From positions 78,360,659 to 78,424,658 of the forward strand of contig CM049313.1 in the NCBI GenBank assembly GCA_026874595.1: DNA of 64,000 bases, given 5' to 3'. Positions 1-64,000 of the stretch are shown in pieces. The number at the start of each line of letters is the position of its first letter. The stretch's first letter is position 1. The translations under genes and the position numbers were made by a program. The notes under the pieces are model-generated. The model saw only the letters and a program-made list of their open reading frames with translations. It did not search any database and had not been told where the DNA came from. Source of the DNA: Sipunculus nudus (Eukaryota; Annelida; Sipuncula; Golfingiida; Sipunculidae).

Positions 1-22
1 TTCAATGGGAAGCATTTTTCCT

Positions 23-1207
23 TTGAGTGGACACAAAGAGCTGAGGCCCTATACACGATTACCGTTTTATAGGTTAACAGGTATGATGATTTTTATACAT
101 TCAGAAGTATCTTTCCATGATAACCAAGGTTTTAATAATTCGGCCGATTAATGGGTTGTTTGAAAACAAGTTTTGTTTAAAGGAAGCCCGGGGGGATTAC
201 ACACACTTCTAAGGGTCCTCAATCTTTTGGGGACTTTGAAACCCCCGCCAGAATCTACTAATCAGTCGTTCGTTCATATGTGCACGTTTCATGTAAAACA
301 TTGTCATGGTTCAGAAATACGGGTTCACCAGGCGAGTGGCAGAACAACTGCATGTAATGAAAATGTAAAGAATAACGGATGCAGTATTACTTTACCCCGC
401 TACAAATTTTCTGCAAAATCTGTTTATTAAATTTTGTATAATTTACTGAAAGACAATGCAACGAACCCAGGCTGAAATGGTTTCTCTGCTAAGTTCTATC
501 ATCGAAATATATCAACCTGTTTTCTTTTATCTGGTAGAGTTGTCAATTTTGCACCAGACCTGCTTATTCCATAATAATTTACAGTACATAAACCAAAATG
601 TTAATACGGTTGGAATATATTTTTCTGGGCCTATCTTTTTCACATTGGGCAGCTATACGTTTTGCGTACAAGAGACTTCAACGACATATGCATGTGTATA
701 CAAATAACGCATGTTTCTGTTAACATGCCATAGACTATACCCTCAACTGACTACACTGAATAAACATCGTGTATTACAATGTCGCCTGAGCTTCAACTAA
801 TACAAAGCATCTTTCATATAATTTCACGGTATAGAATGCTTCTTTATACAATCGTTGTATCTACGAAATTTCCCAAGCAATGAAGCTGTCGGACCTATGT
901 TGTTTATCGGTAAAAACTTCTCCCTAACAAGTTCGTACACCCTGTATATGCCTCACGCCCCTTTCAAAATTTTTTTTTTGGTGTGATTTCTGGAATAGGA
1001 TAATTTTTTCTTTCTATGTTGATATTTTGTTGGAGGGTGTTCCTGGAGAATTCTAGCAGAAGTAATCTTTATATCATATAAGTGAAACACATGACAAAAG
1101 TTCCTGCAAAAACCTTTAGGATTAAAATATGCGTCGTTTAGTTCCTATCAACTCATTACAAAAATATGCATCAGATAGAGTCGTGGATTTTCCATGGGAG
1201 CAGCTAG
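23..1207 (+). mobile_element. Helitron-like non-autonomous element, copy A (longest copy)
   Basis: The 3' end reads GGAGCAGCTAG and is followed by T, the CTAG|T end typical of Helitrons. Just before it is a decayed hairpin (GTGGATTTTCCATGGG). Two other copies in the window (43143-43712 and 49551-49886, both minus) share this end, with a perfect or near-perfect hairpin. Positions 23-312 match the 5' part of copy B, and about 873-1207 match copy C. The middle, about 313-872, has no partner here. I infer that A is the fullest copy, B is internally deleted and C is 5'-truncated. The 5' boundary (TTGAGTGGACAC) is set only by where A and B stop matching, and it lacks the usual 5' TC. No Rep/helicase coding sequence is visible, so the element would depend on enzymes made elsewhere. 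The short reading frames inside it look like noise. Confidence 0.6.
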
Positions 1208-4200
1208 TGTCACATTAATATGAAAACATTATTATATGAATCAAGTTTTTGTAATAATGATCTTTGTATTTATACCATACGTAACCGCCATCTAACAACT
1301 TAATATGCGCCCGCATGTCACGTGAACAAATACCATTCCTGTCATTCATGTTGATGTCTTGTAATGATTTCCTTTTTTTCATATGACCTCTTAACGGAAA
1401 TACGAAGGAAGCTCATTCTATGATGTTTTGCTTATAAGGAAGATCAGGATATCTCTGGTCATAAAAATTGATAATAACACTGATGATATGATGTCTCTCG
1501 TCCTAAGTAAAACTTTTCAGATATGTAATATATTAATGATCAATCAGGCTAACATGAGTTAAAAATATTCTTGTGTCGTGTCGTGAAAAAAGATACCACA
1601 AAACGCGTGTGTATAGAGAAAACGTTGACCAGTATTGCATATAATCAGAGGATATGGTTTTGTAGACAGCTTCTTTTTTTTATTATTTGGTTTTGTTATT
1701 GATTTTTTACACGGATAGTGTTTGATCTGCGGAGTCTCTGGAAATTCCCCTTGAAGCAGATTCATCAGAAAAACAATCTAAGGGACTTCAAGGAGTAAGA
1801 AAATGTTATATATGTCTTGTTCTTCATTTGTCGAGAGTTTCCCGCTTTTAAGAAGACAGTCTGCTTTAAATGACTCGCTGTCTGATAGGTTACTAACTGC
1901 TGGGAATATTGCTGGCGCTTCCTTTTAAATTTAGAATGATCTTATACCACAAACGTATGTCAGAAAGGTATATTTATAACCAGAGTCGAACATCTGGTCC
2001 ATGCTTGAGATATCGTATATCAGCATAAAAAACAGTCGCTATGGAAACTCCTTCTTTATTCTTCAGTCTATGATTGGGAAATACATATAACTATTTTATA
2101 TTTAGGTCTGCATGTTAAGTTAAGATATAAAATCACGTTATAGGTCATGTATTGGGTTTCATGGAATCCAATGACCAAATGCCTAAATTAAATTCCTGTG
2201 TCAAAAAAATATTCAAGGAAAGAATTTCTTGTTTTGGCGGTCTTTCCCTGATTTAGATCACAACCTCCAAACCTATTTGTTCTATATTTTGGACGAGTCC
2301 TTATATTAGACTATAAAACCAGGCTTCTCGCAGTGGTTAAAGACCGCATGCGACATTTCATTAAGAGAAACTAAACCTATGTGAAACCAAGGTGACATGA
2401 AAGCCTGCGAAAATGACTGTCCAACCGGTTACACAGTCTGGAAGACGCGTCTAAATTAGTTGTGCTTTGTAAAACTTTTTCTGAAGCTTTTTCTGGAAGC
2501 AGTTTCTGTATCACCAAAGAGATTTCATGTTTCAATAATGGCCAGAATGCCACCGTTTGACGTTATAACCTCCACACATAACAGAGGAAAGAATGAAATA
2601 ATTATCCACGTTGCAAGAAGGCTTATTTTTGTTGTACCTGGATTGTTCTTCTCCAATATGGACGCATTAAGCGTTTTGCAAAAGTGCTTAAATGTCATCT
2701 CGGTAAGCTTTCTTTGTGACATAGAGGGTCCATGTTTATAAATGGTCAGGTAAAAGGTGATATACAAACATATCACGTCCGACTGCTGTTTATGTTGGTC
2801 GCACTTCGTCTGGCTCCGGCAGGTGGACGTCTCTTACGAAATCTTTTACAGCTTGCCTGGCTATCTTTTATAATTGTTACTCTTATGAATGGGTGATGTT
2901 TAATGTTAATTTTCTTAGGAATTATTTTGTCAAATCTTTCTTTGTGAATCTTGTTGTTGGGAAAATAGGAGCGTTTATACCTTTGTATATAAAATGTTTG
3001 AACTTTGAGACAAAAAGATAGTGCTTGTACATACATATACAAAACAAAATAAAAAAATTAACTTAATATCATTCAATATCAGTGACCTTTTTTTATTTAT
3101 TGTTATGTATAAATATGGAACATAAAATTTAACCCGCCCTTTATATGCAATGAATACGTTGCTTTAACAACATGATAATTGCTGAGATTTAACAGCAACT
3201 TTAAAAGTTTTTAAATTAACAGAATAAATTAAAAGAAGAATCATGGACATAAAAGAAAGCAATGCGGAGCTATGGAAGGCTTGTGTATGTTAATTAGTTT
3301 TTTTGTTATTTAACACAAAAGAATCCATAGTGGGGAAAAGAATTGCCTGCAGAAAAAGTCGACAATATTGAAAGTTACAGAGGCGTTTTTTTCTGCCTGG
3401 TCCGGAGTTTGACATTTTGACTAGATTGTATGGACTGAGTGGGCATGTGACATAATTACACAGCAAACCACATTCCGGCAGTCACTTGTAAATGGCACCA
3501 TGCAGAGAGTAAATCATGCCGCAGATATGTTATTGATCCAACACGAGCGAAATACATTTATTCTTTTTATACAGTTATATTTCGATTCTATATAGAACAG
3601 ACGCATAGAGGGACCCCGCAATCATAATTTCAGGTGTACCAAATCATCGATACCTCGAGATACAAAACCTATAGCGTATATCGGTATCGGACAGAATGTC
3701 CCACACTTGTCTAGCGACCTCCGAAATTTAATTTAGTAGTCAGAGGCACAGCGCATGTAAGGTAAAACATTATAGGTCAGAAATCCGTTTATTGGCATCT
3801 GATTGGCTAGCCGCTGCACGATAAAACCAACGTGAGGGGCGCTTTCGTTATTCCTTGTCTATGCTAAGAAGGGAAGAAGAGCAATGATTTGAAACTGAAC
3901 TCGTGTACTTAATGCATTGTATCGTATACCGTGACGTGAGTGAAGTAAAGCGATAGGTACAGTATCATGAGATGTAATGTATCGTACTTCACAACCATAT
4001 TCAGAATGTCAGTTGTCCCTTTGTTCGTATAATTTTTCTGTTACATTTTGTTACACTTTACATTTGTTACACTTCTGTTACGGTTCTGTTGGCTTTATAA
4101 CGTTACTAACAGAACAGTTGTACCCGGTGTATTTAATTTCTTTCTGGCATGTGTTGTGTACATGTATATTGTTTTATCCGAAATACTTAATACCTTCAAG

Positions 4201-7200
4201 ACAATTTTACTTCTACAGCAAACCAGTTATACTGATGCCTTACTTTGTTAGATTTCGCATACTGCTTGAACGCTGATCTAAGTATGTATATGGTCTCCTT
4301 GTAATAGTTTTTGGTGATTTCCTGTCAAAATATTGTATATATTATGCTTTAGCTGCCAACTCCTTTAGCTGTCAATACCTCTGCATGGTTGTGTGCCCAT
4401 AAATTATTAGGTTTATTACAAATCTTTTTTTTTTTGCGATGTTACATCGAAAACATACGTTTTCATCGTATTTTTTAAAGATCCTCAGTAAAATTCCTTT
4501 TTGGAAGCCGTTGCAGATCTCCATTTTACTTTTGGACTAAACAAGCGTCTGCAAAGAGCAGTCACGTAGATATAAAGCGCACCCTGAAACTGTAAAACAT
4601 ACATATATTTTTACCCGCGATCATAAGTAGGAATCAACCTCACTATATCCGGTACGATATTTTTTCTCATTAAAAGTTCAGCAAGTTAATATTGCAAGTA
4701 ATGATGTTATACTAACCTGTTACATACGAAAGAAGTCCAACCGCGTAGTCAATTGTTGTGTAAGACTGTGGCATGTCGCTCCCTTTATGTCATCATTCTT
4801 TATATCGACTTTGAAGATGGCGATCTCGTTTATTCTTTGATTGGCAGCAATATAGGTCAGTTTGGTTCGCTGGGCCAGTTAAACTCCCATTTGGACGCCA
4901 AGCGCCCACCACTTTTATCCCAATACCAAGTCGTTTCAAGAAAAAAAAATGAATAAAAAACAAAAACAAACAGAACTTCCTCTGCCTCTCCCGTAAATAC
5001 TTTATAATGAAACAAACGGAGCCGCTCTCGGTACGAAATGTCGATTACATCCCTAATCTAGTCATCTTAGAGATTGATTTCATCTTGGCTTCAACTGTAC
5101 ACGGCGGCGATTTTGGGCATGTTATAACAAATGATGGGAATGAGACACATTCGATATATTCATCATAAATTTTCCGTCAAGCAATAAATTAGCAATCAAG
5201 GCATCAAAAACCTTCACAAGATTATTTGATATATTTAAAATAAAACTTTCATTGCACACTTTAATTCAGTGGTTAAAATTTGATCAGGTGATACCGTGAT
5301 AACACTATAGTCCTTCAATCCAGTATTATGTACCTTTGAAGTTGTCATTTTTTATATATATTAAAGAAAAAAAGATGCAATACGTTACAAAGTTGAAAAG
5401 AAATAACAGAATAAAAGACACCAGTTTATATAAACTGACATGCCAGAGAGACCAGGCTGAGTGATGTGTGCTGGTTTTGCCTGCTGCCGAGTCACGTCTA
5501 ACTGCATCTATATTACGGTGTCGGACGAAGTTGATTTTTGCCTGAGCTCCCAGGGTTGTTGACAAAGATTGTGACAGGCTAATTTTGAAGGCGCCTTGCC
5601 ATCTACAAAATATAATGATTGAATCTTTCAGCCGGGATTCGGTCATTAGTCTTGAGTGAGACGAGTTTGCAACCTTGTCAAACTGGTATGATTGCAGAAG
5701 GCACGTGTCACAAAAGGACACCGGTGGCGGTAACGTGCTAATGATCCGCTGTACATATAACATATACCTACGGCCAGCTCATATTGATGCCGCCCCCGTC
5801 ACGCTGATTGTCACTGTTACTCCCGACACCGCCACTTCTCCTACCAGTGGTGTTCTTTAGACTGAATCATTACATACTAGTCGTTTTTCACTTCACTGGT
5901 TTGATCACGAACACTAAGACTTTTATTTTCACGCTATGCTGGCTAAGCATTTGGTGTTTACAAGTGTTTAGAAGGTTATCACTTTCCAAATAAAAATGAT
6001 TAAATGTACATTTAATTCTAGTGATTAATATTATCCTTGTACATGACTTGATATTATCTGCTTCAGACGGCAGCTTGATTGTCAGTCTAGCGTGCTCAGT
6101 TTTCTCTATGCATAAAGAGTACATAAGATTGTTTTCCAAATGTGCTAAGTAGACAGAATTAAAAACGGTATTTATGCTAAGTTTTAGTAAGAGTTAGTTC
6201 TGGAGATGCATGGAGATTTTATCAGTCTATCGAATCTTTTTCTCACCTCACACAGAGATCCCAGTTGGAAAGTAAATAAACTTTCACCTGTTAAATCGTT
6301 TTATTTTCTCATCTTGATTTAAACTCAGTTATCGATATGAGTGGCCCAAGGGCGTGGCAGGTTTGTAGCAAAGGGGGCTCAAGACCGCAAAAAGTCTTAG
6401 GGAACAACCCCCACCTATGATCGCGCTATGATCTATATACGTCGCCCGCCCCTATCAGATGTGAAATTGTTTTAAATTACAAAGCTACAGTTTCTACTGG
6501 TTTTTGCCTTTATGCATAGAGTTAGGCCTACTTTGCGTCAGGGATGACAATCGCTGGCGATTGTTTATGTGTCTACTCCATCAAATTATTAAGATTAATT
6601 AAAACCCAATGATGTTTGAGCATAAAGGATATATGTCATTCATTTTTTTAAGATAATATGTTAACACCCTGTAAGAGACTAAGCAGGGCCTCCGAGTGAA
6701 ATATTACGAGGCGGTAAAAAAAGTTTTCGGCCCCCTTTCTTTTTCTTCGTTATAATAACAATTCAGTTTTACGGATGTGATAAACTCTTTATTCGATTTA
6801 GATCCAAGGCTGTACTTATTTGAGCAGTATACTAAAGAAAGAACTGTAACAGAGGAATGCATAGTTTTCTACATTAAATGCTACTTATTCATATATATAC
6901 TTTATCTATCATGCTAAACTGAAATAAAGATCATATAAAGGTCTTAGCAGGCATCCCTATAACCTCAGGCTGAAGGCAAGCAACCTACTGTACAAGGGGT
7001 TTCCTGCACTATACAGTATATGCTTCTCGTACTTTCAACAAGTCTGTCACAATATATATACAACCAATTAAAACTTGGAAGAATAAAAAAAAAGAAAATC
7101 AACTTGATAAATAAAAAAAAAGATAAAGGTGCCTCTCCACTGAATCGTTTTATATTCCCCATGAATCAATGAATAAATTTTGTTTCATAAATAATGATAT

Positions 7201-7780
7201 TTACGAAGACTTAAAAACGCAACTATAATCTACATTTTATACCTGATCTAGACTTAAAGCAGAGTAAACGAATTAAATGAAAACAAACGGCATGTATACT
7301 TCCGGAAAGAAAGTGTACGCTTTCCATAGCCTTCCGGACCATGTAAAATGAATGCAATAAATATCAATTTTGTTAAATTTCTTCCACGTATACGGATCTG
7401 TTGTACTATACCAAATATAAAATTTGTCATTCTGTTATACCGTAATTTTGTGTCCCAATACTCAGTGTATTTTTCCATTTCCATGCATTCTAATGTGCCT
7501 TAAGAACTAACTCATCCAGGTCCTTTGGACAAGTCGGGTTAAAACTTATATGAACTAGCTGAATCTAATTAAGACAAATGAGAGACTTAAATTTGAGACT
7601 TCAACGTCAAGCTTGTTTATAATCCCTTGGAAACTCTTTGGTCCGAGTCACTTCCGATCACTTCCGATTAAAACTATATATATATATAAGCTAACACAAA
7701 AGACAAAAAAAAAACAATGTTCCGCATTAAGAAGCATTTAATCGGGCTCCTTTGAGTCGTCCTGATAACAGCTGTATAAA
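1208..7780. other. AT-rich non-coding stretch, no supported gene
   Basis: Stops are dense in all frames. The only longer open frame is 5326-5763 minus (described separately). About 6685-6750 contains a GGCCTCC...GAGGCGG...GGCCCCC module that is matched in reverse near 54182-54236, which marks it as dispersed repeat. Short AT runs occur near 7676-7690. I see no RNA gene, convincing splice pair or promoter. Confidence 0.5.
5326..5763 (-). other. Unassigned 145-codon open frame with C-terminal hydrophobic segment
   Basis: This is the longest open frame outside the receptor, the LINE and the tandem arrays. The predicted product has a polar, Ser/Arg-rich body and one strongly hydrophobic stretch near residues 112-136, which could be a membrane span. 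I do not recognise the family. There are no flanking splice signals that I trust, no conserved motif, and the base composition matches the surrounding non-coding DNA. A chance open frame is the likeliest explanation. It is listed only because of its length. Confidence 0.12.
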
Positions 7781-7839
7781 TGAAAGTTAACATAAAAGTC
7801 AAAGAGATTTTCTTATTTCAATTATTTTCTTGTTGTCTT

Positions 7840-8300
7840 CACTCAGGAAACTCCTGTCGGGCCTGGGCCCCTTTGGTCACTGACTATTAGAAACTATATT
7901 TACATTTCCAAAAACACGTGACTTCATCATTTTCGAGCTTTTTCATGTGCCTCATTGGAAATTTCTAGGCCAAAATAAAATCAAGTGAGTCTTCTACATT
8001 TTCAAACATTTCATTGGAACCTATAGGAAATTCCTGGCCGGTTCGGGTCTCTTAATTTAGACCCCTCAATTTGGAATAAAAACACCATATACATATTCCT
8101 CAAATGACAAACGTGATGCGAATTTTTGTCCCCATATATCGGACCCTCGCGGGGTCTCCTTACTAAAATTTATATAAGCTAAATTTAAATCTAAAAGAGA
8201 CTTCTACATTTTCAAACATATCATTTTGCCCCGTAGGAATTCCTGGTCGATCGGGCACCCCTTTGGCCCGTCAAGCCCCCGTTACAGTGTACCTGCTGAC
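7840..8300. repeat. Degenerate tandem repeat, about 217-bp period
   Basis: The phrase CTTCTACATTTTCAAACAT recurs near 7991 and 8201. It is followed in both places by an AGGAA(A)TTCCTGG motif and then a CGGG...CCCCTTTGG-type motif, and a third, weaker copy of that last motif lies near 7848-7878. Divergence is high, so this is an old duplication or a decayed dispersed element. Confidence 0.45.
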
Positions 8301-8325
8301 TTCACCGCTCATAGGGCCTGTTTAA

Positions 8326-8428
8326 AATTAAAAACCGGCGGGGATTGAACAAGAGACACTGACGTTACCTGAAACAATCACAGAACCGGTATTTAATAGC
8401 TAACCGCCAGGACTGTCGTGCTCCATGA
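8326..8428 (-). mobile_element. tRNA-derived SINE-like head
   Basis: Read on the minus strand, a box-B/T-arm-like motif TTGTTCAATCCCCGCC is preceded by TGGCGGTTAGC, which resembles box A. The spacing is roughly that of a tRNA gene. The cloverleaf is too decayed for a functional tRNA. The SINE body is probably the AT-rich sequence toward lower coordinates, but I cannot place its end. Confidence 0.35.
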
Positions 8429-8429
8429 C

Positions 8430-11160
8430 CAATGCATGAGCAGCAGCTTTCAAATAGGATTTTGTTTGGTTCATCATGGCTACTAGAGGGTGCCATCCTG
8501 TAATGTTACTAAACAGAAATAGTTTAAAGTATGCCCTGGGTATGACAGATACAACTTTGTGAACTTACTTTGCAAAAGATTTAGACACGCCCTGACAATT
8601 TTGAAATTGGGTGCCCCCTAAACGTTTGTTGAATAGATTTTAGGGGGCGCCTGTTTGCGCCCCCTCCCCCTTTACACGCCCCTGCAGCCTGCCGCTCTAA
8701 AGTCACACGGAAAACGTTCCAGTGTCAAATGTGAATCGTGGAAAAGGAACGCTCCACATATATTTGATGCTTTACGGCTTATTTTACATGTCTGTCGGGC
8801 GGCATATCATGAAACATGAAAGAAGTCTAGCCCTGTCTTCGTGATAAGAGAATCCTTAGGACCGTGATACAGGCCTCCCACATAGTTTCACGTCCGCCAG
8901 ACCAATGTCCTCAGAACCATTCAAAATGTCTTTAGCCTGCCATTTGCCTCTTTTTCTTTTCGCTCTCCTCTTTTTTCCATGCGTTTCATGAGACTTCCTG
9001 TCGATGAAGATAGGATTAATCCCAGTTTTTCATGATTGATTGAAAAACCAGTCACATTTTGCCGTTGGTTTGGCTTATGTATTTCCCTTCGGTTTCCTTG
9101 GCAATAGATTTGATGAAAGAAACGTCAATAACACAGGCTTTATCGAGCTTATATGATTCGTGTGTTTTACTGTTAACATATTACAGACCGAACAACCTGA
9201 GAATGGCCGGTTAGCCTTAATGCCTTATAAATAAAATAGTAACATAGCAACAAGCTATCCATGCAAAATGAAAGATTATACATTCTTCGTTTGTGTCGGC
9301 CCCTGATCTTATATAAAACTTAGATTACTGTCGGGCAGCCCTATTCGCTCTACCCCTGTGTCAGATCGTCATGTTTTATTACTTGTAGGGTTGCAAAGCG
9401 TCTGCCTTCATTGACTTTTATGCAATATTTGTGTCAACATTAAATGTGTACATGCAAATTCGAATCATAATATAAATTCTCTTAACGTTTAAAGTGAGGC
9501 ATGATATGAACCTAAGACAAAGAACAACCACCACAAAGTTTTCTCGGTCTAACAGAAGAGTTCAGAATTCATAAAAAAAGTTAAAACATTAAAAGATTAA
9601 AATAATGTTAGAATTAGCAAATAACAAAAACATGCGTTACTTTCTCATACCCAAAGATTAAAGAAATCAAAAGCATATACTAACCTCAACTTATTCAAAT
9701 ATATTGTCGGTCTGTTACACAATGATTATGAGTCAAAATGTATAAACTACATAAATTTACATGATATAGGTCAGTCTTGATGGTAAGTCAATATCAATAG
9801 TGACACTTTATTGCCACTGCAGTTGTAGCAAATGTTCTGGAGACGGCTGAAGCAAAATTGTTTGTAAAACATTAACTTGGGTCTATATATTAACTTTCAC
9901 GGTCACTTTAACGTTTAGATTTGTTCAGGCTATGGTACTTTATATATGATTCAACAGGTCATGTTGAATCATATATAAACAACTATCAGCTGACTCCATA
10001 GGTGGATATGACTTAGTGCTTGAACCACGCCTTGCAGATGACTTCTGGAGTTTGATCAAATACCATATGCAGCCATTATAATTATTATTCCTGATAGTCT
10101 GTTGAAGATGAAAAAGTTGTTGAAGTTAGACACTCGGAGGTGTATTAATTCAGATGGATTATGGATAATTTTGATTCTGTATATTTTGTTGAGTGAAATA
10201 TTTCGACTGCCAGATCATGTTTACCAGCTCTATACGACAAGAATTTGTCAGCTGACAGAGTGAATGACCGATCTGATAAAAGAATATGACTCCCAATGCA
10301 TTTTATTTTTGATTGTGTCAGATAATCGCTTATTGAATGTGTTTACACGCCAAAATGCAAGACAAGGTTTCATACCTTGCCCATAATTGTTTTCTAATTT
10401 CTGAACCAATGTTCTTATCGCTTTGTAAAATATGTCAGTGTCCGGTGTCTGTCAACGGTGGCTCAGTTTGACAAGCCCCCGAGGTCATGGCATGACAGTC
10501 ATTGTCTGTGACAATTGGATGCGACACTTGTGATCTATAGTCCATGTAGCTCAAAGACAGAATATATACAAAATGTTCTAGCTGAAGACGGTCACTAAAA
10601 ACAATTATTGAACCAGCAAACACCAATTGAAACATTGATGTGATGGTTTTACATTACATTCTTCACTGTAGAGCTAGGTTCAGCTTGTCTGTGTCATGTC
10701 AGGAATCTGAGTCGCCCATTATCTGTATCCTCACAAGGCTACAGTGGTACATGCTGGAGAAAAGTTTGAAGAAACTTACCTCACTTATGACTATGACTTG
10801 ACATGTATATTTCTGTGTATTTATAAATTAAATATTCCTTAATTTTCGTAATTTTCTCATATAAGGCAGTAAATTTGGTACCCATCATTCAGCTAATTGT
10901 GTATGTGCGTTTACATAAAAAATATCTGTAATTATCACATAATCTTTAATGGGCTGCGGGTTTTCTTCCTCCAGGTATATCCGGCATATTTTGTGTGTGC
11001 ATTATGACACTTGGTTGGCCTTAATCATGTACGAGATCTATAATCACATGTCCACCGTGTACGCATCCTGATCTTGGACAGAGTCGGAGCAGCCTTGACA
11101 GCGGCCCGGTAACCTCTCTCATATTGATGGGAAAACGTAATTCGTCCCGCCTCATTGTGA
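8430..11160. other. Non-coding stretch, no supported gene
   Basis: No open frame exceeds about 70 codons and no coherent exon is visible. GGGCGCC/GCGCCCCC-rich decayed repeat occurs around 8580-8690. A perfect hairpin lies at 9939-9979 (separate entry). The rest is plain AT-rich sequence. Confidence 0.5.
9939..9979. repeat. Perfect 17-bp inverted repeat (hairpin)
   Basis: TTTATATATGATTCAAC at 9939-9955 is the exact reverse complement of 9963-9979, with a 7-nt loop (AGGTCAT). Pairing stops abruptly at both outer ends. It could be a remnant of a palindromic MITE or a cruciform-forming site. The stem is shorter than a normal animal pre-miRNA. Confidence 0.85.
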
Positions 11161-11177
11161 GTAGTCGCTCATCACGC

Positions 11178-11290
11178 CACGTGACAGGGGATCCTTCGTC
11201 AGATCTAGGGTGCGGTCTTCCGCTTCATTTATGTCTGTCGCTCTGCTTTACCAACGTTTTCGGTTCTCTAGATTAGGTCGCTATAAATAG
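11178..11290 (+). promoter_or_regulatory. Possible promoter or enhancer: E-box plus CTATAAATAG
   Basis: In a locally more GC-rich patch there is a CACGTG E-box at 11178-11183 and CTATAAATAG at 11281-11290. The latter fits both a TATA box and a MEF2 site (CTA-W4-TAG). No coding exon was found downstream, so this is motif evidence only and could be chance. Confidence 0.2.
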
Positions 11291-11299
11291 GTTGGAATA

Positions 11300-12210
11300 A
11301 AGTTAGCTCAAAACCGGTCCGTGTAGGACGGTATGCATGTCGCCTTCTCTCTCATTTTATCCATGCCATCTATTTCTGTAGTTCTTTATATCAGCTCTGT
11401 CCGCCAGATAAGGATACTTTATAGATATCTTCAGAGGTACTTCCGCCAAGAATGGACTCTTACATCATGAAAGTTTCTAACTATCTTTCGATCTTTTTTG
11501 TAGAAATAATACAAGGCGGTTCCCAATTACAGCTGAAAAATCCGTAAATGTTTATGGTAACGTGGTATTCCATCGTCAGAACTTTTTGTATACTGATGCA
11601 AATAATTGCTGAGTTAAGTTTAATACAGTTTGAACACGGTAATCCCCGGCTGCGTATTTTTCTCAGTTGAACCGACTACCAGTTGTTCAGTCTATGGTAT
11701 AACCCGATTATTTCAAATAGTTTATTTTCACTTATTTTCATCATACCGCCCCTAGGTAATTCGCCTTGACAGGTTCTTGTCGCTCCATCTGTGAGAAGCA
11801 AAGATTGCGTTGGCCATAAATTCGTGACGAAAAAAGTGGAACCGAGCGCATAGGAAATGTAGAATTAAAAACATTGAACTAGACCTCTCTTGGGTCGGAA
11901 GTTATATAGAATACTTGTACAGAAAATGAATCGAACGACCAGGCCAAGCCAGCTTATTTGCCTTTGCGTTATGTTTAAATTTTTCCTTTAATGTAAGTAT
12001 CCGATTTTGCGTTTTATAAAGTTTTTGTAGGCATACTAGTTATATGGTAGGAATGCAGAAAAAAACAAGAAAACTGCGATGGTATTATTAGAATAGATTT
12101 TATGGTCTTTAATTGGCCAAAAACTAACGTTGATATCAGGAAGGGTGTCTCGATTATGAATCAAAATACTTGCACCACTAAACGACATTGAAAATAATCG
12201 ACATTGTCGG
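11300..12210. other. Non-coding stretch before the 32-bp array
   Basis: No supported gene or repeat was identified. The open frame 12036-12221 minus is short and has no recognisable content. Confidence 0.45.
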
Positions 12211-12211
12211 G

Positions 12212-12527
12212 CTGTATACACGCATAAGTCGACCTAATTGATGGTGCATTGCTTAGGAAACAAAAGTTTAATTGATATAAAACGACATTAACACAATCAA
12301 GGAAGCATAACAGGGAATCTAGCGATTAACACCAGACTGTTCCTGGTGTGTACAGCGTTAACACCAGACTGTTCCTGGTGTGTACAGCGTTAACACCAGA
12401 CTGTTCCTGGCTGTATACACGTATAAGTCGACCTAATTGATGGTGCATTGCTTAGGAAACAAACGTTTAATTGATATAAAACGACATTAACACAATCAAG
12501 GAAGCATAACAGGGAATCTAGCGATTA
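12212..12527 (+). repeat. 199-bp tandem duplication at the left edge of the minisatellite
   Basis: The segment beginning CTGTATACACGCATAAGTC at 12212 is repeated at 12411 with very few changes. Each copy contains the same unique flank (AAACGACATTAACACAATC). The first copy also carries about 2.6 minisatellite units. The duplication therefore captured the junction between unique flank and array. Confidence 0.85.
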
Positions 12528-13552
12528 ACACCAGACTGTTTCTTGGTGTGTACAGCGTTAACACCAGACTGTTCCTGGTGTGTACAGCGTTAACACCAGA
12601 CTGTTCCTGGCGTGTACAGCGTTAACACCAGACTGTTCCTGGTGTGTACAGCGTTAACACCAGACTGTTCCTGGCATGTACAGCGTTAACACCAGACTGT
12701 TCCTGGCATGTACAGCGTTAACAGCAGACTGTTCCCGGCGTGTGCAGCGTTAACACCAGACTGTTCCCGGCGTGTGCAGCGTTCACACCAGACTGTTTCC
12801 GGCGTGTGCAGCGTTCACACCAGACTGTTCCCGGCGTGTGCAGCGTTCAAACCAGACTGTTCCCGGCGTGGGCAGCGTAAACACCAGACTATCCCGGCGT
12901 GTGCAGCGTTCACACCAGACTGTTCCCGGCGTGTGCAGCGTTAACACCAGACTGTTCCCGGCGTGTGCAGCGTTCACACCAGACTGTTCCCGGCGTGTGC
13001 AGCGTTCACACCAGACTGTTCCTGGCGTGTGCAGCGTTAACACCAGACTGTTCCCGGCGTGTGCAGCGTTAACACCAGACTGTTCCCGGCGTGTGCAGCG
13101 TTAAAACCAGACTGTTCCCGGCGTGTGCAGCGTTAACACCAGACTGTTCCCGGCGTGTGCAGCGTTAACACCAGACTGTTCCCGGCGTGTGCAGCGTTAA
13201 CACCAGACTGTTCCCGGCGTGTGCAGCGTTAACACCAGACTGTTCACGGCGTGTGCAGCGTTAACACCAGACTGTTCCCGGCGTGTGCAGCGTTAACACC
13301 AGACTGTTCCCGGCGTGTGCAGCGTTAACACCAGACTGTTCCCGGCGTGTACAGCGTTAACACCAGACTGTTCCCGGCGTGAACAGCGTTAACACCAGAC
13401 TGTTCCCGGCGTGTACAGCGTTAACACCAGACTGTTCCCGGCGTGTACAGCGTTAACACCAGACTGTTCCCGGCGTGTACAGCGTTTACACCAGACTGTT
13501 CCTGGCGTGTACAGCGTTAACACCAGACTGTTCCTGGTGTGTACAGCGTTAT
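12328..13552 (+). repeat. 32-bp minisatellite, about 35 units
   Basis: The unit is GTTAACACCAGACTGTTCCC followed by GGCGTGTGCAGC, 32 bp, in near-perfect head-to-tail order. It is interrupted once by the duplicated flank at 12411-12527. Edge units carry CCTGGTG and GTGTACA, while central units carry CCCGGCG and GTGTGCA. Some central units have GTTCACACC in place of GTTAACACC. One unit near 12890 has lost two bases. Since 32 is not a multiple of 3, open frames of up to about 110 codons on both strands arise from the repeat and are not evidence of a protein. Confidence 0.95.
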
Positions 13553-14199
13553 CCTGTTGGATTGTATCAAATCGTCTGGCCGCCAGACATGTGGCCCTCA
13601 TGAGCAAACTGATTCACTGTCCCACACGTTTATAAATCCGCCTGCTTTCAGCTGGCTTCCTGGCCAGGTACTAAGTCTGGAACTTTGACGGCCTGGCTTT
13701 TGTCCCGGCTTGTTGCAGGACACAATATGCTTCTTTTATGTGCAAGATATATGTCGTCAGTGTACAAGTCAGGTCTTGTTACCAGCCGGTGTTGCTCCTT
13801 TAGTCACGGCTTGATCGGAAGTCTCCCGTACCCGATCGTGACCACGTCGAGTTCATCTCACTTTTTTTCTTTCCTAAGGAGAAATAGTTAAAGCGATTTA
13901 TTCCTACCTGCGAAAATGTTCTCTTATAACCTTGAGTATCAATTGTCAAGCCGGTATATCAATTTTTAGCCCGGCATTTCTATTAACAACACGGAAAATC
14001 TCAACACGCTCCCCTGAGATCTCCAGACGGATGTTTATGAAACCAGGCATACTTATAGGGTCACATAGGATCTGGTGCCTCACAAAAAATGATGGCACCA
14101 GCTTCAAGCCTATTCACGTAGTGTCCATCTGTGTGTCTCTTTTTATTGATGATAATATCTCTCGGGAGAGGTTCAATGAAATGGGCTGAAATTTGGCAT

Positions 14200-14660
14200 G
14201 TACTTCCATCTTGGATAACTGTCTCGTACACATGACAGGTGGCGTAACCTATCATCACGTATTCTTAGAATACATCCATATATTTTTCTTAGGAGTGGTT
14301 CAACGTATCCGCCTGAATTTGCATGCCCATAGATCCTTGTACCTTTATTTCGTTCAAGAGCCTGCTGGCGCCTACTACAATCGTTTTGCGTAACGTCGTC
14401 TCCCTAAATCTGTTTAGGTGTAAATTTCAGAAATCTCAGGAGTGGATGGATGTATCAGCCTGAACTTGTGAAGTTTTATTCATCTTGGATAACCTCCAGT
14501 TTTCGTAGAATACATTGATGTCGTTTTGTGTTTGGCGTATCAATGTAACGCCCTGATATTTTGCATCCATCTTAGATAGCTTTCTCATACACAAGACAGG
14601 TATCGCCACATACATTCTTGTATTCATTAAATACATTTGTGAATTTATCTTAGGAGTAGT
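14200..14660 (+). repeat. Degenerate direct repeat, about 363-bp period
   Basis: CCATCTTGGATAACT...CTCGTACACATGACAGG near 14207 recurs as CCATCTTAGATAGCT...CTCATACACAAGACAGG near 14570. Both are followed by similar ATT-rich sequence ending in TACAT and an AGGAGT(A/G)GTT motif. A partial third copy lies near 14480. This is an old tandem duplication or a fragment of an internally repeated mobile element. Confidence 0.5.
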
Positions 14661-17600
14661 TTGACTAATAAAAAATTATGCATGTACATAGATCTAGAAT
14701 GACATAGGATCCACATGACTGTGTTGCCATTTACAATATTTTTTTTAATTGCGTCTATCTGTGTGGCTTGGGATACCTTGAGGTCTCTGATGCCTTCATA
14801 ATGGATGGCTGTCATGTCAGAAGACATTCCATGCCTCACTTTATTTATGCGTCCGTCCTTCGGCGGATACCAGTAGATGCTTGTTGACTGCCATTATTCT
14901 AGCTTATGTCTATATTTGGTGCTTTGATTGATATATCATGATTTGGAACTTGGCAGCTTGTTGGCCTGGTGTGTTTTTGAATCCTTGATTACTGTATGTC
15001 TTTATCATTTAACGATGAATTCTGTTTACTTATTTTACACAGAATATATGTTTTTTCCAGCAGGTCTCATTCATGTTAATATACCACAATGAATTACACT
15101 ACTTATAGAAATGTGATCCGTTTTGTTTGGTTGACTGGTTCTATTTGAAACATAAAAAACGCACAGTAAACTCCACTAGGGGAATACGTATTGCTGATTG
15201 GTCCTTCATCCCCTACATAATTCAGGATAAAATTTATGGCGTCAGTCATTGCGTATCATGTGACCTTTTTCGGGATATTTATCATGTAATGTTTCTTTCT
15301 TTCTTCTATGTACGTCTTATTTGCATTTATGTGCAATAGAATGTGACAAACAGCTTTCTATCACAATAACAAAGCGTCGTTATCGTGTTTACGGTAAAGC
15401 CCTCGTGATAAAGATAGATCCCCCTGACTTTGATGTCACACGCCTCACTAATGCTTTTACATCACGAAAGGACGCGACTGATCATGTGATCGGCTTTACA
15501 CAGCCGGAGACCATTTAGCTCCAATACCCGATAATCTGTTGTTTAAAAAATCATGTAATTTAAAGCAGCCCCTACTTAGTAAGATGCGAGGTTAACTATA
15601 GATCGAGGACGGTGTGACGCGGGAACCAACGCAAGCTAATGCATAGAGAGGGCCAAATCGAATTGGGGCAAAACTGAACAAGAAAAGCGTGGACGTAATA
15701 TGGATTCGTGCGAACGCTTCTGATCAGCTTGTAGGCGGTGATGTCTTGTTACTGACTTTGACAGAGTGTTTGAATCAAAGCTTGGTGCATTGTGCTAAAG
15801 TAATCCTATTTCTGCGTCACGTTAACTAGTCCCTGCGAGGACTTTCCTTTAAAACTGGATGCTTCTCTGGATGATGCTTAATCTCGGATTGGTAGCGCAC
15901 CAAAGAGAACATCTTCCAAATCTTAGGCACCGGATTAACTTTTCTTTATCCCGGTAAGTTTGTATTTTTTGCACCTTCTGAACAATATAGTTCCTCACTC
16001 GAAATCATCATCGTATAATTTGTAAGGTTCATAGATCTTTATAAATTAAAAAGTACATTTTTGTTTTATGTCTCATGAAGTTACTCGTTAAAGAACATGA
16101 CAAGGATAAGTTTGAGCACAATTTTTTTTGTCAAATATTCAACTGCAGATTACAAGCTCCGAACGCACTATAAGTGCTGAGGCAAAAGTATAATAAAAAA
16201 TTCTTTGGGCAGTTATTTTTAGAAAATTAGAAACTCAATAAACAGAATGTTATATTTTTTCCTAATTTTATATTTCATCCATTAGTTATGAAGGGTGGCA
16301 AGCATAACGATGTATTTAAAATTTCATCAAGGGATGATTTCTTTTTAAGCAAAGTCTTACATATGGAATAGAGTGGTAAAAACAAGTTTATAGCATTGGT
16401 TATGGATTATGGTAACTTTGTCCGCGGCCAATCCTCAGGACGTTAGCATGGGGCGTCACCTCGCGGTATCTGTATGTACTACAGCATGACAATAAGAATG
16501 GATTATTGACGGTTAGGTCGTGACAAAACCACCCTTTCATGAAACCTAACTTTATTTTGGACAAAGGTTCTTTTTATGCTATTCAAACTATTTGAGTTTC
16601 TTTTTTCTTTTTTGGCCGGGGAGGCTTAAAATGGTTTCAGTTTTCTTGCAACAGTGAGTTAGTCTCAAGAGACGGTTGGAAATATTTTACTTTTACATTT
16701 TGAATATGGATATTTAAATTTCGTTGTCGAGCACCTGCGTTTTGGGTTTCGGTCTGTCTTACGTTATGAGTATTTAATCGGGACGTTTGATCATCGCATA
16801 CTCTCAGTCTCTGGTGCGTTTTATTTTCATCACACAGCCATCATATCGCAATAATCTGGTAATTTCAAGACATTAGTAACAGTTGGAATTACTTGTTAAA
16901 TACAAAATATCCGATTCATAGGTTTCATATACAGCGATGACAGCTATAACGTGAGCAGCATGTTTCTCTCCATGGTGACATCCGTGTAATACACGTGATA
17001 AACAAGTACAATAAAGGAGGTCAACCACACTATCATTTCTGATATTGTTTACGGATACCAATCAATAAGTCAGTATAGCTGGCCGAAACCTACTTTCTGA
17101 CCGCATGGTCAACGGGAAGCCTGCAGAACATGTTATGGAAACCGGACAAAACGTGGTTTCACAGAAATATTAGCTTAAGATCCCGTGCTTGAACTTATTA
17201 TATCTGTCTCAGAAATCAAATCTAATTTCACTTCAGTCTCGCAAAATTTGTACGGAGATCCATGCTTGACGGCTTCATTTACGTTATCTAAAATATCATC
17301 TTATCTTGTGAAACTTATTTCTTTCCACATAAGTGTGTTTTCTATAGTACAGTCCTGGTCTATAATACTTCTCAGTTTTAGCATATTTACCATAGACCGT
17401 GATAATATCAACACGTGACAGGTATATATATATTTGTACGTCGACGTTATAGTATGAAGAACCTTAAAAATGAATATTTTAAAGTTTTCTGAACGCAGTA
17501 CTAAAAACTCTTTTAACTTGCATGGACACGTGCTATTGTAAATGAAATGGATACATTATAAGTATATGACTACTTATAGTACCTTTGCTTTCAACTATTT

Positions 17601-17815
17601 TTATGTCCGCCAAATAGAATTGCAATATGTAAATATGTATAGCCTTGCTGGTAGACGAATCCCCGTCCAGTCCTGTTCAGACTGACTCCCGGCATCGGCA
17701 ACTGATGCTGGCTTTCCGATGCATCGTAACTGGATTACTTATCGAAATTGATGAATTTCCTTAACTTTTACCGTACCATAAAGGAATAGCACAGCGTCAA
17801 GACCGGCCGGAAAGT

Positions 17816-17829
17816 TCCTTACGTAAGGA
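17816..17829. promoter_or_regulatory. Perfect 14-bp palindrome containing TTACGTAA
   Basis: TCCTTACGTAAGGA is its own reverse complement. The core TTACGTAA is the optimal half-site pair for PAR/E4BP4-type bZIP factors. There is no gene next to it, so function is unproven. Confidence 0.25.
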
Positions 17830-18243
17830 CGATCTATGGGACAAGGGGGACTGAATGTCAACGAGTATGGAAAAGTCATTTGTCTTCAGGCTTTATGACT
17901 GAGAGTATATGAAATATGTCGGTGTATCGATCGAGGAGAACCTCGCTCTCTGTGCTGGCTATGCCTGGCCGTATAGGTGGTCTTCATATTATTATACAGT
18001 GGACATGACGGAATTTAGTGGGAGTCCTTTGTTCTCACTTAATTTCCTGTAGCGTTATTGCATCATATACTAGCTGTATCAAGACCGACGATAATACATG
18101 ATATTAAAGTAATCTCTGATGAGCCTCAGATTCTCCTAAGCGTATGTAAGATGAATTCTTTTGTAGAAGCATGCTTAGTATTTACATTATTTCATATTTT
18201 AGCATATTTAAAATAACCAAAGAGAGTTTATTTTTTAACCATT

Positions 18244-18257
18244 CGTTTGGCCAAACG
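18244..18257. promoter_or_regulatory. Perfect 14-bp palindrome CGTTTGGCCAAACG
   Basis: The sequence is fully self-complementary around TTTGGCCAAA. It resembles nuclear factor I half-sites without the usual spacer. No adjacent gene was found, and it may be coincidental. Confidence 0.2.
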
Positions 18258-20983
18258 CTATTTTGCAAGTTGAGAGTTACCGATCGAGTCTCGCACCTTT
18301 TCCTTAAGCATTTCTAGCTTGACTTGACAGCAGACGACTGTTCAAACCACTCTTTAAAATGACCGCAGAAATAGGCGTAGAGAGACCAGACAGGCAAGGC
18401 AACCAGTTTGATATTTAGTTTAAATGTCTTTTTCCTACTTAAGATGAACCCAATCACCTGTTCCAGTGGCGACTAACTAGGCTTTGACGCAAGTTCATTA
18501 TGTGATTTGTAAAGACGAAGAAGAGAGCCGTCTAAGACCAACATGACAACGTCCAGGAGACAATTAGTTAATCACCCACACGTCATGCCGCGGCGAAACA
18601 ACCCTGACGTCATACAGGCTTGTTTTCAAGACACGCCCAAGTCAGGTAGACCAATTTGGCCACAATGAGGTCCTGCAGGCAAAGCGAGAGTCTATCATGC
18701 AAAATTATCTTAATATCAAGTTAACTTGCTAAAGAGAGTTCACGTAAGCAATATGGTTGTCTGAAGAATACTCAAGCAAAATAATACAGTTTGTGGTGCT
18801 ACCATTTATGTAAACATCTTGTTCTTCATAGCTTTGTCAATGTTGCTTTAATTATGTTGTAAATATATACCCATTTCAATTTAAGATTTCGTCAGAAGAT
18901 GTAAAGTAGTATTAAAAACTTGCAATAAACATCCTTTGATAAAGGAAAGTATGATGTACTTTGTACCAACATACCCTGGCGAAAATTAAATGTCCGTTGA
19001 CTTTGTCTACAGTTTTCGAGTGATATGCACAACGTGTAAGCATATAGTTCTGTTCCTTTTCTGCATGGCGACTCTGCCAAGCAGGTGTTGGGCATGGTTA
19101 TGAGATGTTAGCACTTCTGTTAAAAAATTATTCAAAATAAAATAATGTTGATAAACATACAAAGCAATATATGCTAGAGGGGGTGGTAGTCTTCGTCACA
19201 ACACATGACCGAATAGCACCATTCATATTATATTTTGGAATCAGCATTTAGGTTTAGAATACTTTATTCACCTATACATCCAAAAAGGGGTTCGGCATAT
19301 ATAAAAATGTATATATAGGTACACTTAATATCCTTGACAAGATTATTAGAGTCGGAATGTCATGAAAACATATTCAAATATTTTCTCATTTTTTCCCCGA
19401 GTTAATTGTCGAAATCCTTCATTTCTTTCTAAAAGATAAATAATCTCAATTCGCCAAGGCATCCCCTTAATGAAACAGCCTATGCTATTGTATAATACAT
19501 GCATGTTGCGCTTAACCCGACCTCACCGGGAATATTAAAGGTCTTTCTACAAGTAAGCCCGTACACAGGAAATTGATTCTGAAATGGTACGTTTGTGTAA
19601 TTAAAATATGCAGATAAACTTCAAACGGTAGGATATACTGTTAAAGATGTCTCGAAAGTGATATGATTCCATTGATTATTTGATGGAAACATGATTACAA
19701 ACTGCAAACCAAGCGGTAATTCCTTTGTCATTTAGTTAGGGCAGGACTGGACATGAGTCTATGGATGTGTTCTAGTGGGGCCCTTCCCTCACACCCCTCT
19801 TAATACCCTAAACCTCCTTAAATCAACAATTTTTTACCCCGTTTGACCCAATCAATTAATTTTATAGTTTCTTTTCTGCAGATTCAGGGGTGGACCAGGT
19901 GGGCCAATGGCATAGACAAAATATTGTTGCCTGTCAGTAGATGGTTTGGGTTAAAAATTGATGCCATTTAACGAAGATGATAAAGTTGGACAGCTTTCAC
20001 TCAAATATTCAGGACCTATTTCTCACTTGCGCCATTTCGGCCCTCTTGCAATAGTTTCCGAATATCTTGTGTGATGGGCCGCACTATAAAGCTCCGTTAG
20101 GATGGAAACATTTTCGTCATTTTTGACAACGCCTTATGACCTACAGGTACGATGTCAGTTAAACAAAACCACACCAATCGTTAGATTTTTTTTTTTTTTT
20201 TTTGACAGGTGTGAAAAAATGCCCTTTGTTATAACCCCTGCATGTTTGTTGAATTTCCGACCCCCATGAACACAAATGCAGTGACCTTTCCGCCTGACTC
20301 AGACAGGCAAATACGTGCACGGAAAAGCATTTTTCATTTTGTACCAATCCGCTGGAAAGATGAATACCTAGATGTTTTCCACATAAGTAGCTGATTGTAA
20401 GCAACAAACACGACACAGAAAAGGAATATTTTACATGTCAGGTGGTGTTCCACGGACCCCATATATTTCTCATGTTTTCTATAAAAATAGTCTACAGTTA
20501 TCCTTCTTGGAATTCTCCTTTATATTCTTGTTATTTTACTGCACAGTCGTGTTTGTGATATAACAGTGTAACTTTTGATAACCTCTGTTCTTTTTTGCAG
20601 CAAGTTTGCATGTAAGATGCCATGTCAGATGGCGGATTCAGGTTCACATTGTGTGAATGAAATGATATGATGGTAGAATGCATGTTTAGTGGAAAGGCAT
20701 ATTTTTTTTGCTGAAATGCAAACCTGTATTAATGCCTATCCATTGTAAGGTCTAAATTTTCAAAGTATACGGTCCCTGCAAATGTTTCCGCACCTGTTAC
20801 TGGACGGTAGCCATCTTGTACGTCACACAGCAAGTGACCTGTTACCTGCTAGTTATGCTAGCATAAAGGCTGGTCTTTGTGATGAGTAAGTCGGGAATAA
20901 TGGTTCTACTTCAGGAAAGTAAGTTGTAATGTTCGAGTTAATTTAAATATTGAGAATAATTTCATAACTTCTATGTTAACAGA

Positions 20984-21025
20984 AGCGGATCCAGGGTGGG
21001 GGGGGGGGGGTCTGCCCCCCCCCCC
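20984..21025 (+). repeat. GCGGATCCAG motif followed by G13 and C11 runs
   Basis: GCGGATCCAGGGT leads into a 13-G run, a TCTG spacer and an 11-C run that could pair as a hairpin. The GCGGATCCAG lead recurs at about 26081 (plus) and 26908 (minus), so it marks the end of a dispersed repeat family. The homopolymer lengths may be unreliable. Confidence 0.6.
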
Positions 21026-21125
21026 TTTTTTTCATCAGAAACGTTTTTTAAGGGCTTCAGAAAAAATTTTAACGTAGGAACTACTCGCGTTAGTTGAAGT
21101 ACCATATACAATATACTTTATTTCA

Positions 21126-21134
21126 CTCTCTCTC

Positions 21135-21165
<31 letters not shown>

Positions 21166-21168
21166 CAA
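21126..21168 (+). repeat. (CT)n microsatellite
   Basis: An almost pure CT dinucleotide tract with one CCC interruption. It lies about 0.9 kb upstream of the candidate receptor start codon. Confidence 0.95.
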
Positions 21169-21379
21169 AACAGATTAATTTTCATGACAACAACACTTAA
21201 AGTAAAAGAAAAGGGTTTGGAAAAACAAATGAAAAACTATGATGTAAATATTTAATTTTTAAAACATATTTTCACTAAAAACAGCCCCAAAACAAAAGTG
21301 CCCCAAAACAAAAACATGTTTATATCATTAGCTTTAGTAATCGGTATAACGTCTCTGAGTGACCGTCAATGTTACCAAG

Positions 21380-22062
21380 TAAGGCGTTAACCTGCTAGGG
21401 AAGAATTGCAGCAGCCCATGTCGTCTGGCTGGGAAAGGCTTTTGACTAGCCCGCGTCACAGTCTCGTGTTAACTAAACACCTTCACAGACGGGCCCCATT
21501 AAGCCGCGAGTTTTCAAAGTACGAGTGGGCGTCACGGGTAGGGTGACGGTAAGACTGAAACTTAAAAACAGACTTGCTTACTTTATAGGCATTCATTCCT
21601 TCACGCTGAGCCCTTTTAATTACATTATTGATGTGATGACCTCACGCTTGATGCAGGCAAATTAAGCCAGGAGAGAAAGACGTCACATCTCGCGGGGCTG
21701 GCTGTTTAGGCCTTATACATATTTATGTGACAATAAGCTCCGTGTCAGTTGTACCCGTACCTCTGTCCAGTTAAGCCACGAGGCCTCTAGACAGACAAAC
21801 CAGTTTACTCGGCGGCTGTCCAGTTTGTCCGTGCATAAAGCTTTCTCCCGCCCGCCACTTCATAAGCATGTAAGGCAGAGTGGAGGACTGTGGAACACAT
21901 AGATTCTGTGCATACTACAAAAAAGCTGTGAAATTTACAGAAATATTGAAAGCATTGCTAGTGAAGTCATAGCAGTCAGTTGAGTCACAAAAGTGTACAC
22001 AACAGCGGTGGTGAAGGAATCAGAAGGATCTCTCCTGCATCGCTGACTCTCGACATAAAAAC
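21380..22062 (+). promoter_or_regulatory. Candidate promoter and 5' UTR of the receptor gene
   Basis: This patch is visibly less AT-rich than its surroundings and runs directly into the candidate first coding exon. It contains a GACGTCAC CRE-like motif at about 21679, a TGAGTCA AP-1 motif at 21981-21987, and GCATAAAG as a weak TATA-like site near 21833. Such motifs are common in neuro-endocrine promoters, but they are short. The transcription start cannot be fixed from sequence alone. Confidence 0.3.
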
Positions 22063-22170
22063 ATGGACAAAGTAGCTGACGCTCAAGTTAATGACGATCT
22101 GACCAATGGATGCTGGTATATAGTTACTTTCCAGCAGATGCAAGCTTGTATAGACGGCCTTACACAGTGG
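22063..22170 (+). CDS. Candidate first coding exon of the class A GPCR (36 codons)
   Basis: An ATG in strong context (AACATGG, A at -3 and G at +4) opens a 36-codon frame starting MDKVADAQVNDD and ending at the tryptophan codon TGG. It is followed at once by a consensus donor, GTAAGT, at 22171. The exon is 108 nt and ends in phase 0. The receptor exon at 33001 also starts in phase 0, so joining them keeps the frame and supplies an extracellular N-terminus with no signal peptide, as is usual for class A receptors. The implied intron is 10,830 nt, and other small exons could lie within it. Alternatively, translation starts at Met 33031 in the next exon and this exon belongs to something else. 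Linkage is inferred from phase, strand and absence of a competing gene, not from transcripts. Confidence 0.5.
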
Positions 22171-22394
22171 GTAAGTTCATCTTGCGTATAGATTTTGAGT
22201 TAAGGTTTTTAAATTTGGAGAAATTAAATCTTTTTATTTTGATGGAGGTTACCGCCTCCATTTTTATGCTCCCTTATATAATTATTAATATAAGTATATA
22301 CATCTGCAGAGTTTCATTTCGGTTTGTGACTGCGTGACAGAGCGGTAGCACTGGCTTCCTATCATATTATTATTGTATCCTGTTATCACCCAGG

Positions 22395-22634
22395 CCCGGT
22401 GTCTACCGCACCTGAGGGTCCAGGGTGTGTAATCAACCCCATTGCTGAGTGATAACGTCGAGGAACCCCCAAAGACGCACTTGTTTGTGGTTGATACGCG
22501 GCTGCGGGGCACAGCCATCTCATTAAGCCTGCAAAGCGCTCACCTTGGATGGTTGCCGACCGTACAAATCTCACCCGCTCCGACCTCCCGGCTTTGAGAT
22601 CTGTGCTCTACCCCTGAGCCACAGAAGCCGGTCA
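22395..22634 (-). mobile_element. tRNA-derived SINE-like element
   Basis: On the minus strand the element starts CCGGCTTCTGTGGCTCAGG, then GGTAGAGCAC. TGGCTCAGGGGTAGAGCAC is an excellent box A / D-arm. A degenerate box B (GGTCGGAGC) follows at roughly tRNA spacing. A GC-rich body continues to about 22395. The T-arm is too altered for a working tRNA. Its exact 3' end and any target duplication were not resolved. Confidence 0.5.
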
Positions 22635-25099
22635 ATTTAATCCTATATTTTTTATATAGGTAATGCAGTTCAGGTACCAAAGCATTATATGTTTGTGTAT
22701 TACTGAAAAATAAATACTGTCGTTAATTTCTCTAAGCGGAAAAAAGTCCTTTATTGAACTTATGCACCGTGCTTTTAGCCTTCAGGACCGCATTTATGAC
22801 TTCAAGAACAGTTATATCAATGTATCTGTGTCTTTGTCGACCTGGATAGTCAGGATTAGCCGTTATAAAATGATAAACTCGAATAGACGTACATACATTA
22901 AACTGACTCAAGCTGATTGAAACTTGTCCATCCAGGGGAAGGGGTGTAATAAGCAACATTATCTTGAGCTGGAGATCAATTTATTTTTTAAATCAATTGA
23001 ATTATTAATATTTAATATTACAGGCGAGTCGTCAGTGAGAATGTTACAAATGATCTATAAATCTGCTATAGCCATTTCAGACCAGTGACGTACTTATTCA
23101 GTAGTTTTCGAATATAGTTGTAGAAAAAAACTTTAACATTGATTAAAATTTGACTGACTGAACCACATGGGAATTACAAGATTATTATCCTTACACTACT
23201 TTTGAGTATATTTTTGTAATAAGGTCTAATTACTCCGAGATTTATTTGTACCAAGAAAGGCTTGCAAGCTCGTTAACAAAATACCTCTCCTATAGGTCAT
23301 CGTTTATTGTTTAGTTAATGGGTAAACAGCAGCTGCCTTTTCCCAGGAAGTAGGATCCTCCAGACCAAGAAAAGGTATCATAGAGACACAATAACCCGCA
23401 GTTTTACACATAAAACATAATTAAATCAAGATTTCGAGTATAAAACGCATTTTACATAGGCAAGCGCACTTTACTGCCAACGCAGACTTGTAATATATTT
23501 GTTGCGTCATGTTGTGACACCAGACGTCCGGGGGCGGGAGGTACTCTCGTACAAGATTATTGTACCCTAATGGCTTCTCCGTCGTTATACAAGCGTCTAA
23601 TGTAATCTTGGTTAGCCGGTCTTAAACTCCCTGGAGGAGGTAAACAGAAGTGACGGCAGACTAAGTCTTTCCTTTAATATGTTAGGTCGATATTCAAACT
23701 GATCAACTCGTAACTCAGAATGGCAACCGACACATGTCAGACAAATATCAGACATAGTCCAGCCGCCAAAAGTCAATTTTTTCTTATAACCTTGTTTTAG
23801 GGTCTCAAGTAATTTATCTTTGTGGATTTTTCCCCACATATCATGGGTGAAAAATTTTGAGGTTGGTCTGCTGTCGCCATTGGGCAATTTTAAATAATAA
23901 GCACGAAAGAATGAAAATAATACGAAAATAGCAAAAATACTATAATTACCTTAACATTTGACATAGAAGGTCAACTTATACATTGAGTCTGGTGTATTAT
24001 GGCCCTGAGAGATTCATTTCTGGTATTACCGTATCCATATTGTCTACCATTTTCAACCAAACCACTCTCCAACCCGTCTCTTAGCTTGGGACTTTAATGC
24101 TGATAAGATTACTCGCATGATTAAAGAATTTTTGTACAATTAGTTATGAAAGGGTACATATGAAATGACAAAGTGGGCACATGAAAAAGTAACAGGTGTA
24201 TCAAAACAGTGTTATATGATTATAGAGGGGTCTGAACGCTATACCCGTCATCCTTGAAATCACCCACCCCTTCTCCGCGACATTTCACACTGTCTTAACA
24301 TATTTTGTCTAAGGTTACTTAAGCTGGGGACTTGCATATATAACGGCTAACATTCACAGACTCAAGAAAAAAGCCATGTATATTATTATGCTTTGGTTCC
24401 TTGGTTGGTTAGTTGGTTGCTCTATATATCACCATATTCACTCTAAATTCTGTGGACTGTTATGATGACACATAAGTTACAACCATTAAAATGTCGAAGA
24501 CAATCTTCTTCCACGCTATGCGATTACTCTATCACACTTTACTGGGCGCCTTTGTTCTTAAGCTGTTCCGTGATAAAAAAAAAGTGAGTTGGTAAACCAT
24601 GACCACTTTTTCTATGAAAAACACAGCACAGTTTTATTAGATCCTGACCGAAGTTGTGGTCTACACTCTGACTACATTCATGGTTGTGATAATATTCTAC
24701 TAACATGTACCTGCCCGGCTCAGATCACAAATGTGTAGAAATTTTTAGGGACCCTCTGGCTTGACTTTTAAGGTTACTTTTTACCTGTTACTAGCTACAG
24801 TATGTACCACTTGAATATTATGGTTGTCATGGATAGCGTTACAGGGTACTCCAGTGAGAGTTTGCCCTACTGATCGACATGGAGCATGAACATGTAATTC
24901 TAGCGCTTGTTGTGAGTAAAGAAAGTCATTCCATGAACCGTATATAGAAAATATAGAAAAAAAACTTGCTATGTACCAAGCTGCATCAATGTATCGAGTA
25001 AATGGAAATCGTTTTCTTTCGTTATGCTCCCGGGAATTCACGTTTTACCAAAAGCCCTGTTGAATATACCAAATATATCATTTTCTTCGCAGTAAGCGT

Positions 25100-25915
25100 C
25101 CATACATTCAGACATACTGATCATTCAGCAGTGATTTTGGTCCCAATGGAGTCAAAACATTTGCTTTAATGAAAACTTTTAGGGGTTATTGCTTGCCAGT
25201 AATCTTCGATTTCGGCAAGCATGTTGGTCAGTCGCGTATTTCTGTTTGTGTTTGCGTTTGTTTGTCAGTATTCTCCTGGCCACAATTTTGTAGCAATCGA
25301 TCTGAAACTTTCAGGGTTTATTGAAATTCACTTCCTGGAAGCCTGTTGATTTTGGTCGGCATAGGTCAAAGGTCATGGTATAGATCATCGAACAACTTCG
25401 AAATTTTATTTTCATTATATCTTTGTCAACTTTGTGCCGCTTTGTCTGTATATCCGTCTGTCCGTCAGTTGTCCTCATTTTTCGCCTTCGGGCTTGTTCT
25501 TGTGTTACATATTGCATTCTACAGGTAACACAGTTTTACAGGAATTATTTTGAAACTGATACATCTTATATCATACACTAATAACTCGAAAGTATTTTTT
25601 TCTCTTTTTTTTGGAAATAAACGGCAGGGGGCGCTTCACTTGAAACAATACAAAATATCATTTTTAAGCCATATCTCCTACCTACAAACCTTAATTACAT
25701 AAACTAAACCTTATTTTCTTTTTCTGGGTCTTCTTCATAACTTGGTCAAGACATCTGGTCTCAATTTTGTGTCACTTTGTCAGTATGTCTGTCACTTCCA
25801 AATGTTATTTTCCTCATAACTTTGTCAATTCAGGTCCTATTTTCACAAACTTTGGCTCATTTTTTCACCTTCATCTTCTGCACGTCTAAGTCTAGTCTTC
25901 TTGTCTCAACTTTTT
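25100..25915 (+). repeat. Decayed dispersed repeat with recurrent phrases
   Basis: Recurrent phrases such as TTTGTCAACTTTGTGCCGC, CACTTTGTCAGTATGTCTGTC and ACTTTGTCAATTCAGG occur at uneven spacing, giving a ragged internal repeat. A perfect AGGTCAAAGGTCA lies at 25363-25375. No coding potential is evident. Confidence 0.3.
25363..25375 (+). promoter_or_regulatory. DR1 nuclear-receptor motif AGGTCAAAGGTCA
   Basis: An exact direct repeat of AGGTCA with a 1-nt spacer, the consensus for RXR/HNF4/COUP-type receptors. It sits in a dispersed repeat, so it may simply be part of that repeat rather than a control site. Confidence 0.25.
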
Positions 25916-26010
25916 CAATATTGCAGGGGCGTAGCCAAGGGGGGCCACAGGGGGCCATCCCCCCCCCCCCCCCCTCCGGGTCGCAACCAGAACTCGCCGT
26001 CCTTTTGGAC

Positions 26011-26011
<1 letters not shown>

Positions 26012-26054
<43 letters not shown>
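26012..26054. repeat. (TA)n microsatellite
   Basis: An uninterrupted TA dinucleotide tract between the GC-rich parts of a dispersed repeat. The IYIYIY-type open frames across it are artefacts of the repeat. Confidence 0.95.
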
Positions 26055-26057
<3 letters not shown>

Positions 26058-26325
26058 TTAAATTGCCTTTGCTATCAGTTGCGGATCCAGAGGGGGCGCC
26101 TTCGGTGCACGGCCCCCCGCTGAGCTGCAAAAACTCTCATTTTATCTAATTTCCCAATTTTCGTGATTAATTTTCATTTTTTTCATATTTCTTTTTCTTA
26201 ATCAGCAGTTTATTACTTGCAAATATATTGTTTGAGTGTAGGCATATTTATGAACAGCTGCAGTACAACTGCAGAATAACAGGCCGTGGTTGGGGTCGAC
26301 CGTGAACAATTTCACGGCTCCTCTG

Positions 26326-26400
26326 GTGATACCGGTACTCGAACTCGCGATCTGTGGTTTTAGGAGTCCTGTCTGCTGTCGATACCAACGAACCCGGTAA
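26326..26400 (-). mobile_element. tRNA-like SINE head
   Basis: On the minus strand the sequence reads ACCGGGTTCGTTGGTATCG, with box-A-like TTCGTTGGTATCG, and later GCGAGTTCGAGTACCGG, a near-consensus box B / T-arm. The first and last arms can pair (ACCGG with CCGGT). The anticodon arm is not convincing, so I call a tRNA-derived retroposon rather than a tRNA gene. The body may continue to about 26283. Confidence 0.45.
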
Positions 26401-27960
26401 AATACAAAGTTTAACATAAGACTACAACATTTTTGTTATTTCATTACGAGCAATACATTTAACGGATAATATTTTGCAAGTTAAGAACGTAAATGCGCCT
26501 TTGCGCCATTGACTTTTTTTAAACCATTGAAATTTTATATCCTTATTTGATGTAATATAAATATTAAATATTGAACCTCTCTACAGTTTGACTACATAAC
26601 ACAAAGACATAACGGAACAGTTTTTCAGGAACAAGAAATCCTCATATTCTGATGAAAATTGCCTTTAAATGTCCTCTTTACATTGCATATTAAAAAAATC
26701 CCAATATGATACCCTCTCCCATACCCTCCCCATGTACCTGTAACTAACCTTATTGAAACAATGTTCATAATTGAAAATAAAGAAAAATTGTATTTTCAAA
26801 CACTAAAATATATAACATATAGTATAATAATTATAATAATAATATTATTATTATATATATACATACATATACACGTGCATAATAGCCCCCCCCCCTGTTT
26901 TCGAATTTCTGGATCCGCCAATAATTATGGCCCCCTCCCCTCCCTCAATCCTGGCTACGCTCCTGTATTTGTACAATCTCTACACATTATGACTCATTTT
27001 CTTCCTCTCTGTCTTCTTTATGTCATGTCCTGGTTATCTGACTTCCTATCTGGGGCAGAGTGTTTCCTGCGTGACCTCTGGTCGTCTTGTTTGTATTTTT
27101 CCAAGGCACACAAGGAACATAACTAAAAAACGTCTTTAGATGATCTGTTTGGTAAACTCTCACTGAAGAACCATGCTTATCATGGTCAAGCAGTACATAC
27201 TTTGCTATATAACAATGCCGTCCTGTTCCAGCCTCTTCAAAGGCTAGAGTACAGCTTGTGTAAAGTATAGCATCGAACCATCGATGAAAATCCTTGGAGA
27301 CACAAGCCTCCCTCAGTTAATTGTCTGGGGGTTAGGTTCGGCAGGTGGACAGCACCTGTGTTGAAGGGGGTCTGAGAATCAGCCACTACTCTCAACCCGA
27401 CCGCAACTGACATGCAGTCGCCCCACCATGATTTTGCTGTAGCAGGTATTATCTTTCGTGGACTTCATGGGATATTATTTATATACCAAATCCTTGGTCT
27501 ACTTAGAGACCTGGACGGACTTGAGGTTCCAAGTGCAACAGCTGTAATATTTGATCTCGAGATAAATCTCAAGAAGGTGAAACCAATTTCATTTGTAAAA
27601 TATATTGTAATTGTTTTGAATCCTTAATTTGCACCTTAAAGTTCAGGCTCTAAGGCTCATACAGAAATGGGAACGCAAACAAATAGGAAACTTGGAAAAA
27701 ATATTAAAACAAGCCAGACCTTTTGAATTAAAATCACACTGCACAGCTAACATAACAATATTCAATACCTAAGTATGACAGTATATTTCAGTTCCGTTTA
27801 ATATTGCAATTATGAAGTAAAACAATCTTAATGGTGCATTCCATAAATGTTTGATTCATCATACATGCGGCGCACAACATCAGTCGTACAAAGTCGATTG
27901 ATATAGTGGACCTTTATCGAACATAGAGCTTAACTGATATTACTGAGTATATTCTAAATA

Positions 27961-28137
27961 CAGTGGAACCCCGCCTTGCGACCACCCTGCAATTGCGACC
28001 ACCCCCACAAATACGACCACTTTTCTTGGTCCCAGATATATGATCCAGGTAATTAAGAGTCACACAAATACGACCACCCCCAAATTACGACCACTTTGGT
28101 CAGTCCCAAAGGTGGTCGTAATTGTGGGGTACCACTG
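27961..28137. mobile_element. 177-bp MITE with pogo-type terminal inverted repeats
   Basis: The left end is CAGTGGAACCCCGCC and the right end GTGGGGTACCACTG, which are reverse complements with few mismatches (CAGTGGWACCCC). TA flanks both sides (27959-27960 and 28138-28139), matching the TA target duplication of the Tc1/mariner-pogo superfamily. CAGTGGAACC ends are characteristic of pogo/Tigger-type elements. Inside, ACGACCAC is repeated, and the last third is complementary to the first, so the whole element could fold. It is too short to encode a transposase and is therefore non-autonomous. Confidence 0.75.
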
Positions 28138-30941
28138 TATATACAACCTATAAGCAGTGTCGCAATCAATATCCAACTATTCTCCCTCCCCATAAGTCGC
28201 AAAGGTACCTGCCGCAGTCTCTAGGTCATCATTTTCTTTATTTTTAGGAGAAATGTCGTTTATAGTCTTCCTCATGCTTTAATTGGACACTTTTAAAAAG
28301 CATTTATCATGAGTAATCATTAAGTGATATTTTAGACATATTTTGCGGCATATTTTCCAGGTGGGGGGGGGGCATTCAAATAATCATTCATCATAATTTA
28401 TATAATTATGAGTTTTGGCGTTGAAGGGTGCCGATATTCCTGAGAAATGTTTATAACAGAAATGGCGTCTGACGATGAATTCAAACACATCAGTTGTCAT
28501 ATTTTGCTATTGATTGAATTGATGCCATTTCAACCCTTTTCTATTAAATGATGCTGACGGCAGCCTGCAGCAGTATACCCGAGATATTTGTTACACATAC
28601 AACTATTACGTTTGCAATCAAACAATTTTGAATTTCCGATTTTGAATTAATACGACTCAAATTATGCTTATTTGATCCATTCTTGCCCCGCTTCCCTTAA
28701 CTAAAAATATCTCGCTTAGGCTGCAAATATCTGGCCTCACCGTGACACAAGGGTGAACATCACAAGTGTGAATAATGGCAGTTTTACGTAGAACCGCTCT
28801 TGTTATTTTATTATTAAGCCTAAACTTAGGTAACCAAAAATGATATTATTAATATAATGAATATCAGCTGTTTTCGGAACGTTAGGTCATCCACATCTAT
28901 ATATTGGATGAGTTTAATTTAGGAACCTAAAACTGAACTTTGGAAAAACTTTGGAAAAATCCTGTGTTCAGTGTAAAGTATATTCAAGAATGAAACTTTT
29001 TTTTAATGGCAGACCAACTATTTTGAAAATGGCGGTCATTATGGTAACAACTTAAAATACCATAAATGTATCCTCTGGGTCATAATACCCGGTACACCCG
29101 AGTTCATGCATTGTTTGACAATATTAAAAAATCAGTTTGAGAATTTCTTAAACACAGACAAGAAACACAAACCTGGAATAACAACGGAGAGGAATTTATT
29201 TATGGGCAATTAACAAGCGTAAACCCTCAATATTGAATAACGCCTATGTCTCCTTGTTTTAAATACAGAATCTACAGAATTTCTTGAAATTCACCGTAAA
29301 TATTCCTTGCGAATTCTTCTACCTTTCCACAAATATGATGGATGTTGATGAAACTCACGTCAAAATATAAATCAATACAGTATCTTGCTTTAGTCTGATT
29401 TTCACCAGAATCCACGCACATTTAATAAGGTGTGCACAAGTTTTTGAAACCGCTATTTAAGGTAAATTAAATACAGCCTTGTTTTAAAAAATAGCATGTA
29501 TGTTATACTTCTCTACACAAGAATCCCATTTGATTTATACATAAGATTACAGACTTTAGGGTTTATATAATACAATTCTAAATTTGGCAGAGGAGCATAT
29601 AAACTCTTTATTGATTATACAGTTTATACTATAATCAAGTATTAACTAATGTTTCTAACAAAGTACATTCAAAGTAAAACAGTATACATATGGTCAAGTC
29701 TACGGTTCCACCTATACATATTTAAAAAAATAGAAGCTTTGTAACTTTTATTCAAGAGACAGCTATGCATAATAAAATTTAAGCGTTACTCTCATTTCAA
29801 TATTATTAAGCTAATTGACAACAAGCCCTGAAAATTTGTTATATACATAAAATCTGATCAACTGATTAATTTTGCAAAGAAAAGGTCATTTATAATAAGT
29901 AAAATATTACATATATACAATTGCAGGCACAAGTTGCCTGACTGCATGTTTACATTGGGGGCATTAAATTTTTGCGGATTACGCTTATGCCCAATGTAAT
30001 AAGAAGATGCGTGTCACAGTTTTTTCACACATCACATAATGGTACATACAGCACCTGTTATTTCTCTTGCTTTTACATCTTATAAAGTCACACATTTTTG
30101 TATATAAATAATTATTATACTTTTTTTTATTATTTTTGTTCTAAAACCTGGTGAGTGTAACACCGAGGGATTTAATTTCAAACAAGGACTGAGGTAATTA
30201 GAAATATGATGATATTACGGCTTTCATTTTATAAGAATGTAAAACTAATATGACTGGTTTATCCACAATGAAAATTCCCAATAACCGTAGTATTTACTGT
30301 AAATTGTACGAATAAAGGTTCAATATCGTGGGATTACTGTACAACTATCAATGATTTTAAGCTTTGAAGATGATTATTGAAGCATACACTGTTCTATAAT
30401 GTATACACCACTTCATAGCCAAAGAAGAGCAAATTACTATAATGGTTTATCAATAGGAATCTAAAGTAGTGTTATAAAGGGGTAAATTTAAATATTGGTA
30501 ATCAAACTAAAACTTAAAATTCACAGAGTGACAAACACTAAGATCAGTGTCAGAGATTGATGAGGACTGATATTCAGACAGAGCCAAAGGAAATTAATGG
30601 TCATCAGACAACCAAGTATCTAATGGTAATTCAGTATGTTTGTAGAGCCTAAATGTACTCTCACAAATTAGCTCTAAATTGGTATCTATGATGAGGCAGG
30701 CAGATTATGTTTATACGAGTTTGGAAATAGGACTGTAGGCCAGTCTATAACTGGATGTATGTCAGGTCAGTCTTGGGATTTTCCATAGAACTTTTGTCCA
30801 ATCAGATCTCACGAAAGTTAGGAAGAACACTTACAACTCTGATGTAATTGTGACCTACTTTGAGTCATCCAATAAGGTTTAGCTTTTATGACAAAATGCA
30901 GAAATATGGATATGTACGTCTCATTTGTCACGTGAAAGCTA

Positions 30942-31114
30942 TGTAACAAAACTATCTGTAGTGCGCACTGAGATTCAGAGAATCAGGGAGGCTGGGCGGC
31001 TCTCTCAAGAGAGAGAGACTGTCCCAGACCGCTTGCTATTGAATAAAGACTTCTATCATCAAACTGGTCTTGGAACATTGTCAGCCACGCGCATCAGCAA
31101 CCGTATGTGATACA
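30942..31114 (+). mobile_element. Candidate short LTR (173 bp) of a gypsy-type retrotransposon
   Basis: The block starts TGTAACA and ends TACA, the usual 5'-TG...CA-3' ends of an LTR. It has an AATAAA at 31042-31047 in its 3' half. The length is close to the short LTRs of Steamer-like gypsy elements in bivalves. GGTGGGGACATCCCC follows directly and vaguely resembles a primer-binding site. No second LTR, gag or pol was found nearby, and the 5-bp flanks do not match. It is a suggestion only. Confidence 0.28.
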
Positions 31115-31644
31115 GGTGGGGACATCCCCAACCCCACATTGTATCAGTATTACTAGCCTTTCCAAATAAAATAATGCACATTGTTCTTTAAACAGAGACG
31201 GGCCTACTTTTATAAAAAAAAAAACCCTATTCTGGTTCACAAAATGAATGCACTAAATAAAAAGAATTTCCTTAAGGAATGAAACTCAGGCATTTTCAAA
31301 GCTTTTACTATGTTTCCATTTGAATATATCGCTTATTTAGCAGAATTTTACAACCTAAGCCCCTTAAGTATATACTGATGCTAAAAAAACCAGAATTAAC
31401 TCAAAATAAGCAATTATTTACCAGAATTCATCTCCTAGCTGTTAGTAACACCCGATGACATGCTCGCCAGATGTAGCTTCTCATTTATTCTGGGAGGAAA
31501 TTGGGCTTAGGCAACATGCACTCGCACAATTTTAAGAGATAAAATAACACTTTTTTACTGGAATACAACTTAAGCCTAAACCTTCAAAATATCAGGACTG
31601 CATATTATTATCTAAACTTATAATTAAAACAGAAAGATACTTAC

Positions 31645-31742
31645 CAGGCTAGATAAAAGAACTGCTCTTTGGTAGTGGGTGGCTCTTCACCTGGGTAGCC
31701 GACACTGTCGTAAAACCAACCCCAAGTTGAAAAAGAAGCCAT
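31645..31742 (-). CDS. Possible minus-strand first coding exon (32 codons plus 2 nt)
   Basis: On the minus strand an ATG at 31742 opens a frame beginning MASFSTWGWFYDSVGYPG and running 32 codons to an almost ideal splice donor, CTG|GTAAGTAT (GT at 31644-31643), in phase 2. An in-frame TAA lies upstream, so this ATG would be the true start. The composition (aromatic, Gly/Pro and acidic residues) looks protein-like, and the block is GC-rich in an AT-rich region. The start context is weak (T at -3). I found no matching acceptor exon below 31600 and do not recognise the protein, so this could be a chance frame inside a GC-rich repeat. Confidence 0.25.
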
Positions 31743-31945
31743 ATACCCTCTGCCTGCCACAGAGGGCAGGCATGGGGGTCCACTGCTTGATGATCCAAGA
31801 GAGACTGGAATCGCCAGGGCCAGGGGGTTTTATCCCAGAGGGGCAGAGGGCAAAATCCTTAGCTGCCTGTGATTGGCTATGGGGCATCTTTATATTCACT
31901 GTCAATCGGTGCTGATACCCCACCCCTGGCCAGGTCAAAGGGCAA
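31670..31945. other. Unassigned GC-rich block
   Basis: A block of about 275 bp that stands out from its AT-rich surroundings. It is open on both strands for about 80 codons in overlapping frames. It carries an inverted CCAAT box (GATTGGCT, about 31870) with TTTATATTC about 15 nt downstream on the plus strand. It may be a promoter, a first exon or an unknown dispersed repeat. Confidence 0.3.
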
Positions 31946-32114
31946 GAATGTTACAGTCTAATGTCACTTGATGTTTTTGTGTTATTGCTCCGATAAATGT
32001 GAATTTGATGAATTTTGAATCCAGTATGATGTTAAGCTAACCAAAAAAAGTAACTCGCCTGAGTTATCTTCAAAGTTTTATAAATCTTTAAAAATTTCAT
32101 CAGGTCAAAGGTCA
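31932..32114 (+). promoter_or_regulatory. Two DR1-type nuclear-receptor motifs
   Basis: AGGTCAAAGGGCA lies at 31932-31944 and a perfect AGGTCAAAGGTCA at 32102-32114. Both fit RXR/HNF4-type DR1 sites. They lie about 0.9-1.1 kb upstream of receptor exon 2, next to the GC-rich block. Motif evidence only. Confidence 0.25.
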
Positions 32115-33000
32115 CAAGACATTTGTGGTTCTCTTGTTTGTATGTCAGCTAGTTTCATCTACTTCTACACTTTGTCCGTTCTTCGGGAGCAGTCTATCTT
32201 TAGAACTTGGAGGTCACATCCATCGCCGGTTCCACTCAATAATTGGTATAAGAGAAAGGCTTCTGATATAGACCTGGACAAGGGCGTTAAACTGGTCCAT
32301 TGAGGGAATAAAATGGCAGCAGTGCATGCCGGATAGAAGTGAAAACAAGACCATCCTGACGTTCTCTGGCCGCTGCAAAATATTAAATCATTTATTCACG
32401 GACGATTTGTTTTAGTAACAGGATATTATGGTTTCCCCTATGTTGACATATTATAATTTTGTGTGTGTAGGAGTGAGAGAGAGGATGTTCATGATGCTTC
32501 ATGTAGGTCAAGTATCAAGAATCCTGTAAACCTAAGGAATCCAGCCTATTTATACTGCCTTAGCTGTTCTCTACCCAAGCAAATTGAAATCGCCGGGATA
32601 TATCGGACGGTTATGTTGATTGTATATTACCTGGAAGCCAAAACAAGTTCGTTTCTCAGGGTCCGCTCACATCATTTTGTACCTGCTGAATCAAGAATTA
32701 TTTTAATTTTCAATAGAGTTCTACCGAATTTTAGGCTCCAGCAGCTTGAATGTTTTACAAGAAAATGTTAAATTTCCATAAAATTTCCCTTAGGCTTGTG
32801 TGAAAAACACTTCTGTTATAATTATATACAATTGTTGTCGAAATTTTATAATAAATAGTTTTTTCACTGATTTATGACGATAATGCCTGCGAACCCAATC
32901 ACGTTTTGTCTCCAAGAAATATTTCATTGGATATGACATTTTGAACAAATTCCGCCGACAACTAAGCTGACGGGATCGTTTGTGTTTTGTGTGTTTACAG

Positions 33001-33415
33001 GAGCCGCCGTCAGTGTCGCGTCCCGACCAGATGGACCAGACGGGACAGGTACGGCTGCTACGGAAGCAGCTGGGCGATATTAGCAGGACAACCTACAATT
33101 TCAGCACACAACAAGCACTTGAGATCCTTCAGGAGTACCGCAGCCAGCTGTTCACCCTGCGAGAACCACGCACAATTGCTCTGCTGTGCTTGTACATTCC
33201 CATCTTCTTTTTGGCCCTGGGCGGCAATTCCCTCGTTATCTTTGTCGTCATCAAGAACCAACATCTTCGCCGAGTCAAGAACCTCTTTCTGGTCAATCTG
33301 GCATGTGCTGACCTTTGTGTGACCCTCATTTGCATACCAATTGCTGTTGGGAGGAGTTTGTACAAATTATGGGTGTATGGCCAGACAATGTGCAAATTCA
33401 CCTCTTTTCTTCAAG
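33001..33415 (+). CDS. Class A GPCR, exon 2: N-terminus, TM1, TM2, ECL1, start of TM3
   Basis: The exon follows a good acceptor (GTGTTTACAG at 33000) and ends at donor AAG|GTACTT (GT at 33416), phase 1. Numbering from the candidate first exon, it encodes residues 37-174. An N-glycosylation sequon (NFS) lies near 69-71. TM1 is about 95-120 with the GGN signature (Asn 112), TM2 about 130-153 with the LACADL signature (Asp 140), and the conserved ECL1/TM3 cysteine (residue 167) follows the W-x-x-G motif. These are diagnostic of rhodopsin-family receptors, here of the peptide-receptor type. A methionine at 33031 (residue 47) is an alternative start if the upstream exon is not used. The ligand cannot be named; the general look is that of invertebrate neuropeptide receptors. 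Confidence 0.92.
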
Positions 33416-33804
33416 GTACTTGCTTATCGCTACGACGTTTCTAAAAACCAGGAATAAGTGAATGTTTTCATTATTGATATTTCAAAGACGCCTAGGTCTA
33501 TATATTTTAGCAAAAAATATTTTTAAAATCTCTTTTATTGTTTCATTGTAGTGTTTGGTATTGTATTTCATAAATATACTTGACGGTTCCTCAAATGGAA
33601 ACCAAGGGTAATTACTTCTTTATTTAATGGGAGATCAAGTATGCGGTAAAAAGCTGCTTGTCGGGCTTCAATTTTGGTGCATCATCGCAGTTTTTTGTTT
33701 TTTTTGTTTGTTTTTTTTTGCATATTAACCCACTCTGTTAAATAGCCAAGAAGCGGAGATTGACAGATTTTTTTTATACATGTATGCTGTATTGTTTATT
33801 GCAG
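33416..33804 (+). other. Intron 2 of the GPCR (389 nt)
   Basis: GT at 33416 and AG at 33803-33804 (ATTGTTTATTGCAG). It splits a glycine codon (G|GT) just inside TM3. T-rich tracts, including TTTTTTTTTG, occur before the acceptor. It is phase 1 and reconstructs an uninterrupted TM3. Confidence 0.9.
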
Positions 33805-34477
33805 GTGTTGCTGTGGTTGCCAGTATTTACACTCTGACGTCACTGTCAATAGACCGGTACCTTGCCATTAAAACCCCCAAGTGCTGCGGTCGTTTGACCA
33901 AAAAATGTCAGGCTCTTAAGATGCTGGTGGTAATCTGGATTTTATCGGCCATGCTAGCCGGACCAATTTTATTTGTAAAGGTTATCCACAAAGAGACATT
34001 TCTCTACTTCGGTACGCTTGAGTTTTGTGTTGAACAATGGCCGAAGGCTTTGGACCAAAAGGCGTACAGTGTTTTTTACTTAGTAGCTGTTTACGCTATT
34101 CCAACACTGATCGTTGCGACGTGCTATGGACTAATCGGCCGCACGCTTTGCTCAGACGAGTTCCATAGGAAAACGTCAGACAGCAGCTCAACAGTAATGC
34201 TAGGCCGGAAGCGCGTTGCGCGCATGCTCATTGCTCTGATCGTTGTTTTCATTGTGTGTTGGTTGCCGTACAATATTAGTTCCCTTGGCTTTGATTTACA
34301 AATGGACTCCTTGGACCAACAGATCTTGCCATTTACCCTGTGGTTGGGTCACGCACACAGTGCTGTCAACCCCCTGCTCTACTGGTTCCTGAACAAGAGC
34401 TTTCGCTGCGCCATGAGAAGGGCTTTGACGTGTGGCTGCCGAATCAATCACTTCAAGAAGCGGTCACTTAACGCCCA
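33805..34477 (+). CDS. Class A GPCR, exon 3: TM3 to TM7 and helix 8
   Basis: The exon encodes about residues 175-398. The TM3 end has the G-protein motif DRY (191-193). TM4 has its conserved Trp (219). ECL2 has the disulfide Cys (249). TM5 has its Pro (274). TM6 has CWLP (326-329), and TM7 has NPLLY (363-367, the NPxxY motif). Helix 8 follows with Phe/Arg and then several Cys (about 376-386), likely palmitoylation sites. All hallmark residues are intact, so the receptor should be functional at the plasma membrane. The third loop is short and basic, with a Ser/Thr cluster. The exon may end at the donor CCCA|GTATGT (GT at 34478). Without splicing there, translation continues for Gln-Tyr-Val and stops at TGA 34485-34487. 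The closest family is unclear: a peptide receptor of the QRFP/neuropeptide FF-like type is possible but unproven. Confidence 0.95.
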
Positions 34478-34864
34478 GTATGTATGACATGTGTTAGACA
34501 CAAACTGTCACACATTTTTGTTTCGTTACGTTAACCGACATTACCATTACATATAAAGATATTAATCACACATCGTTTGCATGCAGCTTATGTCTGAAAT
34601 GTGGTAAAAATGAAAATGATCGCGGTTTAAGTTGCTTTGATATTTTATATCACTAACTACAACTGTAATTTGCTATATAATAAAAAGTTATTTTATTTAA
34701 CTGGTGTCCCTTTATTGTGTGTTAATGTGAAAACCGAGCATGATGGTTGAACATGACAGAAACCATAGAGTTTAGAAAAAAACAGAACCTTTATGTTGAT
34801 TGAAAGATGAAGGAATCAGTATTTGGACAAGCATCGTAAGACAAGCTTCTCCTGTGTTTCGTAG
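34478..34864 (+). other. Alternative terminal intron / 3' UTR of the short GPCR isoform
   Basis: GTATGT at 34478 and TGTGTTTCGTAG ending at 34864 form a plausible 387-nt intron. Splicing leaves codon CA|T and keeps the frame into the following 173-codon exon. If retained, the same stretch supplies an immediate TGA stop (34485-34487), AATAAA at 34679-34684 and a GU-rich downstream region (about 34702-34730). The sequence therefore supports intronic polyadenylation as an alternative to splicing. Confidence 0.6.
34679..34684 (+). terminator. Poly(A) signal AATAAA, short receptor isoform
   Basis: A canonical hexamer about 190 nt after the TGA of the unspliced isoform. Within 20-45 nt comes a U/GU-rich stretch (GGTGTCCCTTTATTGTGTG), a suitable downstream element. 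Confidence 0.55.
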
Positions 34865-35387
34865 TACCCGAAAGCGCCAGCAGGAGCGCCAAGGTCGAGA
34901 GGCTAGATGGAAACAGGAAGACGTGGGAGAGAAATTGCAGCCTTCTCCAGCACCGGAAGAGTCTCGCTCCTGGCGACCCCGGAAGTCCACACGGTTTCGA
35001 GTTCAGTCCCCTGAAGATCTGTACGGGGGATATGAGACCAGGTCAGCGGGGTCACATGTCCCCACACCATACAAATTCCTGGTGGATTCTTCCACCAACA
35101 CCGAATCATCCTACCTCACACCTTCACTGTCTGACCGACAGATCTCCACACAAACCACGCCCAGCCGCAGAACGCCCAGAGTGGAGGTCGCTCACGTCGC
35201 TATTCAGGTTCACATGGCGGATTTAATAACGACACCGCTCACCAGAGGCGCTGTGGGTGGCAGTCCCATGGGATCTACAGGAAGCCTGTCGGTAGTAACA
35301 CTGGCGGACTCCGCCGATATTCAAATGCCGACCCCGTCACCCGTGATCGCTAGGCACGCCTTCTCTACAAAGGTGGTGTGGGTGTAA
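34865..35387 (+). CDS. Candidate exon 4 of the GPCR: long cytoplasmic C-terminal tail
   Basis: The acceptor CTTCTCCTGTGTTTCGTAG is pyrimidine-rich. From 34865 the frame is open for 173 codons to TAA 35385-35387. It joins exon 3 in phase and gives a full-length receptor of 572 residues. The encoded tail is basic at first (TRKRQQERQGREARW), then rich in Ser, Thr and Pro with many potential phosphorylation sites. There is no membrane segment. It ends in ...STKVVWV, a hydrophobic C-terminus that could suit a PDZ domain. Known class A receptors often carry such Ser/Thr-rich tails for arrestin binding. This stretch is visibly less AT-rich than its flanks. The alternative is that it belongs to a separate gene, but there is no good ATG at its start. 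Confidence 0.65.
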
Positions 35388-38300
35388 CACAACGCGTATG
35401 TTAACTTTGCATAAATGGGATTCTAAATATTTCGTGGAGGGGGAAAACACGTGACTTGGACATCTTGAAAAGATAGTCCAATATCACTGGTGAAGCAAAT
35501 GATCCCTTTGGAACACTAACAAGGTTTGGAGTGAAACAGAAATAGCAGAGCAGAACCAGAAAGCAACGCTTGAACTCATGCTCCTTTTCGGCGTGTACTT
35601 GATAAAATCAGTCAAAGAAATATGAACTGAATACGATTCTCAAACCCATGAAAGCTTTTCTACCTCGACTAAAACATCATGGATTAAATGTAAATATGAT
35701 TTTAGACCTGCAGATGACTGAAATACAAGAGTTGCAGCGGACAGTATCACCAGGAGAGCAACAAGAACACGTTCCACATTAGCCGTATTTAGTTTCATGA
35801 CTGGTTGGCTAGCGTGGACGATGTACATGTACCCGGAACTGTCCGAAATCCTATGTTAACGAAAGGACATTTATATTAATGCCTTCTGCGTTGTTGTTGA
35901 GTCTTACGATACGTTAGCTGTGAAGTATGCGCTTGCTCGTAGGAACATCAGGTTTCCATGAATACAGACACTCTGAAATCATTCCGACCCTATTCAAGGT
36001 TCCATGCAACCAGATACATACATGTGCACAAACTCCGTTACCCAAACTTGATAACCGTGCATCAACTCGGTTACCAAACTGACTGCCATCTCGCACAAAC
36101 TCAGGAAGTGCCAATATTAACCAGCATGCAAATCTGCAGGTTCTTGTATTTTTTCAATTTCGATATTGCATCATTTGATATGAACCATCCCCACTACCTA
36201 AATGAACTGTTTGTGGTTTAAGCTATTGGGTGAGTGATATTTAGTATTTATTGTATGGTTTCTCTCATTATCTTGGTGATGTTTCATTATTGTGTAAACG
36301 ACCTGTCTGTCAAACTCTTGTATATTTACATATATTTTATTTGCATATTTTCTGAGTCTCGAATGTAATTTCTTTTAAATATTTTATTTAAACTTGTAAC
36401 CACATATAGTTTACTCCATAATAACTGATATTTTGCTCATTGTGCAAAAAGAACATGTTGCGATCTATAAAAATTAGCGTATTTAGTAGTTTGTAAGTAT
36501 TTTGATTTGTGGCGATTATAATCATCGCAGAAGTATGTAACTTAATATATTTTAAGTATTTAAAAAAAATAGATAAGTGTTTCAGTGTAGAACATACAGT
36601 TACATGCAGAGGGAGATTTTATAAATTCTGCATTAACTGATCATCAAGGATCAGTTGTCCTTATAAATTGAGCCCATGATCAGTTAAATACCTAGTTTCT
36701 TCCCTGCGCCAGTAAACGTTCATGCGAACAGCGTACATGAATATAAAATAGTAAAAGACCACATACATTGTGTTACCGTTACCATTCACAAAATGTCAAT
36801 AAACTTCTTTTATAGTTTATTGGGTATATTGACGAACAAACCAACCAACTAAGGAAAAGGCAAAATACCTCCGTGCGAAGTAATAAACATGGCCAGTGAA
36901 GGAGTCGTAACTATAATGTTTATGGGGATCGGTGAACCATGCAGGCGATCTCATCTCGCGTATTTAAGGCGGATATACATATGGCAGGTGCCTGGAAATT
37001 ACAGGGTTACCGGAAACACGGACACCATACAGTAATTACCGAAGACATGCCGTACAAGTGTTATCAGCCGTATTATTTATTTGCTCCGCTCAGGTCAAGG
37101 ACTTATTATATAATACTGCTCAGGCGGCCGTCGCGTCCTCATTTATTGATTCACAGATCACAAAGCTTTTAAATATGATTTTCAGCGGCGCGTATGTTGC
37201 AGTGTGTTTCATCGAAATGATTTCTCGTTTGATCATCCGTGCAGGATGACCACTTAATTATTTTCATACATAGGTAAGCTGAAGCGAGATATAAATTTAA
37301 TATCCCGACATTATCCCTTACAAGGGACTTGGGTCTACTTTAAATAAATATAACCCCTGAACGAGCGCTATTATTTATAATAATTTTGCAAAGAGTTGGC
37401 TCAGTTATAATTCAGCATTACGCGATTATTTAAATAAGAAAAATTTTAATTCGGTGTGGAAAAAGTAGGCTCCATGAAAGCTTTCGCGTCTACTGATATC
37501 AATCCACAGTGAAATTGATTAAACCTGCAAAATTAATGAACTATTGAATCATGAAAATGTAAAGTAGTCAACCTCCATGTTCATGTGACTTGGTGATCAC
37601 GTTACGTTCGGCTAGTATCTCTTCCCACGTAACAACTGCTTTCTACGGCAGGATGTGTTCAGTATCGCCACCAGGGAGTTGGCTTTGGCTTACATTGTTC
37701 CGACCAATAAGCCTAGTATTGTGAATTTCAGACTTAATCAGACTCGCGATATATACCCAGCTATTGAAAGCAGCCGGGATGAGTTACAGAATAAATGAAC
37801 ATGACTACCACGCGAGGAACGCGGGCCGGTGACGGGTCAGAGATACTCTGAAAACAGCTACTTTCTATTCTGTATGATGTGCTTTAATTATTGGTGCTTC
37901 CCATGCCGTTTCGTTTAAGTTATTTGTTCACAAGTTCGAGGAACATCATTTTAAATTATAGATTAATATATATAATATATTTCATGTATGTAAAAGATGT
38001 GGTAATTTTGAATGTTATCCGTCAGTCCTGTTTCATGGCTCAATATACACATCGATATGTATTGTTTTTTATGCGCGTGTGATCTTATTTTATTTGTACA
38101 TGTTTTTTTATGGATGGTATATTTCTAACCTGTCTATGGTGGATTGATATTGTGTCGTACTGTGATATTTTACATGTAAGCCTTCGTGTGCACATACAGA
38201 TTAAATATATTAATTAATCTAACAGTGTTGTATTTGCTGTCGGAGGGAATGCGCTAATTAACCCTTAATGATAATTAACCCTAATAAAACTGAACAAGCG

Positions 38301-39000
38301 AAGGCGACTTGACAAAACAGTCAAGATCCATGAAGTAACCGTCCATAAAATATTTTTAGAGAGTCGTCAAATTTTGAAGGATCTATGTAAACTAGCCGTG
38401 ACAAACACGACTCAGTTAGGACCCCCTACTTAGTCGTGACACAAACCAAATTGAGAACCGCCCTGCAAGTCCAGACCACGCTTTATAACCGTATCTCCGC
38501 ATACAGTCAGCAGGCAGACCGCAGGCAGAAATCCCCCATACATGAAGAACAATATACGAAAATTTATGGTTATAACGGAATATTTCACACACATGGTAGG
38601 TGTCATTGGAGAGATAAGAAACTTATTAAAAGGTCTAGTGGGTTTATTTAAAGTGACACGATACTTGTAAGCAATGAGGCGTTGTCAAAAATGACGAAAA
38701 TATTTGCATCCTCATGGGGCCTTATAATGCGATCCTCAGAGTAAGATGTCCAGGCACTCTGGCAAACCAGTGATCTGGCCATGATGTCAGAGGGCCGATC
38801 TGGCGCTATATGTAAACCTGAATCTGTACACCTTTGTTCCTTATCGTCAATGTCGTAAGCGGTTTCTGAGGTGGAGATGTACACCCGTTAATGGTTACAT
38901 TTGGCACTTAAGCCACATTGGTCACTATAAATGGATTGTTATATAATTAGAAATAGCATTTCTGATAATGCAAGAGTTGCATGTTTTGAAATTATAAAGT
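35388..39000. other. Probable 3' UTR, then intergenic AT-rich DNA
   Basis: Candidate poly(A) signals are sparse; the first clear AATAAA I see is at 36798-36803. A minus-strand frame with a hydrophobic segment lies at 35640-35828 (separate entry). At about 36890-37250 there is a slightly GC-richer patch with short open frames and no recognisable product. The rest shows nothing I can support. Confidence 0.4.
35640..35828 (-). other. Short frame with signal-anchor-like segment
   Basis: On the minus strand, 62 codons begin MYIVHASQPVMKLNTANVE and then have a hydrophobic run (VLVALLVILSAATLVF, residues about 22-37). This resembles a type II membrane anchor. A possible donor GAG|GTAGAA (GT at 35663-35662) lies near the end, so it could be the first exon of a minus-strand gene. 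No partner exon was found. A chance frame is quite possible. Confidence 0.15.
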
Positions 39001-39029
39001 AGTCAGTACTTGTAATCGAGAGTGAAATA

Positions 39030-40521
39030 TACTGTCAGTGTCCTCAAGAGTTCCTCTAGAACCGCCCGTCTGTCAGTGTCCTCCAGAGGTCCTCTAGAAC
39101 CGCCCTTCTGTCATTGTCCTCCAGAGGTCCTCTAGGACCGCCCGTCTGTAAGTGTCCTCCAAAGGTCCTCTAGAACCCTCCCGTCTGTCAGTGTCCTCTA
39201 AAGGGCCTCTAGAACCCTCCCGTCTGTCAGTGTCCTCAAGAGTTCCTCTAGAACCGCCCGTCTATCAGTGTCCTCCAGAGGTCCTCTAGAACCGCCCGTC
39301 TGTCAGTGTCCTCCAGAGGACCTCTAGAACCGCCCGTCTTTCAGTGTCCTCCACAGGTCCTCTAGAACCGCCCATCTGTCAGTGTCCTCCACAGGTCCTC
39401 TAGAACCGCCCGTCTGTCAGTGTCCTCCAGAGGTCCTCTAGAGCCGCCTTTCTGTCAGTGTCCTCCAGAGGTCCTCTAGAACCGCCCGTCTGTCAGTGTC
39501 CTCCAGAGGTCCTCTAGAACCGCCCTTCTGTCATTGTCCTCCAGAGGTCCTCGATCTAGAACTCTCCCGTCGGTCAGTGTCCCCCAGAGGACCTCTAGAA
39601 CCGCCCGTCTGTCAGTGTCCTCCAGAGGTCCTCTAGAACCCTCCCGTCTATCAGTGTCCCCCAGAGGACCTCTAGAACCGCCCGTCTGTCAGTGTCCTCC
39701 AGAGGTCCTCTAGAACCGCCCGTCTGTCAGTGTCCTCCAGAGGTCCTCTAGAACCGCCCTTCTGTCAGTGTCCTCCAGAGGTCCTCTAGAACCACCCGTC
39801 TGTCAGTGTCCTCCAGAGGTCCTCTAGAACCGTCCGTCTGTCAGTGTCCTCCAGAGGTCCTCTAGAACCCTCCCGTCTGTCAGTGTCCCCCAGAGGACCT
39901 CTAGAACCGCCCGTCTTTCAGTGTCCCCCAGAGGTCCTCTAGAACCGCCCGTCTGTCAGTGTCCTCCAGAGGTCCTCTAGAACCGCCCGTCTGTCAGTGT
40001 CCTCCAGAAGTCTTCTAGATCCGCCCGTCTGTCAGTGTCCCCCAGATGTCCTCTAGAACCGCCCGTCTGTCAGTGTCCTCCAGAGGTCCTCTAGAACCGA
40101 CCGTCTGCCAGTGTCCTCCAGAGGTCTTCTAGAACCTCCCATCTGTCAGTGTCCCCCAGAGGTCCTCTAGAACCGCCCTTCTGTCAGTGTCCTCTAGAGG
40201 TCCTCTTGAACCGCCCGTCTGTAAGTGTCCTCCAGAGGTCCTCTAGAACCGCCCGTCAGTGTCCTCGAGAGATCTTCTAGAACCGCCTGTCTGTCAGTGT
40301 CCTCCAGAGGTCCCCTAGAACCGCCCGTCTGCCAGTGTCCTCCAAAGGTGCTCTAGAACCGCCCGTCTGTTAGTGTCCTCCAGAGGTCCTCTAGAACCGC
40401 CCGTCTGTCAGTGTCCTCCAGAGGTCCTCTAGAACCGCCCGTCTGTCAGTGTCCTCCAAAGGTCCTCTAGCACCGCCCGTCTGTCAGTGTCCTCCAAAGG
40501 TCCTCTAGCACCGTCTATCTG
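39030..40521 (+). repeat. 38-bp minisatellite, about 39 units
   Basis: The unit is GTCTGTCAGTGTCCTCCAGA followed by GGTCCTCTAGAACCGCCC (38 bp), head to tail with scattered substitutions. Each typical unit holds a TCTAGA (XbaI) site and an AGAGG-T-CCTCT near-palindrome. A few units have small indels (for example a GATC insertion near 39552 and a shortened unit near 40255). CTCCC replaces CGCCC in several units. No long open frame crosses it. Confidence 0.95.
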
Positions 40522-40524
40522 TAG

Positions 40525-43140
40525 ATTACGATTTCAAGCATCACAGGCGCTTTAAATGCATAATATAAAACAGATACAATTTAAATGTAAAAATGAGAAC
40601 ATGTATGCCATAATGTAATATATGTACAACAACAAACAGTAAACAAAAAAAGACTGTATTTATCATATTCATAGTAATCCTTTGGGTATCAATTGCTTGA
40701 GACGTTCCTTAACTGTATATAGGGAAGGAGTTTCTTTAGTTTCTATTTGCAGCCTAATCCATAACATGAGACAAATTGAATTGAATCGAATTTCTTAAAT
40801 AATCCGTCCAGGTCTTCGGTAGATTGGTGCCAATGAGTTAAAGCCCATCATCACTCATCATCAATGCATGGAATTTTTGCATTTTGTTAAAATTCTTATC
40901 AGGTAGACCTGTACACATGCCTAAATCAAAATATGGCTAAATCAGGTCTAAATATGAAGCACCTCTTATGAGACCACTGATTATGATGTTTTAAAGGATA
41001 CTTAGTTGACTTGTGTTTTATTTGATCTGCAATTCAAATACTCTGGTTGACTTTATATTCGCGAGGCTGAAATTTCGCGATTTATTCCTTTTAAACTTTT
41101 CACAGAGGTTTCATTTTCGTGATCGCACCAGAAGAAAAATAAATTCTAAGTTCACCAGTATTTGTGAGTATTATAATGATAGAAATGAATTCCACACTAT
41201 CTCACTTGTTTCCGTTACAGTCGTTATATTATTATAATAATTAATGCGTTTGCATGGACCGGTTCCAATTTCATGCACAAATTAGGTTTGCTGATTAACG
41301 AACCTTGTTTCCAGAGATGTAATAACCGTTCCGTCTGTGGAGATGCATCATCCCCTCTTGCTGACCTAAGTGTATGAGGAGTCTTATTCACGAAGGTTTC
41401 ATCGTCGCCATCATTTCCCATTCGCTGAATTCGAAAATTAAAACAAGCAAAAAAGGTAACCACAGTATTCATATGTGATATTTATCTACAGCGCAGCTGT
41501 TAAGTCCTGGATGAAATAGTTTAAGTCATATTCCAAAAGTATTGACGGATGAGTTCTAAATGTATACATGTTTTCGTTCAGAACACTTAATATGTGTATA
41601 TATGGGGTGTATATAACAAAATAAACAAATATCATGAATAATTTTTCTAAAATATCACTGCATGTGAGAGTGACTCTGGAATCTCACCGACCGGCACAAA
41701 TCACCTTTATTTTATTTATTTATTTTATTTTATTTTTTTTTTTTCATTTCCTGGTTCGTCTCTTAGATTTCTATTATCGTCATAATTAATGAAGACCGAA
41801 AGACGGGACAAAATTCTACAGATTTGTTTTTATATCTACCGTTTTTTTCCGGCCAGCCAATACATGACATTGTCAAAGAATTTTGCTGGCGATATTTTCC
41901 GGCCAGGTTTATTTTATAAATCGGCAATCTCATTTGCCGAACCCACCGTTTTTTTCGGCCGGCAAATAAACTACCTAAATATCGGTTAGTGAAGGCAATA
42001 AAAACCTAAATAAGCTCCTTCCGAAACAAAATGTTATTGGCTAGTATTTTAGAAAATAAAGAATTAAACACTTAGCAGATGTAAAATTTTCCTCAAAATA
42101 CCAAATTCCCATGTGTAAGTTTCACATTTGAAATTTGTGTTTAACTCAAGAGTTCAATCATAAATGCTTCATCGTAATATAGCGTACTTGGTGATTTCCT
42201 GTGGAAAGGGTTAAAATATACCATACACAAGCAGAAAGCGGAATCGCTTAAACCGCCACCGTCAAGTACCATATACAATTTTAGTTGGTATTCTTCCCTC
42301 TCTTCGACGCCTTCCTGAGTGGATATACATGTAGGCCAAAGCATCATGGTCTACATAGCCAGAATATTAATGACTTCTTTAGATCTTCAAAGTTTAATCT
42401 TTAACACGAAAGATATCTCCCGGATTGTTTAATCCTTATTTGGTGAAAACCGCTCAGATCGTTCAGTCACTGGTGACTTTGTTTACACCTCAAAATATGT
42501 TTTCCACATTTTTACACAAATATTAATTTCATTTTTTCTGTCGCCATCTTCGGTAAGCATAATAATATGCGTAAGAAACCATTTCCCCTTCCAACTAATC
42601 ATTTTTCGCTGTGCCTTATAAGTGTATGGTTTGCTATAATTAATAAAGTAAAGCAGGACTACAAAGTGAATTCAAAATAACGTTCAAAAATAAATATTAA
42701 TATGGGAAGCTAATGGGTTATCTACGAAAAACTTTGCAGAAATCAGATTAGACCATCCAGCAACTCCTCAAACTTTAACCTTTATAAAGTACTGTAAGGT
42801 CGAGGATGATGCAAGATCTCACGTGACTGTGGGGGTATAGATCACGTGATCCGGATGATAAGGAGAAGGGGTCATTTCCCTTGCTTAAATAACTGGTATG
42901 ATTAGAGATGTTATGCACGGAAACTTAAAGTGCGGTCAGTTCTCTAGACTCACTCTACGTACGGTATTGGTATACCATAACTTAAGCAGACAGAAACATC
43001 GTATCTTACTTTACGTAAAATTACATTTAAAATGTGAACAGAGACACTTGGATCAGGAGCATGGCATGTCTAATTATTTACTATTTGTATGCGTATAAAA
43101 TTCATTTCATAAGAGTTAAAAACTTAAGATATAATTACTA
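40525..43140. other. AT-rich non-coding stretch with dispersed-repeat fragments
   Basis: At about 41045-41085 there is a CGCGAGG...TTTCGCGA motif of the kind seen in dispersed invertebrate repeats. At 41700-41990 there is one copy of an unidentified CCG-T(n)-CCGG repeat (separate entry). No supported gene was found. Confidence 0.4.
41700..41990 (+). repeat. Dispersed repeat with CTACCG-T(n) and CCGGCC motifs, copy 1
   Basis: CTATTATCGTCATAATTAATGAA (41770 region) leads to ATCTACCGTTTTTTTCCGG and then to TGACATTGTCAAAGAATTTT, TTTTCCGGCCAGGTTTA and TTTTTTTCGGCCGG. The same ordered motifs occur at 51308-51860. It is a family of unknown class. No terminal repeats or coding sequence were defined. 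Confidence 0.5.
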
Positions 43141-43142
43141 AA

Positions 43143-43712
43143 CTAGCTGCTCCCGTGGAAAATCCACGGGTCTATCTGATTCGTATTTTTATAATGAACT
43201 GATAGGAACTAAACGACTCATTTTTTAATCCTAAGGTTTTTGCAGGAATTTTTGTCATGTGTTTCATTTAAATGATTTAAAGATTTCTTCTGCGAGAATT
43301 TTCCAGGAACACCCTCCCCTCAAATATCAACATAGAAAGAAAAATTATTCAATTCCAGAAATCACACAAAAAAATATTTATTTCCGCATACACGTGAACA
43401 CCATGACAATGTTTTACATGAAACGTGCACGTATGAACGAACGACTGATTAGTAGATTTTGGCGGAGGTTTCAAAGTCCCCAAGAGATTGAGAACCCTTA
43501 GAAGTGTGTGCAATCCCCCGAAGCCCCCCCCCCCCCCCCCCCCCGCCTTTTGAAAAAAAAAAACTTTTTTTTCAAACAACCAATAAATCGACCGAACTAT
43601 TAAATTCATGGTTATCATGGAAAGATACCTCTGAATGTATAAAAATCAACATTCCAGTAAACCTATAAAACTGTGATCGTATAAAGGGTCTCAGCTCTTT
43701 GTGTCCACTCAA
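43143..43712 (-). mobile_element. Helitron-like element, copy B (internally deleted)
   Basis: The 3' end on the minus strand is a perfect hairpin (CCCGTGGA-AAA-TCCACGGG on the plus strand, 43152-43170) followed by AGCAGCTAG and then host T. That is the textbook Helitron 3' end (hairpin, CTAG, insertion before T). The 5' portion (to 43712, minus TTGAGTGGACAC) matches positions 23-312 of copy A, and the 3' portion matches A at about 960-1207. The join lies near CACGTG at about 43390. A long C-run at 43525-43542 is internal. Confidence 0.65.
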
Positions 43713-43951
43713 CCAATATAATGAGACAATTAAGTGTTAACTTATAAGTAAAATTTTATCGAAACATCGGAATCAAATAATTACAATAGAGACACGCCAC
43801 AGAACGACATTCATATTTAAATAAGGTTCGCCCGGGAGAGAGTCCATTGAAATCTATTGTAAAAAGGGCTGAGGTGTTTAGAAGTCAACCGGTTGAAACT
43901 TTTGAATAAGGAGATTATCGCTGAACTTGAACCTGAAGTGCAGACACCGTT

Positions 43952-44900
43952 GTGCCCCTGTGTTTAGGTTTTTTATCGTGTGCCAACATGTCAGCTCGTA
44001 TGCCTAACAATCTCAGTGACAGACAGTTACTTGAAAACATATGGGGTAAAATGTCCAGTACGGAGAAAATGTCAGAGCAAATAGATTTATTGGTAGGCAA
44101 GCTGGGTGACATTGAGAAGAGACTTTTTTTTTTTCAACCACGAACACAATACAAACATTAACATTACATATGAAACACTTCACATATCAGTCGCATAAAA
44201 TACATTTGTTTACTATAGTTGGATAAATACATTCACACAAACAATGAACGAAATACACTGAGTCCATGTAACCTTAATTACTTAACATGGAAGATATAGT
44301 TCTCCATGTTTCAAAATATCGATTTTTAAAATTTAAATTTTTACTTGCTATATGCTTCTCAATTTCAAAAACATATTTTATTTATTGAGAAGAGACTTGA
44401 CTGTTGTGAATCCGGTGTCCAACATTTACAGAACGGGGTTGACAATTAAAGACACAATGGTTACAAAGAATGAACTCGCTACAATAAAGAAAGAAGTCAT
44501 AGACTTGAGCAACCGAAGTCGCAAAAACAACATTGTGATTCATAATGTCCCTGAGGACACAGAGGGAGACAACGTGCTAGAATTTGTACAAAACCTGGTC
44601 ACGAACGTGATTAAAGTTGACACTGAAAAAGAGTCAGCACACAGAACCTCGATCTTCCATAAAGGCGGCAGACCGAAGCAAGGTCCGCGTTTAATTCATG
44701 CTCGATGTCGCAAAGCAAGTACCAGGAATGACATCTTGTTGGCAGCACCAAAGGCGCTTAAGCATCATGATCTCTGTCTACCTAACAGATGATTTACATC
44801 CAGAAACACAGCAACAACATTGGCTCCTACAAGAAAAAATGAAAGAAATGCGGGAAAAAACTGGTTGGCATTCAGATCATGGACTCTCCCAAGAGTAATA
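43952..44900 (+). pseudogene. LINE ORF1 (L1 ORF1p / transposase_22-like), broken
   Basis: ORF1p is the RNA-binding chaperone of L1-type elements. The first part (MSARMPNNLSDRQL...) is a heptad-like, Leu/Lys/Glu-rich coiled coil. After the insertion at 44126-44383 it continues into a conserved RRM-like block with RSRKNNIVIHNVPEDTEGDN (about 44514-44574), an SAHR motif (about 44635) and RPKQGPRLIHARC. A C-terminal part with VYLTDDLHPETQQQH follows in another frame (about 44780-44890). Breaks seen are the 258-bp insertion, a frameshift near 44448 and another near 44770. Family assignment rests on motif order; the gene is non-functional. Confidence 0.75.
44126..44383 (-). mobile_element. Nested 258-bp retroposed insertion with 15-bp TSD
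   Basis: ATTGAGAAGAGACTT occurs at 44111-44125 and again at 44384-44398, exactly flanking the insert. The insert starts (plus strand) with a T-run of about 10, the complement of a poly(A) tail, so the inserted RNA copy lies on the minus strand. It has no tRNA-like head. It looks like a 5'-truncated 3' UTR of a LINE or a processed transcript. Removing it restores the continuity of ORF1 at this point. Confidence 0.9.
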
Positions 44901-45369
44901 AGATATAAAGAGTCTCCAAGGGGAGTGAAAAGAACACTTAAAACATTCAGACTTTCTGGTTTGTAAGACTTGTAATAACCATGGGAAGTGTAATGTCTGG
45001 GCACCATGCTGAAAGGCAAGTTCTTAATTTATATGAAATTAACACTCAAATTTGATTCATATGTTTGTTTTAATTGTTATGCAAATATTAAAGAGAAATT
45101 AAAGTAGCTAATAGGCCATGTTGCCATCCATTTAATTGAAGCATCCTGCTGACACGTCGCCCACGACTGTACGTGGTGTTTCTGTATTCGTGTTCTTTGT
45201 TATGTAAGTTTGTTTTTCTACTCATTTTTCTTGTATATGGTCGCACAAGAAATGTTTGCGGTGTTGAACACAAAGATAGTACGCAAATTATCTTTAATCT
45301 ATGCTTTGTGTCATACAAGGCATAGTTATAAATCGTTAATATGATACAAAATTGTAAAAATAGTTTCCT

Positions 45370-46110
45370 ATGAATTCACAATTTTCAGTACTGACAATTA
45401 ACGCTAGGGGCCTCCGCAACTATAGGAAGCGACGTTAATTGTATAATTGGATAATTAAACATGGAGGCCAAAATTATGTATGTTTTATACAAGAAGCTCA
45501 TTGTACGCCGGACGTAGAAATAATGTGGGACCAACAGTGGAGAGGGGAGAGCTACTATGCTTCAGCAAGTAGTCAGAGTGCCGGTGTGATCATACTGATT
45601 GGCAATAAATTAGAATATGTTTACAAACAAAAAATTCTGGATTCTGATGGAAGGTTCATCATACTATATTGTATAATTCAGGGAAAACCTATATTATTTG
45701 TGAACATTTATGCACCGAACTTTGAAAATAATCAATTGATTTTCTTTGACAGAGTTGCCCAATATATCGATTCTTTGGATATCCCTGATTCAACGATTTT
45801 TATTTGGGGAGGCGATTTTAACTGTTGTCTTTCAGTTAAAGACATGGATGATCCGAAAGCACCTTTAAAACACAGATCAAGTGACCTGTTAAATCGTTAT
45901 ATGGAGGATTATGTATTGTGCGATATATGGAGGATAAGAAATCCAGAATCTAAAAGATATACTTGGAGAACTGTTTATCCACTAAGACAAAGACGTCTGG
46001 ATTATTTTTTTAAAATTAAATCATGCCCAACCAATGATTACAGATAGTGACATCAAACCGACACTTGCAACTGACCACTCAGCTGTAAAACTAAGTATAG
46101 ATTTCCGAAA
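45370..46110 (+). pseudogene. LINE ORF2: EEP-type endonuclease domain, broken
   Basis: This domain would nick target DNA for target-primed reverse transcription. The frame starts at ATG 45370, followed by the TINARGLRN motif. It is cut by TAA at 45436-45438. From 45439 it is open with IQEAH (metal-binding Glu), AGVIILI, VNIYAPN, GGDFNC (catalytic Asp/Asn) and RRLDYFF. A frameshift near 46020 separates these from TDHSAVKLSID (catalytic Asp-His) at about 46070-46100. All the main motifs are present, but the frame is broken. Confidence 0.8.
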
Positions 46111-46679
46111 AGATTATCAACAAGTTCCTAGTTTCTAGCGTTTTAACTGCTCGCTGTTAGCTGATATTAATTATAAAGATTCTTTAGAAAAAGAAATCAA
46201 TAAATGGCGACAAGAGTGGTATCATGAAAATACAGATGAAGACGTCAGGAAATGGTGGGAATATTTTTAATATAAAACGCGACAATTTACCTTATTTTAG
46301 CTTATTCTAAACAAAAGGCACGAAAAGCAAGGGAAAAAATAAGATATTTAGAAAACACAATTAAAAATTTAGAATCTAGATTGAACACGGAATTTAACAA
46401 GAATTTGTATGCAGAATTAAAAATTGAGTTAGAGGAGTATTATGACAAGATTACCGATGGAATAATTATTCGATCCAGGTGCCAATGGTACGAACATTGC
46501 GAAAAGAACTCTTTAAGTATTTTTTTAGGATTAGAAAGGAAAATAAAAGAAAAAGTAAAATACAAAAACTGATAACAGGATGGAGAGACAACGGACCAAA
46601 AGGTTATTTTAAAAGAAATTCAAAAATTTTATCAGGAACGTTACTCCAGAAAAACTCAAATTACTCAGCAAGAATGCAA
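46111..46679 (+). pseudogene. LINE ORF2 linker region, fragmented
   Basis: This is the Lys/Glu-rich region between endonuclease and reverse transcriptase. Pieces lie in several frames (for example 46381-46572 and 46479-46682) separated by stops. Composition and position fit the helical linker of L1-type ORF2; no motif is diagnostic on its own. Confidence 0.6.
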
Positions 46680-47596
46680 TGAATTTTTATCAAATAATTT
46701 TATTAAATAATTTAACAGTGGACGAAGCCCAAATGTTAGAAAATTCGTTTTCTTTAAACGAAGTACACGTAGCATTAAAAAGCATGGCACTGAACAAAAC
46801 GCCAGGTAACGATGGTTTGCCGCCTGAGTTTTATATTGCTTTCTACGACTTAATAGGTAAAGATCACACTAATTGTTTAAATACAAATTTGCAAAAAGGT
46901 AGTCTTACTACTAGCCAGAGTCGTGCCATCATAAATTTAATTGAAAAACCAGGACGCGATACCCGAATTATAAAGTCTTGGCGTCCAATAAGCCTGTTAA
47001 ATACAGATACAAGAATTATAAGTAAAATAATAGTTTCTCGTGTAAAGCCATTTCTCATTAAACTCATAGAACAGGAACAGTTTGCCTATGTCCAAGGTAG
47101 ATATATCGGCGAGCCCATACGTATAATAGCAGATATTTTAGAATACACGGCAGCTGAAAATATTCCAGGTTTATTATTTTGTGCAGACTACGAAGTTGAA
47201 TTTGACTCCATTGATCACATTTTCATACTTGCCGTGTTAAAAAGATTAGGTTTTAAAGATAACTTCGTTAAATGGGTTAGCATTTTACACAATCGAGCGG
47301 AAAGCTGTATTATAAATAATGGTTTGTCCTCGAGATATTTTAAGCTTAAAAGGGGAACAAGGCAAGGGGATCCCATTGCTGCTTACATATTTATTATGGT
47401 CATGCGAGTTCTCTCTGCATTGATCAAATCTGATGAGAATATAAAAGGTATCAATATTAATAATATAGAAATAAAAATGGTCCTTTTTGCAGACGTTTCA
47501 ACGTTTTTTCTTAAAGATTGGGAATCATTAGATCGTCTAGAAATTCATTTAAAAACATTATCTCGTTTTACATCACTCGATAAAAAAATATACTAA
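46680..47596 (+). pseudogene. LINE ORF2: reverse transcriptase domain with mutated catalytic box
   Basis: About 305 codons are open. Conserved RT blocks appear in order: NKTPGNDGLPPEFY; SWRPISLLNTD; EQFAYVQGRYIGE (block 2a); DYEVEFDSIDH with the first catalytic Asp; GLSSRYFKLKRGTRQGDPIA; and FADVSTFFL where FADD is expected. The second Asp of the FADD/YADD box is Val (GTT), which should abolish polymerase activity. A block-A residue is also changed (EVEFD for the usual EKAFD). The frame ends at TAA 47594-47596, before the thumb region. It would have made cDNA from LINE RNA. Confidence 0.88.
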
Positions 47597-47599
47597 ATC

Positions 47600-49120
47600 A
47601 CAGGTCGCATGGATAGGGGTAAGTAGAAAGAATGAAAATGTACCGAGTTGTTATCAATGGGTAGATTTAAATAAATCATCATTAAAAATCTTAGGTATAC
47701 ATTTTACATATAATAAACTACTTGGATTAAAACTTAATTTTGACTCTATAATTGAGAAATTAAAAAATATCCTTAGTATATGGAAAATGAGGAGTTTAAG
47801 GCAAGGCAACGATTATTAGGACGTTAGCACTGTCTCAAATATTGTATGTCTGTAATGTCTTAATACCTCCTACCTCAATCATATCCGAGGTGCAGAAAGA
47901 GTTCTTAATTTTTTATGGTCACAAGCACAAGAAAAAATTCAGTTTAAATCTTTAATATCCAGGTATGAAGACGGGGGAATTCAGTTACCAGATGCTAAAC
48001 TAAAAATCAAAACCCAGTCAATAATGTTGGTGTCAAATTTGTTATCACCTGATGAATCTATTTGGAAATGTATTCCTAAGTATTATTTGTCAAACGTAGG
48101 AGGTACAGCTATGATACGATTAAATTTAAATAAGCGATGTATTCCATGTAAATTACCAGAATTTTATAGGGTGGGATTATGTCACTGGGCTGATACAGTA
48201 TGTAATAGACCCGACACGCCTGAATTAATATTAAATCAATATTTGTGGAATAACATACACGTTCAGATAGGTGGTAATTCTATATACAATAAAGGTTTGG
48301 CAAATCAAGGTTATATAAGAGTATCTGATATAGTTACACACAACGGGAAGATTAAAAGAATTCAGGGACAAAATACTGCACCCAGGATATATTTAGAGTG
48401 GCTTGGTATAGTACATGCAATCCCAAAAGAGTGGATTTCGATTTTAAAAAGTTCAAACAATGAAACTTCCTCTCTGAAGGATAAAATAGACCTTGTTAAT
48501 ATTGGAAAAGAAGAAAAACTGGTGACTATAACTTCAAAATATATTTATAATGTACTTTTGAAGGAAAAGCAATGTGTGCCAACAGGTCAGCTAACATTGA
48601 ATAGAATATTCTATATTCATAATAACATTATTGATTGGTCAGCTTTGTATATGTCTGTTTATAAAACTACCCTAGATACTAAACTACGAGAATTCCAGTT
48701 CAAAATATTACATAACATTCTTGCTTTGAAAAAAAAACTGTATAAATGGAATATAACTACTTCACCCCAATGCAGATTTTGTAAATTATACTCAGAAAGT
48801 ATATGTACTGTAAAGATACAACATTATTGTATCGCCTAATACACCAATGGGCGGGAGAGTGTCGTATTGAATTGCCGGAGGAAAATTCTAGGGAATTGGT
48901 GCTCGGCATGACTGCTGATTTTCCATTGACTTTGTTGATTAACTTAATCTTGCTTATTTATAAATATGTCGTCTTCGACACAAAAGAAGACGAGGTTTTG
49001 AAGTTTAATATATTTAGAACAAAACTAATACAAATTGAAAAAATTGAAAATAAGATAGCAAATAACAGAAATACATTAAAAACACATCGAAAAAATGGGA
49101 GAAAATCCTCTCTCTACTAA
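47600..49120 (+). pseudogene. LINE ORF2: post-RT and C-terminal region, frameshifted
   Basis: Recognisable remains of the thumb lie at about 47600-47880 in broken frames. The open frame 48024-48839 carries the C-terminal region and ends in LYKWNI..SPQCRFCKLYSES, the first half of a CxxC-type zinc-binding motif common in L1/Tx1-like ORF2 ends. A frameshift near 48800 moves the rest into the frame ending at 49118-49120, which is Lys/Asn-rich. No RNase H domain was seen, as expected for this clade. Confidence 0.7.
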
Positions 49121-49550
49121 AGTGATCATCGCATATATTTACATAATTTTGTTTCTTGAGAAGGATATGTTTTGTGGATGGTGTTGGTGTATGTTATTTA
49201 TCGTCTTATGGTTTTTGTTTTGTGTAACTGGTCAAGTATATGTTGATATGTAATATACATATGAAGTGAAAAGAAATGAATAAGTTAGCGTAGACAACTA
49301 TATAAATACATGAAGCGTGATGCATGTTTGTATGTCTGTATTTTATTATGTTTATATAGTTATGTTTGTCAAACAGATGCTATGTATAAATTGTCTGTTT
49401 GTATGTTGCATGCAAAATAAAAAAAAACACAAACTTGTCTTAGAAGAGCACACCACCGATACGTCTGCGGGATTTTTGGAGAGTCATATCAGAACGGAAG
49501 CAGGTAAACCGTGGTCTAGAAAAAACTTAACTCCGTATTAATTACATAGA

Positions 49551-49886
49551 CTAGCTGCTCCCGTGGAAAATCCACGGCTCTATCTGATGTATATTTTTGT
49601 AAGAGCTGATAGGAACCAAACGACGCATATTTTAATCCTAAGGTTTTTGCAGGAACTTTTGTCATATGTTTCACTCATATGATATAAAGATTACTTCTGT
49701 TAGAATTCTCCAGGAACACCCTTCCCCAAAATATCAACATAGAAAGAAAAATTATTCTATTCCAGAAATCTCACAAAATATAAATTTTGAAAAGACACGT
49801 GAGGCATATACAGGGTGTACGAATTTTTAATGAGAAGTTTATTCCCGATAAACAGCAAAGGTCCGACAGCTTCATTGTATAGGCCA
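49551..49886 (-). mobile_element. Helitron-like element, copy C (5'-truncated)
   Basis: On the minus strand it ends in a hairpin (CCGTGGA-AAA-TCCACGG on plus, about 49561-49577) and AGCAGCTAG followed by host T. It aligns with positions 873-1207 of copy A, including GTACACCCTGTATATGCC, and similarity stops abruptly after CTTCATTG. It lies about 120 bp beyond the LINE 3' end. Confidence 0.65.
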
Positions 49887-51061
49887 GCCTCACTCAACAA
49901 GAACTCCTGTCCGCATATGACACCGTATATTGTTCATCAATTAGCCGTACAGGGTGGCAAATGGCTCAATGTGGCGTACAGCATGACAAGTAGGTGCCCT
50001 GACACAAGGTTCTCACAAAGAAAATGGCACCTCAAGAAGACTGTAAAGGAGTAATCTCTCCAAAAACAAGGTGGCTGGTACCTGAAACCAAACCGAAAAC
50101 ATTAATATTACTTAACTGTCAAATTAGTTGCACAACTTTCGCCCTCCACTTAATTAGCCATAACTTGCCTTTAACACTCATATGGTCATAGTAACATATC
50201 AGTGGCATTCAATATACTCATAATGACATAGTCTTCGGACAAGAAATAAAAATAAAATAACTCAGCAATACAGAATTACACAGTGACCTAGGCTGTCAAC
50301 ACAGTGCTCTTAAAAAGTCAGTCCAACTCCAAAACACTGCTCCCAACAATCTCATACTGTGCAAAATAGTACGCATATGCTATACAATACCATATACCCT
50401 GACCCTTTATGGACATTATACCACCATACTACTCCTTTGGTATAACAGATACAATAATATGAAATGGTATAGTACACATTACATGCAACTGATGTGTGGA
50501 CATAATCACTATGGCAACCAATACTGAATGACACAAATTTACCGCTGGTTTGGTACATCCATTATTATATAAATTATTGCATATGATGATATACAACATA
50601 CTTTCCCTCTCCTATATATATGCAACTAAATATCTCAAACTGCATTACTTTTGTCTATAAAGAGAGTTATCATCACCCACAAGATCCATACTACTGTTGA
50701 AATATATAAGGAAATGCTAAAGTTATATGGTTCAACCATTATACTGCGTATGTATCAGCATTTCATATAACCTGTATCAGTACTACTATTCATCAAAGTA
50801 TATACCATACTACGCTCTTTACACAGCGCTTTAACTATAGGCCTACTATGGGTAAGGGTAAGATTTCCGCTGCCTCGGGAGCGTAATAAGATCTATACTG
50901 CTAACATTATTTATTCACCTGTCTTAAAATGAGAGTTCTGTTTATGACTGTCAGACAACGATTTGATGTATATTTCGCTTGCTTGAAATATTACAGAAAC
51001 CTGGACACAGACAAAAAATGTGAATCGAATAGCATTTAAATATATACTATAAATAAATAGA

Positions 51062-51087
51062 TGTGTGTGTGTGTGTGTGTGTGTGTG
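51062..51087. repeat. (GT)n microsatellite
   Basis: Thirteen or so GT dinucleotides without interruption. Confidence 0.95.
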
Positions 51088-51218
51088 GTTTCAACGTTGG
51101 TCCAGCGGTTGTATATATAGTTAATATGAAAACATACATTATTTAACATATACATATTGCTTATACATAAATCTGTTGGCATGTTGTCTAGTCTATGAAT
51201 CAGATCCGTAAGATTTAT

Positions 51219-51259
51219 TATGTCGTACGTACGAGATATTATGTCGTACGTACGAGATA
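51219..51259 (+). repeat. Two tandem copies of a palindromic 21-mer
   Basis: TTATGTCGTACGTACGAGA occurs twice, 21 bp apart. Each copy centres on TCGTACGTACGA, a perfect 12-bp palindrome. Confidence 0.9.
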
Positions 51260-51307
51260 AATGATTTATTTTTCTTTTACCAGGTGGCAGCAATACGCTT
51301 CCGTAGG

Positions 51308-51870
51308 ATTGCTATTGTCGTCATGAATGATGAAATAAAGCAAAAAAGTCGGCTAATTTTTTAGTTCCGTCATCATATCTACCGAATTCTCTGATCGCAT
51401 AAGAAATTCGGTCATAAAATCCCTGACAATTTGTACGGTTATGCCGGTTTTTTTAAACCGGCTTGCAGCTCCCTCACGTCCACCTATCTGAAGCCGGCCA
51501 CCCATCCACCGATTTTTTATTGTCGGCCGAGTTTTTATAACCAGCCGGATAAATCTACAAGTCTCCCCGGCCTGTTGATGCCCGCACACTTACCGATTTC
51601 TTCTTGCAGAACAGAGTTCTCCCGTCATTTTGGTTTCTTCTAATTTCGACTGCAGGATTAGTATTTTGGTCTGAAATAATAAAAATGAGGAAAGGTAGTT
51701 TGTAAATCAGCCGATTTTGTTCGGTTCCGTGATAACATCTACCGATTTTTTCTTGACAGTGTCAAGGATTTTGGCAGCCGATTTTTCCAGCCGGGTTTAC
51801 CGGCCGGCGAAAAAAATAAAATTGCAGATGGAAGGATGGCTATATCGATCTTTCCGGTCCGCAAAAAAAT
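51308..51870 (+). repeat. Dispersed repeat with CTACCGAT-T(n) and CCGGCC motifs, copies 2 and 3
   Basis: GCTATTGTCGTCATGAATG (51309) matches the start of copy 1 at about 41769. Positions 51735-51810 (CTACCGATTTTTTC, TTGACAGTGTCAAGGATTTT, CCAGCCGGGTTTACC) match 41838-41910 closely. Between them are further CCGGTTTTTTTAAACCGG and TTGTCGGCCGAGTTTTT motifs. It seems to be an internally repeated family; class unknown. Confidence 0.5.
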
Positions 51871-52061
51871 GGAAAATGCGGTGTCTGCTTTTACATAGCT
51901 CATATTCCATATATTTAAAGGAATCTTCACATACTGGGAATGTTTAATATAGATAAGAAATGATTCCATCTCAAAATGTTGGGGCTTTCTGTGAATATTT
52001 CGTTCTAACACAATTTGTTTACCCCCGTACACGACTGACATAAAATTTATAGGGGCGTCAT

Positions 52062-53770
52062 CAAGGCGCTAAACATGAACACTTGGCGGCCTTGCCTACT
52101 GTCTTATCAAGATTCTCAAAAAACATGAACACCTGGTGGCTTTACCTGCTGTCTTATCATGATTCCCAAAAAACATGACGACTGCCGGCTTTACCGGAAG
52201 AATCTCCAAACCATGAACACCTGGTGGCTTTACCTTCTGTCTTATCAAGATTCTCCAAATCATGAACACCTGGTGGCTTTACCTTCTGTCTTATTATGAT
52301 CCTCCAAAACATGAACACCTGGTAGCTTTACCTGCTGTCTTATCATGATTCTCCAAAACATGAACACCTGTCGGCTTAACCTACTGTCTTATCAAGATTC
52401 TCTAAATCATGAACACCTGGTGGCTTTACCTGCTGTCTTATCATGATTCCCAAAAAACATGACGACTGCCGACTTTACCGGAAGAATCTCCAAACCATGA
52501 ACACGTGGTGGCTTTACCTTCTGTCTTATCATGATTCTCCAAATCATGAACACCTGTCGGCTTTACCTACTGTCTTATCAAGATTCTCCAAATCATGAAC
52601 ACCTGGTGGCTTTACCTTCTGTCTTATTATGATCCTCCAAAACATGAACACCTGGTAGCTTTACCTGCTGTCTTATCATGATTCTCCAAAACATGAACAC
52701 CTGTCGGCTTTACCTACTGTCTTATCAAGATTCCCTAAATCATGAACACCTGGTGGCTTTACCTGCTGTCTTATCATGATTCTCAAAAAACATGACGACT
52801 GCCCGCTTTACCGGAAGAATCTCCAAACCATGAACACCTGGTGGCTTTACCTTCTGTTTTATCATGATTCTCCAAATCATGAACACCTGTCGGCTTTACC
52901 TACTGTCTTATCAAGATTCTCCAAATCATAACCACCTGGTGGCTTTACCTTCTGTCTTATTATGATCCTCCAAAACATGAACACCTGGTAGCTTTATCTG
53001 CTGTCTTATCATCATTCTCCAAAACATGAACACCTGTCGGCTTTACCTACTGTCTTATCAAGATTCTCTAAATCATGAACACCTGGTGGCTTTACCTGCT
53101 GTCTTATCATGATTCTCAAAAAACATGACGATTGCCGGCTTTACCGGAAGAATCTCCAAACCATGAACACGTGGTGGCTTTACCTTCTGTCTTATCATGA
53201 TTCTCTAAATCATGAACACCTGGTGGCTTTACCTACTGTCTTATCAAGATTCTCCAAATCATGAACACCTGGTGGCTTTACCTGCTGTCTTATCAAGATT
53301 CTCAAAAAACATGACGACTGCCGGCTTTACCGGAAGAATCTCCAAACCATGAACACCTGGTGGCTTTACCTTCTGTCTTATCATGATTCTCCAAAACATA
53401 ACACCTGTCGGCTTTACCTACTCTCTTATTATGATCCTCCAAAACATGAACACCTGGTAGCTTTACCTGCTGTCTTATCATGATTCTCCAAAACATGAAC
53501 ACCTGTCGGCTTTACCTACAGTCTTATCAAGATTCTCCAAATCATGAACACCTGGTGGCTTTACCTGCTGTCTTATCATGATTCTCTAAAACATGAACAC
53601 CTGTCGGCTTTACCTTCTGTCTTATCAAGATTCTCCAAATCATGAACACCTGGTGGCTTTACCTACTGTCTTATCATGATTCTTCAAAACATGAACACCT
53701 GTCGGCTTTACCTGCTGTCTTATCATGATTCTCCAAAACATGAACTTGAGGGTCTTACCTCCTGTCCTAT
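52062..53770 (+). repeat. Composite minisatellite: 49-bp units with interspersed 38-bp units
   Basis: The main unit is CATGAACACCTGGTGGCTTT followed by ACCTGCTGTCTTATCATGAT and TCTCCAAAA, 49 bp. A second, related unit of about 38 bp (CATGACGACTGCCGGCTTTA then CCGGAAGAATCTCCAAAC) starts at 52174, 52458, 52791, 53124 and 53310. These spacings of 284, 333, 333 and 186 bp equal one short unit plus 5, 6, 6 and 3 long units, give or take 1 bp. The array therefore has a higher-order structure. No coding potential is inferred. Confidence 0.93.
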
Positions 53771-55775
53771 TAAGATTCTCCATGCTTCAAATCGGTGTTT
53801 CGCCCGTTTTCTTATTACATGTTTCTTCTCGATGTTTAGGTTTGACCTCTTGACACTTGTAATGCCAATCAGAGTTTAGCTTGCTTTAATCATGCATTGA
53901 TGCGTGCTTAATTCTTTTATATTATACAATTTTAACTGTTTTCTTTTTTTATTTACCATTAGGGCTAATCTGCCATCTCTTTATTTTATTTTCTCTGTAT
54001 TTATGTACAACAGAATAAAGGTAAAAATAGTTCTGATCATTTTCATACACGACACGTTTCGTGCGTTCTCAGGCATCCAGAAAGCCTCTGTCACTCCTTC
54101 TATAGACTGATAAAGATCAGAGTTTTTAGGACCAAACCAAATACAGAAATCCATAAAGGTTAATGGCTATAACAGCGCGGGAAGGGGGGCCTGAATTTTT
54201 TTAAACCGCCTCATAAAATTTCCTCTGGGAGGCCCCTTTCCTAAATAAAAACTGAGAACAAAAAGGAATATTTAAAGAGTAAATATTAAAATCAGTACAA
54301 CCATCGTTAGGAAAACAAAATTAGCGAAATTTATGCTTTCCCTGGTGCGTTCTTTTTTGCTTTAGGCCTCCTATTTTGAGCGAAGCGAAAATTACTGTCA
54401 ATATACACAATCAATTGTAAAGTTGTTAGTTTGGCATATAAGTGAATACATATATGTGAGGTTACATCAATTTTGCTTACAGACTGGCATTCTAATCATA
54501 TACTCCTATTTTGCAAATGTTGTCAAAACCCTATACATACGCTTTAATGACTTAGGAGTTTAAGAAAATTAATCAGTAATCCAAATATTATAACTATATT
54601 GTATACAATTCACATTATTATATAATGGTTTGTTTCATTAAATGCTGTAGAATATACAGGTGCTCATATTCTATTCTAGGGCTATAGCGAACAAGATCAT
54701 CCATTGTTTGATGATTGTATCTGGCCGTTTACAGTGATAGTTGGAGCTGATAACGTCAATTCTGTTCGGATCAGGCTTATCAATGGTACAGTTTGGGGAT
54801 TGGGGAATAAATACAAAAGTAACTGCAACAATATATGCATGTAATACATAGGCTTTAAGGAGTTTAATATTTTTCAACATTTTTGCTTACAGCAAACACC
54901 AGCTTTTTGGTTATATAAGATTCCACACGAATAACTATTGCTCATTCCGCCTACATATAAGAGTACCCATATATAATTAAGCAGATTTTATCTGTCTATG
55001 ACTCATGAAAAATATTCAGATTAACTGACTTAAAGATTTAGGCCGTCATCAGTTTATAAAATTATTTCTTCTGTCCATATGTATTCATTTTTCAGGAGTT
55101 TTTGACGTAACCAGTATATTACCTTTGACAATAAGGAAAATGGCATTTGGTATAAGCTTGATAAACCCACTTGTCTGGTGTGGCGTTATGTGTGGTCCTG
55201 AGCCTTAGATATGGACCCAAGTCCCCCTTGACCACACGGGGGTAAATTCTCCGACAGAAGAAAGCCGAGACAATGGATAATGCAGCACCTCTGTCGATCG
55301 GGTATATTACTCAATTTACACAATGTCAGGAAATTAGCAAGGAAACTCATGGGATACCTCGTTCTCATAGGGATTGCTTCCAACCAGGCGGCTATAATAA
55401 TGGGATGCATCCTCTTTAGCTTGCAATGGCGTGTCAACCGAAGTTCATCTAAGCAATGAACACTTTGAAATCCAAACCCTTAACAACGCAAGGGTGTCAT
55501 ATGATTAATGGACAGCTGATAAGATTATCCAGAAGTAAATTGACTCATGCAGTCTATGAACACGTTTACCACATGCATTATTTCAAAGGGTCGGATTGAA
55601 CCTGAAAGGCTTTAGTAATTATGCTGGATGTAATATTCAGGAAAGCAATGGATGAGATGGCACTCGGAATTAGAGTGCACTCAGCAGAGCGCATGCATCC
55701 AACAAGGTAAAAAAAGCTCCAAGATCTAACAAAGTACCACTCTTACGCTTCATCTTGAATCTCCACATTAAAAAA
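53771..55775. other. AT-rich non-coding stretch
   Basis: A repeat fragment at about 54182-54236 matches 6685-6750 in reverse. The segment 55180-55440 is less AT-rich and open on the minus strand for 83 codons, but is unrecognised and may be a decayed SINE. Nothing else is supported. Confidence 0.4.
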
Positions 55776-55779
55776 CCCA

Positions 55780-55925
55780 TGGCCAGCCTGTAAGCACGAC
55801 CTGATATCTGGGTTCTCCACTATATACCCAGGGCCAGCCTGTAAGCACGAACTGATCTCTTGGTTCTCCACTATATACCCAGGGCCAGCCTGTAAGCACG
55901 GCTTAATCCCTTGATTCTCCTTAAT
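55780..55925 (+). repeat. Short tandem repeat, about 60-bp unit, about 2.5 copies
   Basis: GGCCAGCCTGTAAGCACGA recurs near 55781, 55822-55850 and 55883, each followed by CTGAT/TTAAT and TTCTCCACTATATACCC or a variant. Confidence 0.8.
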
Positions 55926-56149
55926 AAAAACTGCTAGAGTGAGGCCACAATAAATTATGATGAGGCCCTGTAAGTGAAAATAGATCTGATTATCCCAAAC
56001 ATAATTTCCTGGATGTCACAGAGCATAGAGGCCTCATAAGACCTTGATTCTCAATAGAAAATACCCCCCCCCCCCCCCCGAAATATTTTGATGCCTAACA
56101 AAACAACCCGGGATTAATAAAGGCCTTGTAAAAGGGTGAAGGGGTTACA

Positions 56150-56470
56150 AAGAGACAGACCAGACTGTTCCAGCTCTAAATAACCTCCCGGATATCCTCA
56201 AAGGCCTTTTTATATAGGGTGAGGGGTTATACCCCGCCACAGATACAGACAAGACCTGGTTATCCTCAAGATAACCTTCCGGGTATCCTAAAGGCCTTTT
56301 AATAGGGTGAGGGGTTATACCCCGCCACAGATACAGACAAGACCTGGTTATCCTCAACATAACCTCTGGGGTATCCTAAAGGCCTTTTAATAGGGTGAGG
56401 GGTTATACCCCGCCACAGATACAGATCAGGCCTGGTTTTCCTAAACATAATCTCCCGGGTATCTTCAAGT
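56150..56470 (+). repeat. 88-bp tandem repeat, about 3.5 units
   Basis: GAGGGGTTATACCCCGCCAC starts at 56221, 56309 and 56397, exactly 88 bp apart, followed by AGATACAGA and CCTGGTTATCCT. A degenerate echo (ATACCCCGCCATAGATATAG) lies at about 57492. Minus-strand frames across it repeat the same peptide and are artefacts. A C-run at about 56065-56079 precedes it. Confidence 0.9.
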
Positions 56471-56474
56471 CCAC

Positions 56475-58000
56475 CTAGATGAATTCTACTTCCATGGAGC
56501 ATCGAAACCACAACGGCCTACCATCAGATAAATATATTGCTCATTATGAAAAAGAAGACGCAGGCCCGCGTGTAAAATGGATATTTAAATGTTTTTATCC
56601 ATTTTTATTTATTCAAACATTCAAAGTTGAAACAAGAATAACCTACCATTGTATTATTAGGATTGTATTCATAGAGCAGATAATTGACAGATTTAATTGC
56701 ATTGTCAGATTCTTGACATCCGGTTGTTGCGGAAACAGCTCGAGGGGAGACAGTAATTAGCCTTCCACCCCGTATTCGCTCATCTTTACTTCCACATGTG
56801 ACGTCAGGGCTGTCCGTGAGCAGGACAGCGTAGGAGATCTGCCGGCAGGCTATCATGTCAGAAAACCTGACCCAGGGCCCAAAATAAATAAATCCACCGG
56901 TCTATTCAGGGCGGCACGGTAGAAAATTTGCCGTCATTCAAAGAATTTAGCCGAACCCGACTTTAAACCTCTCACCATGTCACAAGGCCTTTAGGTAAAC
57001 CGGGAGGTTATGATCATTAGATCTGGTCCGATGATTTTAAGTATAGATGGTGCCTTTTGTCTTAAGAAATTATTCTATCTACCCTTTTTGCTCATCTCAA
57101 ATTTTAGAACAATCCTTCAAGCTCTTGGGAATATGTTTTTATGTATGGTTTTCATTAAAGGGACCTATTCTCAAACTAAGGATGTTCAATATTCACTTTC
57201 GTTATAACACCGTGTGCTTACACCAGTGCATACATGGGAAAAAGTTCGGATAGGGCGCGAACAGTGGTGCTAAATATACACATAGAACGGACGCCACCTG
57301 GTAGCTGTACATGCGACAATACAAATCTAGTAGCATTTCTACTGTGTTCCTTCTTTCATGTGAACTTTCCTAAATTTGGAATCATTGTGAATGCACAAGA
57401 TCGGAAATCTGGTCATGCAGTCTTGTTATGGTAAACACACACACGTGAACCCTGTTTATTCACACAAATGACATTAACTAACTATAAGACCGGGATATAC
57501 CCCGCCATAGATATAGCTTTATTAAGCCTGTGTGCTGGACATGTATTCAACAAAAATGAGCTAATAACGTGAGAATATACACATTTTGTTGCAAATGTTT
57601 ACGTTCCTTCAAATCGGACGTGGAAAGATTCAAGGTAATTGTTATGCTCTTTATAAAGGTTTTGGCTGAATTTTAAGAGGCTCCGCCTTGTGAGCCATGT
57701 CTAAGAACATGCAGAGTTTCAGAATATATATCCAGTCACCACTGACAATAACTGAAAAAGACAGTTTATGTAAAATCACATACCGGTAAAATGTTGATGC
57801 GGCATACAAGCAAGTTTCTATCAAGAAGCATACATCTGCAACATGTTGAGGAAATCAACAAAGTTGTGACTATAGTTGTTGACTAATTGGCATAAAAAGA
57901 CCAAAGGTCAGAGGTTACCCGACTGGCACTGGCACCGGTTCAAACGAGATTATATATTGTCATCAATTCGCAGGAAATAAATGAAGGGTTTCGTAAAAAA
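56475..58000. other. Non-coding stretch before the 34-bp array
   Basis: Several short frames but no recognisable product, splice pair or RNA gene. Confidence 0.45.
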
Positions 58001-58014
58001 TTACAACCGGAACA

Positions 58015-61000
58015 AATGTGATTTCAAGGAGCATATATACAGTTTACAGGTAAGATTTCACGGAGCATATACACAGTTCACAGGTGGACTTTCACGGAGT
58101 ATATACACAATTTACAGGTCGGATTTCATCCAGCATATATACAGTTCACAGATAGGATTTCACGGAGCATATAAACAGCTCCCAGGTGGGATTTCACAGA
58201 GCATATACACAGTTCACAAGTTGACTTTCACGGAGCATATACACAATTTACAGGTCGGATTTCATCCAGCATATATACAGTTCACAGGGAGGATTTCACG
58301 GAGCATATAAACAGCTCACAGGTGGGATTTCATGGAGCCTATACACAGTTCACAGGTTGACTTTCACGTAGTATATACACAGTTTACAGGTCGGATTACA
58401 TCCAGCATATACACAGTTTACAGGTAGGATTTCACCCAGCATATACACAGTTCACAGGTAGGATTTCACCCAGCATATACACAGTTCACAGATAGGATTT
58501 CATCCAGCATATACACAGTTCACAGATAGGATTTCATCCAGCATATACACAGTTCACAGGTAGGATTTCACCCAGCATATACACAGTTTACAGGTAGGAT
58601 TTCACCCAGCATATACACAGTTCACAGATAGGATTTCATCCAGCATATACACAGTTCACAGGTAGGATTTCATCCAGCATATACACAGTTCACAGATAGG
58701 ATTTCATCCAGCATATACACAGTTCACAGATAGGATTTCATCCAGCATATACACAGTTCACAGATAGGATTTCATCCAGCATATACACAGTTCACAGATA
58801 GGATTTCACCCAGCATATACACAGTTTACAGGTAGGATTTCACGGAGCATATAAACAGCTACCAGGTGGGATTTCATTGAGCCTATACACAGTTCACAGG
58901 TTGACTTTCACGGAGTATATACACAGTTTACAGGTAGGATTTCATCCAGCATATACACAGTTTACAGGTAGGATTTCACGGAGCATATAAACAGCTCCCA
59001 GGTGGGATTTCATGGAGCCTATACACAGTTCACAGGTTGACTTTCACAGAGTATATACACAGTTTACAGGTAGGATTTCACCCAGCATATACACAGTTTA
59101 CAGGTAGGATTTCACGGAGCATATAAACAGCTCACAGGTGGGATTTCATAGAGCCTATACACAGTTCACAGGTTGACTTTCACGGAGTATATACACAGTT
59201 TACAGGTAGGATTTCACCCAGCATATACACAGTTCACAGATAGGATTTCAACCAGCATATACACAGTTCACAGGTAGGATTTCACCCAGCATATACACAG
59301 TTCACAGGTAGGATTTCACCCAGCATATACACAATTCACAGGTAGGATTTCACCCAGCATATACACAGTTCACAGGTAGGATTTCATCCAGCATATACAC
59401 AGTTTACAGGTAGGGTTTCACGTAGTATATAAACAGCTCCCAGGTGGGATTTCATGGAGCCTATACACAGTTCACAGGTTGACTTTCACGGAGCATATAC
59501 ACAATTTACAGGTCGGATTTCATCCAGCATATACACAGTTTACAGGTAGGATTTCACGGAGCATATAAACAGCTCCCAGGTGGGATTTCATGGAGCCTAT
59601 ACACAGTTCACAGGTTGACTTTCACGGAGCATATACACAATTTACAGGTCGGATTTCACCCAGCATATACACAGTTTACAGGTAGGATTTCACCCAGCAT
59701 ATACACAGTTTACAGGTAGGATTTCACGGAGCATATAAACAGCTCCCAGGTGGGATTTCATGGAGCCTATACACAGTTCACAGGTTGACTTTCACGGAGC
59801 ATATACACAATTTACAGGTCGGATTTCATCCAGCATATACACAGTTTACAGGTAGGATTTCACGGAGCATATAAACAGCTCCCAGGTGGGATTTCATGGA
59901 GCCTATACACAGTTCACAGGTGGACTTTCACGGAGTATATACACAATTTACAGGTCGGATTTCATCCAGCATATATACAGTTCACAGATAGGATTTCACG
60001 GAGCATATAAACAGCTCCCAGGTGGGATTTCACAGAGCATATACACAGTTCACAAGTTGACTTTCACGGAGCATATACACAATTTACAGGTCGGATTTCA
60101 TCCAGCATATATACAGTTCACAGGGAGGATTTCACGGAGCATATAAACAGCTCACAGGTGGGATTTCATGGAGCCTATACACAGTTCACAGGTTGACTTT
60201 CACGTAGTATATACACAGTTTACAGGTCGGATTACATCCAGCATATACACAGTTTACAGGTAGGATTTCACCCAGCATATACACAGTTCACAGGTAGGAT
60301 TTCACCCAGCATATACACAGTTCACAGATAGGATTTCATCCAGCATATACACAGTTCACAGATAGGATTTCATCCAGCATATACACAGTTCACAGGTAGG
60401 ATTTCACCCAGCATATACACAGTTTACAGGTAGGATTTCACCCAGCATATACACAGTTCACAGATAGGATTTCATCCAGCATATACACAGTTCACAGGTA
60501 GGATTTCATCCAGCATATACACAGTTCACAGATAGGATTTCATCCAGCATATACACAGTTCACAGATAGGATTTCATCCAGCATATACACAGTTCACAGA
60601 TAGGATTTCATCCAGCATATACACAGTTCACAGATAGGATTTCACCCAGCATATACACAGTTTACAGGTAGGATTTCACGGAGCATATAAACAGCTACCA
60701 GGTGGGATTTCATTGAGCCTATACACAGTTCACAGGTTGACTTTCACGGAGTATATACACAGTTTACAGGTAGGATTTCATCCAGCATATACACAGTTTA
60801 CAGGTAGGATTTCACGGAGCATATAAACAGCTCCCAGGTGGGATTTCATGGAGCCTATACACAGTTCACAGGTTGACTTTCACAGAGTATATACACAGTT
60901 TACAGGTAGGATTTCACCCAGCATATACACAGTTTACAGGTAGGATTTCACGGAGCATATAAACAGCTCACAGGTGGGATTTCATAGAGCCTATACACAG

Positions 61001-64000
61001 TTCACAGGTTGACTTTCACGGAGTATATACACAGTTTACAGGTAGGATTTCACCCAGCATATACACAGTTCACAGATAGGATTTCAACCAGCATATACAC
61101 AGTTCACAGGTAGGATTTCACCCAGCATATACACAGTTCACAGGTAGGATTTCACCCAGCATATACACAATTCACAGGTAGGATTTCACCCAGCATATAC
61201 ACAGTTCACAGGTAGGATTTCATCCAGCATATACACAGTTTACAGGTAGGGTTTCACGTAGTATATAAACAGCTCCCAGGTGGGATTTCATGGAGCCTAT
61301 ACACAGTTCACAGGTTGACTTTCACGGAGCATATACACAATTTACAGGTCGGATTTCATCCAGCATATACACAGTTTACAGGTAGGATTTCACGGAGCAT
61401 ATAAACAGCTCCCAGGTGGGATTTCATGGAGCCTATACACAGTTCACAGGTTGACTTTCACGGAGCATATACACAATTTACAGGTCGGATTTCACCCAGC
61501 ATATACACAGTTTACAGGTAGGATTTCACCCAGCATATACACAGTTTACAGGTAGGATTTCACGGAGCATATAAACAGCTCCCAGGTGGGATTTCATGGA
61601 GCCTATACACAGTTCACAGGTTGACTTTCACGGAGCATATACACAATTTACAGGTCGGATTTCATCCAGCATATACACAGTTTACAGGTAGGATTTCACG
61701 GAGCATATAAACAGCTCCCAGGTGGGATTTCATGGAGCCTATACACAGTTCACAGGTTGACTTTCACGGAGCATATACACAATTTACAGGTCGGATTTCA
61801 TCCAGCATATACACAGTTTACAGGTAGGATTTCACGGAGCATATAAACAGCTCCCAGGTGGGATTTCATGGAGCCTATACACAGTTCACAGGTTGACTTT
61901 CACGGAGCATATACACAATTTACAGGTCGGATTTCACCCAGGATATACACAGTTTACAGGTAGGATTTCACGGAGCATATAAACAGCTCCCAGATGGGAT
62001 TTCATGAAGCCTATACACAGTTCACAGGTTGACTTTCACGGAGCATATACACAATTTACAGGTCGGATTTCATCCAGCATATACGCAGTTCACAGGTAGG
62101 ATTTCATCCAGCATATACACAGTTTACAGGTAGGATTTCACGGAGCATATAAACAGCTCCCAGGTGGGATTTCATGGAGCCTATACACAGTTCACAGGTT
62201 GACTTTCACGGAACATATACACAATTTACAGGTCGGATTTCATCCAGCATATACACAGTTTACAGGTAGGATTTCACGGAGCATATAAACAGCTGCCAGG
62301 TGGGATTTCATGGAGCCTATACACAGTTCACAGGTTGACTTTCACGGAGCATATACACAATTTACAGGTCGGATTTCACCCAGCATATACACAGTTTACA
62401 GGTAAGATTTCACGGAGCATATACACAGTTCACAGGTGGACTTTCACGGAGTATATACACAATTTACAGGTCGGATTTCATCCAGCATATATACAGTTCA
62501 CAGGTAGGATTTCACGGAGCATATGAACAGCTCCCAGGTGGGATTTCACGGAGCATATACACAGTTCACAGGTGGACTTTCACGGAGCATATACAGAGTT
62601 CACAGGTGGGATTTCATGGAGCCTATACACAGTTCACAGGTTGACTTTCACGGAGTATATACACAGTTTACAGGTCGGATTACATCTTCCATATACAGAG
62701 TTCACAGGTAGGATTTCACCCAGCATATACACAGTTCACAGGTAGGATTTCACCCAGCATATACACAGTTCACAGATAGGATTTCATCCAGCATATACAC
62801 AGTTCACAGGTAGGATTTCATCCAGCATATACACAGTTCACAGGTAGGATTTCACCCAGCATATACACGGTTTACAGGTAGGATTTCACCCAGCATATAC
62901 ACAGTTCACAGATAGGAATTCATCCAGCATATACACAGTTCACAGGTAGGATTTCATCCAGCATATACACAGTTCACAGATAGGATTTCATCCAGCATAT
63001 ACACAGTTCACAGATAGGATTTCATCCAGCATATACACAGTTCACAGATAGGATTTCATCCAGCATATACACAGTTCACAGATAGGATTTCATCCAGCAT
63101 ATACACAGTTCACAGGTAGGATTTCACCCAGCATATACACAGTTTACAGGTAGGATTTCACGGAGCATGTAAACAGCTCCCAGGTGGGATTTCATGGAGC
63201 CTATACACAGTTCACAGGTGGACTTTCACGGAGTATATACCCAGTTTACAGGTAGGATTTCATCCAGCATATACACAGTTTACAGGTAGGATTTCACGGA
63301 GCATATAAACAGCTCCCAGGTGGGATTTCATGGAGCCTATACACAGTTCACAGGTTGACTTTCACAGAGTATATACACAGTTTACAGGTAGGATTTCACC
63401 CAGCATATACACAGTTTACAGGTAGGATTTCACGGAGCATATAAACAGCTCCCAGGTGGGATTTCATGGAGCCTATACACCGTTCACAGGTTGACTTTCA
63501 CGGAGTATATACACAGTTTACAGGTAGGAATTCATCCAGCATATTCACAGTTTACAGGTAGGATTTCACGGAGCATATAAACAGCTCCCAGGTGGAATTT
63601 CATGGAGCCTATACACAGTTCACAGGTTGACTTTCACGCAGCATATACACAATTTACAGGTTGGATTTCATCCAGCATATACGCAGTTCACAGGTAGGAT
63701 TTCATCCAGCATATACACAGTTTACAGGTAGGATTTCACGGAGCATATAAACAGCTCCCAGGTGGGATTTCATGGAGCCTATACACAGTTCACAGGTTGA
63801 CTTTCACGGAACATATACACAATTTACAGGTCGGATTTCATCCAGCATATACACAGTTTACAGGTAGGATTTCACGGAGCGTATAAACAGCTCCCAGGTG
63901 GGATTTCATGGAGCCTATACACAGTTCACAGGTTGACTTTCACGGAGCATATACACAATTTACAGGTCGGATTTCATCCAGCATATACACAGTTTACAGG
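58015..64000 (+). repeat. 34-bp satellite-like array, about 176 units, continuing past the window
   Basis: The unit is GGATTTCACCCAGCATATAC followed by ACAGTTCACAGGTA, 34 bp. Variants differ at fixed positions (CACCC/CATCC/CACGG/CATGG; GCATATAC/GCATATAA/GCCTATAC; TTCACAG/TTTACAG/CTCCCAG; GGTA/GATA/GGTC/GGTT). Variants are ordered, giving nested periods of 136 and 170 bp (4 and 5 units). There is also a 1,836-bp (54-unit) duplication and a further copy of the leading block offset by 4,352 bp (128 units). Since 34 is not a multiple of 3, the open frames of up to 109 codons inside it are repeat artefacts. The array has no end in this window. Confidence 0.97.

Follow-up and report, generated by a model that had tools for sequence, protein, structure and literature searches.

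We found that the plus strand of the window, by which we mean the whole stretch of 64,000 nucleotides analysed here, carries a class A GPCR gene with a core split over two exons (33031-33415 and 33805-34477). The core, the candidate splice sites, an open in-frame tail exon and a GC block matching that exon can all be read in the DNA (Table 1), and the best overall explanation, which we hold to be probable, is an animal class A neuropeptide receptor gene of ordinary type with a long-tailed receptor as its main product. A phase-2 intron just past helix 8 would close the transmembrane core, a separate last coding exon would supply a Ser/Thr/Pro-rich cytoplasmic tail, and the resulting receptor of 526 residues would use this tail for GRK phosphorylation, arrestin binding and desensitisation. 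A short form may plausibly, if rather doubtfully, be added as a minor or regulated product, made when the weak donor goes unused and the transcript ends at the intronic AATAAA.

Table 1. Features of the receptor gene, with positions in the window
Feature	Position	Strand	Description
First core exon	33001..33415	+	First in-frame ATG 33031, N-terminus, TM1, TM2, start of TM3; 7tm_1 E 6.2e-16
Intron 1, phase 1	33416..33804	+	GTACTT...TTGCAG; joined translation; donor rank 209/3698, acceptor rank 30/3646
Second core exon	33805..34477	+	TM3 to helix 8; DRY, CWLP, NPLLY; 7tm_1 E 9.9e-39
Intron 2, phase 2	34478..34864	+	387 bases, GC 0.326; GTATGT...TTTCGTAG; donor rank 338/3698, acceptor rank 77/3646
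TGA ending the candidate retained-intron short form	34485..34487	+	355 residues, terminating NAQYV
Candidate intronic poly(A) signal AATAAA	34679..34684	+	Read from the sequence; by itself at chance level
GU-rich stretch 3' of AATAAA	34715..34729	+	TTGTGTGTTAATGTG; values matched by 3/159 hexamers including this one
Tail exon	34865..35387	+	173 codons, Ser/Thr/Pro-rich, stop TAA 35385-35387; GC segment 34867-35396

The receptor core and its upstream end

Both core exons matched the Pfam family 7tm_1 above its curated cut-off, and the class A motifs are all present, with DRY at residue 145, CWLP in the translation and NPLLY, a form of NPxxY, at residue 317. A search of solved structures with the receptor matched 849 distinct sequences; among the 60 shown, the best was NPFF receptor 2 (159 bits), followed by the QRFP receptor (148 bits), orexin-2 (144) and galanin-1 (143), so that NPFF and QRFP receptors head the matches listed. 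These matches predict a peptide GPCR, with bit scores too close to each other to fix the sub-family. QRFP-type receptors are on record in lophotrochozoans, according to passages of PMC4062910.

Just 5' of the first ATG, the AG at 32999-33000 is very strong as an acceptor, ranking 19th among 3646 AGs, which suggests that one or more further 5' exons probably lie undetected upstream of 33000. The preliminary description had given the spliced product a length of 573 codons, a figure that we could not support, since translation from the first in-frame ATG (33031) yields 526 residues. A product of 573 codons would require 47 more, of which 10 are supplied by the in-frame codons open at 33001-33030, leaving 37. 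Scanning 15000-32900 for a single phase-0 exon that would supply exactly these 37 codons gave two candidates, both with very poor donors.

Searching the window with the receptor by tblastn revealed no paralogue elsewhere in it, the remaining matches having E values of 6 or worse. No relative matching the second core exon or the tail was found in viral contigs, nor one matching either core exon in genome contigs, but these collections were viral, bacterial and archaeal, not animal, and such negatives mean little. When 28001-42999 was translated in all six frames, with X in place of stops, and scanned against Pfam, the second core exon was the sole match; the scan is insensitive, having missed the first core exon, and says little on neighbouring genes. 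Scans for tRNA genes and Rfam families across the window were empty.

The tail exon and the intron before it

When the sequence was read directly and the exons were joined and translated, the donor GTATGT at 34478, the TGA, the acceptor and the tail exon all lay where the preliminary description had placed them. Specifically, positions 34470-34487 read AAC GCC CAG TAT GTA TGA, the GTATGT beginning at 34478, and the acceptor AG occupies 34863-34864. Joining 34477 to 34865 creates a junction codon CAT (His) followed by 173 codons to the TAA at 35385-35387, and the joined translation thus confirms the earlier claim that the downstream acceptor restores the frame into a Ser/Thr/Pro-rich exon.

Splice sites were scored with weight matrices built from general metazoan frequencies, and the scores serve as ranks only. 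The pair 34478/34864 had the highest score sum among the 440 GT-AG pairs around the tail exon, and it keeps the frame, as do 88 of the 440. The donor by itself is weak (CCA/GTATGT, rank 338 of 3698), so that read-through into a short form is possible. An alternative donor at 34482 was rejected, as it is out of the tail frame and reaches a stop once 13 more residues have been added. A structural switch at the donor is likewise unsupported, the predicted folding of 34440-34620 being ordinary (z 0.26). Within the tail exon, at 35042, the site CAG/GTCAGC outscores the donor at 34478 (2.9 versus 0.6), and an additional splice form inside the tail via this site is possible.

The tail exon looks real, and the strongest evidence for it is a GC block. 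Within 34488-36400, the GC-rich segment of maximum likelihood spans 34867-35396 (GC 0.57 inside and 0.36 outside), with bounds 2 and 9 bases from those of the predicted exon. Its log-likelihood gain of 34 compares with a control maximum of 21.7, and none of the 48 control windows (partly overlapping, 1913 bases each, tandem repeats and the receptor excluded) contained a block as strong. Stops are absent from the tail frame and number 5, 5, 6, 6 and 7 in the other five. Simulation of 1-kb sequences gave at least 173 open codons in 10 of 2000 at local composition and in 203 of 2000 at the exon's own GC-rich composition, and because of this latter figure the length of the reading frame is modest evidence alone. 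By codon usage trained on the core, the tail frame did not stand out (z 0.7 and 1.0 in two tests). Neither a Pfam family above cut-off nor a PDB chain at E <0.9 matched the tail. Missing matches of this kind are usual for disordered tails, and its composition suggests that this tail is probably disordered.

The best of the 440 splice pairs, the preserved frame and the GC block matching the exon together make the long-tailed spliced receptor likely, and this half of the earlier proposal of two products is well supported. The opposite reading, that the short form alone is real, would have the receptor stop at the TGA at 34485 and would make the frame at 34865-35387 no product at all or part of another transcript. 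The favourable context of the intronic poly(A) signal and the lack of a codon-usage signal in the tail speak for it, but the top-ranked splice pair is in frame, the GC block is sharp at the exon bounds, and the ATGs of the tail frame are confined to its last third, the first being at residue 117 of 173, so that an upstream exon is needed; we consider this reading very improbable.

The composition of the tail exon (40 Ser/Thr and 15 Pro in 173 residues) makes the argument from arrestin and desensitisation, already put forward in the preliminary description, a reasonable one. Past NPxxY, the short form would have 34 residues with 3 Ser/Thr, and the long form 205 residues with 43. Motifs resembling the arrestin phosphocode, which is set out in passages of PMC8534031, number 12 (overlapping) in the tail exon, as against a shuffle mean of 5.4, with at least 12 in 25 of 2000 shuffles, and lie mostly between residues 428 and 456. 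The C-terminus is KVVWV, as had been noted; the PDZ-type contact proposed from it is a weak inference, since about 9% of sequences with such a composition would end in phi-x-phi by chance.

The candidate short form

The TGA, the AATAAA at 34679 and the GU-rich element that had been described for the retained form are present in the sequence. The intron before the tail exon thus contains an in-frame stop and a candidate poly(A) signal, each near chance level alone, and it is on these two that the short member of the proposed pair of products rests. If the codon split by the donor is taken as the first, the TGA comes fourth; with stop frequencies of 0.06-0.09 per codon in the frames of the intron, about one in four introns of such composition should have a stop this near the donor. 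Of 1273 overlapping windows as long as the intron, 407 contain an AATAAA, as do 203 of the 456 of similar GC.

Only the GU-rich element behind the AATAAA stands out, as somewhat unusual. An AATAAA with TGTGTG, GTGTGT or TGTGTT 10-60 bases behind it was present in 24 of 1002 control stretches on the plus strand and 39 of 998 on the minus strand (about 3%), and in 14 of 464 and 15 of 464 when these were matched for GC; the controls exclude repeats and the intron itself and may contain true poly(A) sites. All three GU measures reach the values of the intronic site in 3 of the 159 AATAAA hexamers on both strands of the window, itself included, and these measures and the word lists were composed with the site already known. 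Downstream of the stop of the long form, the AATAAA hexamers at 36798, 36882 and 37343 have a poorer GU context than the intronic site, and the variant TATAAA at 36466 has one near to it.

These data bear on the reading that the gene makes two regulated isoforms, in which the spliced transcript encodes the long tail, a transcript polyadenylated within the intron near 34700 encodes an almost phosphosite-free receptor of 355 residues, and desensitisation is set by which 3' end is used. The weak donor, the scarcity of an AATAAA with a downstream GU-rich element in the control stretches and the precedents discussed below argue for it; on the other side, the AATAAA by itself is at chance level, a TGA so near the donor is expected in about one case in four, the GU measures were devised after the site was known, and the intron is short (387 bases), whereas intronic polyadenylation generally favours long introns. 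We therefore put this reading forward tentatively, and regard production of the short form in appreciable amount as possible but on the doubtful side. The stronger proposal, in which a weak donor competes with an intronic poly(A) site, the outcome switches an invertebrate NPFF/QRFP-like receptor between an almost phosphosite-free form of 355 residues and an arrestin-binding form of 526, and desensitisation is thereby set, with conservation throughout the lineage, seems unlikely.

Known systems and other elements of the window

C-terminal tail isoforms are an established variation of GPCRs, as described in passages on NK1R, OPRM1 and a receptor of Aplysia. For example, the short form of NK1R keeps the intron before the last exon, with a stop within it, and loses the Ser/Thr of the tail (PMC4573218); the candidate short form described here would resemble it in ending at a stop in a retained intron before a tail exon, but the truncated NK1R was reported from experiments and lacks 96 residues, leaving 311. 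MOR-1A of OPRM1 is an intron-retention form in which VCAF is appended after the last core exon (PMC8534031), much as QYV would be appended here; that form is conserved from mouse to human. In Aplysia, apTKRPR-A and -B are C-terminal isoforms of a tachykinin-related peptide receptor that were cloned and tested and are unlike in desensitisation, part of which is governed in one form by C-terminal Ser/Thr (PMC11365428). There too, a single gene for a class A neuropeptide receptor gives rise to isoforms differing at the C-terminus, as the present gene may do; however, the receptor is of tachykinin type, not NPFF/QRFP-like, and both of its isoforms were cloned. The main text of PMC11365428 does not contain the word intron, and a retained intron is not described there.

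A search for literature on intronic or alternative polyadenylation of GPCR C-terminal tails, judged partly by titles and the beginnings of abstracts, found nothing on point. Should the gene produce both forms, it would add a further example of receptor desensitisation governed by the 3' end chosen, here in an RFamide-like peptide receptor. Since the principle has already been described, in the passages cited, for NK1R, OPRM1 and Aplysia, the present gene would extend knowledge and not change it.

Elsewhere in the window, an interrupted LINE-type retrotransposon lies at 44337-48839 on the plus strand, with an endonuclease-like ORF (PF03372, E 6.5e-8) and a reverse transcriptase (PF00078, E 1.1e-20); a zf-RVT match in it was weak and fell below cut-off. 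A long satellite-like array extends from 58020 to the end of the window at 64000, and the TRF periods found in it (136, 306 and 442) are all multiples of 34. Minisatellites are located at 12520-13551, 39032-40513 and 52071-53778, with units of 32, 38 and 49 bases, and the two 2-kb bins that stand highest in GC in the composition profile contain the first two of them.
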